DNA of 53,873 nucleotides from a virus. A program made the translations under genes and the position numbers. The notes beneath the pieces were generated by a model. It did no database searches. It saw only the letters and a list, made by a program, of their open reading frames with translations, and was not told where the DNA came from. Every line of letters starts with the position of its first letter. The stretch's first letter is position 1. Location: the IMG/VR virus record IMGVR_UViG_3300025131_008632, positions 1 through 53,873 of that record. One strand, 5' to 3'. This document shows, in pieces, positions 1 to 53,873 of the stretch.

Positions 1-286
1 TCGGCATGGAGTGCCTTTCTTTTTGTTGCTTTTTAATTTGTCCATTGGTTGGGCGCCATCCATTAACCCATTTTTCACGATTTGGCTGGACCCACCTTCT
101 CGTACAATCTAAACAACAATTATTTTCTTTGTAAGAAATATCATCATCACTGTCAGACAAAATAAAATCACACAGAGGACATGCAACAGGTATCGTTGGC
201 TGGTGATTTTTTGGCTTTACAACACAAAATTTATCGTGGTACACATAAAGCATATTATTTTTTTCTTCTATAAGTTTCTTTGTCAC
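1..286 (-). CDS. Zinc-ribbon protein, partial (runs off the left edge)
   Basis: This frame is not complete: 95 codons are visible and it stays open to base 1. The likely start is GTG at 286, which overlaps the TAG stop of the SbcCD fusion by one base (TAGTG). A GAGG Shine-Dalgarno sits 8 bases upstream. A later ATG at 253 is possible but has no comparable ribosome site. The protein has two CxxC knuckles, at residues 36-39 and 58-61 with an extra Cys57, separated by an acidic loop. This is the layout of a four-cysteine zinc ribbon. A Trp/Lys/Arg-rich stretch follows (RRWVQPNREKW). No specific function can be assigned. Its coupling to the recombination gene suggests a nucleic-acid role, but that is inference. 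Confidence 0.7.
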   Translation of the reverse strand, partial: MTKKLIEEKNNMLYVYHDKFCVVKPKNHQPTIPVACPLCDFILSDSDDDISYKENNCCLDCTRRWVQPNREKWVNGWRPTNGQIKKQQKERHSMP

Positions 287-3200
287 TAGTCGTACCTCAC
301 CAGTGAATTATTTCCTACTGAAGAAATATCAACTACATTGTCGACTGAGTCTTTGACAGCGTCTATATGAGAAATAATAATAATGTTTCTAAACCACTTT
401 TTCAAAGATTCTAAGAGAGTATTGCAAGCCTCTATATTTGTTTCATCTAAAGCGCCAAATCCTTCGTCAATTATAAGCATGTCTGTTTTAGGTAGTGAAG
501 AAATATTAATAAGTGCAACACGAATCGCTAGAGACGCCATCATTTTTTCCATCCCAGATGCTAATTCTATTATTCTTTTAGAATCACCATAGTTTATATA
601 GATATCCATTGCATTTGAATCTGAGTCTGCTTCTAACTCAACAGTAAAGCCTGTAATTCCTTGCAAGATTTTAGAAATTTCAATGTTTATTAGTGGTAAT
701 TGAGAAGAAATAATTTGTCGAGGTATTCCTTTCTTAGAAACACCCTGTAAAAACATGTCGTATAGTTTTAATTCATTTTTTATTGTTGCATACTTTAGTT
801 TTTCTTTTTTAAGATTCGTGAGTTTAACTTCATTGTGTCCGATCTGCTCTGCAAGGCCAAGTCTATCAGCATCCAGATTGCTAATTTCACCTGATAATTC
901 TCTTATTTTATTTTTTAATTTAATACCTGCACTATTTGAATTATCATCTTCGACATTTATTTCCATTTTTGAAAATTTTAATTTTTCATCAACTAGCTTA
1001 GTTTTAAAAGTACTTTCTTTTGTAGCTAAATCATGTAATGTAATTTTTTTCTTAGAAACTTCAATTTTTATTTCGTTAAGACGTTTAAGTAATGCTTCGT
1101 ATTTTCTTTTTTGTTCATTCAAATCTTGCTTTTCAAGCATCTTCAAGGCACGTTTTGTCACTTTGACTTGTTCGTGAATTGTGCTGACTAAGTCTTTTTG
1201 CCCAGCAATTTTTTCTTTATTTTTATAAGAATTTTTTATAAACTTACAAGTAGGAAAATTATCACCACAAGGAACATCATTTAATATCGCTACTGACTTT
1301 TCCTGCAATGCTAATTCAATTTTTTGTAATTTATGTTTGTGTTCTAAATCAACAAGGCCCTTTTGAATATCAGAACATTCATCGATTCTCTCATTAATTT
1401 CTTCTATCGGAAACTTTTTCATGACCTGCTCGGTCATTTGAATTTTTAAATTTAGTTTGCCAACATCAAAAAGAACAGTATTTTTTTGACTAGTATTTTT
1501 TGTAATATCATTGCTTAATTTTTCAACAACTGTCTTTTGATCAGACAGGTCTTCTTGAGAGACAACATCAGGATTGGAAGAAGTAGCAAGCTTTATCTTA
1601 AAGTCTTGCAGTATGTGTCGATTATCTTTTATATCTTTTTCAACACTAACAATCTTGTTTTTTCTTCTTCTTAAGCTTTCTCTTACACGTTTAATTTCAA
1701 CATCATAATCAGTCTCAGGTGCCGAGCGTGCTATTGTTTTTAAAGGCATGGCTTCTTCTTTTGCAAGATCATACATTTTATCAAAGATATCTAAGTCTAA
1801 GAACTTACTTAGAATCATTTTTCTAGAAGTTGCTCTTTCTTTTATAAAAGTGTTCATGTCCCCCTGAGGTGCTAAAGATGTCAATAGAAAATCATTTGCG
1901 CCACCAATCAAAGTCCGTAGTATTTTTTCAGTCTCCCTTCTCTGCTCTTCTGATAAATCTTCGATATCAACACCATTGCTGTCAGTCTTAAAAAGATTTA
2001 ATCCCGTTGTTGATGATGTAACACCCTTTCGATTTTGTTTTTTTATCGTAAACCTTTCTACACGATAACATGTTCCATCAACACTAAACCATGCGTTTAC
2101 TTTGCAGTGTGCTTTTCTAGAGTTTATAATGTGTTCATTCTTAATTGAACCCCTGTCTGTAGTATTAAAAAACACATACATCAAAGTACCGATAATAGAT
2201 GATTTACCTGATCTGTTTTTACCAAAAATTCCAGTAATCCCATTAAGTTTTTCAAAATCAATGACATTGCCCTTTCCGTAACCAAATGTATTATCAAACT
2301 CTATCTTTTTTATTACCCATCTTGAGTTTCTTATTGAACTATCTTGTCTACACGACTCATTTGTAAATCTAGATACAAGATCATCAAACTTATTCCACTC
2401 TGATTTTGTCAAGCCTGCGTTTTGATGATATGTTCTCATTAACTCTCTTTGTAAGCTACTGTCTCTTAAACTTTTCTTTTCTATTAGTCCTTTGTTGGCT
2501 TCTATAAAACCAGTTTCAACATTTTTATCAACTTTATAAACAATTTCTGCTGCATTTTTTTGAGATTTTAATCTTGCACCTAAAAGCTTCATATCTGCTT
2601 GATGCAATAAACAATCAGCTCTTACTCTAAATCTTGCTCCGGATGGGTAGTTATCTGCTTCATTTAGCGTCTTTTCTACATTTTCTTTCCAATCGATTGT
2701 AATAAAAGGCTTGTCATGTAAAATTTCAACAAAATTAACATCAAATTCATCTTTTGATTTTATGTCCCAGACAAGAAAACCTTTGCCAGGGTCTTCTCCA
2801 TAATTTTGTTGTATGCTAGACCCGCAATATGCAATTCGTTTATCTTCTGTGAGGAACTGACACTTATGTATGTCACCTAATAGTGCAAAGTCATACTCTT
2901 TAAAAAAATCTGCTTTTATTTCACCCTCAATTTCCCAATTAATATCTGTCATAGAACCTATGACGCCACCATGATACAATGCAATATTAACTTCGTTCTC
3001 AATCGGTTTAACTCCAGACCAGCCGTCCTCATCAAAGCATGAAAATACACACCAGTTAAATCCAGAAGAGTCGATGGGATAAACACCAGACTTCTTATAA
3101 AGATGTATTCTAGGGTTATCCAGGGCTGTTAGAATAGGACTTATTGCATCCTGCCTTTGTTCGTTTAAAATAAGTCCATCGTGGTTGCCAAGAATAACAT

Positions 3201-3423
3201 GAACTGGACATATTTTAGCCATTTCTGTAAACCACCATGACAGGCAGTCAATTAGCTCAGGTGATATACCCTGTGTCTTACTATGAACAATATCGCCGGC
3301 GACGTATATGACGTCTGGTTTTAGATTTTTTGTCTTTTCAAAAAAATCAGTAAACGAACGACGATATTCATCGTGACGAGACAAGCCTCGCCAGTGAACA
3401 TCTGCTATGTGAACTATTCTCAT
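286..3423 (-). CDS. Fused SbcD-SbcC (Mre11-Rad50, T4 gp47-gp46 type) nuclease/ATPase
   Basis: A single 1045-residue polypeptide joins both subunits of the Mre11-Rad50 complex. In T4 the two are separate (gp47, gp46) and process DNA ends for recombination-dependent replication. Residues 1 to about 360 form a calcineurin-like nuclease: D8, H10, D44, N80-H81, H151 and GDIH ending at H186 fit the metal site. Residues from about 369 form an SMC/Rad50 ATPase: Walker A GKNRSGKSS (401-409), a long charged coiled coil (about 560-890), a hook-like CGDNFPTC (719-726), signature LASGMEKMM (954-962), Walker B LIIDEGFGALDE (983-994) and H1019. The hook is CX6C instead of the usual CXXC. ATG at 3423 is chosen because TTGAGGA precedes it; an in-frame TTG lies directly before it. 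The frame is intact across the junction. Confidence 0.95.
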   Translation of the reverse strand: MRIVHIADVHWRGLSRHDEYRRSFTDFFEKTKNLKPDVIYVAGDIVHSKTQGISPELIDCLSWWFTEMAKICPVHVILGNHDGLILNEQRQDAISPILTALDNPRIHLYKKSGVYPIDSSGFNWCVFSCFDEDGWSGVKPIENEVNIALYHGGVIGSMTDINWEIEGEIKADFFKEYDFALLGDIHKCQFLTEDKRIAYCGSSIQQNYGEDPGKGFLVWDIKSKDEFDVNFVEILHDKPFITIDWKENVEKTLNEADNYPSGARFRVRADCLLHQADMKLLGARLKSQKNAAEIVYKVDKNVETGFIEANKGLIEKKSLRDSSLQRELMRTYHQNAGLTKSEWNKFDDLVSRFTNESCRQDSSIRNSRWVIKKIEFDNTFGYGKGNVIDFEKLNGITGIFGKNRSGKSSIIGTLMYVFFNTTDRGSIKNEHIINSRKAHCKVNAWFSVDGTCYRVERFTIKKQNRKGVTSSTTGLNLFKTDSNGVDIEDLSEEQRRETEKILRTLIGGANDFLLTSLAPQGDMNTFIKERATSRKMILSKFLDLDIFDKMYDLAKEEAMPLKTIARSAPETDYDVEIKRVRESLRRRKNKIVSVEKDIKDNRHILQDFKIKLATSSNPDVVSQEDLSDQKTVVEKLSNDITKNTSQKNTVLFDVGKLNLKIQMTEQVMKKFPIEEINERIDECSDIQKGLVDLEHKHKLQKIELALQEKSVAILNDVPCGDNFPTCKFIKNSYKNKEKIAGQKDLVSTIHEQVKVTKRALKMLEKQDLNEQKRKYEALLKRLNEIKIEVSKKKITLHDLATKESTFKTKLVDEKLKFSKMEINVEDDNSNSAGIKLKNKIRELSGEISNLDADRLGLAEQIGHNEVKLTNLKKEKLKYATIKNELKLYDMFLQGVSKKGIPRQIISSQLPLINIEISKILQGITGFTVELEADSDSNAMDIYINYGDSKRIIELASGMEKMMASLAIRVALINISSLPKTDMLIIDEGFGALDETNIEACNTLLESLKKWFRNIIIISHIDAVKDSVDNVVDISSVGNNSLVRYD

Positions 3424-3493
3424 CAATCCTCAACGGAATTTTCTCATAATCTTTTTAAATTATTCATCACGTGTATGAAGATGTACAAGAATT

Positions 3494-3850
3494 CTAGTGT
3501 GATTTTAACTTATACTCAATATACTCATAAGCAGAATTTATTTTATCTGCTGCGCGAGACACTTTGCTCTGCACCCACTCTGGAAGATCATCATCATCGT
3601 GAAGCATGTCATGCAAGCTTTGAGACTTTGTAAAAATATAATACAACTGCTTTTTAGTAGACCGACCTTCGCGGTCACTTGACTTTGTATGCCCATAACT
3701 TAAGTTTCTACCGTGATCTTGATGATCAGGCTCATCAAAGTCATCTAAAATACCGGGAGCATCATGATGTTTAAGTACAACATCATCTTGCATTAAATGT
3801 TTTATTTCTTCATCGATTAGCGATCTCAGCGCTGCTCTTGATAATTTCAT
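3494..3850 (-). CDS. Small acidic/His-rich phage protein of unknown function
   Basis: This 118-residue protein is not assigned to a named family. The N-terminus is helical and basic (KLSRAALRSLIDEEIKHL). The middle is rich in His and Asp (about residues 28-47). The C-terminal third holds a conspicuous block, DDDDLPEWVQSKVSRAADKI (about 86-105), followed by an aromatic helix. From memory, LPEWVQ-type helices with a following A-x-I-x-x-x-x-Y pattern recur in small conserved proteins of large tailed phages, but I cannot name a function. It lies between primase and the SbcCD fusion, with a 70-base gap before the latter, so it is probably co-transcribed with replication genes. Confidence 0.7.
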   Translation of the reverse strand: MKLSRAALRSLIDEEIKHLMQDDVVLKHHDAPGILDDFDEPDHQDHGRNLSYGHTKSSDREGRSTKKQLYYIFTKSQSLHDMLHDDDDLPEWVQSKVSRAADKINSAYEYIEYKLKSH

Positions 3851-3880
3851 TAGAACACTCCTAAAGATAACTATCTAAAA

Positions 3881-4861
3881 TCAGAGAATAGATCCGCTTC
3901 CAATTTCTGAAATTTTATATTTTAACCTTGTATCTCTTTCCCATGACAGTGCACTCATACTTGCTTTTTTAAATTCGTTTTTTGTCATTTCACCTACGTC
4001 GCTTTTTGCACCTAAATCAACTATCTTTACATGACACCCATAAGAGTTAAGCAGAGAAGCAATTTTTTGAGTCTTGCGTTGCATATCAGAATCTAATGCA
4101 AGAACTACAGGTGTTCTGTGTTTTATGATCTTTTGAAATAAATACATCTCTTCTGTAAGGTTAGAACCTAAGAGACAAGTTGTATTTTCATTTGTTTTCA
4201 TTAGATCAAACGGTCCCTCAACTAAAGTTAACTCATCTTGCCAGTCAATACTGTATTCATTAAAAATAATTGTCTTTTTGTCTGTAGGTGCATTTATATA
4301 TTTAAAATTACAGTCTGGGTCAATTGATCTAGCAACAAAAAAATTAAGTTCACCGTTAACGTTAAAAGATGGTACAATTACTCTGCGACGATATCTTCCT
4401 GTTGTAATAGCGCCTAGTTTAAAGTACCAAATATCTTTTTCTGTGAGTCCTCTTTTAAACAAATAGCGAACACAAGCTTTTAAGTCAGGGTCTTTGATGT
4501 TCTTTGCTTTCCCTAGGAATGTAAAACCATGCGGTAGAATTAATTTTTCTTCTTCTTCTTTTTCATCTAAGTAGACAGTTTCACTTCTAGGAATAAACTG
4601 TGCTCTAAATGTAGATGCTTTTTCGTGACTAAAGTATTTTTTTAAAATAGGTAAAAGCGTCTTTCCCTTAAGGCCACATACCCAACAGTGTGACTGCCAA
4701 GTTGATAAATTTATAGAAAGTTTCTTTTTACTTGAACCATTGCAAGAAGGACAAGAAACAGCAACATTCTCACCGGCTCTGTCTAAATCACAAGATCCAA
4801 ACACACTTTTTATAAATCTTACTTTACTACTAACTGTATTCACAAGAGAATCATACAACAA
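3881..4861 (-). CDS. DnaG-type DNA primase (T4 gp61-like)
   Basis: This enzyme makes RNA primers for lagging-strand synthesis. At 326 residues it is near T4 gp61 size and far shorter than bacterial DnaG. The N-terminal zinc-binding domain has C37-P-S-C40 and C59-W-V-C62. A DnaG-like core follows (LFKRGLTEKD, then GRYRRRVIVPSFN at about 155-167). The Toprim domain has E215-GPFD-219 and the acidic pair D257-S-D259. There is no helicase-binding extension of bacterial DnaG type. The start is unusual: the frame opens at TTG 4861, seven bases after the RuvC-like stop, with no good Shine-Dalgarno. GTG at 4843 is the alternative. Both starts keep the zinc domain. Confidence 0.88.
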   Translation of the reverse strand: MLYDSLVNTVSSKVRFIKSVFGSCDLDRAGENVAVSCPSCNGSSKKKLSINLSTWQSHCWVCGLKGKTLLPILKKYFSHEKASTFRAQFIPRSETVYLDEKEEEEKLILPHGFTFLGKAKNIKDPDLKACVRYLFKRGLTEKDIWYFKLGAITTGRYRRRVIVPSFNVNGELNFFVARSIDPDCNFKYINAPTDKKTIIFNEYSIDWQDELTLVEGPFDLMKTNENTTCLLGSNLTEEMYLFQKIIKHRTPVVLALDSDMQRKTQKIASLLNSYGCHVKIVDLGAKSDVGEMTKNEFKKASMSALSWERDTRLKYKISEIGSGSIL

Positions 4862-4868
4862 GCAAGTG

Positions 4869-5411
4869 CTATTTTATCATATTAAAACCTGCTGAAGCTA
4901 TTACATAAGCATCAGCCATGTCATAACAGCCGGGTGACAGTATAGACAAACCTTTTCTTGGGCCAGATTTTAATATTTTCATAGGCCAGGAAACGTCAAT
5001 TCTTTTATCAACCCATTCAAAAACTTGTTCTTTTGTATTTAGTTTAGATTTTCTATCTAACTTCAACCCTAATCTTTTTCTAGCAATGTTTACGTTAATA
5101 AATTGCGGTTCAATATTAAGGTCTCTATTACAAATGTAACTTATTATGCCATTGAATCTTGCAAGTGTCATTAATGTTTTTGCTGATGAAAAACCAGGTC
5201 TAAAAGCTTGCAAATTTTCTTCGATAAAAATATCTTTAATGTCAAACTCATTGTGTAGTGCAATCAATGCTTGTTTAACATCGTCAGCTTTTAAAAGAAA
5301 ATTCTTTTGTTTCGAGAGGTCAACATAACCCATTTTTACTAATTTTGAGTCTACTGAATCAATCAATGACCACCCAGTGCAACTTGTAGATATGTCTAAC
5401 CCTAAAATCAA
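4869..5411 (-). CDS. RuvC-like Holliday-junction resolvase
   Basis: This is a 180-residue RNase-H-fold nuclease of the RuvC type, close to the family length. The first strand, LGLDISTSCTGW, carries the catalytic Asp. A second acidic residue lies in IFIEENLQ (about 62-69). The final acidic motif is CYDMADAYVIASAG near the C-terminus. KRLGLKLDRKSKLNTKE at about residues 111-127 supplies a basic DNA-binding segment. RuvC-type enzymes cut four-way junctions symmetrically. In phages they resolve recombination and replication intermediates before packaging. The start is TTG, directly after the TAA stop of the preceding structural gene, with GGA eight bases upstream. It sits beside primase and the SbcCD fusion, which suits a role in recombination-dependent replication. 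Confidence 0.87.
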   Translation of the reverse strand: MILGLDISTSCTGWSLIDSVDSKLVKMGYVDLSKQKNFLLKADDVKQALIALHNEFDIKDIFIEENLQAFRPGFSSAKTLMTLARFNGIISYICNRDLNIEPQFINVNIARKRLGLKLDRKSKLNTKEQVFEWVDKRIDVSWPMKILKSGPRKGLSILSPGCYDMADAYVIASAGFNMIK

Positions 5412-8400
5412 TTAAAAGTCCAACTTAATCTTAAAGAGGAACTCATCAACCCACCGTTTTACAACAGGCTGTGCAAGGTTTGCTCTCATTATGACATTTA
5501 GATTTTCATCATGCAAATTAATGCTCGTAATGTAGTTAAATTCAGGGGCTGCGTCATTTGCATTCATTGTTGCAGATAGTGGGAGGTATGAGGGATTAGA
5601 AGAACTATTAGCTTGACTGCTTGGTGCAAATGCATTTACTGTCATAATATGCACCCTTTGCTTACCTGCAAAGTCACAATCAAAGTAATCTTTTCCGAAA
5701 TGCGCTATATGCGGTGATTTAACTATACCGACGCCTTCATCATAAAATATATTGCCAACATTTGACCATTGTGCTTGTTTTGTTAAGCAGTCTGCCCTGT
5801 ATAGTCCGCCATTTCCGTCGTCCCTTAATGTAATAGAGATCTTCCCGCTTGAGCCCGTGTAGTATGGGTCTCGAAGCCTAAACGTCCCTGCTTCTATTCT
5901 TTGACCATAAAATAAGTTTGATATGTCAATCAATCTAATCTCATTAGAAGAAGGATCAGCAGTTGTCTGGTATATCCAGAAATCATATGATGGGTCAATT
6001 ACACCGCCGTCAAAACGAAATCCAGGTCCACAGCCGCCATTCAGACCCCAGTTGATTCCCCATCCGTCAGGATTGTCAGGTGACACGTGATCTTGAAAGC
6101 CCCAGACGCGATTTACCAGCCCGTCGAACGTCGTTCGCCACGGATCAGATGTTGGTTTTTTTGTGTCTAACACTGCAGCTGGTGAACCTGTTAGGTGTGA
6201 TGTCTGTGCAGCATACTCCCAACCGCCATCAGCTTGTGACGTGTTATTATTAGCAAGTTTGTTCGATAATCCAGGTTGCCAGTCAAATAGATTTTGAAGC
6301 CCTATAAGTGTAAGATCTAATTCGCCATCGTCATCAACAAAAATAGACATGGGCTCCATGGCACCGCCACGGGGCTTAAATAGATCAGAATATTGTGGTG
6401 GGCGAAGCGGGTCTTTCATTGCTTGCGCAAAAGATGCTATTGTTTCTTTTTCACCTGGAGTAGAGCCCACACCGTCAGTTACAACAGAACCAGATAATAA
6501 CCACCCATAATTAGGCGCAAATAGACCGTTATCATTTGGAAGTAGCGCTAAGTTCCTCCTAACGAGTGAGCCAGTAGAATAAAAGTGGTCAAGTGCACCT
6601 GAAACAGGTGTAAGGAACTTTCCATCAACTTTAGCTGTATACTCATTAAATCGTTTCTTCTCCATAGCATCGGCAGGATATGTGCCCTCAGTGGTGCGAG
6701 CCCCGGACTCGCCCAACTGTTGTTCTGCATAGATTGAATTGACTCGACCCACATTCATCCAGTATCTATTGAATGCTCCGCGATGCTTTTGTGCGACAGA
6801 AGACGCAGTCAAATACATGAGACGTGGATAGTTTCCTGGCCTGAATCCAAATACGTCGCTCATTGCGTCAGGTACATTGACTGGTCCGCCAATAAACTCT
6901 CTACAGAAATTTTCCACATTTATAAGTGTTGCGTCTGTGGAAAAAGAAAGACCTGCATTAAAAGGACGACTTAACATCGATGCTGAGTTGTATTCTAACA
7001 CAGTGCTTTTATTCGGATACAATGCTTCAGACACCTTAGGCTCGTCGGGAGTACCAACATCTGGCGGATAATCAGAATTCTTGTTACCTACATGCAACAC
7101 CTGTTCAGAAAAACCGCCCCAGGTGTCTTCTCCAAAGTATCGGCTTCCAGGGCCGACTTCCAGTCCGTTAAGATAACCATTTAAAGCATACTCAAAACCT
7201 CTGGCAGCGTCGATGTCTTTTTTGAAACTCTGAACACAATTTAATAAAAAAGACCTATTGGGTGACTCCTTGACAAAAAATGGTGGGAGGTAAAACAATA
7301 GTGAAGTATCAGATGATTCAGCTCTAAAGGTGTGTTGCTCCTTGAGGATTGTTTCTTTACCCACGTCATCGGGTGTACCGTCGCCCGGATAGAGCGGGTT
7401 TTGTGTCAAACCGTCTTCTAAATATCTTGGACTAGGATAGCCCGTCGAATTATCAATAGTGTCTGCATGCGAAGTGAGTGACATGGACCTTGAGTATGCA
7501 AGCTTTGTTCCGGGCCCCTCAATTGATCCTGTGACAATATCTTCTAAGGACCTATACCTATCATAGATCTTAATCTCGTGAATCTCAGCGTTAAGCTGTG
7601 AATAAAATCCAAAATCTGTGGGATCTGTACCTGCAAGTTGACCGTGCATGAGGCCGCCAAGGCTTGCTCTTCTTGCATACATACTGCCACTGGAAGAGGT
7701 ACCTCCTGGCCCAAGACCAAAGGCATCATTAGCAGCGCTGTGCCTGACAGGTACAATACCCTCATTTATTGATGCAGTAAGATTAAAAAAGTTATACAGC
7801 CTACTTTCTTGTGGGCATAATGATCCAGTTCCTGCACCTTCATAAAAATTACCAATTACCAGTATGTCAGGATCGGGGACACCTTTTTGATCTTCTGCTG
7901 TTTGTTTCTGGGTGCCTAGCGCAATAGATGTTGCAGTTCTCTCAACAACACCTTGAGCATCAGCTGGACTGTCATAAGTCGGGGTAGCGTTTATGGCTTG
8001 GCGCATATTAGCTACAGGTAGTTGAGGTGCTATTGACATGGAAGGGACATAAATTGTACCTCTTTCCTCGCCGTCAATGATAAATGTACCTGTTCCGTGG
8101 TTTACTCTTTCTGTCCCCCACCGAATACCAACGTAGTGCCAGTGATTGCGCTTGAGTGAGTTGTCGTCAGATACAAACATTAAATCGTCTGTGTGTTGTG
8201 CCTCATTACTTGTTGTTAGAACATTTGAATTCGCACTAAGTCTGACGCTTCTTGGACGAATCTCAGCTGAGTGAGAAAGTTGCAACATGATTCTGTAACC
8301 GTCAGTAAGACCGCTCGCGTCAACTGAAGAACCCGGTACAAGTGAAATTGCGAACACTGTCGGCATGTGCATGATTGTGCCCACATTAAAGGGCTTTGTC

Positions 8401-9464
8401 ACATACATTCCGTCTGATACATCTCCTGTGCGCTCGTTGGTGTATCTTGGATTAATCCAGAACTCAAATGTAAACGAGCCAGTGGGTGTGTATGGACCAC
8501 GGCCCGCGCGAAGCCCAGGTAGCGTGTCAGGAGCTCTTTCTCTGTAATCTAACTCTTTGTAATTCCAATGCGTAGGTACTTTATCCCAACCTGCTTGGCG
8601 ATGTGGGTGATCTAACCCAAAAGGTGCTGACATGGGTGGTATTGCACCTGTTGAATTATTATAAATCAAACACGCGCCATCAGGCATGCCTGACCCAGTA
8701 AAGAAGTTAAGCGTGTGATAATTCTTATATGCAAACTGAGAGTCAGTATAGCGACCCGCATTCATGGGCATTAGGGTATTTCGTATAAAATCTTTCAACC
8801 CTCGTGCTGAACCACTTGGGCTTGTTACATATGTTCCTGCCTCAGCAGGATAATGATCATCATTATTTTTTGCTCTAGTACCTAACTGTTCATACCTGTA
8901 GGGTGGCCTAAAGATCTTTATCTCTTTCTTTTTTCTGTTTCTAGCAGGCTGGCGACGCTGGTTTATGATACCGGGTTGCCCGTCGGATTCGTAACCAGGA
9001 CCAAGTTCGATTGGTGTGTAACCGCCACTTGAAGACATTGGTCCTACATTAAGCTCGCCCTCAGCCATTCCTACAAATGTATACATTGCACCGGACATGT
9101 TTGTGCCTAGTGGAATTTCACCTAAATCATTACCATATAATTTAGTAAAATAATCACCAAATTCGTAAGGGCTTAGACCTACATATTCTTCTGTCTCTAA
9201 AAAAGGTTCAGTCTTGATTGTTGTCCCAAGCGTTCCATCAGCTTCAAACTTAACAAACATTCCTTGGGGAAAGTCTTTAAATACAGGACTAGGTCTAGGT
9301 ACAACACTAATGGAACCTGTGATTCCATCATTAAAACCATGTTTAGCTGTAAGGACATTCTCACCGGGTGGCAGATCCATTGCACCAGAAGAGTAGGACC
9401 TACTTGGATGGGTCTGCAGAGATGTGAGTTCAATCAACTCTTTATGAACTTTAAAGATTCCCAT
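5412..9464 (-). CDS. Giant virion protein with LamG-like lectin fold
   Basis: This 1350-residue protein is almost certainly structural, judged by its place in the virion block, its Gly/Ser/Thr/Asn/Pro-rich composition and lack of enzyme motifs. Residues about 320-650 look like a concanavalin/LamG sandwich: GSFTFEFWINPR opens it, HWHYVGIRWG and GTFIIDGEERG form the middle strands, and EIHEIKIYDRYRS closes it. A basic run RNRKKKEIK lies near residue 175. The last ~115 residues (GNIFYDEGV to the final IKLDF) match the end of the next gene upstream, marking a shared module. The ATG at 9464 follows AGGAGAG at ideal spacing. It could be a tail-side appendage, baseplate-periphery or head-decoration protein; binding of surface sugars is inferred only from the fold. 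Confidence 0.8.
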   Translation of the reverse strand: MGIFKVHKELIELTSLQTHPSRSYSSGAMDLPPGENVLTAKHGFNDGITGSISVVPRPSPVFKDFPQGMFVKFEADGTLGTTIKTEPFLETEEYVGLSPYEFGDYFTKLYGNDLGEIPLGTNMSGAMYTFVGMAEGELNVGPMSSSGGYTPIELGPGYESDGQPGIINQRRQPARNRKKKEIKIFRPPYRYEQLGTRAKNNDDHYPAEAGTYVTSPSGSARGLKDFIRNTLMPMNAGRYTDSQFAYKNYHTLNFFTGSGMPDGACLIYNNSTGAIPPMSAPFGLDHPHRQAGWDKVPTHWNYKELDYRERAPDTLPGLRAGRGPYTPTGSFTFEFWINPRYTNERTGDVSDGMYVTKPFNVGTIMHMPTVFAISLVPGSSVDASGLTDGYRIMLQLSHSAEIRPRSVRLSANSNVLTTSNEAQHTDDLMFVSDDNSLKRNHWHYVGIRWGTERVNHGTGTFIIDGEERGTIYVPSMSIAPQLPVANMRQAINATPTYDSPADAQGVVERTATSIALGTQKQTAEDQKGVPDPDILVIGNFYEGAGTGSLCPQESRLYNFFNLTASINEGIVPVRHSAANDAFGLGPGGTSSSGSMYARRASLGGLMHGQLAGTDPTDFGFYSQLNAEIHEIKIYDRYRSLEDIVTGSIEGPGTKLAYSRSMSLTSHADTIDNSTGYPSPRYLEDGLTQNPLYPGDGTPDDVGKETILKEQHTFRAESSDTSLLFYLPPFFVKESPNRSFLLNCVQSFKKDIDAARGFEYALNGYLNGLEVGPGSRYFGEDTWGGFSEQVLHVGNKNSDYPPDVGTPDEPKVSEALYPNKSTVLEYNSASMLSRPFNAGLSFSTDATLINVENFCREFIGGPVNVPDAMSDVFGFRPGNYPRLMYLTASSVAQKHRGAFNRYWMNVGRVNSIYAEQQLGESGARTTEGTYPADAMEKKRFNEYTAKVDGKFLTPVSGALDHFYSTGSLVRRNLALLPNDNGLFAPNYGWLLSGSVVTDGVGSTPGEKETIASFAQAMKDPLRPPQYSDLFKPRGGAMEPMSIFVDDDGELDLTLIGLQNLFDWQPGLSNKLANNNTSQADGGWEYAAQTSHLTGSPAAVLDTKKPTSDPWRTTFDGLVNRVWGFQDHVSPDNPDGWGINWGLNGGCGPGFRFDGGVIDPSYDFWIYQTTADPSSNEIRLIDISNLFYGQRIEAGTFRLRDPYYTGSSGKISITLRDDGNGGLYRADCLTKQAQWSNVGNIFYDEGVGIVKSPHIAHFGKDYFDCDFAGKQRVHIMTVNAFAPSSQANSSSNPSYLPLSATMNANDAAPEFNYITSINLHDENLNVIMRANLAQPVVKRWVDEFLFKIKLDF

Positions 9465-9504
9465 CTAACACTCTCCTACGACAATCATAACCCCCATCTT
9501 CAGA

Positions 9505-10752
9505 CTAGAAGTCTAGTCGTATCCTCATTGTGATGTCTTTCTCATCATTCTTTTCAACAGGCCTGCTTAACTTAGCAACTGCTAGTAAGTTATTTCTAGC
9601 ATCATATAAGCCTATTGTAGTAATAAATGAGAATGCACGTTGTGTCACCTCTTCACCTTCATCAATAACTCTAATACGACCTGTACTGTCTGTGAATGTT
9701 GGATTAGAAGAGTAGTTAAACTCATCAGCAGTTGCCCTGCAGAATATTAGTGTTGAGTTAATATTTGTGACATTTTGGAATGTCATAGCTGTAAGTGAGC
9801 CTGAGCTGAATCTAGTCGCACAAATATGATCAAGAATATTATCCATGCTTGCTGACACAATGAAGTCAGGAATAAATTTAGCAAATACGTTCCCACCTAC
9901 ACCGCCTATTGTTGATTGTCCAACAGCGGCATCATTATATGCAGTAGCGTTCATCGAATCAATAGTTCCTGAGACTTTTTGACTTGCTGACATAACTTTA
10001 GTCATATCTAGCACTACAATTCCTTGATCATAAAAGATCGTCCCAACTTTATTAGCTGTGTCAGCAGAGTTGACAAGGTTACCAACCTCACCACCAACAG
10101 CCATTTCTCTTGCAGTAGCAGATCCGACATCTGTGTAGATTGCTGAGCCTGAAACTGATGTTAAATTAAGGTTTGGCCCATCGCCATTAAAACTCAGTTG
10201 TGGTTTACCAGCATACGGTGCCCTCGATGCAGATTGAAAGAATTTCATTGCAAAAGTTTCACGCTTAATCTCATCTCTTGCAAAAAGACGTTTAAAGCAA
10301 ATAAATACAGCAGAATCTATTCCACCTGTTGATGGAGGCTGTGTTGTTCCAAAGGGGGTTGTAAACTGATATGTTGCATCCCCTAATAACATTTGTGCAA
10401 ACTGTCTGTATATGTTGATTTTTTCACGCATCATCAATGTCTGTGAAGGAAACAATAGCTTTCCTGCACTGTCAATTCCGCTAGATGCTGTCGCAACAAC
10501 ACCACTACCTGAATAAATGCCCATTGTAACATCAAATACTGGATTTGCTGTCTGCAAACTAAAGTCTTGATCGTAGACTGTTTGAAACAATGATGATGTC
10601 ACGCCGGGACCTATCCCTCCGGTAACAAAAACTTGATATTTTTTTCTTGTTGACGATCCAGAAATATCTTCTTGGATAACGTCGATCAACTGATTTAAAA
10701 CAGATCTACTTGTTTTTATATCAGCTGAAGATAACTCCTTGTAGGTTGCCAT
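9505..10752 (-). CDS. Virion structural protein sharing its C-terminal module with the 1350-residue protein
   Basis: This 415-residue protein is a predicted structural component with no recognised enzyme motif. The N-terminus (TYKELSSADIKTSRSVLNQL) is helical; the remainder is Ser/Thr/Gly-rich and probably mostly beta. The C-terminal half contains KVGTIFYDQGIVVL, then DEFNYSSNPTF, then FSFITTIGLYDARNNLLAVA and a final IRLDF. The same ordered landmarks appear at the end of the 1350-residue protein encoded just downstream. Such a shared C-terminal module suggests both attach to the same partner or trimerise in the same way; this is inference. The ATG follows AAGGAAG at good spacing. The gap to the next gene is 40 bases, so the two are probably co-translated from one message. 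Confidence 0.78.
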   Translation of the reverse strand: MATYKELSSADIKTSRSVLNQLIDVIQEDISGSSTRKKYQVFVTGGIGPGVTSSLFQTVYDQDFSLQTANPVFDVTMGIYSGSGVVATASSGIDSAGKLLFPSQTLMMREKINIYRQFAQMLLGDATYQFTTPFGTTQPPSTGGIDSAVFICFKRLFARDEIKRETFAMKFFQSASRAPYAGKPQLSFNGDGPNLNLTSVSGSAIYTDVGSATAREMAVGGEVGNLVNSADTANKVGTIFYDQGIVVLDMTKVMSASQKVSGTIDSMNATAYNDAAVGQSTIGGVGGNVFAKFIPDFIVSASMDNILDHICATRFSSGSLTAMTFQNVTNINSTLIFCRATADEFNYSSNPTFTDSTGRIRVIDEGEEVTQRAFSFITTIGLYDARNNLLAVAKLSRPVEKNDEKDITMRIRLDF

Positions 10753-10786
10753 TCTCTACTTCCTTACTAAATCCTGTTAAGATGCG

Positions 10787-11497
10787 CTAAGCTGTTTTGC
10801 TAATCTCTGCTAAAAGATTTTTTTGCGCACCTGATTGTTGACCTGTCACCTGGATATACGACCTTATTTTTGTCTTATCTCCCGCAACACCGTATGTATC
10901 AAAAAGTGTTGTTGTCAATGAAGACTTGACATTTAATGTAAATGTAAGTTTCGTTCCTCCTGTGGACTCATCCACAGAGGCATCTCTAGGTAAAATATAT
11001 GTTGCAATATTGTTTGTGTCTATGGAGACTGGACGTGCAGTTGAGCCTAATTGCATAAAAAGATTGTTGACTTCAACTCTAAAGTTTTGATCCTTAAGTT
11101 CTGACGGGACAAGTTCATCGCCGCCGATCGTCTGTTTGAGCGTGACAGTCTGAGATCTACTACTAATGATATTAAGCGAAAATGTATCAGATGTTAAGCT
11201 TTCTAGTGTAAAGCTAGGCAACCTGATCAATGTAGGCGTTGACAGTGATAAGTTCTTGTGCATTTGTGAAATATCACCGTTTGTGAGTGCCTCTAGAACA
11301 GGTGTATTTTTTATAATTTTTTCTTTTCCAACGGTCCGTCCATACTTTTGAATAATTGTATAATCAACTTCATCATCAGAAAAAGCAAACTTAACTATAT
11401 TAAAAGACCCGTCATTTCTTGCAAGAAGCTCTCTGCCCACGTCTGTTAAAACTGCATCTAGTATAACGTTGTTCGTAGATTGATCTAAAAGACCCAT
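10787..11497 (-). CDS. Virion structural protein, small (N-terminal module shared with the 413-residue protein)
   Basis: This is a 236-residue protein. An upstream in-frame start at 11536 is possible, but the ATG at 11497 has AGGAG at 11504-11508 and is preferred. The N-terminus reads GLLDQ...DAVLTDVGRELLA...FNIVKFAFSDDEVDY. The same pattern of residues opens the 413-residue protein at 23737-24978 (GILD...DVVVTEEGRRQM...KIEFASFTD), so the two share an N-terminal domain. The remainder is Thr/Ser-rich and beta-like, with Leu-rich strands. I know this N-terminal pattern from structural proteins of other large phages but cannot name the particle. A tail or baseplate component is most likely from context. 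Confidence 0.75.
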   Translation of the reverse strand: MGLLDQSTNNVILDAVLTDVGRELLARNDGSFNIVKFAFSDDEVDYTIIQKYGRTVGKEKIIKNTPVLEALTNGDISQMHKNLSLSTPTLIRLPSFTLESLTSDTFSLNIISSRSQTVTLKQTIGGDELVPSELKDQNFRVEVNNLFMQLGSTARPVSIDTNNIATYILPRDASVDESTGGTKLTFTLNVKSSLTTTLFDTYGVAGDKTKIRSYIQVTGQQSGAQKNLLAEISKTA

Positions 11498-11555
11498 AAT
11501 ATTCTCCTGGTTGTAAATATACCTTTCAACGTGCAAATAAGTAAAATAATTTTAT

Positions 11556-14093
11556 CTATAAGACTGGAAATGGAAGTTCGCCGCCCCTTCCCTCTACGAT
11601 CGTATCACCATCCATTCGATCGACAGCTGAAGTTTCAGGCAATGCGCCGGTTCTACTATCTTTAACATAGATATCAATTGTTGTTGACTTTTGAACGTCT
11701 GTATTTATTATATTAAGTTTATATACTGGTGTCGCACCGGATGCTTGATTATCTGATCCTTCTTTTGTCCCACCAAATTTAACAACATCACGTGTCTCAA
11801 GATCAGATGTGCCTGTATAAAAATCTCCTGTGCCTACTTGTGAAGGATCAATACCTGCAACTTGATAAAAGGGTGGGCCGAAAGCTATAGTTAGTCGATC
11901 CATTCCTGATACTTTTACTAAGCTGCTAAATTGTGAAGCATCAGTGTTATCATTGAATTGTGATTGATCATACTGTACTGTAAGGTTAAGGTTTGGATAG
12001 CATAATGGCGATCCTGAAGGCGAGATATATCTTACTACAATTGCGTTCTTCCTTATATCGAAAGATACTTCAAATTGCTGGGATAGATTAGAAGAATACC
12101 CTCTTGCATCAACAGATGTAACAGCATAAATTGATGTTGCATTTTTGTCAAAAGATGCATCAACATATCTAGTTACAGGTGCGCCCGGTGTTGATTCATA
12201 CAAATGTGGTGCCCATTGTCTTGTGTCAAACGCAGATGGTGTATACAAGAAGCTAGTGTAGTCACCAGGGTTGAAAGCATCACTAAAGTCGTACTCTTTT
12301 AACAATTCAAATGGTTTATCATAAGCATTTCCGGTGTCGACAATCTCAACACGTTGATCCATTGAACCGAGTTCAAGATCTGAGTATTCACCCATACCGG
12401 GTGGCAGGATATTCTTATTTGTATTTCTCATGACTTCTCCTGCAAATTCATCCATTGTGTGAGACCGCCTCCAGACGCGAAACTTTTTAATATCTCGCTG
12501 AGGATTTGTTGGAAAGTCCCAACTTAAAATTAGATTTTCATTTACATAATCATACAGAAAAGTTAAGTTTTGAGGTGCTGGAGGGGGGATTTTTTCTATT
12601 GCTAATGCCTCAACAAAATTTGTTCCACGACTAGCAACTAAAATTCCCACACGTGCGATTTTATCCTCTTCATGTTGAACATTTACTGCATCCATCTCAA
12701 TATAATAAACAGCCCTCACACGATAAATTACCCGAGCACCATACGGTACGTTACCATCTCTTATTTCAGTTGCAATTGTTGACCCGCTTGAACCGAACGC
12801 GCCGTCAACTTCACCAGAAGTATTTAAAACCTCAACAATCATAGCATTGTTTTTGATATTTACAGCTATACCACCCATTGAATCAGTATTGTATGACATT
12901 TTTTTGTCTATTAAAAATCCAGCGAGGCCGATTCCAGAAGCGCCGCCGCCGAAGCCTTGTCTATCATAATCAGGACCGGCGCTTGGCGGGTCTGTATAGT
13001 CTGTAAAAGTAAAACCATCATCGACGTCTGTATAGTGAACTAAGTTCTCAGCCTTTACTTGCATACCAAACTGTTTTGTGTCAGCAGAAAGATTGGTCGG
13101 ATCTGCCCGGGCAACTTCTTGAATTCCATTAAAAAAACCTAGAACTGTCGTGCCATCGCCAGAACGCACTAAATCATCTGCATAAGGTGTCTCCACGCTC
13201 AATGATGCATTATTGACTAAATCTGCTGCATGTGTATTTTTTAGCAACACATGCTGAGCAACGTGTCTAGTTTCATCAAATATATCTGAGTGATTCTGAA
13301 TCTGATCGTCTGAAATATAAGTTATGCCTTGTGTTTGAAAATTTTTCATTAAACTGGTGAGTTCTAGTTTAGCTGCAGCAATATTAGATCCTGCAGATAC
13401 GCTTCCACCAGATGTCAACCATGTACTGATCAAACCTGTAAGCTCATCAGCTGAATGGTACGACGATAAGTTGTCAATCAATCTGTTAGCTGTTTGAAGA
13501 GTGGGATCATCGTCATCTCTTGCAGAAGAGATAGCGTTTTCTAATGAAACACTTAACGATGAATTAATTACTGGCATAGACGACTTCATTTCTCTATAGA
13601 AATTTTCATCAACTTGCAAATCCTGCATTGTCAGGCCGGAATACATTTGATTTCCCATAACTTCTGCATAAATAACTCGATCTATGTGATCAGAAATATT
13701 AACTGGAACGTCTGTAATTAACTCGACTCCCAGCTTTTCAGCAACTTCTGAGATATTTGGTGCTGCCCAGTTCAATGTCATCTGTCGAGGTAGCGTAAAT
13801 CTAGCCTGAGCTAGACGTAATTCACGCTGAGCATTTATCCAGCTAGAGGTTGATCCCTCTTGAGGAATTACTATATAAGTTGCGCTTACATTGTTTTGAA
13901 CTACTGATGTGGTGGCCGGAGAGGTCGCAGTACCCGCGGTATACACAGAGCTAGTTTGTCCTGATGATGTTGCACCATTGAAAATATTTTCATCTCTGGT
14001 GTAAAAGTTATATGTAAATTCAACTGACGGTGATTGTGGTTCAGGTAAATTTACAACAAGCGCTGATTTACTTATTTCTGATACGTATCCCAT
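11556..14093 (-). CDS. Virion protein with fibronectin-III-like region
   Basis: This 845-residue protein is predicted to be structural. Residues about 505-690 resemble a fibronectin type III sandwich: PPPAPQNLTFLYDYVNENLI begins it, then LSWDFPTNPQRDIKKFRVWRR, and SIYAVTSVDARGYSSNLS ends it. A long insertion lies between strands. FnIII domains are common on exposed phage tail proteins, where they may bind carbohydrates weakly. The N-terminal ~450 residues are Ser/Asn/Asp-rich with helical stretches and no recognised motif. The ATG at 14093 follows GTGAGAG. It is preceded by a 63-base gap after the Hint-containing giant gene, the gap holding an AT-only palindrome (GTAAAAATATTTTAC) of doubtful meaning. 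Confidence 0.75.
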   Translation of the reverse strand: MGYVSEISKSALVVNLPEPQSPSVEFTYNFYTRDENIFNGATSSGQTSSVYTAGTATSPATTSVVQNNVSATYIVIPQEGSTSSWINAQRELRLAQARFTLPRQMTLNWAAPNISEVAEKLGVELITDVPVNISDHIDRVIYAEVMGNQMYSGLTMQDLQVDENFYREMKSSMPVINSSLSVSLENAISSARDDDDPTLQTANRLIDNLSSYHSADELTGLISTWLTSGGSVSAGSNIAAAKLELTSLMKNFQTQGITYISDDQIQNHSDIFDETRHVAQHVLLKNTHAADLVNNASLSVETPYADDLVRSGDGTTVLGFFNGIQEVARADPTNLSADTKQFGMQVKAENLVHYTDVDDGFTFTDYTDPPSAGPDYDRQGFGGGASGIGLAGFLIDKKMSYNTDSMGGIAVNIKNNAMIVEVLNTSGEVDGAFGSSGSTIATEIRDGNVPYGARVIYRVRAVYYIEMDAVNVQHEEDKIARVGILVASRGTNFVEALAIEKIPPPAPQNLTFLYDYVNENLILSWDFPTNPQRDIKKFRVWRRSHTMDEFAGEVMRNTNKNILPPGMGEYSDLELGSMDQRVEIVDTGNAYDKPFELLKEYDFSDAFNPGDYTSFLYTPSAFDTRQWAPHLYESTPGAPVTRYVDASFDKNATSIYAVTSVDARGYSSNLSQQFEVSFDIRKNAIVVRYISPSGSPLCYPNLNLTVQYDQSQFNDNTDASQFSSLVKVSGMDRLTIAFGPPFYQVAGIDPSQVGTGDFYTGTSDLETRDVVKFGGTKEGSDNQASGATPVYKLNIINTDVQKSTTIDIYVKDSRTGALPETSAVDRMDGDTIVEGRGGELPFPVL

Positions 14094-14156
14094 TTTAATC
14101 TCTCACTTTACTAATTATTGGGTAAAATATTTTTACTTTAACGCTGATCGATTTCA

Positions 14157-17100
14157 TCAGGTTATATTCTCACCTTCAGCACCTGCTCTTTCCTGAGCAC
14201 TGGAAGAGTTCATAGGCACAATTGCAACGTCAACTAAGAAAGAAAACATCAAGCCCTTTGCACTAGTATATGTAGTTTCCATGATAAGCTCACCGCCGCC
14301 CTCAATCATGGTGTTTAGTATGTCATCTTCTGCTGTGGTATTATATGGTTGGAAGTCTTCTTCAGGATCAATCAAAATACAAAAAGTTCTATCAAATTTC
14401 TTAGGTAATAGTGCTTGATTTCTAAATTTGTCAGAGCTAATTGGCAATGTTCTATACATCATTGTTTGCATTGACTGCAGTTCTAAAGATGATATATCGG
14501 AAATTGCGTTACCTAGATAATCTTTCGCCCTACTCATCAAGACAAGTTTTGCTGTGTCAATTACTGACATGTAACCTGAAGTAACGCCACCTGAAATACC
14601 TAAGCTTGTAGTATAATAATCCGTTCCACCAAAACAGGAAGGGGGTCTGCGATTTTTGAGTAGTACATTCTGGTATTCTGTGAATATGGGTGGTGAGTAT
14701 GAAAGAACGCCGCCGTAATTATTTTGATTTAAAAAACATCTTTCAGTTACATTAAAACCTGACATCATCTTTATGTACTGTTTTAATATGCCGCTGTACA
14801 CCTCATTCATAACAGCTTGAGCAGCAAATCTCTCGCCAGTGCCGCTGGAAGTCGATGTGGCCTCCTTATAATACTCTCCAGAAAGTTGGTCATACACCCA
14901 CGGATCAGACTCGATGCCGTACAAAGATTCACCAATTGTCATCGAGGCGCTGTCACCGCCGCCAAAAAAATCAAGTGTAGGGTCTTGTTCGGCTGTGACT
15001 GATGTGTGTGTGCCTTGGATGGCGTGACTATAGTTATTCCAAACGTTGTTTGCCCAATCATTGACAAGTTTGTTGTCAACGTCAAAATCAAGGTTAAGGC
15101 CGGCTATTCTCTCAGATTCAACGTCTTGTGCTGCACCTAGTTCAAACTTCCTAAGCCTGATTCCAGACGAATGAAAATTATCAAGATTGGACGTTATGCC
15201 TGATTCTACTGCTATGTGATATAATCCTTTGTCGCCAGCGCCCTCCAAGTGGTCACTTACTCTTCGTTCTACTGGAGTCCTGAGAAATTTATATAGATAA
15301 CTGTCATAAGGACCATTACTCATTCCTCGTAAGTAGTCTCTAACAGCAGGTAGGTCTCCTCCTGAGATCTCAGGATCGTCTGGACTATATGCATACACTC
15401 CAACCATACCCTTTGCAAGTGAGTAATTATCTTCGCCTATCGAAGCAAGGCGTTTGTGGTAGGTGGCGGATGCATATGTCGTGTCAGCAGCGGTCGTATT
15501 AGTCTGAAGGGTGAACGGATTAATAGGCTGACCCCCTTCCCCATAAAACAACCTAGCATCATAATAAAATGTCCGAGGAGTATAGGCTATGCCGGGATTA
15601 TCATTTGACTTCTTGATCACTCTAATCCTGATCAAGCTTGAGTATGTAAAGTTAGAAGTTGTAAAAGCATCTTGTCGATATACCTGTTCATCGATTTCTG
15701 CTTTTTCTCTAAGCTCTTGAAGCATACCTGTAGGTAATCCCACCACCAATATTTTTTTATTTATATCACCTAAAAGCGGATCGACATCACCCTGCACCTT
15801 ATTTTTTGCACCATTCTGGAACCATCTAATTGCAGCATAGTTTGCTTCACTTACTGTTTCAGACGCAGGCATTAAATGTGCGTATGAAGCAGTGCCATCG
15901 ACATCATTAAATGATGCATCATTAATATTCATCATTGGTGTAGGCAATGCACTTAGGTTATTAATGTAAGCTGTACTTAGTGTAAAATTATCACAAAGAA
16001 TAGAGTAAGCAGTAGCAACAGCGTCCGGTGTCATTGAATTAAATATTGACTTAACTATTTTTCGACTTTGTTCGTCTTCATCTAAGTCGATGGTACCTGC
16101 GGTCGGGCCGGGTTCGCCGGTATCAAGGGTGCCAAAAGCATATCTTCTAAGATACTCTACAAACTCTTTGTGAGATTTGTATGTGCTTGATGTTGTGTCG
16201 CTGCCGCCAGGTTCTTGTCCTAGACTCATTCTATTATTAAGAATATCATTTACATGATTAAAAGCATTTAATATTCTAAGTATCATTAAATCTTCATTAA
16301 CTAAGCATGTTGCCATGGCGGGTATTGCTTCAAATGGTTGGTCCCAGGAAGATTCCGAATACCATTCAGAAAGTGTTGCTCCGGTCGTATTAAGTTCATA
16401 AATACCGCGAGCATCATCGAGTAAAGATGATATATCACTTTTACCATCCCAGTAGTTACCCATGTCTGCTATGTAACTTGAATAGACGCCGGCTGAACCG
16501 TAAGCCGCCCCTGAATTATTATCGTTCCAGATAGTATCACTAATTTGACTTGCAAATTCAGCACCAAACGCATTAATGCAAGATACCAAAAAGCACTGTG
16601 ATTCAACTGCATCATATCTCATTCGATAGAAGAAGCTAAACGGTGTGTTTGAAGACACATTTAGGCCTTCATTATCTGAATATCGCCAGGAATCGCTGTC
16701 TTCGTGCCCACTATTAGCAATGTATGCGCCATCATCGCCGACGACTTCCCAGTCGTCACTATCGAGAAGGGAGTTCCACACTCCGCCTGCGTCAGCAGTT
16801 GCCTTGACTTGAAATGAGTCTATGTTTGTCCCAGAATCAAAATGAATAGATGAAAGTGATCGACGAGCGACATAATGATATATCATCTGCGACATTGTCC
16901 ACCAAGTTAGCATCCTCATGGTTTCTAGACTAATATTCCTATTCCAAGTATTCACATTTGCAGTATAGTCGGAGGCACTGCCCTGCGCAAACCGTGAGGC
17001 GTCTGAAAATTGGTTTCCTTCAGATCCCGCATTAGCCTCAAGATCAACTGCCATCTGACGAACAGCATCTACATAATCATCCCATGTTTCAATTATATAA

Positions 17101-20100
17101 TCCCATATAGGTTTCATTTTACCGGCAGTGCCCTCTACACCTCTTTGCTCAATTAGGGCTGCGCCTACAGGGGTTTGCATCAAACCATATCTTGTTTTTG
17201 ACTGCCCATTTGTGTCATATTGCATATAAACAGTTGCACACCTTAATGTACTTGAACTACCAACTGTACCATGTTCAAGCTTGTAATCATTTCTATTTTT
17301 TACATAGAAGTAAGCAAGATCTGACGCAGCTTGTGTAAATCTAGGGTAAGCGAATGCAAAAGCAGCATAATAGTCTTCCCACCAAAAAGTTTCGTCATCA
17401 ATGTTCAAATATGTAACATCACCAAAGTCTGTTTCGGCGCCTTCTTCGATATCGTCTATAAGTCCTTGGACACCCTCGTATGCTGCGGAGGAGGTGGCCA
17501 TTCTGCCATATGTGCCAGTGCTCTGGAGACCGCCACCGAATTCGTAACCTGACCCAATACCGGCAGAGCCACCGTCGGATGGTCCATCCTCAAAGTCTCC
17601 GAAGTCTGGCCATTTTGGATACGAATCTCCTGCAGAATCATAGGTTTCTAATGCTTGACGGCGATATCTTAGGTAGGCTTCTAATCTTGTGTAGCCATTG
17701 GGATCATGCATGCAAGACTTGATAATGTCTAATTGAATTGTTTGCTCATATCGTTTGGGTACGAAACCCACCCTACCTGGATACTCTGAGTCGGCGGCGG
17801 AGATGCTACCAGGGTTTTCAAGTATTCTGTCAACAATATTAGCGTTGTTAATGAACTTACAAATATTTAGGCACACCGTCCTCATAAGTAGATGATTTGA
17901 TACAACTGCAGTTTGGTCTGTGACCAGAGCGATGGGCCTGCCGATGTGCCCAATCATCAAGAGGTTTCTAACAAAACTTGATAGATCTTCTTGCTTTCTC
18001 CCAAATCCTTCAGCCCATGTCTGCAATGAGTAAGCCTTTAAGACGTCAGAGTCTGAATGTGTATCTCTTTTTATAAAACTATCTGCCAAATCATTAATGT
18101 ACGCGCTATAACCGGAAATGTAATTGTTACCGTCTGTGATTTCAAATGGTAATATACGATCTTGATCCCCGGGTTCTTCAAGTGCTGAATGATAACCGCC
18201 TGGGCTACCAAAGTCAGTTGTAGATGTAAGATCTGGGTTTAAAGCAGCGCCAAAAGAATCCGGATCTCTCGTGTTGTGTCTAATATCACCCGTGTTATCT
18301 CCAATTATCTGATCAATGGCTTCCTGTATTGGTGTTGACCAAGTAATTGTCTCGTTAAATCTTCTAGCATCTTCGATTGCGCCATTTGAGTTCCAGCCTC
18401 CGTCCGTACCGCCGGACAACTTCCAGCGTGTAGACATGATAAACTCTCTATTTAAAAAGTGAAACATATAAACAAGCTGTTCGAGATGATCACTAGGCAA
18501 GGCTTCTTCATATCCCTGGGGTATAACATCCAGAAGACCATCATCGTCAGCATTAGATAATAGGCCACTTCCATAAAGCCTGTAATTTAAATCGTCTACA
18601 GTGATTCGCCCGATGTCGCCATCTTCACCCCTTGGTATAATACCCCCAATCGTTACCCAAGCCGCTCCTCCTCCGCCAGTTCCTGTCGCATTTTCTCGGG
18701 CTTGTTGAATGGAAGTTGCGCCATAGTCGCTGCCGTCTTCTGAACCCCAGCGCCCGCTGAAAGCATCGGTTTGTATTAACTCGTCAACCTGAATAACTTT
18801 AGCAGCAAAAGCTGTTGAAACAGTTGTAGCAAGATCATCAACAATAGTAAATTTATTAAATAATGAATAATCAATTGATCTGTAACCTGCGCCGGAGTGA
18901 TCAGCAGTCTGAGACATCTGATGTGACCCATCTAAAATCAATTTTCTAAGTTCTTGTAGTAACTGTATAAAGATACCTGTTTCACACAAAGTTCTATATC
19001 TGTTACTAAGATGCAACATACTAAAAAGTGATTCTAGCGTATTTCCTGCCCGGCCTGCTGCTAAACTGCCAACCCTGGAAAAGTCAGCGCCCCCTTCGGC
19101 GTCCGACATGTATGATTCATAAGAATGTTGAGACACCCTGTACTTACCCAAGACTTGGTTCCCTGTGGCTTCTTCACCCCGGACTGACGCAAGTGAACCA
19201 CGACCGACAGTTCCTCCAAAGCTAGTCGTGTAGGTGGTTGGGTCAGCACGTAATTGATTATAATTCATGCCATCTGCAAATGCTGTATCAGCAGGAAGAT
19301 TAAGCGCCCTCGACTGCATAGATTTACCCATTTGTAAACCTAGTTTGACATACATATTTCTGCTTGTCTGTGCAGCGTACCCTGCAAATATCCGTCCACC
19401 AGATTTTCTTACAGCATCCCAGTGTGATATAAGCGTATATAAAGATGGAGGTACAGCTAGCCAGTCTATATTAGAGTACGGACTTGTTGCAGGTGCCCTT
19501 TCTAGTCTAAAAACAGAGAATAAGCTATTAATGTTTGCACGTAAAAAAATTCCTGACATGATCTGCATTCTAAGTAGTTTACTAGGGCCATTACTGAAGA
19601 ATACATCACCTGCATTTATGTAGCGATTTTCTGTGGATGTCGGATCTTCTGTGTAAGTTCCAGATATATCTAATTCTGTAGGTAGGTGATCGATTACTGC
19701 AATAATTTCAGGCACCCCTTTCATCATTCCGTACTCTGTTAAAGGATCAATAGATGGTAAATTTCCATTTCTTATTGAAGAGTCAGCTGTCCTCAGTTGA
19801 ATAGCTGTGTAATCTCCCGATGGATAATCAGACGCATCGTCCCAAGGTGTAGACTCACTAAGAGAATCTGAGTATGGTGAATCAACCCAGTACACAGTCG
19901 GACCATACATATACTCAACATCTATTGTAGAGGGTTCGGTGGCGTATCCACCGGGGCCACCGCCGCCGCCGCCGCCCGGTGGATGACCATGCCCGTCGGG
20001 CATGATGATGTCTTTACCATCATAGTCATCATCACCATGACCGTGGCCTACATTATGACATAAAATATTATTTGCTGTATATGTATGTGAGTGTTCTACA

Positions 20101-20597
20101 GTGAAGTTATAAACTATTTGCTTATCATTTAGGTAGTTTATCTCAACAACTTGATCTTGCACAATAGACTCAGATGAAGACCCATAAAGGAGTACGTTAT
20201 CCCCTGTATCAATTTTAGATGCTTGTACAAATATGCCATAATCTGGGCACCACACTGGATGTGACAGACTACAAACTAGCGTTGCGCCCGTAGCTGTAGT
20301 AATTGATATAATATCGACAGGTGTAGCAGAAGACATTGTTGCAATAACTGTATGGTATTTTGCAACTTCTATACTATCTTTAGAATAATTCCAGCCGCAT
20401 ACTGAGTCACCTATTTTTATCTTTTCTATGGGTGTGTAACCCGTATCTGTGAGTATTAAAGTTCCTGCAATGCAACATGCGTCGTCGCCTGTGTCTTCGA
20501 GGCTTCCTGAATGTCTATCAGAAGGCGAAGGATCTTCGCCTTCTACACTTGGAATAAAACCGAGCCCGAGCCCGAGCCCGCTGAGGTCTGGATACAT
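14157..20597 (-). CDS. Giant virion protein with N-terminal Hint (intein-like) autoprocessing domain
   Basis: This is a 2146-residue protein, the largest in the window. Residues 1-41 are a short acidic leader with a GLGLGLG repeat. Residues 42-182 form a complete Hint domain (listed separately). A Gly/His/Pro-rich linker follows (183-217), then roughly 1930 residues rich in Asp, Ser, Tyr, Asn and Gly with no catalytic motif that I recognise. It lies among tail/virion genes and is presumed to be exposed on the particle. The Hint domain predicts that the 41-residue leader and the ~1964-residue body can be separated or ligated to a partner after translation. ATG at 20597 follows GAGGTG. The lack of long heptad helices argues against a tape-measure protein. 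Its part in the particle is unknown. Confidence 0.82.
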   Translation of the reverse strand: MYPDLSGLGLGLGFIPSVEGEDPSPSDRHSGSLEDTGDDACCIAGTLILTDTGYTPIEKIKIGDSVCGWNYSKDSIEVAKYHTVIATMSSATPVDIISITTATGATLVCSLSHPVWCPDYGIFVQASKIDTGDNVLLYGSSSESIVQDQVVEINYLNDKQIVYNFTVEHSHTYTANNILCHNVGHGHGDDDYDGKDIIMPDGHGHPPGGGGGGGPGGYATEPSTIDVEYMYGPTVYWVDSPYSDSLSESTPWDDASDYPSGDYTAIQLRTADSSIRNGNLPSIDPLTEYGMMKGVPEIIAVIDHLPTELDISGTYTEDPTSTENRYINAGDVFFSNGPSKLLRMQIMSGIFLRANINSLFSVFRLERAPATSPYSNIDWLAVPPSLYTLISHWDAVRKSGGRIFAGYAAQTSRNMYVKLGLQMGKSMQSRALNLPADTAFADGMNYNQLRADPTTYTTSFGGTVGRGSLASVRGEEATGNQVLGKYRVSQHSYESYMSDAEGGADFSRVGSLAAGRAGNTLESLFSMLHLSNRYRTLCETGIFIQLLQELRKLILDGSHQMSQTADHSGAGYRSIDYSLFNKFTIVDDLATTVSTAFAAKVIQVDELIQTDAFSGRWGSEDGSDYGATSIQQARENATGTGGGGAAWVTIGGIIPRGEDGDIGRITVDDLNYRLYGSGLLSNADDDGLLDVIPQGYEEALPSDHLEQLVYMFHFLNREFIMSTRWKLSGGTDGGWNSNGAIEDARRFNETITWSTPIQEAIDQIIGDNTGDIRHNTRDPDSFGAALNPDLTSTTDFGSPGGYHSALEEPGDQDRILPFEITDGNNYISGYSAYINDLADSFIKRDTHSDSDVLKAYSLQTWAEGFGRKQEDLSSFVRNLLMIGHIGRPIALVTDQTAVVSNHLLMRTVCLNICKFINNANIVDRILENPGSISAADSEYPGRVGFVPKRYEQTIQLDIIKSCMHDPNGYTRLEAYLRYRRQALETYDSAGDSYPKWPDFGDFEDGPSDGGSAGIGSGYEFGGGLQSTGTYGRMATSSAAYEGVQGLIDDIEEGAETDFGDVTYLNIDDETFWWEDYYAAFAFAYPRFTQAASDLAYFYVKNRNDYKLEHGTVGSSSTLRCATVYMQYDTNGQSKTRYGLMQTPVGAALIEQRGVEGTAGKMKPIWDYIIETWDDYVDAVRQMAVDLEANAGSEGNQFSDASRFAQGSASDYTANVNTWNRNISLETMRMLTWWTMSQMIYHYVARRSLSSIHFDSGTNIDSFQVKATADAGGVWNSLLDSDDWEVVGDDGAYIANSGHEDSDSWRYSDNEGLNVSSNTPFSFFYRMRYDAVESQCFLVSCINAFGAEFASQISDTIWNDNNSGAAYGSAGVYSSYIADMGNYWDGKSDISSLLDDARGIYELNTTGATLSEWYSESSWDQPFEAIPAMATCLVNEDLMILRILNAFNHVNDILNNRMSLGQEPGGSDTTSSTYKSHKEFVEYLRRYAFGTLDTGEPGPTAGTIDLDEDEQSRKIVKSIFNSMTPDAVATAYSILCDNFTLSTAYINNLSALPTPMMNINDASFNDVDGTASYAHLMPASETVSEANYAAIRWFQNGAKNKVQGDVDPLLGDINKKILVVGLPTGMLQELREKAEIDEQVYRQDAFTTSNFTYSSLIRIRVIKKSNDNPGIAYTPRTFYYDARLFYGEGGQPINPFTLQTNTTAADTTYASATYHKRLASIGEDNYSLAKGMVGVYAYSPDDPEISGGDLPAVRDYLRGMSNGPYDSYLYKFLRTPVERRVSDHLEGAGDKGLYHIAVESGITSNLDNFHSSGIRLRKFELGAAQDVESERIAGLNLDFDVDNKLVNDWANNVWNNYSHAIQGTHTSVTAEQDPTLDFFGGGDSASMTIGESLYGIESDPWVYDQLSGEYYKEATSTSSGTGERFAAQAVMNEVYSGILKQYIKMMSGFNVTERCFLNQNNYGGVLSYSPPIFTEYQNVLLKNRRPPSCFGGTDYYTTSLGISGGVTSGYMSVIDTAKLVLMSRAKDYLGNAISDISSLELQSMQTMMYRTLPISSDKFRNQALLPKKFDRTFCILIDPEEDFQPYNTTAEDDILNTMIEGGGELIMETTYTSAKGLMFSFLVDVAIVPMNSSSAQERAGAEGENIT
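19947..20051 (-). repeat. Gly/His/Asp/Pro-rich low-complexity linker after the Hint domain
   Basis: Codons 183-217 of the giant protein encode GHGHGDDDYDGK, later GHGHPP and then a run of seven glycines. The DNA shows this as a CCG/CCN-rich stretch unlike the AT-rich surroundings. It directly follows the predicted C-terminal cleavage residue N182, so it would become the new N-terminus of the body if cleavage occurs. The paired GHGH motifs could bind metal, which is a guess. Confidence 0.7.
20052..20474 (-). other. Hint domain (bacterial-intein-like / pretoxin-Hint type), residues 42-182
   Basis: All key positions of the Hint fold are visible inside the 2146-residue protein. Cys42 opens CIAGTLILTDTGYTPIEKIK and would be the N-S acyl-shift nucleophile. 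GDSVCGW follows. The block-B-like LVCSLSHPVW carries His113. ASKIDTGDNVLLYG matches the typical L-x-x-G-D segment. VYNFTVEHSHTYTANNIL is the F block, and H181-N182 is the C-terminal block. The next residue is Val183, not the Cys, Ser or Thr required for ordinary protein splicing. There is no homing-endonuclease insert (141 residues in all). This fits bacterial-intein-like or pretoxin Hint domains that cleave or ligate to other nucleophiles. That activity is inferred from the family, not shown. Confidence 0.85.
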
Positions 20598-20654
20598 TAC
20601 AACACCTCAACTTTTTGAAAATTTGTTTGATAATAAAGTTTTTTCATAACAATT

Positions 20655-22625
20655 CTAGTCTCCAACAACAGCTACTTGACCTGCTTTGACAGTCTCACCC
20701 TGTGTAAAGTCTAACATGACAGGTGTAATCGTGTAGGTAATAACACCTGGGACTGTCTTTTGTGTTCTATCTACAAAAATAAAATTCTTTGAATCGGTCT
20801 TTGTATGATGACACACACCACAAGGATATACATACCCTGATCTAGAAGCCCTAATGATAAAGTGATCAACTGAGGCTTTTCCTTGTGTTCTCCAACTTAA
20901 GGTGACATCACCAAACTCGTTAGATGAAACTCCAGTTGAGACTATTTTTATTTTATTTGCCTGTGGAATCGCAACAGGAATTATTTTAATATTTCCTGTC
21001 TTACCAAAACCCAAAGAACCGTTCGCATGATTTCTAATTATCGCCGGGCCTGTTGATATAGTACTGTGAACCAATGCTTGCGAAGAAAAGAACTTACTTT
21101 GATTGTTAGCTTTAAATTTAGATTTTTCTGCAGTTTGTGCTTTTCCTATATTGGGAGAGTTTTGATAAGATTTTTTCTGTCGTATTGCTCGTGTATTTTT
21201 TAACTCTTCTATAATTTGTTCTGGATCTTTGCAAATAAGCTCAATGTGGTACTCATATGCAAAGGCTCGATGGGGCATATCAATCTTCTTTTTCTTTCCG
21301 CCTGTGTCAGAAAATGTTCCCATAGGATAAAAACCAAAATCATCTTCTTGACCTGTTGTTGTATTTTTTCTAATAACGTGAAAGTAATAAAGTTTTTTAC
21401 GCATAGACTTGGCATCTTTAATGTCATCTTTATAATCGCTTGCTAAGCCTGATTTTCGAAGTGCTTGAAAAATAATACTCTCAGGTGATTTTTGTGTTGA
21501 CGACACTCCCATGTTAAATCTTACACCAAACTGGCCCCTTTTATTCGGCGGCGTTGTTACAAATCTACCGGTCACAATATCAGGTGTAGGAAATGTCTGC
21601 ACTTTTTTTGTCCTTGAACTATGTTTACTAAACACTTTATTTCCATCAGGTGTCAAAAATAAAAGTTTGTACTCATATGAATCGTTTAACTGGACAGCTT
21701 CATCTTGATAATCAATCTGAACAGTACTATTGTTGACGTGTTTGAAATCAGTCAATATTTTAAATTTTCTCTCACCTGCTGAAATATTTTTTCTTGTCAA
21801 ACAAGCAAAACTTGCTATTCCTACAATGTTTGTTGCCTTGACAAAAATACCCGTTTCATTGTTATAACTTTGTAATACACCGTGAATTAAATCTTCTGAC
21901 GTAGTTTGCTTTCTTGATGTAAATGGTCTGACAATGACGTCTGTAAAGAGGCCTGATGATCTATTTTGACAAAAGGGTACAGCGCGTACAATTGAAGTAC
22001 CCTCTATGGGTATGCCAAGTTCTTCAATTTTAACACCGTCTTGTTTTCTAATATTTATTTCTTGTATCTCTCTATACGAAGTCCCGCCCGTAATAGAGAT
22101 GATTCTATAGTATAATTTAACCAATGTTGCAACTGGGTCTTGTTGCGTCACACTTACATACACTGTACCGTCTTCTCCCAATGATGTTGATATTAGTGGA
22201 GGTACGGTTACAGTCAGATACCTTTTAAGGTGAAGATTGTGGTTTATTTCTTTAAATTTTCTATCTAGGGGGATGCTTCTAGAATCTTTTGCTGTGATAT
22301 CTAAAGTAAAGCTTGTGCCAACCAGCCGGGTCGTAGATATATCGACTTGACTGCTTACTCTAAAAGTTTCAGTAGTGTTTGGAACCATTACAGGAACGTA
22401 AGGAATGTTTCCAAGTTCAGTTACTGTTAATGTTGCATTACTTGTTATGCTTACATCTCGCATAACTTGTGCTGCTGCCATAATATCTGGATTTGCAATA
22501 GCAGGATATTGAATTGAAACTTCTTCAGGTGTAGTTACCTGGCTACCGTTACTAGAAGCTACAGTTGTTGATTCTGAAGAAGCACCTACATGATGAGAAT
22601 TTCCTAAATGGGGTTGCGCTGGCAT
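20655..22625 (-). CDS. Virion structural protein with C-terminal FnIII-like sandwich
   Basis: This 656-residue protein is predicted to be structural. The N-terminus is Ser/Thr/Val-rich. The middle holds several beta-rich segments with regular hydrophobic alternation (for example TLVKLYYRIISI and YEYKLLFLTPDG). Residues about 560-656 resemble one fibronectin-III-type domain: VTLSWRTQGKASVDHFIIRA, then ITYTITPVMLD near the end. Two Cys lie in YPCGVCHH within that domain and could bind a metal or form a disulfide. The gene begins one base after the stop of the gene upstream (stop 22627, ATG 22625), so translation is coupled. No enzyme motif is visible. A tail-fibre-network or baseplate-periphery component is a fair guess. 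Confidence 0.72.
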   Translation of the reverse strand: MPAQPHLGNSHHVGASSESTTVASSNGSQVTTPEEVSIQYPAIANPDIMAAAQVMRDVSITSNATLTVTELGNIPYVPVMVPNTTETFRVSSQVDISTTRLVGTSFTLDITAKDSRSIPLDRKFKEINHNLHLKRYLTVTVPPLISTSLGEDGTVYVSVTQQDPVATLVKLYYRIISITGGTSYREIQEINIRKQDGVKIEELGIPIEGTSIVRAVPFCQNRSSGLFTDVIVRPFTSRKQTTSEDLIHGVLQSYNNETGIFVKATNIVGIASFACLTRKNISAGERKFKILTDFKHVNNSTVQIDYQDEAVQLNDSYEYKLLFLTPDGNKVFSKHSSRTKKVQTFPTPDIVTGRFVTTPPNKRGQFGVRFNMGVSSTQKSPESIIFQALRKSGLASDYKDDIKDAKSMRKKLYYFHVIRKNTTTGQEDDFGFYPMGTFSDTGGKKKKIDMPHRAFAYEYHIELICKDPEQIIEELKNTRAIRQKKSYQNSPNIGKAQTAEKSKFKANNQSKFFSSQALVHSTISTGPAIIRNHANGSLGFGKTGNIKIIPVAIPQANKIKIVSTGVSSNEFGDVTLSWRTQGKASVDHFIIRASRSGYVYPCGVCHHTKTDSKNFIFVDRTQKTVPGVITYTITPVMLDFTQGETVKAGQVAVVGD

Positions 22626-22626
22626 T

Positions 22627-23733
22627 TTATGATCCGTTGTATTTTAAATTAGAAGTACCTTGAAAGTTTTGCATAACAGACACAACTGTGTTATCAACAT
22701 TGACAGGTATGGCAGCACTAGGTGCTATCCCATAATCATAAATTAGTCTAAACGCTGCTGTTTTAAAATCAGATAGGAAAACATTAGTACCCTTAAACGC
22801 ACTAAACCTTGTATTAAAGTTAGAAATTCCTTTCCCTACTGCATGCATCTTATTGTTAACCCCTTGATTGTTATTTGTAGCCTTAGGTGAGTTTCCTGAG
22901 CCTCGACTATACGACCTACCACCTGGTTGAAGACCCGGCGAAAGACCCGCTGTGTCATTAATGACTGATGTTAAACTTGGGCCTCCCGATTGCTGAGAAT
23001 TTGTAGTTGCTCTAGGCTTTACGAGTTTTATAACAGGATCGCCCGTATAAAATGAGACATTCAAACCGGAGCTTCCTAGTAGTGGTGTAAATAGTGAAAG
23101 TTTTCCTGATGCTTTTATTGTTGTTGAAAGCTCATCCATTTTATTTTTAAAATTATTAGAAATTCTTGTATCAATAAAGCCGGTGACAGGGAAGTTTTCA
23201 CTTGCAATATTGAAAATAAGCTTACCTACATCTTTATTAATGAGAAAACTACGATATATTTTTTCAAAATTTAAAACTGCTGATAGCGTTGTTGAATTCT
23301 GGTCTGGAAAATTAGATATCGATGCACCTTGCATGCTAAAGTCTCCGCCAAAACCAGGTAAACTATTGTTATTTGATAAGGATGCTTGCTCTTCTACTGT
23401 AAATCCCCCGCCAGGACTAGACGGCGGCTGATAACCTGTATCAATCATATCAGCATGACCAGTAGGTCCACCTGCTGTATTTTGTATATAATTCATATGG
23501 TTCAAAGACTCAGCCGATAGATTGCTGGGCATGTCTTTTTTTGGTCCGCTAGGTTGGACTTGTGCATATAGAGTTGTAATATCATACGATAAAGCAAGCG
23601 ATGTATCAACTGTAATAGAAAACTCATATGTGAATATAGTGTCTCCATCAATTGTGGTTTCCATCGACACAATTTTTGCGTGCCTAGATTTAAAACTTAC
23701 AGCGTTTATTTTGGGTGTTGAAGTTTGTAACAT
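22627..23733 (-). CDS. Virion structural protein, unknown
   Basis: This 368-residue protein has no recognised family. The first ~80 residues are beta-rich (KINAVSFKSRHAKIVSMETT). The central part is rich in Gly, Pro, Ser and Asn, with a disordered stretch of about 60 residues (PSGGGxS-like segments, PGLQPGGRSYSRGSGNSPKA). A helical region, about 165-215, reads as LNFEKIYRSFLINKDVGKLI. The C-terminus ends QNFQGTSNLKYNGS. It starts three bases after the stop of the 413-residue gene and ends one base before the start of the 656-residue gene, so all three are one translational unit. Context makes it structural; nothing more specific is supported. Confidence 0.68.
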   Translation of the reverse strand: MLQTSTPKINAVSFKSRHAKIVSMETTIDGDTIFTYEFSITVDTSLALSYDITTLYAQVQPSGPKKDMPSNLSAESLNHMNYIQNTAGGPTGHADMIDTGYQPPSSPGGGFTVEEQASLSNNNSLPGFGGDFSMQGASISNFPDQNSTTLSAVLNFEKIYRSFLINKDVGKLIFNIASENFPVTGFIDTRISNNFKNKMDELSTTIKASGKLSLFTPLLGSSGLNVSFYTGDPVIKLVKPRATTNSQQSGGPSLTSVINDTAGLSPGLQPGGRSYSRGSGNSPKATNNNQGVNNKMHAVGKGISNFNTRFSAFKGTNVFLSDFKTAAFRLIYDYGIAPSAAIPVNVDNTVVSVMQNFQGTSNLKYNGS

Positions 23734-23736
23734 TAT

Positions 23737-24978
23737 TTAATCATCCCTCAGCCCAGATCTATCTGGAGTCTCAAGACCAGGCAAAGCATTGAAGTGTTTT
23801 ACGGCGATATTGTCGGCGTCAAAAGAATGGCCGATGCTACGAAGCTTCATTTCTAATTCATCTCGCCCTCCGTCCTGAACCCAATCGAATTCGGAGATAC
23901 CCTTGCTATTCCAAAAAACAAGTGTGTATATCTTGACAAATGAAGGTATGCCTACACTATCAATAAAATTCTTTCCTACATAAACAATTCTGGCTGTGAA
24001 TGGTGTAGAAGCCACACCAGCATCCGTGGGTGAATATGTCCAGTAGCCTGTATCCATCATGTCAAGCTTTGTCATTTTTGTATCATTTTTAGCTATCTCA
24101 AACATTTGACAAGCTATGTTCATATCAGGTGTTCCTGACCCTAGAAGTGAAACAGTCTTCATCGGGTTAGCTGTACTGACCATTTCACCTGGAGCTCCGA
24201 GTCCACCACAGCACGCATCAAGTTCTTCTTCAATCGGTGCAAGCCTGTTACCTTCTAACTGTGGGGACCCTCTATATATGTGCTTTATGGCGTCTTGGAG
24301 CGATTTCATCTGAGTACCACTTGTTAAGTCAGGCCACATCTGGAACGGGGGAGCAAACACTCTCTTTTTTCCCGCTGTATCTTTGTAAATAGGCGGTATG
24401 TAATCTGCATGTCTTGTAAATTGCAAAAGTTCGTTGAAAGGCATGGGCTGTAGATCATCAATACTAGGTGTGTAAGTTGGATCTTCTGCAGGCTCAAGGT
24501 CATTAGTTGTAAAAGATACATAATCAACGTTTATACCAAAAGATGAAGATACGTCTGTTTCAGGCCATGTTCCCACGAGAAATTGTTTGCTAAAGTTATT
24601 TATAGTTTGTTCAAGTAAACTTGCTGTTATAGAAGCAAAGACATCTGGGCTGACAACTTTTGTTATCCTTCCGCTAGATGACGCCTTAAAAACACTTCCT
24701 TCGGCATCTAACTCTAAATCTCCACCACCGAAGTTTAAGATATTTCCAGAGTTATCAGTTTCATAACATATCTGATCTTGTGGTAACGAAGTTGCTTCAA
24801 GAAACAATCTATCACTAGCGTTTGCTGATCCGCTTGCAACATCACCCTCATAGTATGTGTGTCTATCTGTAAAAGAAGCAAACTCTATCTTCATCTTACC
24901 AGAAGACATTTGTCGTCGCCCTTCTTCAGTGACGACAACATCCATGATTCTCATCTTATTATCTAGGATCCCAGCCAT
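23737..24978 (-). CDS. Virion structural protein (N-terminal module shared with the 236-residue protein)
   Basis: This 413-residue protein opens with GILDNKMRIMDVVVTEEGRR, then MKIEFASFTDRHTYY. This pattern matches the first ~45 residues of the gene at 10787-11497 and marks a shared N-terminal domain. A region near 260-300 contains DACCGGLGAPGEM. The C-terminal third (ARIVYVGKNF, VKIYTLVFWNSKG) is beta-like. The ending is Asp/Arg-rich. The two proteins with this domain may occupy equivalent sites, or one may cap the other, which is inference. ATG at 24978 follows GAAGAGAGATAG. The 57-base gap to the gene upstream shows no clear promoter. Confidence 0.75.
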   Translation of the reverse strand: MAGILDNKMRIMDVVVTEEGRRQMSSGKMKIEFASFTDRHTYYEGDVASGSANASDRLFLEATSLPQDQICYETDNSGNILNFGGGDLELDAEGSVFKASSSGRITKVVSPDVFASITASLLEQTINNFSKQFLVGTWPETDVSSSFGINVDYVSFTTNDLEPAEDPTYTPSIDDLQPMPFNELLQFTRHADYIPPIYKDTAGKKRVFAPPFQMWPDLTSGTQMKSLQDAIKHIYRGSPQLEGNRLAPIEEELDACCGGLGAPGEMVSTANPMKTVSLLGSGTPDMNIACQMFEIAKNDTKMTKLDMMDTGYWTYSPTDAGVASTPFTARIVYVGKNFIDSVGIPSFVKIYTLVFWNSKGISEFDWVQDGGRDELEMKLRSIGHSFDADNIAVKHFNALPGLETPDRSGLRDD

Positions 24979-25035
24979 AATTTTCTATCTCTCTTCATTA
25001 ATTATGGTACAAAAGTTTTTTTAGGATGTGAAATT

Positions 25036-25851
25036 TTAAGTACCAGGTCTAAGTGTTGACGCACCTTGATATGAAAGTAAAGGACTTACTCTGTAATATA
25101 GGCGTACAGAAAATTCTGAGTTTGCATTTTTTGCAGAATGTCGACCAATACCTACAGAAAGTGCTGCGTCTACTGTCGGCCTTGAACTCATTGACCCACC
25201 CCAACCTGCTGTACCTTCAGAAACTCTATATCTTTCAATTTCTCCACTAGAGTTATATCCATCTGTAAAATATCTAAACACAGGATAATCTGTTCCACTA
25301 TCTGTTGTTGACATACCGCCTCTAAGATAAACCATTGCAGAATCTTGTGTAGCTAGTGTAAAACCACCACCTCTTGTGACTGTTCCAATCTTTGGCCCAG
25401 AAGAATGATTCCATATTACTATTGAACCTGCAAGACCCTGCTCTCCATCGACAGCAAAATTAACATTCCCGTCAGTAAGACATATTGCAAAAAAACATGT
25501 ATTATTATCTGTTGTACCAGGTGTGTCTGTCCACTCTATAAAAAAATCAAGATTGAATTGTTCGTTAAGCTTATAAGTTGTTCCGTCTTGCTTTAGTAGG
25601 GGGAAAGTGTAAGCTGCAGCATTATTTGACGTTGTAGTTGTTCCGCCGCCGAGTCGTGCTGAGCCTGAATTAATATTAACTGTATTTACATCTCCTGACA
25701 CGGACAATGTCTCTATTACAGTTGTACCGTCTGATTGCCTTGTTGTTCTACTACCTGTTGCTTCTGTTAAGATAAGCGGTCTCCATTCACCGATATCTCT
25801 AAGTTTTAATACACCTGCTTCATTGAATAATGCTCTATTATTTGATGACAT
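25036..25851 (-). CDS. Probable tail-fibre tip or fibre-associated protein
   Basis: This 271-residue protein directly follows a typical tail-fibre gene and overlaps it by one base (TAATG). The N-terminus NNRALFNEAGVLKLRDIGEW is followed by a Ser/Thr/Gly-rich stretch. Residues about 80-240 look like a single beta-sandwich (NFDLD-type strands: FNLDFFIEWTDTPG, NTCFFAICLTDG, NFAVDGEQGLAGSIVIWN). The C-terminus ends LSYQGASTLRPGT. Position and fold suggest a receptor-binding tip, a fibre chaperone-like protein or a second fibre segment. No catalytic residues stand out. It is a candidate host-range determinant by location only. Confidence 0.65.
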   Translation of the reverse strand: MSSNNRALFNEAGVLKLRDIGEWRPLILTEATGSRTTRQSDGTTVIETLSVSGDVNTVNINSGSARLGGGTTTTSNNAAAYTFPLLKQDGTTYKLNEQFNLDFFIEWTDTPGTTDNNTCFFAICLTDGNVNFAVDGEQGLAGSIVIWNHSSGPKIGTVTRGGGFTLATQDSAMVYLRGGMSTTDSGTDYPVFRYFTDGYNSSGEIERYRVSEGTAGWGGSMSSRPTVDAALSVGIGRHSAKNANSEFSVRLYYRVSPLLSYQGASTLRPGT

Positions 25852-27689
25852 TATGCTACCCCATTAACATACCAGTTAGAACCGTCTGAAAACAAACTAA
25901 CTGTGCCTGAACTTACTAGTATTTGCAAAGAATCAGCACCATCGATTTTTTCACTACCGTTTGTCACAATATTAATTGCTTTGGCAGAAGCTGATGCATA
26001 GCCGCCTATATCTTTTATTATTAATAATCTGCCCGCTCCCGCAGTAGCTGCTCCAGGTAATGTTGTTGTAACAGCGCCAGCTGACGTATTAACACCTACT
26101 ATATAATCAGTGGTTGCAACGCTATAACCATTTTGAGAATCATCTGTTGATACATACTTGACATTTAAGGCGCCTGTAAGATGAAGTGCGCTTCCATTAA
26201 ATCTAAGATTTGACTGCACAGTAGCTTCATCTGCGTCTTTAAATGTTGCTATTCCGTCAACAGTAGAACCATCCCAAGAAATTCCGCCAGAGCCGCCTGA
26301 TGACGCAATTGTCACCTGTCCATTAGAAGCAGACGTAATTGTGATATTTGATCCTGCAGCTAAGTATGATGTACCGTCGGTCAGCCTTGTAAGCGACCCA
26401 CTATAACCCAGTGAAGCACTTACAACGCCTCTTACTCCTAGAGTTGCACCCGGTGTATTTGTACCAATACCTACTCTATCTGAACTACCTTGAACAAATA
26501 GTGTATTGTCATCTCCGTTTGTCCTGACCTGGAAATCAACATCGCCACCGTCGCCGATCTTTACGATATCCTGTCCAGCCTCAGATATGGTAATAAGTTG
26601 TTCGCCACCAGCCGTAATTCCGATAGCATCATCAGCAAACTGGATAAAAGTATCAGTGTCACCTGTGTGAATTATTTTTTCTGAAATGCTTACATCACCC
26701 GTGACAGTGAGGTTATCATTTACTGTAGTTTCAGATGTTGAGTGCCCAATACTTACTGCGACGCCGCTATTAGCAGTACCTAAACTTAAAGTTCCACCGG
26801 AGTTTATGGTTGTAACTCCAACTGTATCAATTTGCAAAACACCTGCATCAATATCTACAATCTCAGCTGCATCAATGTCTATCCCGCCAGATGAGTCTAT
26901 ATTGATTGCATCAGCTGATGTTTCAGTAGCACTAAGATTTATTGAGCCACCTGTATTTTTAATGGTAATATCTTCACCGGCTGTCCCAACGGCGTCAATT
27001 TGTATACCACCTGCTGATGCTAACATTTGGATTGCATTACCATCGCCTGAATTTAATGAAGATGTTAAATGAATCTTTCCTGTAGAAGTATTTTGATATC
27101 CGCCCGTTCCAGAATCAATATCTATTCCTCCTGCTGCATTATCTGTAATAAGTGAAATTGCATTAGCCGCAGCACCAGAGCCTGTTATAGCTAGCCTAGT
27201 ATCAGAATCAAAAACTAAATACCCGTCGTCAGGCGAGTGAACAAATAAACCAGAATCTCTAAATTGGAGTTTCGTTGTTGTACCTACTAAAAGATCAGTG
27301 TCATCCCATGTAAATGCTGATATTCCTCCAAAGGCTCCGCCGTTATTATATTGAAGCTGTGTGTCACTACCCCCAGGGGATCCGGAGCCGCCAGCAGCTG
27401 TGATAGTAATCTGACCGTTTGACTCAGATGTTATCGTAACATTGGTTCCTGCAGAAAGATATGATCTACCATCAACCAATCTAGTCAATGATCCAGAGAT
27501 ACCAAGTGATGACTCAATTGTGCCACTAACATTAAAAGTCCCTGATGAAAAAGGTTCTGCAGCCAAACCTATTTGCATACCGTTTGGGAAAACAACTCTT
27601 TTAATATCTCCTGTTTCTTCATCAAAAATTATATAAGAACTTAGCTTTTTAAGTTCTTTTTCAGAAGCGTATACCTTGGAAAGAGACAC
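25851..27689 (-). CDS. Tail-fibre protein with repeat modules
   Basis: This 612-residue protein has the sequence style of phage tail fibres: long runs of short beta turns such as GGIDIDSGTGG, SGGIDIDAAEIVDIDAG and the widespread VGIGTNTPGATLGV motif (406-419). QLQYNNGGAFGG (111-122) is another common fibre element. The N-terminal segment, residues 1-40 (SKVYASEKELKKLSSYIIFD), is probably the attachment region. Two copies of a ~50-residue module occur at 58-107 and 421-470. The C-terminus ends LFSDGSNWYVNGVA, typical of fibre ends. The fibre is expected to trimerise and extend from the baseplate. The TAATG overlap with the downstream gene suggests it and the tip protein are made together. Confidence 0.85.
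   Translation of the reverse strand: MSLSKVYASEKELKKLSSYIIFDEETGDIKRVVFPNGMQIGLAAEPFSSGTFNVSGTIESSLGISGSLTRLVDGRSYLSAGTNVTITSESNGQITITAAGGSGSPGGSDTQLQYNNGGAFGGISAFTWDDTDLLVGTTTKLQFRDSGLFVHSPDDGYLVFDSDTRLAITGSGAAANAISLITDNAAGGIDIDSGTGGYQNTSTGKIHLTSSLNSGDGNAIQMLASAGGIQIDAVGTAGEDITIKNTGGSINLSATETSADAINIDSSGGIDIDAAEIVDIDAGVLQIDTVGVTTINSGGTLSLGTANSGVAVSIGHSTSETTVNDNLTVTGDVSISEKIIHTGDTDTFIQFADDAIGITAGGEQLITISEAGQDIVKIGDGGDVDFQVRTNGDDNTLFVQGSSDRVGIGTNTPGATLGVRGVVSASLGYSGSLTRLTDGTSYLAAGSNITITSASNGQVTIASSGGSGGISWDGSTVDGIATFKDADEATVQSNLRFNGSALHLTGALNVKYVSTDDSQNGYSVATTDYIVGVNTSAGAVTTTLPGAATAGAGRLLIIKDIGGYASASAKAINIVTNGSEKIDGADSLQILVSSGTVSLFSDGSNWYVNGVA
26280..26429 (-). repeat. Tail-fibre internal repeat, copy 2 (residues 421-470)
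   Basis: This second copy reads SLGYSGSLTRLTDGTSYLAA, then NITITSASNGQVTI and a Gly/Ser-rich tail, matching residues 58-107 of the same protein. It points to internal duplication within the fibre gene. Confidence 0.8.
27369..27518 (-). repeat. Tail-fibre internal repeat, copy 1 (residues 58-107)
   Basis: This is the first copy of a duplicated fibre module. It contains SLGISGSLTRLVDGRSYLSA followed by NVTITSESNGQITI and a Gly/Ser-rich tail. The second copy lies at 26280-26429. The two agree at most residues over about 45 positions. Confidence 0.8.
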
Positions 27690-27691
27690 GA

Positions 27692-30600
27692 CTATACCCC
27701 AAGTGCTATACTGGTCACCGATTTCTTGAATGGATCATCAGGTCTATCAACTGCCTTACCATCAAAATACGGAAGTGATGATGTGAATTCATGACTTAAG
27801 TTTTGACAAGAAGTGTTAATAGGCGACGCAGGTGTCTCAGTACCAGGAATGACAAATTTTATTATAATGGGTGATTCTCTAACTTCTTTGTCTGTAAAAA
27901 ATTTTCCTTCAAGGCGCTGTTCGAGTAAGTCTCTAAATTGACCGTATCTATCTGATCTATAAACTAGAGATGTGTGAATACTGTTAATATCCATAACACC
28001 GTACCTATACCCCCTAGATGAACCTGATCTTGCATAGGTAGAAACAAGGTCAGAGCTAAAGTCGGATTCAATTTTCCATCCCACAGAAAATAGTGATGTA
28101 AGAGTTACAGAGGACGGTAGGGCAAAAAACACATTATCTATCCCTAAAGACCCAGAATAGTTTTCGTACATCACGCTAAGCTCTTGTTGAAAATCCAGAC
28201 GCTTTTGTCCAAAAATGTATGGGAATGGCATTCTATTATTGTTTGCCTCAAAGTAAAAACGTGGATCTGCCCCTCCGTCTGTGCCTTCGTCTGAGACGCC
28301 AAACCAGGCAGCAACAACCTTACTTGTATTTTTCTGAGATGATCTTGTCCATACTTCGCCAGGGTTAGCAATGACAGCGCCTGCGCGCTTAGCATAATCT
28401 ATCGCGCTAGGTAATAGCGTATCATAATATCTTTCACCGACGTCAGAGAGCCTGACAAATCTTTGGAGTGATCCAACTCTTTTAGTGTCGTATACTACCT
28501 TTGAGTTTGTCGTCCTTATTGGTCTGTCAGCAGTTCCTGATACAAAGCTTCCCACAACCTGCCTAACGTTAAACGGATCAGCTCCTGACGACCCTCCATC
28601 AACACCCATAACACCAGTAACATAGCTGTCTAAGTAACTTCCATAATATTCTGCTTTATTTGCAACCTGAAACTGATCCACTATTAATTCTTTAATATCT
28701 TCTCTAACAGCGTCTGATGTTAAAAGTTGATTAACATTGTCATGAAGTTCTACTGTGTCTCTTATTAATGATCCGTAAATTGTCAGCTTGCCAGGTGCTA
28801 CAGGTAAGTGCATATTAATATCAGGATTATTATTCCAAGATGCTGATAAGTTTTGATTAATCCAGACTAAGTTAAGATTATCTTCAGGTAACAATAGATA
28901 CGGAGAAATATCCTTATACGTACCTGATGCTAAGTTCTGGGTCCATGACGTTCCTTGTAATGATATATCATCAGATTGCAATAATTGTGTTCCTACGACA
29001 CCGCCTGCTGGTGATCTTCCATCGCCCATAAACAAACCAAAAGAGGAGGCGCCTGATCTACCGCCTCCCGCGTTATGTTGAATTGTCGCATTATAGATGC
29101 TTGCTTGTCCTCTGGCCATCATGTCTGAAGTGCTAAAAGCACCGTTCGAGAGAACATCAATATCTACATAACCTAAGTTAAACATCATTTCATCTGCAGT
29201 TGTAGGCAAACCAGCATGAAACTCAAGCCTATATGAACCTGTCAAACGCTCATTAAGATCACTAGGTGTATCTGCTACACCCGGTATTAGTGTAATATCC
29301 CTCTCTAACTCTTTAAAAGCACCTTCGTTATTAAAGTCTGAATCGTAGAAAAATGATGCAGTAGAATGATTTGAAGTTGTCCATACAATATCCCCTAAAC
29401 CGATGATATCTCTTTTTCTAGTTGCAATAAAGTTAGGTTTAAAATCTGTCCTATTAACATTTGACCCTGCACTACCTACGCCCTTGATGACAGGAGCTTC
29501 AAATGTTTCGTAAATTTCTTGCTTCGATTGCCTCATCAATGCAAAAGTTGAAAAGAAAGGATAACCAGCCCTGTACCTTTGAGCAGCAGTTTTTACCACA
29601 CTCGGTTCTGTGACAGACGCTCCCCATGATGCTGAAAACTCATATACTATTTTCTCAACTAGAAATGGGTGTTGAATATAGCGTGACATTTTTAGAAGCT
29701 GTGAACCCGTTGCATTAAACTTTTGATCACTGGGAAAACCGGCGTGGCCCGTAATTCTTCCTGCTCTTTGAACGTCTGCTTTTACCCCTATCGTTCCAAA
29801 ATTAGCTGTTCCAAAATCCTGCATAAGTGCTACAGCTGCCAAGCTACCTGTTACTGTTTCAATATTGGGTGCTGCCATATTAGAGTGACTACCAGTAATA
29901 CTACCAAAACCATCTAAAGCCTGTCTGTGATGGTGCATTTCCCATTTTCTAGATTCAAAATTGTAATAAGCTAAGCCTGATCCGATAGTTGAACCTACAC
30001 GCGCTGTTTGGTGAACCCATGCTTGACTTGAAGTTGAAATATAAACGTCACAATTTTCAGAGTTATAGAGATCTAGAACAATTTGAGTTTTACTTCTAAG
30101 CGGAGTATGAAAACCAGGCAAGACATCTCTAGCAGTACCAGTCATGTAAAAACTAGTTGTAAACATGTTGATTCTACTATCATCAAATGGAAGTATATTC
30201 GCACCTGATATTGGCATTTTATATTGAGCGTCTGACACACCTTTTCTGACTGTTGCAGTCGCTGTTATACTACTTGTATAGTCTGACAGAAACTTTGAAC
30301 CTACAGGTAACACGTTAGGATAGCTCACAGTCATATCTGTTTTGTACTCTATTGCATTATGGTCTCTAAAAGGTGAGTTATAGTTACCTAATGTCGATTG
30401 TCTCCCTGTGGTTCTTAGAGTAGTCGGATATGAACCTGTAGCAGTGTCTGATTCTATGATTTGAACTCTAGGGGGTGTAAAAGATATAATACCTGAATCT
30501 AACGTTCCAGATATTGAACCATAAGTCCCAGATCTCAATAAACCACCGTATACTAAAGCATCAGTGCCCTCTCTATTATTATAGTATGTGTAGCCAGCGC

Positions 30601-31414
30601 CTGCTGATTTTCTTAAATAACCGTCAACTAAACCTCTGTCAGACATTGAAGCAGAGAAATTCTGTGTGAGCTTGTATGGAATTATCCTACTATCATCAAA
30701 AGGTATGTCAAGTCTTACAATTTCTGAAATAATACCAGGTACTACCATTCTCCTTATTCCGCTGCCTGTGACTGTAGGTAATCTTGTCTCGATACTATCG
30801 ATATATGGATCAACTTGTGCAGATGCAGTTAAAGGTATGAATTGTTCAATTCTATCAGATCCAAAACCAGGATCCGGATCTATGTTTCCACCCATAAACT
30901 CAGCATGCATACGATGGGCAGCGAAGGGCGACTCTATTCCATTAAAAAGTGCGTCTCTAATTGTGAGCGGTTCTATCACACCGTCGAGACCTGCAGGTGA
31001 CTTTGCTGAAGGATCGAAATAAACTTGAGGATAAGCATCAATATTATTATTGTCTATGAAGTCTTTTGCAACAACAGGTATTTTATCTTTAAAGGGTTTT
31101 TCAGGATCAAAAATGTCTAGATTTCCATAATCTTCAATGCGCAAAGAATGATAATCTTCAAAATTTGAGTCTTTGCTAGCACCATCAAAAGTTCCTGCAT
31201 AAATAACAGGTCTAGCAAGGGTTCTAACAAATTGATTTGCATTCCTAATGCTGACACCTTGTCGAAAATGGAAAGATTGAGGCATTAAACTTGCTGTTGT
31301 TGATCCTGTCAATCTTGATACAACCTCACCGATTGTAGGAACAGATACACTAGTCCCAGGTGAGGAACTAGACAGCACTTTACCAAATCTATCTTTGAAC
31401 GGAGTGAATCCCAT
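27692..31414 (-). CDS. Giant virion structural protein, unknown
   Basis: This 1240-residue protein is one of the large structural proteins, with no recognised domain. It starts GFTPFKDRFGKVLSSSSPGT, is rich in Ser, Thr, Asp, Pro and aromatic residues, and lacks transmembrane segments, long coiled coils and catalytic motifs. It ends DDPFKKSVTSIALGV. The gene lies immediately upstream of the tail fibre, with two bases between, and fifteen bases after the 1379-residue baseplate-like gene. A baseplate-to-fibre connector would suit that position, comparable in role to T4 gp10 or gp9. That is inference from gene order, not from sequence. Confidence 0.72.
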   Translation of the reverse strand: MGFTPFKDRFGKVLSSSSPGTSVSVPTIGEVVSRLTGSTTASLMPQSFHFRQGVSIRNANQFVRTLARPVIYAGTFDGASKDSNFEDYHSLRIEDYGNLDIFDPEKPFKDKIPVVAKDFIDNNNIDAYPQVYFDPSAKSPAGLDGVIEPLTIRDALFNGIESPFAAHRMHAEFMGGNIDPDPGFGSDRIEQFIPLTASAQVDPYIDSIETRLPTVTGSGIRRMVVPGIISEIVRLDIPFDDSRIIPYKLTQNFSASMSDRGLVDGYLRKSAGAGYTYYNNREGTDALVYGGLLRSGTYGSISGTLDSGIISFTPPRVQIIESDTATGSYPTTLRTTGRQSTLGNYNSPFRDHNAIEYKTDMTVSYPNVLPVGSKFLSDYTSSITATATVRKGVSDAQYKMPISGANILPFDDSRINMFTTSFYMTGTARDVLPGFHTPLRSKTQIVLDLYNSENCDVYISTSSQAWVHQTARVGSTIGSGLAYYNFESRKWEMHHHRQALDGFGSITGSHSNMAAPNIETVTGSLAAVALMQDFGTANFGTIGVKADVQRAGRITGHAGFPSDQKFNATGSQLLKMSRYIQHPFLVEKIVYEFSASWGASVTEPSVVKTAAQRYRAGYPFFSTFALMRQSKQEIYETFEAPVIKGVGSAGSNVNRTDFKPNFIATRKRDIIGLGDIVWTTSNHSTASFFYDSDFNNEGAFKELERDITLIPGVADTPSDLNERLTGSYRLEFHAGLPTTADEMMFNLGYVDIDVLSNGAFSTSDMMARGQASIYNATIQHNAGGGRSGASSFGLFMGDGRSPAGGVVGTQLLQSDDISLQGTSWTQNLASGTYKDISPYLLLPEDNLNLVWINQNLSASWNNNPDINMHLPVAPGKLTIYGSLIRDTVELHDNVNQLLTSDAVREDIKELIVDQFQVANKAEYYGSYLDSYVTGVMGVDGGSSGADPFNVRQVVGSFVSGTADRPIRTTNSKVVYDTKRVGSLQRFVRLSDVGERYYDTLLPSAIDYAKRAGAVIANPGEVWTRSSQKNTSKVVAAWFGVSDEGTDGGADPRFYFEANNNRMPFPYIFGQKRLDFQQELSVMYENYSGSLGIDNVFFALPSSVTLTSLFSVGWKIESDFSSDLVSTYARSGSSRGYRYGVMDINSIHTSLVYRSDRYGQFRDLLEQRLEGKFFTDKEVRESPIIIKFVIPGTETPASPINTSCQNLSHEFTSSLPYFDGKAVDRPDDPFKKSVTSIALGV

Positions 31415-31429
31415 TATTTTACCTCTTTC

Positions 31430-34400
31430 CTAATAACCGCCGATCTCACCCACGAGATCGTCAACTGAGTCGCCTTCTCTTGAATCAATAAAATCACCTT
31501 CTTGTATTGCAACAATATCTCTCTCACTTTCATTGAGGTAGATGTCTTGACCTTGAAATCTAAACCTGTGTCGCTCTAGAACATGTGACTCAATCACATA
31601 GTTTACCCCTAAAAACTCAGCCTTTCTAGGAATAATCTGTTCGATAATAGACGTAAATGTTGTATCAAACCATTTGAAAAAATCAAAAAACGTCTTAAGA
31701 TCAAGTCGTTGTGTAAGCCTGTTAAAGTAGATCTTCTGCATTTGGTCCAATTCAGGATAGAAATCATCATACATGAGCCGTGGATCGCCTAAAGCAGATT
31801 CAAACAAGTCGTAACTATTAAATAAACACATAATATCTTCATCGAGTGCTTGCGTACAAGAGAAATCAATGGAAAATCTTGTGTCGTCGTCAGGCTCTTC
31901 GCCTGGAAAAATTTCATAAACTGGTGCTGCACTAGCGTAGTGCTTTTCCTTGATCCTATCTTCATTTAAATAACCCCTTATTCTAACTTTTTCATTTGAT
32001 GTTCTTGTGTCAAACTTAGGTGATAGCATAGAAAAGAAGAACTTTTCAGGTTTAATAATTCTTACACTGGGCTCAAATCCTGATCCTGTTATTACAAAAT
32101 TGGAACCTACGATCGGATCAGTCTTGTTCTGGCTAAAATCTGTCAAAAGTATTTGACCATTAGAATCTGATTTTGTCACAGGTTGATCTGTTGAGCAATT
32201 AAGGCGCAATCTCTCAAATGAACCGCTCTCCCATGTATTAAAGTTAAAGTTTTTAAGTGGTTTGTCAGTACCCAAAGACTTGTAGTTTCTAACATGCTCT
32301 TTCCACTGATCTTCATTAAAACCTTTTGTCCACCAACGGATGTGGCCTACTTCACCCTCAAATGATGTCTCTCTCGTTGCTACAAGCTCTGTGTCTGTAG
32401 TAAATGCTGCATGATGTAAAAATCTCTGATAGGCATATCCGATACTTTGCGATCCTATGAGTATAAATGCGCCGTGAAGATTTTCATTGTCTTTGTTCTC
32501 GAGACAACTGAAGTCTCCTGTGGCCTGTGCTGGGTGTGCAACATAGAGTGTAGAAGAAGCGTAAAATTCTCTAAGTTTGCCGTTTGGTTCAGGTCTCGCA
32601 CATCTTAAAAACCAAGAGCCTGACTTCATATTACCTATTAAGTCATTTCTAAATCGACCAAAGCTAACATTCCACTTTTTCCCATCGAATAAGTTTACAC
32701 CTGTTAACGGTAGGTTTAATAAAGGCGCTGTCTCAAGGCTTGTAGAACTTTTAGGTCGTGCAAAAAGTGTTACCTTGCTGGAACCAGAGTAAGCTACTAA
32801 GTTACAAATCATAGATTGTGATGGTGCTTGAGACGTTCCTGTAATAGCTAGTCTCATTAAACTTTGAGTAAGATTATAAGAACCTGTTGTTCTAACTGGA
32901 AACTTATAAATTGCTTCGTAAGTCCAAGAACCAGATGTAAGCAATCCATCTTCAGGGTTGTCGGAAATACCTGGGCCATGATATCCATCGCTGTGACGCC
33001 ATCCAGTATCAACATTTCTTCTTACATAGCTCCCTACTTTGAGGAGGCCACGCCCGCCAGAAAAGCTAGTGACTGTTAATTGTGATGCCCCGGAGGTGGA
33101 TATCGTTGTATTCCCACCGTGACCTATAATGGAATTTTGAGTTATATTGATTGTGTCATTAGTAGCAGATGTTGTTGACAAAGTTACAATAATTTTTCCA
33201 TCATGACCATTTGCTGATTCTATACACGCCTTGATAGAAGCAGCAACATCACCAACTGCACCGGTTGATCGAGCAAATTGCGGAGGATCTGTTGTTAGAT
33301 CTTGCGCTGCTTTTGCAATATAAGCTTTTGACGTACCATCTGTAGAGATAATTGTTACTGTTCCATCAAGGCTAACATGGCCAGTGACAATGATTTTTCC
33401 TGTTGCTTTAGCAAATGACCCCAGACGATCGACGCCGAAAATTACATCTGGATCTACAAAGGTACCCTGTATTTCAGGTGTCCCTGTCTCGACTCTCGAA
33501 GCTGATAAAAAGCAAGATTGTAATCTTGGCATATAACCATATTCAGGCTTAAGGAACCCTTGTGCATCTTTAGCAGCTGTTACATCTCTAGCTGTAGAAA
33601 AGTCTCCGAGACTTCCTGAAAAATCTAGTAATGTGCTTGCTTCTGACCTTTCCTCTCTTACTTCTGTCAGCTTTCGTGTTGAGGGCCCACCAAATTCTCT
33701 GATACGAAAGTTGTTTCTTGGTTCAATACCCATCGTACGAATAAGTGACTCAATGCCGTGGATTGTACCTTTAGATTTGACTATTTCATTTAAGTTAGTC
33801 AACATTCTTCGCCAAATTTGATTTTGGACGTGATGCAGAGGAGAAGCAGACTTTGAAAAGTCAATTTCTAGATCTTCGCCGTCAATATACTGTGCAATTG
33901 ACGGGTCTTCAAATATCCTTGGAAGTTTTATACCATAGTATCTTGACGCAAATATTAAGAATTTATCAGAGACAGCAGACTGTGAGTCATAGTCTGGATA
34001 TAATATGTTTGAAAAATCATCGATGAATATCTTTAATTCATCAAAGAATTTAGCCCACGTCAACAACAACCCTGTAATTATTTGAGATGAAGTTATTTTA
34101 CCTGAGCCTGGGATAGATGCACCACTGTATGTATTCTCTTCAAGTAAACCCGTGTTTTGATCAGGCAAGCCCTGAATCTGTTGACCCTCTTCAAGATAGT
34201 GACCCGGTATTAGTTTTGTAATTAAGTTGGGATTAGCGTTGTCGTATGAAGAGCCTGTTGAAAGCAATCTTTCATTAAGATTAGCTACTTCAAAATAATT
34301 TGGAAACAAAACAGGTGACGTATTTCTATCTTCAGCTTTAATAGGTGAAATTATATCTTCACCATAAAAACTTCTAGAAAGCCTCAAGATCTGTGAATAA

Positions 34401-35569
34401 TTTTCAATATAACTATGTAAAGAATTTCCAGAACTATCCAAGACAACGCTTTCCATACCGTGAGAGCCTGTGGGTTCATTAAATTTAAAATATAACTTAA
34501 GCTCATTAATTGCATCAGTGTACACATTTTTAAATTTATCAGCTTGCTGTTGAGGGACAGTTCTAGGGGAATGGAAAAATCTAAACTCTTCAAGCGATCC
34601 CGAAAATGTTTGGTGAGGTGTAAAGTATCTTACGTTATCATCTGAATCTGCAATAGATCCTGTCTGCATAGACGATCCCGACCCTATTGTAAAGACAGCA
34701 CCGTTAAAATAGAACTCAGACATATCCGCAGAAAATGAAGTGCCTTCAAGTGTCTCATTAATGTATAGTTTTAGATTGTTCTCGTCTACATGTCTATCAT
34801 AAGTTGCAACAACCCTTTGCCAAGTGCCCTTTTTAAACGGGGCTTTTGCAGTAAGCACTGATGATCCTGACACAGCACTGAATATAATAGATGTACTTGT
34901 TGTACTGTCATTAGAGTCACTAAGTGCTAATAAGAAACCTCTATCTTTTACTCCGGGCACTGCCATTTGGCAAATGACTTGGTTCTTCATTCCGCCTGTT
35001 GTTGATGCTAAAATATGTGTATCAATTGTAAATGTTGAACCTTTTGGTGCTAGTGCGCTGTCACCCGAACCGTTTGATGAAAAATCTGGAAAATTAAGGC
35101 CAGAAGCATCTCTTACATTTATGTAAGACCCTTCGCTGGAATCGCCTTCGACGAATTCTTTGTTGAGATCGTAGTAGCCCGAACCTGAGAAATTTAAATA
35201 ACCCGCGTGTTTAGGAAATTGTTGGTATACCCAATTTTCAAAACCTGTTAGCGAATCAACGAACTCTTCAATTTCTTTTCTTGCACCATCAAAGGGAAAG
35301 TGGTTTATTAGTCTATCAAAGGCCACATTAACTTTAGACACAGCAGAGTCAAAAAAAGTATGATTTGTAAAGTCCGAATAATCTATATTAATTTGTTGTG
35401 TAGATATTAACCCTTCTGATGGACTAGCAAATCTAAACGATCCGGTATTTCCAAAGTTTCTATCAACAAGCTCACCTAAAGAAACATTTCGTGATTGCGC
35501 ACGACGAGAACGATTCGGTTGATCAAAAAGTCTTGGCTTAAATAAATCTATTACTGGATCTTTTGACAT
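31430..35569 (-). CDS. Baseplate wedge-like giant protein with two concanavalin/LamG-like domains
   Basis: This 1379-residue protein has several recognisable parts. Residues about 175-330 form a LamG-type sandwich: STFTIDTHILASTTGG, then GTWQRVVATYDRH, LKLYINETLEGTSF and SLEEFRFFHSPR. Residues about 500-660 contain a tail-protein segment with IWRRMLTNLNEIVKSKGTIH followed by GIESLIRTMGI; the KSKGT-x-x-G-I-x-x-L-x-x-x-x-G-I pattern is typical of baseplate wedge and tail-protein-I relatives. A second concanavalin-like region lies at about 880-1080 (SWTYEAIYKFPV to GHIRWWTKGFN). The start overlaps the upstream stop (TAATG). It may fill the place of T4 gp7 in linking wedge to periphery. The lectin-like parts could contact host sugars. 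Confidence 0.78.
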   Translation of the reverse strand: MSKDPVIDLFKPRLFDQPNRSRRAQSRNVSLGELVDRNFGNTGSFRFASPSEGLISTQQINIDYSDFTNHTFFDSAVSKVNVAFDRLINHFPFDGARKEIEEFVDSLTGFENWVYQQFPKHAGYLNFSGSGYYDLNKEFVEGDSSEGSYINVRDASGLNFPDFSSNGSGDSALAPKGSTFTIDTHILASTTGGMKNQVICQMAVPGVKDRGFLLALSDSNDSTTSTSIIFSAVSGSSVLTAKAPFKKGTWQRVVATYDRHVDENNLKLYINETLEGTSFSADMSEFYFNGAVFTIGSGSSMQTGSIADSDDNVRYFTPHQTFSGSLEEFRFFHSPRTVPQQQADKFKNVYTDAINELKLYFKFNEPTGSHGMESVVLDSSGNSLHSYIENYSQILRLSRSFYGEDIISPIKAEDRNTSPVLFPNYFEVANLNERLLSTGSSYDNANPNLITKLIPGHYLEEGQQIQGLPDQNTGLLEENTYSGASIPGSGKITSSQIITGLLLTWAKFFDELKIFIDDFSNILYPDYDSQSAVSDKFLIFASRYYGIKLPRIFEDPSIAQYIDGEDLEIDFSKSASPLHHVQNQIWRRMLTNLNEIVKSKGTIHGIESLIRTMGIEPRNNFRIREFGGPSTRKLTEVREERSEASTLLDFSGSLGDFSTARDVTAAKDAQGFLKPEYGYMPRLQSCFLSASRVETGTPEIQGTFVDPDVIFGVDRLGSFAKATGKIIVTGHVSLDGTVTIISTDGTSKAYIAKAAQDLTTDPPQFARSTGAVGDVAASIKACIESANGHDGKIIVTLSTTSATNDTINITQNSIIGHGGNTTISTSGASQLTVTSFSGGRGLLKVGSYVRRNVDTGWRHSDGYHGPGISDNPEDGLLTSGSWTYEAIYKFPVRTTGSYNLTQSLMRLAITGTSQAPSQSMICNLVAYSGSSKVTLFARPKSSTSLETAPLLNLPLTGVNLFDGKKWNVSFGRFRNDLIGNMKSGSWFLRCARPEPNGKLREFYASSTLYVAHPAQATGDFSCLENKDNENLHGAFILIGSQSIGYAYQRFLHHAAFTTDTELVATRETSFEGEVGHIRWWTKGFNEDQWKEHVRNYKSLGTDKPLKNFNFNTWESGSFERLRLNCSTDQPVTKSDSNGQILLTDFSQNKTDPIVGSNFVITGSGFEPSVRIIKPEKFFFSMLSPKFDTRTSNEKVRIRGYLNEDRIKEKHYASAAPVYEIFPGEEPDDDTRFSIDFSCTQALDEDIMCLFNSYDLFESALGDPRLMYDDFYPELDQMQKIYFNRLTQRLDLKTFFDFFKWFDTTFTSIIEQIIPRKAEFLGVNYVIESHVLERHRFRFQGQDIYLNESERDIVAIQEGDFIDSREGDSVDDLVGEIGGY

Positions 35570-37101
35570 TATTCATCCACACTAAATCTGGCAGGAACAT
35601 CTGTAAAAATTTGATCAATACCACCATCTTTTATTATAAAATCAAATGCATATGCTCTACCCGGAGCAAGCGCATCCATATAAAAATCAAAATACATACC
35701 GTCAGAGTCTGTAGACAACTTTGTGCCGTTTGATTCTGATTCAAATGGTATTATAATATCACCTGAATCATAGTCTCTAACACGATAAAACATTCTTGTA
35801 TACACTTCACTTTTTGTTTCAAGCGGTAGTTTTTCTGCTTTAATGTCCCTGCCTAGATCTTCTACAAACACTCTAAATCTTGACTTTTCAAATGTTCTAT
35901 ATGTAGAGTTTAGGTTTGTAATATTAACAAAAAGTCTACTAGGTACATTGCTAAATGCAGATCTATCTACTGTCTTCACAACAAAACTAGAAGTATAATA
36001 TCCTAGACCGTATCCTTTGTGTGAACCCCAGTACTCTCTAAATGTTGCTGATCCTGCATTTAAAATTTCATCTTTCAGTGATTGTGTAACTGTAAATTCA
36101 TTTAAAGCAAATGTTGCAGAATATACACCTGTAATAAAATTATCGCCTACCTTGTGTTGCGAAGCAGTTATAGTTTTAGTAAAAAATGTACTTTGTGTAA
36201 CACTTCCAGACTCTATTCTTAACACTAATGAATCAGAACCAGATACTCCGTGCAATAATCCACCTGATCCAGATAGAATATTTGACAATGAGTTTCTGTG
36301 ATAGTTATTTAAGAATAGAGTGCCTGACAAGTTAAAGAAAAAGCTTTTATGATGATCTACAATTGCATCATCATATGCAACAATTAGTTTAGGCCTATTA
36401 TTAAAGTTTGTCCCATGTCGAGATGCAAATCGCTTTACAAACCTTGTTGACGTGTCTGTCTCTTCTGTACCTGAGAATGATAAACGGAAACCTTGATCAG
36501 GAATAATATCTTTCAACGTTGCTGATATAATACTAGTCACATCTATCTCAAGATTCTCCGTCCCTTTCTCAAATGACTGTGTTTTAAATAAATTTACGAC
36601 GCCCGAGCCTAAAGAACCTGATGATATTATATCAGCATTAGTTGAATCTATTAAGCCCTGGTGATTTGCGCCCGTAGCAGACCATGAAGATCCTGAGCTA
36701 GCTGTAATAAAATTTGAAGCACCAATATCTGCAAAACTTACAACATCTCTTCCTTTTCCCTCATTGAAAGATTTTGAAAGTGGAAAAAGTATAACCTTAA
36801 AGTCAGAAGGTGTTGTTTGACCGCCGTATACATCTGTTAATTTTAATGTGCACTTAAATGAAGTATGAGTAATATCTAATGTACTGCTTGTGAGCTCTCT
36901 AAGCGGTGCAAGATTAAACTTAATTAATATGCGTGACAACTCAATTGGTGTTGTGTCAGAGCCTGTTGATGACTCTGCGTATAGTTTAAATAAATCTAGT
37001 GTACCTGCTTGGCCAACATTAGCGTCAGTTGCTCTAAAACTATTGTTAATAATTTTATTGGTAATGTAAGTGTCTTTACTAGCAGTTAATATTCTATACA
37101 T
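35569..37101 (-). CDS. Baseplate/tail structural protein with DNRLRE-like N-terminal region
   Basis: This 510-residue protein begins YRILTASKDTYITNKIINN, then DANVGQAGTLDLFKLY and LSRILIKFNL. This is the layout of a DNRLRE/CBM-like beta-sandwich, in which a DTYI strand leads to an N-x-G-x-x-x-L motif. The region resumes with SGTEETDTSTRFVKRFASRH and RPKLIVAY near 215-245, closing that domain. The rest is beta-rich without a known family. It is the first gene after gp6-like and precedes the wedge-like giant. By order it would be a wedge or wedge-associated protein (T4 gp8 position), which is inference. The downstream gene starts within its stop codon. Confidence 0.72.
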   Translation of the reverse strand: MYRILTASKDTYITNKIINNSFRATDANVGQAGTLDLFKLYAESSTGSDTTPIELSRILIKFNLAPLRELTSSTLDITHTSFKCTLKLTDVYGGQTTPSDFKVILFPLSKSFNEGKGRDVVSFADIGASNFITASSGSSWSATGANHQGLIDSTNADIISSGSLGSGVVNLFKTQSFEKGTENLEIDVTSIISATLKDIIPDQGFRLSFSGTEETDTSTRFVKRFASRHGTNFNNRPKLIVAYDDAIVDHHKSFFFNLSGTLFLNNYHRNSLSNILSGSGGLLHGVSGSDSLVLRIESGSVTQSTFFTKTITASQHKVGDNFITGVYSATFALNEFTVTQSLKDEILNAGSATFREYWGSHKGYGLGYYTSSFVVKTVDRSAFSNVPSRLFVNITNLNSTYRTFEKSRFRVFVEDLGRDIKAEKLPLETKSEVYTRMFYRVRDYDSGDIIIPFESESNGTKLSTDSDGMYFDFYMDALAPGRAYAFDFIIKDGGIDQIFTDVPARFSVDE

Positions 37102-37111
37102 TTAAAAAATC

Positions 37112-39007
37112 CTATGTCCCAGTCCCAGTTATATCATCATCTGGATAACGACACTCAAATATTGAGCCTGCAGGACCATACAAAATACCTCTATCGTAGT
37201 TTGCACTACTAGTTGAAACATCAAACATTATGTTGCTGTATTTTCTACCCTGAATATCTGTTGATATGTTCGTTGTTTCAAATGTTGATAGTGCTGTGAC
37301 GCCTGGCTCATTTAAAATAATTGTCATTAAATCAGTCACAATCAAAGGTTGATCAACTTGGAAATTCTTAATATCAAGATATGACTTTAGTCTACTATTG
37401 ATGTTTTGCAACACTATTCTTTTATTATATGTTGTAGAAACTGCAACACTATATGTAACTCCTATATTGACAACCTGTACGTCTAATATATCAACTGCAT
37501 CTGTGATCAGTCTGTGTTGATTTATATATGTGACTAAATTTTCTTTTAAAGAATCAGGTGATACTGCAAGCTGACCTGATTTATTTCTACTGATAATATA
37601 CAGCTGTGTAGATAACGGATTTTGAATATTAGATCTGATTCCTACTCTAAATACTCTACCGAAGTTAGAGGGCATAGTGTAGATTCTTGCGATTAGATCC
37701 TCTTTTGACACTATTCTTGACTGTGAGAATCTTGCAGACAATACTTGTGATCTAAGTTCATTTAATGTGGGCGGGTTTTCACCGCCTGACGCCGCAATTT
37801 CATTATTTACTTCAAGTGAAGCTCTAACAGAAACAATGTTCCCTGTTTCTGCACCCGTAGGAAATCTCATTGACAAACCTGTGATACTCCTTATTGTATT
37901 AGCTGCAACATTATGACCAAGGCCGCCACCAGCACGATATCTAATAGAAATAGTTGTATTTTGAGGTGCCATACCCAATGTTGATGTTCTAAGTAAATTA
38001 TTAGGGTCTATAGAAAATCTACTAAATGTTGATTTTCCGTATAGTGGTAGCGACAGTTCGCTAGGATCAGGCACAATGTCATCGTCCAAAGAATCAGCTT
38101 GACCCGATCCAAATCGTATAGTAGTTAGTCCAGACTGCCTACTAGTAGATACTGTAAATCTATATGGTGCAGGTAGGAGTTCTAAATTTTCAGGTACTTC
38201 ATAAGCGTCTGCACTTGTATTTAACAACCTATTATATACAACATTCTGAGAAAGTGCTTCCACTTCATAATACCGATTTTTTTCTGTATCTGTCACTGTT
38301 AAGATTTCAGATACATTATCAGTACCTAATGTAATCGTTCTAAATGGCATAAATGTATTAGGGACATTGAACTTTTCTTCAATTATTTTTCCAGACATGC
38401 ATGTACCTGTCTGTTTTTGTCCCGCGCCTCGGCCTGCATTTTTTAATATAAAAGTAGACGTTACCAGACCACTTCCAGTACCAGGGTCTTCAATTTTCTT
38501 ATTAATTGTTTTTAAATGAAGGTAGTCTCCATTAGAATCTTTCTCTGCAAAGTCAATGTCTTCTAAAAGTTCAAATAAGACACCGCCATTAGATGAAACA
38601 ACAGTACCTGCTCGTATCACAGGCAAAGCAGAAGCAAGTGGAAACTCTCTTTTAGCTGGATCTGCAGGTACTTCTATATACACTTGAATATCAACAACTG
38701 CAGGAGAAGCGCCTGTAATTTTAACTCCGGCGCTTTTAATAATTTTTTCTAAATTTTTAGTCTCAACTGCTGTTTCGACATTTAACTCATTAAGTTGATG
38801 ATCTAGATAATAACTCATAACATCACCAACATATGCTGCCATATCCAAAAATAGGCCGCCAACAGAAGCTTCTGAAAAATCTTGTATTTGTTCTCCAAAA
38901 TATGTCTGAGCATATAAGAGTAGATCATTTTTAAAACCGTCAAAGTCTTTGTTAAGATAAGACCTTGTTGCTTTTCTTTTAAGTTTATCTCTTAAATCGT
39001 CTGCCAT
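37112..39007 (-). CDS. Baseplate wedge protein, gp6-like (baseplate-J family)
   Basis: This 631-residue protein is close to T4 gp6 in length (about 660) and directly follows the gp25-like gene, as is usual in contractile-tail clusters. The N-terminus has the gp6-like start: DLRDKLKRKATRSYLNKDFD, then GGLFLDMAAYVGDVMSYYLD and a helix with NVETAVETKNLEKI. The middle contains FRFGSGQAD-like strands (TTIRFGSGQADSLDDD) and ISIRYRAGGGLGHNVAANTI, a typical baseplate-J landmark. VSKEDLIARIYTMPSNFGRV and NVQVVNIGVTYSVAV follow. gp6-family proteins form the ring that holds the baseplate together and couples sheath contraction to fibre contact. ATG at 39007. Confidence 0.92.
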   Translation of the reverse strand: MADDLRDKLKRKATRSYLNKDFDGFKNDLLLYAQTYFGEQIQDFSEASVGGLFLDMAAYVGDVMSYYLDHQLNELNVETAVETKNLEKIIKSAGVKITGASPAVVDIQVYIEVPADPAKREFPLASALPVIRAGTVVSSNGGVLFELLEDIDFAEKDSNGDYLHLKTINKKIEDPGTGSGLVTSTFILKNAGRGAGQKQTGTCMSGKIIEEKFNVPNTFMPFRTITLGTDNVSEILTVTDTEKNRYYEVEALSQNVVYNRLLNTSADAYEVPENLELLPAPYRFTVSTSRQSGLTTIRFGSGQADSLDDDIVPDPSELSLPLYGKSTFSRFSIDPNNLLRTSTLGMAPQNTTISIRYRAGGGLGHNVAANTIRSITGLSMRFPTGAETGNIVSVRASLEVNNEIAASGGENPPTLNELRSQVLSARFSQSRIVSKEDLIARIYTMPSNFGRVFRVGIRSNIQNPLSTQLYIISRNKSGQLAVSPDSLKENLVTYINQHRLITDAVDILDVQVVNIGVTYSVAVSTTYNKRIVLQNINSRLKSYLDIKNFQVDQPLIVTDLMTIILNEPGVTALSTFETTNISTDIQGRKYSNIMFDVSTSSANYDRGILYGPAGSIFECRYPDDDITGTGT

Positions 39008-39011
39008 TCTT

Positions 39012-39488
39012 TTAACCCATTGCGATAACTGTGACCTGTATCTGGTCTTTTATAATAGATAATTTTACAACACTATACGTTATAGTCATAACTATATGCG
39101 CCAAGCCGTCTGCCGTAGTTGATGGATCAACAAAATTTGATTCAAATGTTTCTAACTCAACAAACGGCATCCACCTAATAGCTGCATTTTTAATTCTAAG
39201 CATAGCTTCAGTGTCAAAATCTTCTTTACTTGATAACTCACCAACAAGTTCCATAAGATTAGCGCCGAATGTGTATATTCCCACACGTTCACCAAAGTTT
39301 GTCTGAATAAGATTCCTTAAGTTGTCTTTAATCTGACTATTATTTGTAAAGTTCATTTCCAGCAAACCAGAGCGCTGAGTCCCGAATTCAAGCGGCGTCT
39401 TTATACCGATTGGTTTCGGGTCTAAAACCTCCGTGTATTTTCTGTCATCAACTTTTGTACCAACACTATTAAAGTCATAAACTGCCAT
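39012..39488 (-). CDS. Baseplate wedge protein, gp25-like (GPW/gp25 family)
   Basis: This 158-residue protein fits the GPW/gp25 lysozyme-like family. GIKTPLEFGTQRSGLLEMNF leads to IKDNLRNLIQTNFGERVGIY and FGANLMELVGE, the standard core with an N-E-R-x-x-x-P-x-F-G-style motif (here GERVGIYTFGAN). gp25 joins the wedge to the sheath and is a conserved marker of contractile injection systems. It lies four bases upstream of the gp6-like start. ATG at 39488 follows AGGTGTG. The last ~40 residues (KDQIQVTVIAMG) are a beta-hairpin-like tail. Confidence 0.93.
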   Translation of the reverse strand: MAVYDFNSVGTKVDDRKYTEVLDPKPIGIKTPLEFGTQRSGLLEMNFTNNSQIKDNLRNLIQTNFGERVGIYTFGANLMELVGELSSKEDFDTEAMLRIKNAAIRWMPFVELETFESNFVDPSTTADGLAHIVMTITYSVVKLSIIKDQIQVTVIAMG

Positions 39489-39575
39489 ACGTCACACCTG
39501 TAACTAAATATACCAGAGAAGAAAATGACTGCACATATAAAATCATTTAAAAATTAAATCCATTATTTTACAACG

Positions 39576-39893
39576 TTACGCACGTAAAACGAGCCAGTCG
39601 GACCATGGGCCTGGAACTTGTTTATCAAACAATGACGCGGTCGTCTTTGTGACAATATCATCAGGATCAGCATTGCATATTTCAGATGCTGCACGAACAG
39701 CTTCACCTGAGGAAGGTTTAAAATCAAATATTTTTGATGCAAGCTCATATTCCATAAATCCATTTGCAAGCTTAAGCATTCCTGAGCTTCCTTCATTTTG
39801 CGCGTGTTTTAAAATATTTAAAACCACAATGATATGCTCATCAATATTTTTAATCTTTCTCTCAAGCTCTGAAACTTTTGAAGATGCTGCCAT
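39576..39893 (-). CDS. Small helical protein, unknown
   Basis: This 105-residue protein has no recognised family. It is helical at the N-terminus (SKVSELERKIKNIDEHIIVV), with a short Gly/Ser break, and ends in a Trp-rich tail (QVPGPWSDWLVLRA). I place the start at ATG 39893: the GTG further upstream (39908) is itself the ribosome-binding site GTGAGGGC (39901-39908), which gives ideal spacing to the ATG. It sits between the OB-fold/small-protein group and gp25. It may be a tail-assembly or head-tail factor; there is no direct evidence. Confidence 0.6.
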   Translation of the reverse strand: MAASSKVSELERKIKNIDEHIIVVLNILKHAQNEGSSGMLKLANGFMEYELASKIFDFKPSSGEAVRAASEICNADPDDIVTKTTASLFDKQVPGPWSDWLVLRA

Positions 39894-39964
39894 ATTATAT
39901 GCCCTCACTTTTTAAAAGACAATAGCCTACACAATCCTAACACGACAAAAATAGTCGTTAAAGG

Positions 39965-39991
39965 TTGACATAAAATCTGTCAAATTGTCAA
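39965..39991. repeat. TTGACA/TGTCAA inverted and direct repeat in a gene gap
   Basis: The 108-base gap (39894-40001) holds three copies of one hexamer. TTGACA at 39965-39970 and TGTCAA at 39978-39983 form perfect 6-base arms around a 7-base spacer. A third TGTCAA lies at 39986-39991. It could be an operator, a weak hairpin or chance -35-like sequence; no matching -10 was found at 16-18 bases. Just beyond, ACGAC and GTCGT form a 5-bp stem. Confidence 0.35.
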
Positions 39992-40001
39992 TCGGCCAGT
40001 G

Positions 40002-40250
40002 TTACCACTTACCCTCAGGACATTTTTTTGACTTTGCATACACTATAGCTGGAAATACGCATGCACATTTTTTGCACATTCCCCAGAATAGTCTATTTTT
40101 GCTCCTTGCAATAACCTTTAAGTGTGGGCATGCAGTGCAGATATCAGCTCTTTTCTCAACCTCAATTTTTAGATCTTGATCAAAGTGTCGTCTGTCAATT
40201 GAACGCTTTATGTAATTAAGCCAGCCTTCATTTATATCTTTTATGGTCAT
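40002..40250 (-). CDS. Small cysteine-rich zinc-binding protein
   Basis: This is an 82-residue protein with six Cys near the C-terminal half: C38-x2-C41 in DICTACPHL, C59-x2-C62-x-C64 in MCKKCACVF, and C77 in KKCPEGKW. This spacing fits a small zinc ribbon. The ending CPxGKW recurs, from memory, in short conserved proteins of many phages and some bacteria of unknown function. The N-terminal 35 residues are helical and basic. Its ATG overlaps the upstream stop (ATGA), so it is coupled to the hydrophobic protein before it. Tail-assembly or regulatory roles are both open. Confidence 0.72.
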   Translation of the reverse strand: MTIKDINEGWLNYIKRSIDRRHFDQDLKIEVEKRADICTACPHLKVIARSKNRLFWGMCKKCACVFPAIVYAKSKKCPEGKW

Positions 40251-40828
40251 CCGGCTTCCGCTTCTTCTTCATCTTCGTCGCTTGGACAAACTGAGGTATC
40301 ACCACCGAGTGCAGCTGTAATTGCATCCATAGGGATCATTATAATGTCAGCGACACAACCCAGATCTATGTTAGGATCAAATCCGACGTCAATCAGTAAC
40401 TCAATGATTATTTCAACGGTTGGGACTGTAATTGATGGAAAATCCAGGACCATGTCTAAAACAATATTAATAGGTATAAGCAACATATTAATCACAATCT
40501 GTATCGCTGCATTTATGGAAAGCCCTAAGTCTATTGCAATTCCGCCTAGATCCAGATTTAACAGTATGTTGGGTAACTCAATGCCGCCCAGCTCAAATAA
40601 TATAAGCGGGTCAATCACAATATCTACAAAAAACTCTGGGAGTGTCAAAGCCAAGTCGATGGCTGCGGTGAGGTCGGGTGGGTTAAGTGACATGCATATG
40701 GGTTCAATAAGCTTCATTACAGACACCATCATCGCTTCAACGACTGGGTCCCAGAATGCAACAAATGTATCGTCACCCGCACTAAGACAGGTTGCTATAG
40801 GTGATGTTAGTCCTTCTCCTTCTGCCAT
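40247..40828 (-). CDS. Hydrophobic structural or assembly protein, unknown
   Basis: This 193-residue protein is unusual for its steady Ile/Leu/Pro/Asp composition. Segments such as GGIELPNILLNLDLGGIAID and NAAIQIVINMLLIPINIVLD alternate hydrophobic stretches with single acids and prolines. These look like short amphipathic or re-entrant helices rather than classical transmembrane helices. The C-terminus is acidic (DEDEEEAEAG). The single Cys at positions near 14, 41 and 157 show no metal pattern. It follows the OB-fold baseplate protein, so a hub, spike-tip or membrane-contact role at infection is possible, but that is a guess. ATG at 40828 follows AAGGGGA. Confidence 0.62.
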   Translation of the reverse strand: MAEGEGLTSPIATCLSAGDDTFVAFWDPVVEAMMVSVMKLIEPICMSLNPPDLTAAIDLALTLPEFFVDIVIDPLILFELGGIELPNILLNLDLGGIAIDLGLSINAAIQIVINMLLIPINIVLDMVLDFPSITVPTVEIIIELLIDVGFDPNIDLGCVADIIMIPMDAITAALGGDTSVCPSDEDEEEAEAG

Positions 40829-40867
40829 TTCACGTCCCCTTGTAAATCAATTTCATGATCAAGTCTT

Positions 40868-42373
40868 TCACTTTAAAAACACACTGTTGCTTAGCGAGGC
40901 TTCGATATTGGAGTGGAGAACTATGAAGGCACCCATTAACTCATCCATACCAGGAATAGGTCCACCCATGTTTCCTCTTACAAGAGAGATTGCAGTTGAA
41001 GCGCTTCCAAGAAAAACTGTAAAGGCATGGAGCAAGTGATCACCCCTTACAGCCCTATTGCCTTCAGCACCTGTTCCATGGCCAGATGTGTATATACCGC
41101 CGGCGCCGTTCCCTTCGTCTGGACTAGACATGAGGCCGGGAGCAAGACTAGTGTATAGACCAGACGTATCCGTTGCCAATGTGGTTACCTCTGAAACAGT
41201 ATCGCCTGTGTCGTACCCTAGATAGATTTTTTCTGCGTCAATCGCGATCCTGTTGTCTGACAGAAGATTCACCTCACAAAAGCTGGCATCATCAGTACTC
41301 TTCTTGACTAACCTTATGCTTCCCGAATCTCTAGCAACAACCCTAACCTCATCAGACTTAACAGTAGTTGAGGCGACCCCTACTTTAGGGGGTACAATGT
41401 CGTCGCCAAATGCGTATGTTAATCCAAACAGATCGTCGACATTGGATTTCATAGAAACATATACTCTACTTAAGTCTGTCAAGAAATCAAGATCACCTTC
41501 AGCTGATGTTGCAATATCTACTTTCTTGTCTGTCTCTTCGTACTCTCTTGTGTTAGCAATCGGTGTTACTACATTACCTGACCCGACGCCTCGACCTGCA
41601 ACGATATCAATAGAACCCGCACCTAAAATAGTAGACCCTCCTTCAGACTTAGCTGCAATGTCTTCTGTTAGTGCAATAAGTGTATTATTTGATCCCTGTA
41701 GTACAAGATCTGAACAAACTTTTGAATATCTAGGGACTGGCTCACCTGTAAACTCTGTGGCAGTTAAAGGGCTAGCTTGATCAACTTTCGACTCCCATAC
41801 ATCATCACCGTCGTCAATGTTTCTAAATGCAAAAGCTGAAGTAACTATTTCCTCGAACCCATTTGGATTTTTTAAGACTCTACCTTCAACAGAAGTCCCG
41901 TTAGGGAACCCGGGAACATCTTCTACAGCAGTACCATCGATAATTTGCCTAATTTGGTCCTTTGCTGTAATTGGCGGTGTTCGCTCTTGACATGTATAGT
42001 TTAGATCATCAATGTTTATATTTGCTGAGACTCTTGTAATCCAGTAACCTAAGATATCTGCACCCACAGGTTCATTAGGAGCATTAGCATTCTCGTATAT
42101 GATGAATACACGCTCACCTGGTTTTATTGGCATTGCTAAATGCCCGGAAAAAAACGGGTAGAAAATTACTGGCTTATTATCTAAAGATGCTGTGCCGTCA
42201 GCATCAAGCCTAATAGCAGAAATAGCATTTCTCGGCATTTTATCACAAAATGTGTGATTACCCACTTTATTCTTAATGATATTTTTTTGTTTATCACTTA
42301 ATAGGGCTGGATTTGAGAACACATCAACTACAACAGCTTGATGCAAGACTCTTGTTAAATTAGAAATTGCCAC
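40868..42373 (-). CDS. Baseplate hub/spike OB-fold protein (gp5-like N-terminal domain)
   Basis: This 501-residue protein has an N-terminal OB-fold of the gp5/VgrG kind: residues about 69-114 read VIFYPFFSGHLAMPIKPGER, then VFIIYENANAP and GYWITR, the usual strand-loop pattern of the spike OB domain. The remainder is Ser/Asp/Gly-rich and beta-like (for example GGSTILGAGSIDIVAGRG, GSIRLVKKS), as in a beta-helical or prism spike. No lysozyme catalytic domain is seen, unlike T4 gp5. The start is GTG 42373 with AAGGGTG upstream. It is the first baseplate gene after the sigma-factor group. It most likely forms the central spike or hub used to pierce the outer membrane. Confidence 0.75.
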   Translation of the reverse strand: MAISNLTRVLHQAVVVDVFSNPALLSDKQKNIIKNKVGNHTFCDKMPRNAISAIRLDADGTASLDNKPVIFYPFFSGHLAMPIKPGERVFIIYENANAPNEPVGADILGYWITRVSANINIDDLNYTCQERTPPITAKDQIRQIIDGTAVEDVPGFPNGTSVEGRVLKNPNGFEEIVTSAFAFRNIDDGDDVWESKVDQASPLTATEFTGEPVPRYSKVCSDLVLQGSNNTLIALTEDIAAKSEGGSTILGAGSIDIVAGRGVGSGNVVTPIANTREYEETDKKVDIATSAEGDLDFLTDLSRVYVSMKSNVDDLFGLTYAFGDDIVPPKVGVASTTVKSDEVRVVARDSGSIRLVKKSTDDASFCEVNLLSDNRIAIDAEKIYLGYDTGDTVSEVTTLATDTSGLYTSLAPGLMSSPDEGNGAGGIYTSGHGTGAEGNRAVRGDHLLHAFTVFLGSASTAISLVRGNMGGPIPGMDELMGAFIVLHSNIEASLSNSVFLK

Positions 42374-42388
42374 AAATTCACCCTTTAG

Positions 42389-42754
42389 TTATTCTATGAT
42401 CTTATCAAAAATTTCGTCTGGGTTAATTGTTGCTTGTTGATCTTCTGCTTTAGCAATTAACTCGGCGAGTCTTAAAATTTGATCATTTGATTTTGACATT
42501 CTTTCAAGGTATTTTGACATTGTTGCTCCAAACATTGCATGGTTTGCAGCATTTCCATGTGACTGTTGCAATAAATCTGTAAATAGCGTGTATGCGTTTT
42601 CTCTATCTGTTAACGCATTTTCATAAATTTCCTTCCACAGTAATTTTTTCTTATCAGCTGTGCTATCAAGACCATCTAATATCTCAGAAAAAGAGTTAAT
42701 TTTTTTATCTTTGGTCTGGATCGCATCAAGTGCATCATCAATTGCTTTTGTCAT
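42389..42754 (-). CDS. Small helical protein, possibly small-terminase-like
   Basis: This 121-residue protein is helical throughout. It starts KAIDDALDAIQTKDKKINSF and its C-terminal half is a long amphipathic helix pair: YTLFTDLLQQSHGNAANHAM, then YLERMSKSNDQILRLAELIA. This resembles the oligomerisation region of T4 gp16-type small terminase subunits in pattern (a loop with His/Asn-Ala, then a long Leu-rich helix), but the match is weak. Its place directly after the late sigma factor is compatible with gp16, yet no large terminase is in the window. A baseplate or assembly chaperone is equally possible. ATG at 42754 follows AGGGGA. Confidence 0.6.
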   Translation of the reverse strand: MTKAIDDALDAIQTKDKKINSFSEILDGLDSTADKKKLLWKEIYENALTDRENAYTLFTDLLQQSHGNAANHAMFGATMSKYLERMSKSNDQILRLAELIAKAEDQQATINPDEIFDKIIE

Positions 42755-42762
42755 TAAATCCC

Positions 42763-43500
42763 CTAAAAGAATATATCAAAGTCATCGTTTTTTGCTAAAA
42801 TTCTATAATGTTTTCTAATAGATGACATTGCAATAGACAGCTGCTTAGGATTTAGATTTGATAAGTCTCGCATATACACAAAGACAGCCCGTTTATTTAA
42901 AAGATCAAGCTCATCAACTTTTTCAAATAGTGTTATTATAGCATCCATGCAAGCAATTTCGTTGTCGCTATTTAGTTTTTTTCTAATCTCTACCATCATT
43001 TTAGAAAGATTTTCTTTAGACTCTTGTATGATAATTCTATAGTCTTGTGCAGGACTTACGCTGTGATTTTCAATTTTAGTCTGGTCAGCTAAACTTAAAC
43101 ATGTGAGATCATCAATACAGACATGTCGCCTATTGCTTTTCATTTTTTGTTTGCTTCTAATAATCAACCAGTTTTTAGCAACTACATTAAAGTAAGAGAA
43201 TGCTTTTGTTCCCCTGGAAGGATCAAACTTATGAAGTGTTTCATACAAGAAAGAAACGCAATCGTTTCTTAGATCTTCATAAGAGCCATTAATTTTAGCA
43301 AAACCATGTATGAATATTAAATTTTCAACTAACTTATTAAAAGCAGGAAGAATATCAGCGACATAGATCTCAGATTTTTTATCTACACTTTCTTCATTTT
43401 GATATCTTACTATTGCTGCGTGTGTGTCTGCATTGAAATATAGATTCTTTTTTCCGCCCTTACGACGCACTCTTCTTGTTCTTTTTCTGACAATTGCCAC
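42763..43500 (-). CDS. Late-transcription sigma factor, gp55-like
   Basis: This 245-residue protein resembles T4 gp55, the sigma-70-related factor that directs host RNA polymerase to late promoters. T4 gp55 is about 185 residues, so this one is longer. The region-2-like core is LRNDCVSFLYETLHKFDPSR followed by GTKAFSYFNVVAKNWLIIRS and KQKMKSNRRH, the usual F-D-P-x-x-G-x-x-A-F-S-Y pattern. The N-terminus is strongly basic (RKRTRRVRRKGGKK). The C-terminal helix region (RAVFVYMRDLSNLNPKQLSI) may act as a weak region-4 substitute. GTG 43500 is the start, overlapping the upstream stop by one base, with AGGAGAG upstream. It is likely needed for the structural genes that follow. Confidence 0.78.
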   Translation of the reverse strand: MAIVRKRTRRVRRKGGKKNLYFNADTHAAIVRYQNEESVDKKSEIYVADILPAFNKLVENLIFIHGFAKINGSYEDLRNDCVSFLYETLHKFDPSRGTKAFSYFNVVAKNWLIIRSKQKMKSNRRHVCIDDLTCLSLADQTKIENHSVSPAQDYRIIIQESKENLSKMMVEIRKKLNSDNEIACMDAIITLFEKVDELDLLNKRAVFVYMRDLSNLNPKQLSIAMSSIRKHYRILAKNDDFDIFF

Positions 43501-43811
43501 TAACGTCTCTCCTCTTCAAAATTACTATCAGCGACTTCAACTTGCCCTAAGATATTTGCAACATAAAGAACTGCGTCTCTAGATCTGTTAATTTCATTTA
43601 TAACTTGTCTAACTTCAACACTATCAAAAAATACTGGTCGCTCTAAAATTTTAGTTACAGAAATAAAAGATTGATCTAAGGTATCAAGAGATTCTTCAAT
43701 ACTGTCTTGTACCTTAAGTAGCGATCTTACAAATCTTATATTAAAAAAAATAGATGATAATAGCAAACACGTCAAAACAGAAGCATACACTAAAAGCCAA
43801 CTAAATGTCAT
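43500..43811 (-). CDS. Small single-pass membrane protein with coiled coil
   Basis: This 103-residue protein has one N-terminal membrane helix (about residues 4-24, SWLLVYASVLTCLLLSSIFF) and then a charged helical stretch (RSLLKVQDSIEESLDTLDQS). It has the look of an i-spanin, holin-associated or phage membrane-anchored protein, but no cassette partner such as a lysin is present, so none of these is supported. It starts two bases after the stop of the glycosyltransferase gene and ends inside the sigma-factor start. A membrane anchor for late transcription or glycan enzymes is only a thought. Confidence 0.65.
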   Translation of the reverse strand: MTFSWLLVYASVLTCLLLSSIFFNIRFVRSLLKVQDSIEESLDTLDQSFISVTKILERPVFFDSVEVRQVINEINRSRDAVLYVANILGQVEVADSNFEEERR

Positions 43812-43813
43812 CT

Positions 43814-45007
43814 TCAGCTCTCGCTCTTAGAAGATGATATTTTAGCTGGCGATCTTGTATCTATTGCAGTATTATATGCTTCACATATTTTTTGTTGTGA
43901 AAAGTTTTGTCTAACTGATACCATTAAGCTTTTTGCCCATTCCCCCGGTATCTCATAATTATTTCTAAATTTTTTGATTTTCTTCTTAAAGTCATTTTCA
44001 ATGGGCTCAGCCCACTTAGCGCCTTCGACAAATATTCTATTATCAACTTTTGACTTGGGTATTTCAACAAGCTTATAGTGGACGGGTATGAATTTTTTCT
44101 TTTGTAAAAAATCTAAATGGCCAGACCAATTAGTGACTATAACGGGTAAACAGCTTGCTGCTGCTTCAAGAAGCGGTAAACCAAAACCCTCACCCCTTGT
44201 TAAACTAATAAATGCCCTAACAGAAGTGTCTTTATATAGAGATGAAATCTCTTCTCCTGTCAAATGGCCGTGAAGCAAATGTATTTTTGGATATGGGCCT
44301 TTTCTAACTTGCGATACAGTATCTTTAATCAATTTTTTTGTTAGCTGCTTATCTATCTTTGTATTTTTACCATGATTAGTTTTGATAATCAAGCCTACTT
44401 CTGGGTCATCTTTAAAAACATCACACATCCACTTTAATGTATTAAAAATATTTTTTCTATCAGTGTCTGCATGATCAGCTGTAAATTGACCTACAAGTAA
44501 AAAATTAAAACTTGTATCAAGTTTTAAATCAAGTTGTTCTTTGCTGTCTTTCTCAATTTGCTCATGAAAGCTTTCGTGTACAACAATTACTTCTGTTGAA
44601 ATATCACCAGTCCTCTCAAAAGTTTGTTTAACATGAGTTGACGGCACTATTACAAGATCCATCTTGTTGATACACTCAATCCATGCGGGATTACACAAAT
44701 CTGTCTCAACGCCAGCTGTAACACCCACATTGAAACGTGCTACTGAAGTATCCCATTCATCAGGAAGCTGCACCTGAAATGATATGTCAAACGCCTTGCC
44801 TTCTGGATTTGATCTTTTCATAACTTCACCGATCAGACCATCTTCAAATGTTGGATTAATCATCCAACTTGTTGTTCCCCAGTTAACAACATGTGTTGTA
44901 ACATCAAAGTCTTCTCTAGACAAAAGCCACTTAAAAATTTGTCGAGAATGCACTCCATATCCACTTACTGTCAAAAGTGGAGCTCTAATCAAAACTTTCT
45001 TTTTCAT
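43814..45007 (-). CDS. GT4-family glycosyltransferase (second of a pair)
   Basis: This 397-residue enzyme has the GT-B fold of family GT4. The N-terminus VLIRAPLLTVSGYGVHSRQI forms the acceptor-side loop. The donor side has FNLLVGQFTADHADTDRKNI and the EX7E motif in RGEGFGLPLLEAAASCLPVI, where both Glu are present. It should transfer a sugar from a nucleotide donor to a carrier, protein, glycan or DNA base; the acceptor is unknown. ATG 45007 is preferred over an upstream in-frame TTG because GGGAAG (45015-45020) is well spaced for it. The C-terminus is Ser-rich (KISSSKSES). It follows the other GT4 gene by 21 bases and they are probably co-expressed. Confidence 0.88.
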   Translation of the reverse strand: MKKKVLIRAPLLTVSGYGVHSRQIFKWLLSREDFDVTTHVVNWGTTSWMINPTFEDGLIGEVMKRSNPEGKAFDISFQVQLPDEWDTSVARFNVGVTAGVETDLCNPAWIECINKMDLVIVPSTHVKQTFERTGDISTEVIVVHESFHEQIEKDSKEQLDLKLDTSFNFLLVGQFTADHADTDRKNIFNTLKWMCDVFKDDPEVGLIIKTNHGKNTKIDKQLTKKLIKDTVSQVRKGPYPKIHLLHGHLTGEEISSLYKDTSVRAFISLTRGEGFGLPLLEAAASCLPVIVTNWSGHLDFLQKKKFIPVHYKLVEIPKSKVDNRIFVEGAKWAEPIENDFKKKIKKFRNNYEIPGEWAKSLMVSVRQNFSQQKICEAYNTAIDTRSPAKISSSKSES

Positions 45008-45028
45008 AAAATAACTTCCCAAGGGTTT

Positions 45029-46282
45029 TTAAAATGTCGTACAGTCATATGTCTGATATCTTTCTTTCCAGTTGTCAATACAATCACTTAGTGTTTCATG
45101 CCATAAATCAATTGTATCTTTAATATTGAACTCACTATTCACATATTCCCTGACTTTGATGCTCAATTCTTTCATATCTTTCTCAGGCAGGTCATACATT
45201 TTCATATATGCTGATGCTAGGTTGTCTGGTGTAGTGTAATCTTCATAGATATACGGCACCTGCTGACTCCCAACAAGTGTTTTAACATCAATATCAACAG
45301 CCACGCCATTTTCTGTTCCGTCTCTGTGGTTTACAACTTGTCTTGTCAATCCTCCGGTTTTAGCTGCAACAATTGGCGTGCCCGTTTGCATAGCTTCCAA
45401 TGTCGACAGACCGAAACCTTCTGCATAACTACAGTTTATACAAATATCTGCCACGTTATACAGGACATTCATCTTATCAAACTCGAGGCGATCTCTAGAA
45501 AATACTAGCTGATTTGAAATACCAAGTTGTTCAGCTACCATAAATAAGTTAGGCCCTTCAGGATCGAGTGGTTCTGTGTGCATTATTAATGTGGCGTTTC
45601 TATGACCATGTTTTTCTTCTAAGTTATCTAAGAATATTTTCCAAGAAGCAAGCAAGTCACCTGGTCGCTTTCTTTTTGCATTTCTATTTACCCAAATTGC
45701 AATAAAGTCGTCTTTCTTTTCTTCACCTAGTAAGCTAATTTTATTTTCCCTGATTATATCTTCATTAAGAGGATGAAAGAGATTATCGGGGACTGCGTGT
45801 GGTACAAAATTAGTCTTTTCAGGAAAATTTTCACTGCACATCTCATAAGTCAAATAAGAATGACAATTCAACAAATCAGTAGAATCATACAGTGAATCAT
45901 TAAATCTTGGCGTGGGTCTATTGTCCCAAACATGCCACCAGACAATTGGGCACATCTGGTGGATCTCGTCCTCCATTTCAAACAGCCAGATAAAAAATCT
46001 TGGATCTGTAAAAATAAGAATTGCATCAGGCTTTTCTGTTGCAAGTGCAACTCTAATTAAATCTGGTGAACCGAAACCATCAATAGGTTTGATGATCAAA
46101 TCATCGCTTACAACAATGGTATCATAATTAGTGTGCTTAAGCGCTGCTCCGAATTGTCTAAAAGTCCAGTCACCCTTTTCAATTAGTCCGTTTAAAAGAT
46201 GACGAGTTTGACAACCGACACCAGAAGTAGACAGTGCATGATCTGATAATACCAATACTTTCTTTTTTCTTTTTCCTTCCAA
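45029..46282 (-). CDS. GT4-family glycosyltransferase (first of a pair)
   Basis: This 417-residue GT-B enzyme starts KKKVLVLSDHALSTSGVGCQ, and the Gly-rich loop matches GT4 enzymes. The donor domain has FIAIWVNRNAKRKRPGDLLA and the EX7E motif in YAEGFGLSTLEAMQTGTPIV. The sequence DPRFFIWLFEMEDEIHQMCP lies in the N-terminal domain. The start is TTG 46282: no ATG or GTG lies in frame before conserved residues, and an AAGGG lies ten bases upstream. The two GT4 proteins are paralogous in fold but differ greatly in sequence, so they are not a split gene. The neighbourhood suggests use of sugars made by the upstream glycan genes; this is inference. Confidence 0.87.
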   Translation of the reverse strand: MEGKRKKKVLVLSDHALSTSGVGCQTRHLLNGLIEKGDWTFRQFGAALKHTNYDTIVVSDDLIIKPIDGFGSPDLIRVALATEKPDAILIFTDPRFFIWLFEMEDEIHQMCPIVWWHVWDNRPTPRFNDSLYDSTDLLNCHSYLTYEMCSENFPEKTNFVPHAVPDNLFHPLNEDIIRENKISLLGEEKKDDFIAIWVNRNAKRKRPGDLLASWKIFLDNLEEKHGHRNATLIMHTEPLDPEGPNLFMVAEQLGISNQLVFSRDRLEFDKMNVLYNVADICINCSYAEGFGLSTLEAMQTGTPIVAAKTGGLTRQVVNHRDGTENGVAVDIDVKTLVGSQQVPYIYEDYTTPDNLASAYMKMYDLPEKDMKELSIKVREYVNSEFNIKDTIDLWHETLSDCIDNWKERYQTYDCTTF

Positions 46283-46325
46283 AATTATAACCCTTAAACT
46301 TCAATACTTGTCGCTAATTGTGATA

Positions 46326-46342
46326 GTATCATATAATGACAC
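46326..46342. repeat. 17-bp imperfect palindrome in the gap before the glycosyltransferases
   Basis: On the plus strand gtatcat-ata-atgacac forms 7-base arms with one mismatch. It lies in the 72-base gap between the PD-(D/E)XK stop and the GT start. There is no T-tract, so it is not a typical terminator; an operator or short hairpin is possible. Confidence 0.3.
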
Positions 46343-46354
46343 TGCAGTTAAATT

Positions 46355-47191
46355 TTAAACACAATGCTCTGTATTCTTATATGAACAATAAGTGCAAGAA
46401 TTTCTATTTTTGAGAAATATTTTTTTTCTAACTGAAGAAATCATGTTGTTTAAAATCTTATTTGCTTTTTCTAGTGCCTTAGGCCCTACAGACACTGTTA
46501 CCAGTTCACAGATATTCCCTGGTTTACCCCCTCGTTTTAAAAGGATAAAACCACACCTTATGTCTTTAAGTGGAACAGAGTGCTTTCTAGACCAAAAATG
46601 TTTATATAATATTAGCTGAGCTGTCATTAGTATATCTTGCTTCTTCTGCCTTCGCCAACCATAAGACCCGGCAGTTTTCCAGTCAACAATCCAGTAATTG
46701 TAACCTTCGCCCTTTTTCTTCGGGACTTTTATAACGCCGTCAATATAACCCTTGAAGTTCAACTCTTTATTTTCAACTGTCTCATAAAGCATTTCCTCTG
46801 CTTCAAAGCATTCCCAGCTAGGAAAAGTCTCATCAAGAAATGATGGTACATCGTTCCACATATTTTCTGCCCACTGGCACCATGTGTCTATACCTACGTT
46901 TGATGATTTTAAGTACCAGCCTGGTTGCTTCGCTATCCATTCTGGATTATCAAAACCATATTTGTCCCAAGCTACTCTAATCTCTTTTAATATCTTTTCT
47001 TTGTCTATTGTCTTTGACTTTAGATATGTTTCGCACCCTTCGTGTACTGCAGTCCCAAAATCTAAAAAAGGTGAGGGTTCAAACATGTCTATTTTATCAA
47101 TATAGATTAGCTTATGTCTATAAGCGCACTCTTTCCAAGCTTTAACTTCTGAGAATGAAACGTGGGGTTTACCAGTAGGAAAATTTATCAT
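46355..47191 (-). CDS. PD-(D/E)XK nuclease with probable Fe-S cluster (Cas4/AddB-like)
   Basis: This 278-residue protein has the RecB/Cas4 nuclease layout: VSFSEVKAWKEC (with C22), GTAVHEG (His50), GYIDGVI (Asp) and WIVDWKTA (Asp-x-Lys). The C-terminus carries three Cys, C266-x2-C269-x7-C277. With C22 they fit the four-cysteine Fe-S site of AddB, Cas4 and Dna2-type nucleases. Such enzymes resect DNA ends; here it may work with the SbcCD fusion in recombination. It is not linked to CRISPR genes. A strong sigma70-like promoter lies so close that the message would start at or within a base or two of the ATG (47191), giving a leaderless message. No other start lies before the conserved motifs. 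Confidence 0.85.
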   Translation of the reverse strand: MINFPTGKPHVSFSEVKAWKECAYRHKLIYIDKIDMFEPSPFLDFGTAVHEGCETYLKSKTIDKEKILKEIRVAWDKYGFDNPEWIAKQPGWYLKSSNVGIDTWCQWAENMWNDVPSFLDETFPSWECFEAEEMLYETVENKELNFKGYIDGVIKVPKKKGEGYNYWIVDWKTAGSYGWRRQKKQDILMTAQLILYKHFWSRKHSVPLKDIRCGFILLKRGGKPGNICELVTVSVGPKALEKANKILNNMISSVRKKIFLKNRNSCTYCSYKNTEHCV

Positions 47192-47197
47192 ATCTCT

Positions 47198-47226
47198 ATT
47201 ATATTACATTTATTTTAAATTGACAA
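47198..47226 (-). promoter_or_regulatory. Strong sigma70-type promoter for the PD-(D/E)XK nuclease
   Basis: Reading on the minus strand, TTGTCA (47226-47221) is followed by a 17-base spacer and a perfect TATAAT (47203-47198). The expected start site is about base 47191, which is the first base of the ATG. This is the cleanest host-type promoter in the window and implies early expression independent of the upstream glycan genes. There is no usable Shine-Dalgarno in the remaining six bases. Confidence 0.65.
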
Positions 47227-47263
47227 CCTTGTTTTGCATTGTCGTTGATAGAATTCAAAAGGA

Positions 47264-48109
47264 TTAGTTTTCGCTTACAGCGCCTTTAATCTCTGACCAG
47301 TCGTAGTTTGTTCTTACTTCTAGATTTTTCTGCCAAGCAGACTCAAGAACGAGTGTTTTTACACCTAGTTCTTCTGCCATGTGCATCATTGCATTTAAGT
47401 CTTTTGGAAAGCATTTTCCACCAAAACCACAGTCTCCATCATGTCCTGGAACATCGATGTGTGAATTTCCAATTCTACCATCTGTAATAAATCCGTGCAA
47501 AGCATCATTCCAGTTTGCGCCTACAGCATCGCTGATCTGTCTCATCTCATTCATATAAGACACTTTAACTGCGAAAAAACAGTTTGCCATATACTTAATC
47601 AGCTGTGATGTTGCAAAGTCTGTTTTTATCACAGGGGTGAATGGAAATCTTTGTTTATACAAGTCTTCGACTTTATTGCAATTCTCTTTAGAGCCACCGA
47701 GAACTACTCGCGCTGTATTGATAAAATCTAATCTTGCTTTTCGCTCAGTTAAAAACTCTGGATTAAAGACAAAATTTAAGTTTTTATATTTTTCTGCATA
47801 TTTTTCTACTGTCCCTGGTACAACGGTCGATTTAATTACAATTACATTGTCTCTTTCATTAACTCTTGAAATATTTTCAATTACAGAGTCCATAATAGAA
47901 AGATCAATATCGCCGCCCTCGACTTGTCGCATAGGGGTGGGAACAGAAACAAAAACAATATCTGATGAGTTTAATGTTTCACTAAAAGTATGGGTTGATT
48001 TTTCAGGTAATACATCGTAAATAAAAATATCATTCACATGCAAAAGAAAGCCTGCTGATATTGCAGACCCTACAAACCCGTTTCCAATAATTCCTATGTT
48101 GTAGTTCAT
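47264..48109 (-). CDS. Short nucleotide-sugar (UDP-glucose/GDP-mannose-type) 6-dehydrogenase
   Basis: This 281-residue protein matches the NAD-binding and catalytic core of UDP-glucose/GDP-mannose dehydrogenases. Residues 5-14 are the Rossmann loop GIIGNGFVGS. FVSVPTPM (53-60) and STVVPGT (94-100) are NAD-contact strands. FNPEFL (115-120) is the usual E-x-L segment. K172 and N176 in IKYMANCFF, and the catalytic Cys233 in GFGGKCFPKD, are all present. Full-length relatives are about 390-450 residues; this one stops about 48 residues after the catalytic Cys, before the C-terminal UDP-sugar domain. Short forms of this kind occur, from memory, in other phages. The product would be a sugar uronate. 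ATG 48109 follows AGAGGT. Confidence 0.88.
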   Translation of the reverse strand: MNYNIGIIGNGFVGSAISAGFLLHVNDIFIYDVLPEKSTHTFSETLNSSDIVFVSVPTPMRQVEGGDIDLSIMDSVIENISRVNERDNVIVIKSTVVPGTVEKYAEKYKNLNFVFNPEFLTERKARLDFINTARVVLGGSKENCNKVEDLYKQRFPFTPVIKTDFATSQLIKYMANCFFAVKVSYMNEMRQISDAVGANWNDALHGFITDGRIGNSHIDVPGHDGDCGFGGKCFPKDLNAMMHMAEELGVKTLVLESAWQKNLEVRTNYDWSEIKGAVSEN

Positions 48110-48131
48110 TTAAGTACCTCTATTCACAATA

Positions 48132-48160
48132 ATCATAAACAGCAAGACACGTGTTTTAAA
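48132..48160 (-). promoter_or_regulatory. Possible promoter before the nucleotide-sugar dehydrogenase
   Basis: On the minus strand TTTAAA (48160-48155), a 17-base spacer and TATGAT (48137-48132) lie in the 62-base gap upstream of the dehydrogenase. The -10 matches five of six consensus bases, the -35 only four. The spacer contains a CACGTG palindrome. AT-richness makes chance likely. Confidence 0.3.
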
Positions 48161-48171
48161 CCTTTAAAAGT

Positions 48172-48708
48172 TTACTGCTCATTGTTTTCTATCCATTCAG
48201 ACTTTAGTAATGAAAGGACATGACCGTCAAGGTACTTTCCATTCTTAAAAACATTTTGTCTTAAAGTACCCTCGTCAATAAACCCTATTTTTCTATAGAT
48301 ATCCAGCGCTTTATTGTTAGAATACACTTCACACCAAATCTTATTCAAGTTAAGTTCTTCAAACCCATATCTTACTAAAGTTCTTAGAGCATCGCTTCCG
48401 ATTCCTTTTCCTCTCATGCTCATGTCGCCCACGTATATCGCAAATTCAGCTTTTCTAGCTTGCCAGTCGATATAGTAAAGTCCAGTATGTCCAATAAGCT
48501 TTTGAGTTTCGGAATCATGTATTTCAAAGTCATATTGATTAGGGTTGTTATGCACTCTTTTTTGATACCACTCTTCTTGCATTATGCTAGTGATCTCTCT
48601 ATGGGTTCTAAAATACTTTCTAAGTTCTGGATTATTTCTCCATTTTCTTAACTGTTCTATTGATTCTGGTTGAACACCAGTTAAATAACATTTTTTACCT
48701 ATAATCAT
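48172..48708 (-). CDS. GNAT-family N-acetyltransferase (RimJ/PseH-like)
   Basis: This 178-residue GNAT enzyme has the acetyl-CoA loop in GDMSMRGKGIGSDALRTLVR and the following LNLNKIWCEVYSNNKALDIY helix-strand. The ending RKIGFIDEGTLRQNVFKNGK is typical of sugar or ribosomal-protein N-acetyltransferases. Between the LmbE-type deacetylase and the dehydrogenase it most likely acetylates an amino group on a sugar, in the way PseH acts in pseudaminic acid synthesis. A RimJ-like role cannot be excluded from sequence alone. Its start overlaps the deacetylase stop (TAATG) and has GGGAGG upstream. Its presence with a deacetylase suggests exchange of acyl groups on one sugar. Confidence 0.85.
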   Translation of the reverse strand: MIIGKKCYLTGVQPESIEQLRKWRNNPELRKYFRTHREITSIMQEEWYQKRVHNNPNQYDFEIHDSETQKLIGHTGLYYIDWQARKAEFAIYVGDMSMRGKGIGSDALRTLVRYGFEELNLNKIWCEVYSNNKALDIYRKIGFIDEGTLRQNVFKNGKYLDGHVLSLLKSEWIENNEQ

Positions 48709-49364
48709 TATAAAACCTCCCTTAAAAGCATGAACCTTTCAGCGCGCTCGACTCCAGACTCAGAACCTGCAACAAGTGCAAGCCTGTCACAATTATCATA
48801 AGATCTGGGATGTGGATGTTGCCTCATCTCACTGTTATAAACACTTAGAGCTTCAAATTTTTTTTCATTATAGTTTGAGATATTAAAGTATGTGTTGGGC
48901 ATAAACTGTTTGATTGGATTCCACTCTGAAGATGAAGGGACTTCATATGCTAAAATTTTAATTCCAGAAAATCTTTCCAGCCCTCTAAAAGCAGTCAGTG
49001 TTGCTTGACATACTATTCTATGATCTACGTTTAAACAATAAGGTGAGTGTGTAAAAACAATATCTGGTACAAAATTATTTTCATCTACAAACTTTTCTAT
49101 TTTTTTTGTTACTTCAAGGATGGGCACTTGATCCATTTTATTGTCTGGGAAATCGTGACTTACCCATTCTTTAATTCCTAATATTCCACATACCTGCCCT
49201 AAGGTATCTCGTCTATCATCTTTGTTATCGTCAAACCTTGCACTGCCACCGTCAGTAAACGTGATCAGCTTTATTTCATTTCCTTCTGCAGATAATCTAG
49301 CTATTGTCCCGCCGCAGCCCAGTGTTTCATCATCAGGATGGGCAGCTAAAACTAAAATTTTCAT
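48708..49364 (-). CDS. PIG-L/LmbE-family N-deacetylase
   Basis: This 218-residue protein has the signature VLAAHPDDETLGCGG (5-19), in which the His and Asp-Asp bind zinc. A second metal-site segment is LNVDHRIVCQA (about 115-125). PIG-L enzymes remove N-acetyl groups from sugars such as GlcNAc-PI, mycothiol precursors and N-acetylated nonulosonate precursors. In this cluster the substrate is probably an acetamido-sugar, freeing an amine for the neighbouring GNAT or formyltransferase-like protein. It overlaps the upstream formyltransferase stop by four bases (ATGA), so the three are translationally coupled. Size and motifs are regular for the family. Confidence 0.9.
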   Translation of the reverse strand: MKILVLAAHPDDETLGCGGTIARLSAEGNEIKLITFTDGGSARFDDNKDDRRDTLGQVCGILGIKEWVSHDFPDNKMDQVPILEVTKKIEKFVDENNFVPDIVFTHSPYCLNVDHRIVCQATLTAFRGLERFSGIKILAYEVPSSSEWNPIKQFMPNTYFNISNYNEKKFEALSVYNSEMRQHPHPRSYDNCDRLALVAGSESGVERAERFMLLREVL

Positions 49365-50035
49365 GTTACTTTCTCAATCAGTGCATCGCATCTTATTTTT
49401 TTATTTTCAATGGAAGCTCTAGAAAACTTTATTAAAAAATTACCTAGTTTTACAGACGCATTTGGATAACCTTCAGCATCTAACATTCTAATGTGATCAT
49501 AAAACTCTATGACCTCATTAATACTATTTACTGGGATTGAAGATGTTTTTCTTCTTTTGTTATATTGTGCATCACTTGCTTCTTGTGCGATTGGTTTTAT
49601 ATTTTTTTCCGTACAGTTCCTAATGAGATTTTTTGCTTGATCTCCTATACTCAACCAAATGTCTGTTAAACTACCTTGAAGAGTGACAGACCTACTACAG
49701 TAAACAGGGCCTGCATCGACGTCGCCTGTCATTTTTATCGCATTCACTTTTGAGTTTTTTACACCCTTAAGTATCTGATTTTGTATTGGGCTGCCGCCTT
49801 TGTCATATGGTAAATTTGAAGTATGAAAAGTCACACATCTAAAATTTTTCCACACACTTTCACTAACGATGTGTGACCAATGAAAGAAAAAAATCCAATC
49901 AGGGTTGACATCGAGCGCAGGATTTAAGTCTTTCTTACTTGAAACCCGTAGCCAATTAACATTTTTTTGTCTTTTTAAATCTTTAAAGACTAAGTTAGAC
50001 CACATGTTATCTTTTGATACAAAAATACAATTCAT
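49361..50035 (-). CDS. Formyltransferase-like protein (sugar-cluster type)
   Basis: This 224-residue protein is related to methionyl-tRNA formyltransferase and other N10-formyl-THF-dependent enzymes. The core is VTFHTSNLPYDKGGSPIQNQ (68-87) and GDVDAGPVY (104-112). In classical FMT the triad is Asn-His-Asp; here the Asn position is Thr69, while H71 and D107 remain. Proteins with this FHxxxLPxxxGGSP form occur, from memory, in sialic-acid-like gene clusters. The C-terminal IRMLDAEGYPNASVKL is another mark of the subgroup. The ATG at 50035 overlaps the NeuB stop (ATGA), a better start than an upstream in-frame one at 50062. It may formylate an amino-sugar or act as a non-catalytic relative. Confidence 0.83.
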   Translation of the reverse strand: MNCIFVSKDNMWSNLVFKDLKRQKNVNWLRVSSKKDLNPALDVNPDWIFFFHWSHIVSESVWKNFRCVTFHTSNLPYDKGGSPIQNQILKGVKNSKVNAIKMTGDVDAGPVYCSRSVTLQGSLTDIWLSIGDQAKNLIRNCTEKNIKPIAQEASDAQYNKRRKTSSIPVNSINEVIEFYDHIRMLDAEGYPNASVKLGNFLIKFSRASIENKKIRCDALIEKVT

Positions 50036-51048
50036 CTTCTTGTTCTCACAATATTGTCCCAAGTAATCAGATCATCTTCTTCGATTGTATTTCTAGCTAC
50101 ATAGCATGACTGAATATTATAAAACTCCTTGGCAGGTACACAGTTTTCTAGGAATGGGCGCTTTGTAGTTACATTATCAAATGTAATAAGTTCACCCTTC
50201 TTTATTTCACGCTTAGACACCACAGATCTTGTTGCTTTTATAAAACTATCTTCACTTGTTGTTGTCTTTGCTTTTTTAATACCCAGGCAATTTTCAGTAG
50301 TTCTAATGTTTTCAACCATTGCAGCAAGTTCGTCAGGTTCGATAGCAAAAGGATGGTCTGGGCCTGGCATAGTACGATCAAGAGTGTAGTGTTTTTCAAT
50401 GGTTGTCGCACCCAATCCAACTGCAATCGGAGGTGCTAAAATACCAAGCGTGTGATCTGATAGTCCTACACTTATCGGTAAACGTAGCTTTTTTATTTCT
50501 TGTATTTGACCCAAGTTTATATCTTCAAATGGCGTTGGGTATGCATTGTTACCATGTAGAAATGTAATGTCCGGATCAGAGTTTTCTTCTTTTACCCAGT
50601 TATAAATTTCTTCTATCATTCTAAGATCAACACCAATACCTGCAGTAATAATCAGTGGTAGTTTTGTTGATGCAGCGTATCTAACTATTCTAGGATCAGT
50701 AGCTTCAAAACCTGCAATTTTAAATCTTTTTACTCCAATCTCATAGAGTTCATCAATTGCTTCCTTGTCAAAAGGTGTTGACATAAACTCAATACCTAAG
50801 TCATCACAATATAATTTTAAATCTTTTTGCCACTCTCTTGGCAACTCTATATCTTTTATCAATTTATTGATATTTGTGTATCCAGCAAAGTCAGGTGTCG
50901 ACTTAGAGTAAAGTTTCTCAGAAGAGTAAGTTTGAAACTTAACAATATCACACTTTGCACGAACAGCAGCTTTAATAAGATTGACTGCAATATTCCAGTC
51001 TCTATTATGATTTGCACCTGCTTCTGCTATAACTGTAACATTTTTCAT
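50032..51048 (-). CDS. N-acetylneuraminate/nonulosonate synthase (NeuB family)
   Basis: This 338-residue enzyme condenses phosphoenolpyruvate with an N-acetyl amino sugar to make a nine-carbon nonulosonic acid. The barrel is canonical: VIAEAGANHNRDWNIAV (6-22), CDIVKFQTY, EFMSTPFD, RFKIAGFEATD, LPLIITAGIG, VGLSDHTLG and TTIEKHYTLDRTMPGPDHPF. The C-terminal SAF (antifreeze-like) domain is present, with SVVSKREIKKGELITFDNVT. Length and order are standard. From sequence I cannot tell whether it makes sialic, legionaminic or pseudaminic acid; the GFEATD loop is not the bacterial sialic form I know best. ATG 51048 overlaps the upstream stop (TAATG). CMP-activating NeuA is not in the window. Confidence 0.93.
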   Translation of the reverse strand: MKNVTVIAEAGANHNRDWNIAVNLIKAAVRAKCDIVKFQTYSSEKLYSKSTPDFAGYTNINKLIKDIELPREWQKDLKLYCDDLGIEFMSTPFDKEAIDELYEIGVKRFKIAGFEATDPRIVRYAASTKLPLIITAGIGVDLRMIEEIYNWVKEENSDPDITFLHGNNAYPTPFEDINLGQIQEIKKLRLPISVGLSDHTLGILAPPIAVGLGATTIEKHYTLDRTMPGPDHPFAIEPDELAAMVENIRTTENCLGIKKAKTTTSEDSFIKATRSVVSKREIKKGELITFDNVTTKRPFLENCVPAKEFYNIQSCYVARNTIEEDDLITWDNIVRTRR

Positions 51049-51869
51049 TATTCTACAACTAGACTGTCAATATATTTTTTATAAAAAGTATCTAGATCAA
51101 TTAAGTTCATCAGATCTTCTATGTTATCTAAAAAGAAATCAAAATTATATTCTAGTTCTTTATCAAATAGTTTTTGTGAACCCTTTCTAATAATACCCAA
51201 AGAATCTTCTGACCCCCATGGCGGGACTAGTATTGACATATCTAAATCTTTTCTTGTTGCACGAAGATCTGCAAATGCACGCCAACAACATCCCGTTCTA
51301 TGGGGATCTTTTTCTAAGTCTCTTGTAAGAGGCACCATATCGTGTAGGATAATAGTGCCATTATCAGTCAAGTGATTTAGTGCACCATTAATATCTCTTA
51401 AAACTTGCCCGTGCTCATGCCAACCATCAATAAAAACAATGTCATAAAGTTTTTCTGTATCTTCAATACTTTCAAAAAAGTCGTCTGACGTTAGTTTATA
51501 GTGTGTTGAGCCGTTAGGTAGTTCAACATCTTCTGGTATGTTTGGGTCAGGGTCAACAGAGTCTTTCTTTTCACAGTTTACTTTATAATATGTTGATCTT
51601 TCTCCTGCAAATGGTTGTCCTCCAATTTCAAGGTAACTTTTGCATTTATGAAGATCTATAAACTTGTTTATTACCGCCTCTTTGTCTTCAAGCCACACTC
51701 TATTTTGATGGTATTCTTGCCACACTGCCATTGCATTATTTCTCTGTAATGCAAAAACGGGCTTCCAATCATCAACTCCTGTGTGAACATTTCTTGCACT
51801 TCTTAACAACTGCCCGAAACACGTTTTGTCATCTTTTTTGTTATCAATAACTTGGCTCGTATAGCTCAT
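51048..51869 (-). CDS. Class I SAM-methyltransferase-like / cephalosporin-hydroxylase-type protein
   Basis: This 273-residue protein has a Rossmann-like fold with SYLEIGGQPFAGERSTYYKV (about 78-97) as the SAM-binding loop, VDPDPNIPEDVELP as the acidic second strand, and YDIVFIDGWHEHGQVLRDIN followed by NGTIILHDMVPL as the post-core strands. This D-G-x-H-x-x-x-x-x-x-D and L-H-D pattern is found in the Methyltransf_24 group. It may methylate a sugar or glycan in the pathway. A proline-free catalytic residue cannot be pinned down. It lies between the aminotransferase and NeuB with tight spacing, and AGGAA precedes its ATG. Confidence 0.78.
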   Translation of the reverse strand: MSYTSQVIDNKKDDKTCFGQLLRSARNVHTGVDDWKPVFALQRNNAMAVWQEYHQNRVWLEDKEAVINKFIDLHKCKSYLEIGGQPFAGERSTYYKVNCEKKDSVDPDPNIPEDVELPNGSTHYKLTSDDFFESIEDTEKLYDIVFIDGWHEHGQVLRDINGALNHLTDNGTIILHDMVPLTRDLEKDPHRTGCCWRAFADLRATRKDLDMSILVPPWGSEDSLGIIRKGSQKLFDKELEYNFDFFLDNIEDLMNLIDLDTFYKKYIDSLVVE

Positions 51870-51878
51870 AATAATTTC

Positions 51879-53129
51879 CTAAGTATTTTTTCTAAAAACA
51901 GACACTGATCTTTTTCCTTTTAGAACACTGTCAATTTTATTCATATTATCTTTCACTGTACTGAATGCTTCATCAGCTGCCTCTAATGTTCTGAGAATAT
52001 CGTATTCTGTGTGAGCAAAGTTTATATACAGTACGTTTGAAAATAAAATTCCTTGTCTTACCATTTCTTGATAAAATAAGTCTCTCATCCCAGCAGAATC
52101 TTTATAATCATTTGAGAATGTTAAGTTATGCCTTGGCCCAGAACCTGCAAATACTATGTCTAAATCATGCTTGCTTGCAAGTTCACTCATTCCTGCTTCA
52201 AATAAACTACCAAGGTGCCAAATGTGATTGTAATCTTTGTTTTGCAATTCTTTGATAGTTGCAATTGATGCTGCGAGAGAGAGGCACTCACCTCCAAATG
52301 TCATAGAGAAAAAAGCATGATCCAACTCTTTCATGTACTCAGCCTTACCTGCTATTGCTGATATAGGCATTCCATTGGCCATCGCCTTGCCGAAACACGC
52401 TAAATCTGGTGTTACGTTATAATACTTTTGAGCTCCGCCTAAATCCCACCTGAAACCTGTAACAACTTCATCAAAAATAAGCAAGGCTCCATAAGTACGA
52501 CACAAACGCTTGACGCCCTCTAAGAAGCCAGCAGCCGGTGGTGTTAATGCTTGCACCTCCATTATAACTGCTGCGCATTCATTTGCCTTCAAAACATTGT
52601 GTAAACTATCAAGATTATTGTATTCAAAGTCATGTACATAATCTTTTAGCACGCTAGGTACACCATAGGGTCGTAATGAAGCAGCATGCCAATCACCCCA
52701 GCCGTGATAACCACACTTAGCAATATGCTCACGACCAGTATAAGATCTAGCAATTCTAACTGCAGCAAGGTCAGCATCTGTACCATTTTTTCCAAATCTA
52801 ACTTGCTCAGCACAAGGGACAACGTCAACAATTAATTGTGCTAATTCTTGTTCTAGATAAGTGGGTAGAGAAAAAATTACACCTTTGTCTAACTGATCTT
52901 TAATTGCTTTGTTTGTTGACTCGTGATTGTAACCCAATATAACTGGACCAAGTCCGCACATAAAGTCAAGATAATCTTTGCCATCTTCGCATGTAATGTA
53001 TGCACCTGATGCTTTTAAGGCGAACTTGGGATACACACCATCGACAAACTGGTCTGGGCACTTACTCATTGTTTGCGTGCCTCTGGGCATAAGCCTAATA
53101 GCATTTTCCCAACTAAGATTCTCTGTCAT
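51879..53129 (-). CDS. Class III PLP aminotransferase (GSA-aminomutase-like)
   Basis: This 416-residue fold-type I PLP enzyme is of the class III/glutamate-1-semialdehyde aminomutase group. LIFDEVVTGFRWDLGGAQKY has Asp220 for the PLP ring nitrogen, and FGKAMANGMPISAIAG has Lys248 for the Schiff base. GKNGTDADLAAVRIAR (113-128) is the phosphate-binding loop. In glycan clusters this group also contains sugar and amino-acid transaminases, so the nearby NeuB makes amino transfer to a sugar ketone more likely than haem synthesis. Its ATG lies after a 61-base gap with a possible promoter. The protein seems complete. Confidence 0.9.
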   Translation of the reverse strand: MTENLSWENAIRLMPRGTQTMSKCPDQFVDGVYPKFALKASGAYITCEDGKDYLDFMCGLGPVILGYNHESTNKAIKDQLDKGVIFSLPTYLEQELAQLIVDVVPCAEQVRFGKNGTDADLAAVRIARSYTGREHIAKCGYHGWGDWHAASLRPYGVPSVLKDYVHDFEYNNLDSLHNVLKANECAAVIMEVQALTPPAAGFLEGVKRLCRTYGALLIFDEVVTGFRWDLGGAQKYYNVTPDLACFGKAMANGMPISAIAGKAEYMKELDHAFFSMTFGGECLSLAASIATIKELQNKDYNHIWHLGSLFEAGMSELASKHDLDIVFAGSGPRHNLTFSNDYKDSAGMRDLFYQEMVRQGILFSNVLYINFAHTEYDILRTLEAADEAFSTVKDNMNKIDSVLKGKRSVSVFRKNT

Positions 53130-53151
53130 ACTTTATCCATTTTAATTGATT

Positions 53152-53181
53152 ATTTTAACAAAAAAACGTAGTATTTATCAA
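53152..53181 (-). promoter_or_regulatory. Possible promoter (or T4-late-like element) before the aminotransferase
   Basis: On the minus strand TTGATA (53181-53176), an 18-base spacer and TAAAAT (53157-53152) lie in the 61-base gap. Overlapping the -35 is GATAAATA (53179-53172), seven of eight bases of the T4 late consensus TATAAATA. Either reading gives an entry point for the sugar genes; the sequence is AT-rich, so confidence is modest. Confidence 0.38.
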
Positions 53182-53190
53182 AATTTATTT

Positions 53191-53873
53191 TTAGATAAGA
53201 ATCTTCAAAAGATTAGCAGCACTATCATAACTATTTGTAGGCCCGTTCTCAATAATGTGTTTCCATTGAGTAATATAAGAGTTTTCAATATCATTGGCTG
53301 TAATAACTTGTCTATGGATATGGCCACTACTATCTACGCATTCAAAATGCCTGATATAGTCTCTGCTACTATATGATAGACAAAAGTTTACTAATTTATT
53401 CTCATATTCCCACGTTATAAATGCAGAGTCACTTGCATCATTTGTAATATTGTCAAACAGCTTCTTTTCAAAATTTTTGTGACTTATAGGTAGCCCTAGT
53501 ATGGACATTACATAATCAGGCTCGTGGATAAAGTCTAGTATAACACCGCCGCCTTGATTTTTATTTGCACTGTATGAGTCTAAGTGATCTGTGTTTGGTC
53601 GCCACTTTGGCAAATACGACATTGAAACAATATTGATTATTCTGCTATTTTTTGACAGTTTTTTAATATTCTTGCAAGCTTCTGTAAATCTAATATTGCA
53701 TCCCACATGAACTTTTTTAAAATCAATCTTATCTCTGTAATTTTCAATTCTTTCAATTGATGTGTCAAGTGGCTTCTCAATGAATATTAAATCTTTGATG
53801 TTTTTAAATTTAGATGCAACTTCTAAGTGCGAAGCGCTAGGTGTGCAGACTACAAGTATATTAAAATGATCTT
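53191..53873 (-). CDS. Gfo/Idh/MocA-family oxidoreductase, partial (runs off the right edge)
   Basis: This frame is open to the edge (226 residues visible, first full codon at 53871); the N-terminal Rossmann loop lies outside. Visible parts: VVCTPSASHLEVA, then the family hallmark IEKPLD with the catalytic Lys, VGCNIRF, and GGGVILDFIHEPDY, whose Asp and His match the D-x-x-x-H catalytic pair. The C-terminus is a standard alpha/beta fold. Family members oxidise or reduce a hydroxyl on nucleotide sugars or free sugars with NAD(P). In this cluster it probably makes the keto-sugar for the aminotransferase next to it. The GTG at 53706 is internal, not the start. Confidence 0.88.
   Translation of the reverse strand, partial: DHFNILVVCTPSASHLEVASKFKNIKDLIFIEKPLDTSIERIENYRDKIDFKKVHVGCNIRFTEACKNIKKLSKNSRIINIVSMSYLPKWRPNTDHLDSYSANKNQGGGVILDFIHEPDYVMSILGLPISHKNFEKKLFDNITNDASDSAFITWEYENKLVNFCLSYSSRDYIRHFECVDSSGHIHRQVITANDIENSYITQWKHIIENGPTNSYDSAANLLKILI

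Follow-up and report, generated by a model that had tools for sequence, protein, structure and literature searches.

Nonulosonic acids are usually discussed as surface sugars made by cells. A metagenomic viral contig of 53,873 bases (the window, i.e., the whole stretch analyzed here) ends inside a block of genes for their synthesis, which raises the question of what a phage does with such a sugar. On balance, we think it somewhat probable that a phage operon for making a CMP-nonulosonate in the infected cell extends beyond the contig, the block being its downstream half, and that soluble glycosyltransferases use the sugar, most likely on virion proteins. An activated sialic-acid-like sugar is very probably made inside the infected cell, and the related phages probably either make a sugar coat of their own or alter the one on the host; virion proteins would be the more likely target than host glycans.

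The block is a run of eight genes at 47264-53871, all on the minus strand, and the operon therefore begins at the right edge of the window. From that edge inwards, it comprises the 3' part of a Gfo/Idh/MocA oxidoreductase gene (53191..53871; PF02894/PF01408, NCBIfam IolG-like), a class III (HemL/PRK06209-like) PLP aminotransferase (51879..53129; PF00202, E 7.9e-48), a SAM methyltransferase (51048..51869; Methyltransf_24, PF13578, E 5e-11), a NeuB-family nonulosonate synthase with an SAF domain (50032..51048), a formyltransferase-like protein of the 1zgh type (49361..50062; PF21553, Formyl_trans_C_2, E 2.3e-15), a PIG-L family deacetylase (48708..49364; PF02585, E 3.6e-25), a PseH-like GNAT N-acetyltransferase (48172..48708; Acetyltransf_3, 1.4e-20) and a short nucleotide-sugar dehydrogenase (47264..48109; PF03721 (UDPG_MGDP_dh_N), 8e-25; PF00984 central domain, 3.2e-23; phrog_9148, E 5e-53). 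These are the eight families listed in a preliminary description of the window, and, judged by the Pfam E-values, chance is ruled out as the source of their assignment. From the aminotransferase through the GNAT, neighboring genes overlap or sit at most 10 bases apart, with spacers of 62 bases between GNAT and dehydrogenase and 61 bases between Gfo/Idh and aminotransferase.

The N-terminus of the Gfo/Idh protein is missing, since the 53,873-base record stops within its gene. What is present matches GFO_IDH_MocA_C (Pfam, E 1.5e-4) and an IolG-like model (NCBIfam, 4.5e-10), is 46% identical to an intact 273-residue homologue in G001, the nearest relative, and keeps the EKP motif. The aminotransferase keeps FGKAM and reaches 342.6 bits against the PRK06209 model (cutoff 486), and the methyltransferase gene has no counterpart at this place in G001. 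The formyltransferase-like protein matches PDB 1zgh (E 7.3e-41) and was assigned by direct search to FMT-A, one of two viral subtypes; its predicted formyltransferase activity is not certain, because the residue preceding its catalytic His is Thr instead of the Asn of the aligned methionyl-tRNA formyltransferases. The PIG-L protein keeps its AHPDDE and DHR motifs, and the GNAT scores 91.4 bits against the PseH model TIGR03585 (cutoff 93.1). The dehydrogenase (281 residues) is without the C-terminal NDP-binding domain and retains GGKCFPKD; this short form is also found in relatives.

By its gene content, the contig is a fragment of a T4-superfamily phage, in keeping with the phage origin first proposed for it. 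The window contains a baseplate wedge subunit (37112..39007, minus strand; phrog_6, E 8e-18), an SbcC-like nuclease, a primase, RuvC and a T4 gp55-like late sigma factor that anchors the locus (42763..43500, minus strand; phrog_234, E 9.6e-4, and 8.7e-6 in a relative), while terminase, portal, head protease and major head protein genes are found in the colinear G001, outside what the window shows. Between sigma factor and cassette, again on the minus strand, lie the glycosyltransferases GT4a (43814..45022; PF00534, E 1.4e-9), unfused in the window, and GT4b (45029..46282; PF00534, E 9.7e-14), followed by a RecB/Cas4-like exonuclease, a phage core gene (46355..47191; phrog_69, E 6.9e-18). The order of GT4b and exonuclease is conserved among relatives, and dozens of related phages carry cassette variants at the same genomic place. 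The T4-type structural genes suggest a lytic lifestyle. Named phages gave no DNA match to the right half of the window, and a cyanophage identity was rejected, a psbA-family gene occurring in 0/28 records. The T4 late-promoter motif was not enriched (11 matches observed, 20 expected). The nonulosonate operon points in the direction of the virion genes, beside the late sigma factor, and in the relatives G001 and G036 the upstream region holds large glycan islands rich in glycosyltransferases.

The preliminary description had placed NeuA and the early epimerase outside the window; the absence of NeuA is an edge effect of the contig end. In three contigs of the window's sub-lineage (G001, G002 and that of locus L275), a CTP_transf_3 gene lies directly upstream of Gfo/Idh, with a PseB-like gene adjacent or close by. 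Because colinear relatives carry both genes just upstream of Gfo/Idh, the comparison indicates that the "missing" dehydratase and cytidylyltransferase were lost with the contig edge. The PseB-like 4,6-dehydratase of G001, a gene absent from the window itself, scores 366 bits (PseB cutoff 407.75). The CTP_transf_3 cytidylyltransferase is present in all 41 related NeuB phage records and resembles SpsF by eye; the G001 copy scores highest with KdsB-type models. Activation genes are thus at hand in relatives, and transfer-type genes lie nearby, where their lack would have spoken against the pathway. One contig of the window's lineage (L276) carries PseB, CTP, Gfo and aminotransferase genes at the site without NeuB.

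NeuB combines a TIM barrel (PF03102, E 1.4e-69) with a C-terminal SAF domain (PF08666, E 5.8e-8). It keeps the SDHT and EKH motifs, and H199, H220 and R297 are invariant across the family alignment; we take the two histidines to be the metal-binding pair, and R297 the SAF arginine, of the NeuB family. Viral relatives were recovered with an alignment-based search, a single-sequence scan of viral contigs having given none; a Moritella match (L002) was discarded as phage evidence, being a bacterial polysaccharide contig within a phage collection. In the tree, the window sequence falls within an all-viral clade (100*), and the viral set is joined to SpsE (1vli), its nearest neighbor, on a starred branch (98*). 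It stands apart from meningococcal NeuB (1xuu), LegI and PseI, and from L007 and L262, whose LegI label is a reading from neighbor genes. Scores were likewise below the cutoffs of the N-acetylneuraminate synthase equivalog (279 bits, cutoff 399.65) and PseI (242.7 bits, cutoff 340.25).

The closest characterized relatives by sequence are nonulosonate synthases, and the tree that had been proposed as a check places NeuB in the sugar-synthase family rather than with DAHP-like, non-sugar enzymes. Together with the activation genes just upstream in relatives, this upholds a nonulosonate-type pathway on a phage. The narrower suggestions fared worse. A Neu5Ac (sialic) type is not supported, given the separation from Neu5Ac synthases and the finding that a NeuC/LegG hydrolyzing epimerase exceeds the PF02350 cutoff in 0/41 related records, which may be fragments; nor does NeuB group with LegI-type synthases, as a legionaminate type would require. 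The best reading of the product, whose structure we infer, is an N-acylated 6-deoxy-amino nonulosonic acid, pseudaminic- or legionaminic-like and made by an SpsE-type synthase, rather than Neu5Ac.

Co-occurrence was analyzed in 43 related loci with complete upstream sequence. All 43 carry the PseB-like dehydratase and exactly one aminotransferase, DegT in 34 and class III in nine, and Gfo/Idh occurs exactly in the class III loci and in none of the DegT loci. The DegT/class III switch requires seven changes on the NeuB tree, at least six of them on starred branches. When the search was repeated with the aminotransferase as the starting point, the window protein was 65-76% identical to those of 19 phage loci, none with DegT; where the sequence beside the aminotransferase was uncut, PseB-like, CTP and Gfo/Idh genes were present in 17/17 and NeuB in 16/17. 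In 10 of 11 loci, PIG-L and the window-type formyltransferase go together (p 6e-9, a Fisher value that overstates independence, the loci being related). On this distribution, the cassette is a modular, swappable gene set at one site, and the class III enzyme is a candidate 4-aminotransferase replacing DegT/PseC. The class III/Gfo-Idh and PIG-L/formyltransferase couplings predict reactions that are unassigned in the nonulosonate pathways considered.

From the computed gene content, families, synteny, co-occurrence, viral NeuB clade and phage identity, we infer reactions, step order, product and acceptor as follows. The PseB-like UDP-GlcNAc 4,6-dehydratase encoded upstream, as in relatives, would yield a 4-keto sugar, on which the class III aminotransferase, acting with Gfo/Idh, would place the second amine; the PseH-like GNAT and the PIG-L/formyltransferase-like pair would set the N-acyl groups. 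After release of the nucleotide, a step without an assigned enzyme, NeuB would condense the freed sugar with phosphoenolpyruvate, and the SpsF-like cytidylyltransferase, also upstream in relatives, would charge it with CMP. Soluble phage glycosyltransferases would then use the CMP-sugar in the cytoplasm, with virion proteins as the most likely acceptors.

This scheme shares parts with several systems. The SpsE/SpsF branch of Bacillus subtilis, which serves spore-coat polysaccharide, offers the nearest synthase and a cytidylyltransferase of the same CTP_transf_3 family; the phage-borne cassette, however, has a class III aminotransferase and Gfo/Idh instead of DegT, and no SpsG/PseG-like protein in the phage records passes the PseG model. 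With the CMP-pseudaminic acid pathway (PseB-C-H-G-I-F) it shares the relatives' dehydratase and cytidylyltransferase, the PseH-like GNAT (just below the model cutoff) and a NeuB-family synthase, but the window is without a PseC-type DegT, no PseG passes its cutoff in the 41 related records, and NeuB is far under the PseI cutoff. A Lokiarchaeota MAG (L183) has adjacent SpsF-like cytidylyltransferase, class III aminotransferase and NeuB genes (NeuB 45-46% identical to that of the window), with a PseB-like gene nearby, yet it is cellular and no Gfo/Idh, formyltransferase or PIG-L was recognized beside them. A Halorussus caseinilyticus plasmid cluster (L009) unites cytidylyltransferase, Gfo/Idh, formyltransferase, NeuB and PIG-L, but has NeuC and no listed class III aminotransferase. 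The T4-type Kyanoviridae virus AG-345-L05 carries SpsF-like, DegT and NeuB-like genes, in a different set and with a NeuB only 28% identical.

The sugar-releasing step is unexplained because neither NeuC/LegG nor PseG (0/41 related records over the model cutoff) passes its cutoff, which poses a specific enzyme-discovery question. A GT-B family (c12), absent from the window and G001, has UDP-GlcNAc 2-epimerases as its nearest folds and is a candidate for this step. In about 13 relatives, GT4a is fused to a GT42/Maf-like domain; a search of the window, G001 and the G036 stretch with our own profile gave no such domain. The best PDB match to its predicted fold is the sialyltransferase CstII, with Maf next (TM-scores ~0.45), and by sequence, those of its cellular relatives that sit next to NeuB clusters are Maf proteins. 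Sequence profiles of this domain and of c12 had no significant PDB match; fold comparison alone gave matches. Maf transfers nonulosonates to flagellin in the cytoplasm (PMC4065374), and in Maf-dependent flagellin glycosylation islands, too, a cytoplasmic transferase has hypervariable nonulosonate genes as neighbors (PMC4065374, PMC13317340); in the phages, by contrast, the distantly Maf-related domain is fused to GT4. No protein with five or more predicted membrane spans was found in 57 related loci, nor any flippase- or polymerase-like gene near NeuB among relatives. The absence of multi-span genes and the sialyltransferase/Maf-like domain of relatives favor cytoplasmic protein glycosylation.

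Among open-access papers, available mostly as titles and abstracts, we found none describing a phage-borne sialic acid synthase pathway, and the phage cases found modify a nonulosonate that the host already makes. The phages studied here form an environmental T4-like lineage with its own synthase, activation step, variable acyl and amino modules, viral NeuB clade and repeated exchange. Should the sugar sit on virions, these phages would have a built-in means of switching particle chemistry, with a bearing on adsorption, immune recognition and evasion of defense, and would offer a system in which virion glycosylation can be tested. More tentatively, and short of an even chance, the clade may possess a complete nonulosonate protein-glycosylation system of its own, with synthase, interchangeable modules, Maf-like-fused glycosyltransferases and a virion target; exchanging cassettes at the single fixed site next to the late sigma gene would then resemble serotype switching of the virus particle.

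The same CMP-nonulosonate could instead serve to remodel glycans on the host surface, be it lipopolysaccharide, capsule or flagella, e.g., masking receptors and excluding superinfecting phages, which we regard as rather unlikely. There is precedent in the prophage enzymes EpaA/EpaB, which turn pseudaminic into 8-epipseudaminic acid and were proven to alter the capsule nonulosonate of Acinetobacter baumannii (PMC12053666). These phage-encoded enzymes also include a CTP_transf_3 domain (PMC12053666), but they modify a host-made sugar, whereas the window phage encodes the synthase itself. The glycan islands of G001 and G036 would suit remodeling, and a flippase, ligase or sugar-releasing step could come from the host; against this stand the lack of multi-span proteins in all 57 loci, the orientation of the operon with the virion genes beside the late sigma factor, and a probably lytic lifestyle, in which conversion matters less.

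It is improbable that the genes make another amino- or keto-acid sugar (Kdo-like or 3-amino), with NeuB in a non-nonulosonate condensation or unused. The KdsB-type scores of the G001 cytidylyltransferase, the hydrolase not found in 41 records and the NeuB-less L276 would fit such a sugar; the NeuB-SAF architecture with its conserved residues, the nonulosonate synthases as closest characterized relatives and the dehydratase in 43/43 loci argue otherwise.

T4-type phages glycosylate their DNA, and the GT4 proteins weakly match a GT4-conflict family. That the conserved GT4 pair are DNA glycosyltransferases and the sugar hypermodifies phage DNA is nevertheless very improbable: a thymidylate synthase/dCMP hydroxymethylase family gene occurs in 2/28 related records, many of them fragments, the GT4a-fused domain resembles sialyltransferase/Maf, and we know of no precedent for nonulosonates on DNA. 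Least credible of all is an assembly chimera, contamination or decaying cargo joining bacterial genes to a phage contig, for although the window is a metagenomic fragment ending inside the block, distinct contigs, recovered from other metagenomes, share the gene order across the phage/cassette junction at 46-76% protein identity, which already contradicts it, NeuB and aminotransferase are far closer to phage homologues (65 and 76% identity) than to cellular ones (46 and about 43%), and the reading frames are open and the motifs intact.

Family searches confirmed each of the genes named for the block in the preliminary description. These encode a partial Gfo/Idh oxidoreductase (53191-53871), a class III aminotransferase (51879-53129), a Methyltransf_24 protein (51048-51869), NeuB plus SAF (50032-51048), a formyltransferase-like protein (49361-50062), PIG-L (48708-49364), GNAT (48172-48708) and a nucleotide-sugar dehydrogenase (47264-48109). 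All are carried on the minus strand, so that the operon starts at the right edge of the window. Most of the proteins retain their conserved motifs; the formyltransferase-like protein has Thr where the aligned enzyme has Asn before the catalytic His. The nucleotide-sugar dehydrogenase, like its relatives, is devoid of the C-terminal domain: among the window protein and 10 relatives, 10 of 11 are 281-288 aa long and 10 of 11 possess the catalytic GGxCFPKD motif.

The window lineage belongs to the T4 superfamily of phages. The 53,873-base window, a whole IMG/VR record without end repeats and therefore probably a fragment, encodes a baseplate wedge protein, SbcC-like nuclease, primase, RuvC and exonuclease, with a weak late-sigma match. 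The related contig G001 is colinear with it from Gfo/Idh through SbcC (46-76% identity in the cassette) and extends into terminase, portal, head protease and major head protein genes. About 25 phage contigs share the order exonuclease, GT4b, GT4a (a GT4 glycosyltransferase pair), small protein, late sigma factor and baseplate.

As described previously, NeuA is absent from the window; in G001, however, a CTP_transf_3 cytidylyltransferase gene overlaps the Gfo/Idh start, with a PseB-like 4,6-dehydratase gene 2 kb further upstream, and the upstream gene content of two further contigs (G002 and that behind L275) agrees. With a CTP_transf_3 match over cutoff in all 41 related NeuB-bearing virus records as well, the lack of NeuA is best explained, from the relatives' sequences, by truncation. 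No match over cutoff to NeuC/LegG (PF02350) or PseG (TIGR03590) was found in these 41 records, many of which are fragments and others longer than 120 kb. In about half of the relatives, the PseB-like gene is immediately preceded by one of family c12 (L110 6892-8034 and 21 relatives), which encodes a GT-B protein without assigned family; its predicted structure (pLDDT 92) has UDP-GlcNAc 2-epimerases as nearest PDB folds. As GT-B folds are widespread, c12 is only a candidate for the missing NeuC/PseG-type step; no member was observed in the sub-lineage of the window.

Mechanically called ORFs from the NeuB loci were grouped into BLAST clusters, with names taken from profile searches of representatives. 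Amongst 43 loci with enough upstream sequence, the PseB-like gene was present in all and the cytidylyltransferase in 42. Each locus had exactly one aminotransferase type (DegT in 34, class III in nine), and Gfo/Idh was found in 9/9 class III and 0/34 DegT loci; the aminotransferase switch requires seven changes on the NeuB tree, at least six being forced by starred branches. A separate aminotransferase-seeded scan yielded 19 loci, none with DegT. Leaving out L278 and L281, which both end beside the aminotransferase, PseB-like, cytidylyltransferase and Gfo/Idh genes were present in 17/17 and NeuB in 16. The sole exception, L276 (1-8895), runs from PseB, cytidylyltransferase, Gfo/Idh and aminotransferase directly into the dehydrogenase, with no NeuB. 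Window-type formyltransferase and PIG-L occurred together in 10 of 11 loci (adjacent in nine of the 10), independently of which aminotransferase was there. Because the loci are related, co-occurrence p-values overstate independence and are indications only.

The PDB relatives of the window NeuB are pseudaminate synthase, SpsE and NeuB, and it scored under the cutoff for all NCBIfam equivalogs. Phylogeny had been proposed to define its type. In a tree of 85 sequences (80 best cellular loci sought; SH-aLRT support only), 24 viral NeuB including that of the window formed a single clade with no cellular row (100*). This clade falls together with SpsE plus five cellular rows (98*) and is separate from the LegI-like, PseI and meningococcal NeuB rows. 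A second all-viral clade includes the NeuB of G036, a relative with an alternative cassette, and of its relatives, located at the same syntenic position. Since different viral clades occupy this one fixed site, the sequences indicate that the cassette has been exchanged there. Four genes upstream of the alternative cassette (G036 21167-25307; L178) have no Pfam match, and one 538-aa phage protein is a cytidylyltransferase-NeuB fusion (L167 9398-11011).

Nonulosonate synthesis is a well-supported pathway prediction. Searches of an open-access library turned up no account of such a pathway encoded by a phage; neuB may well stand as a lone gene in lists of phage metabolic genes. Both virion decoration and host glycan remodelling had been proposed as uses of the sugar. 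The latter, for which an Acinetobacter prophage provides a precedent (PMC12053666), is now the main rival to glycosylation of virion proteins, the leading reading. Maf-type transfer is cytoplasmic and onto proteins (PMC4065374), in keeping with the lack of genes for membrane assembly here: by a simple hydropathy count, no protein in 57 loci had at least five predicted membrane spans. In about 13 relatives (L102 6366-8429, L138 5990-8011 and about 11 others), GT4a is 664-687 aa long, with a C-terminal extra domain of predicted CstII/Maf fold that also occurs stand-alone near NeuB. Its model (pLDDT 84.5) matched CstII sialyltransferase best in the PDB (E 6.8e-4, probability 1.00, TM 0.44), followed by an MptE-family archaeal HPPK and Maf; at the sequence level, the distantly related cellular proteins encoded in NeuB loci are Maf proteins. 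Searches for the domain in the window, G001 and the G036 stretch, and among the baseplate relatives, gave no match.

One contig in the phage collection (L002, FPLJ01000048.1) is bacterial, from a polysaccharide region of Moritella viscosa. Finally, in a 484-kb uncultured phage (LR756508.1), several genes (L004 11256-16077) beside a NeuB-like gene resemble GT29 sialyltransferases, a family typical of eukaryotes; the one tested matched PF00777 with an E-value of 7.9e-32, the others being judged by eye.
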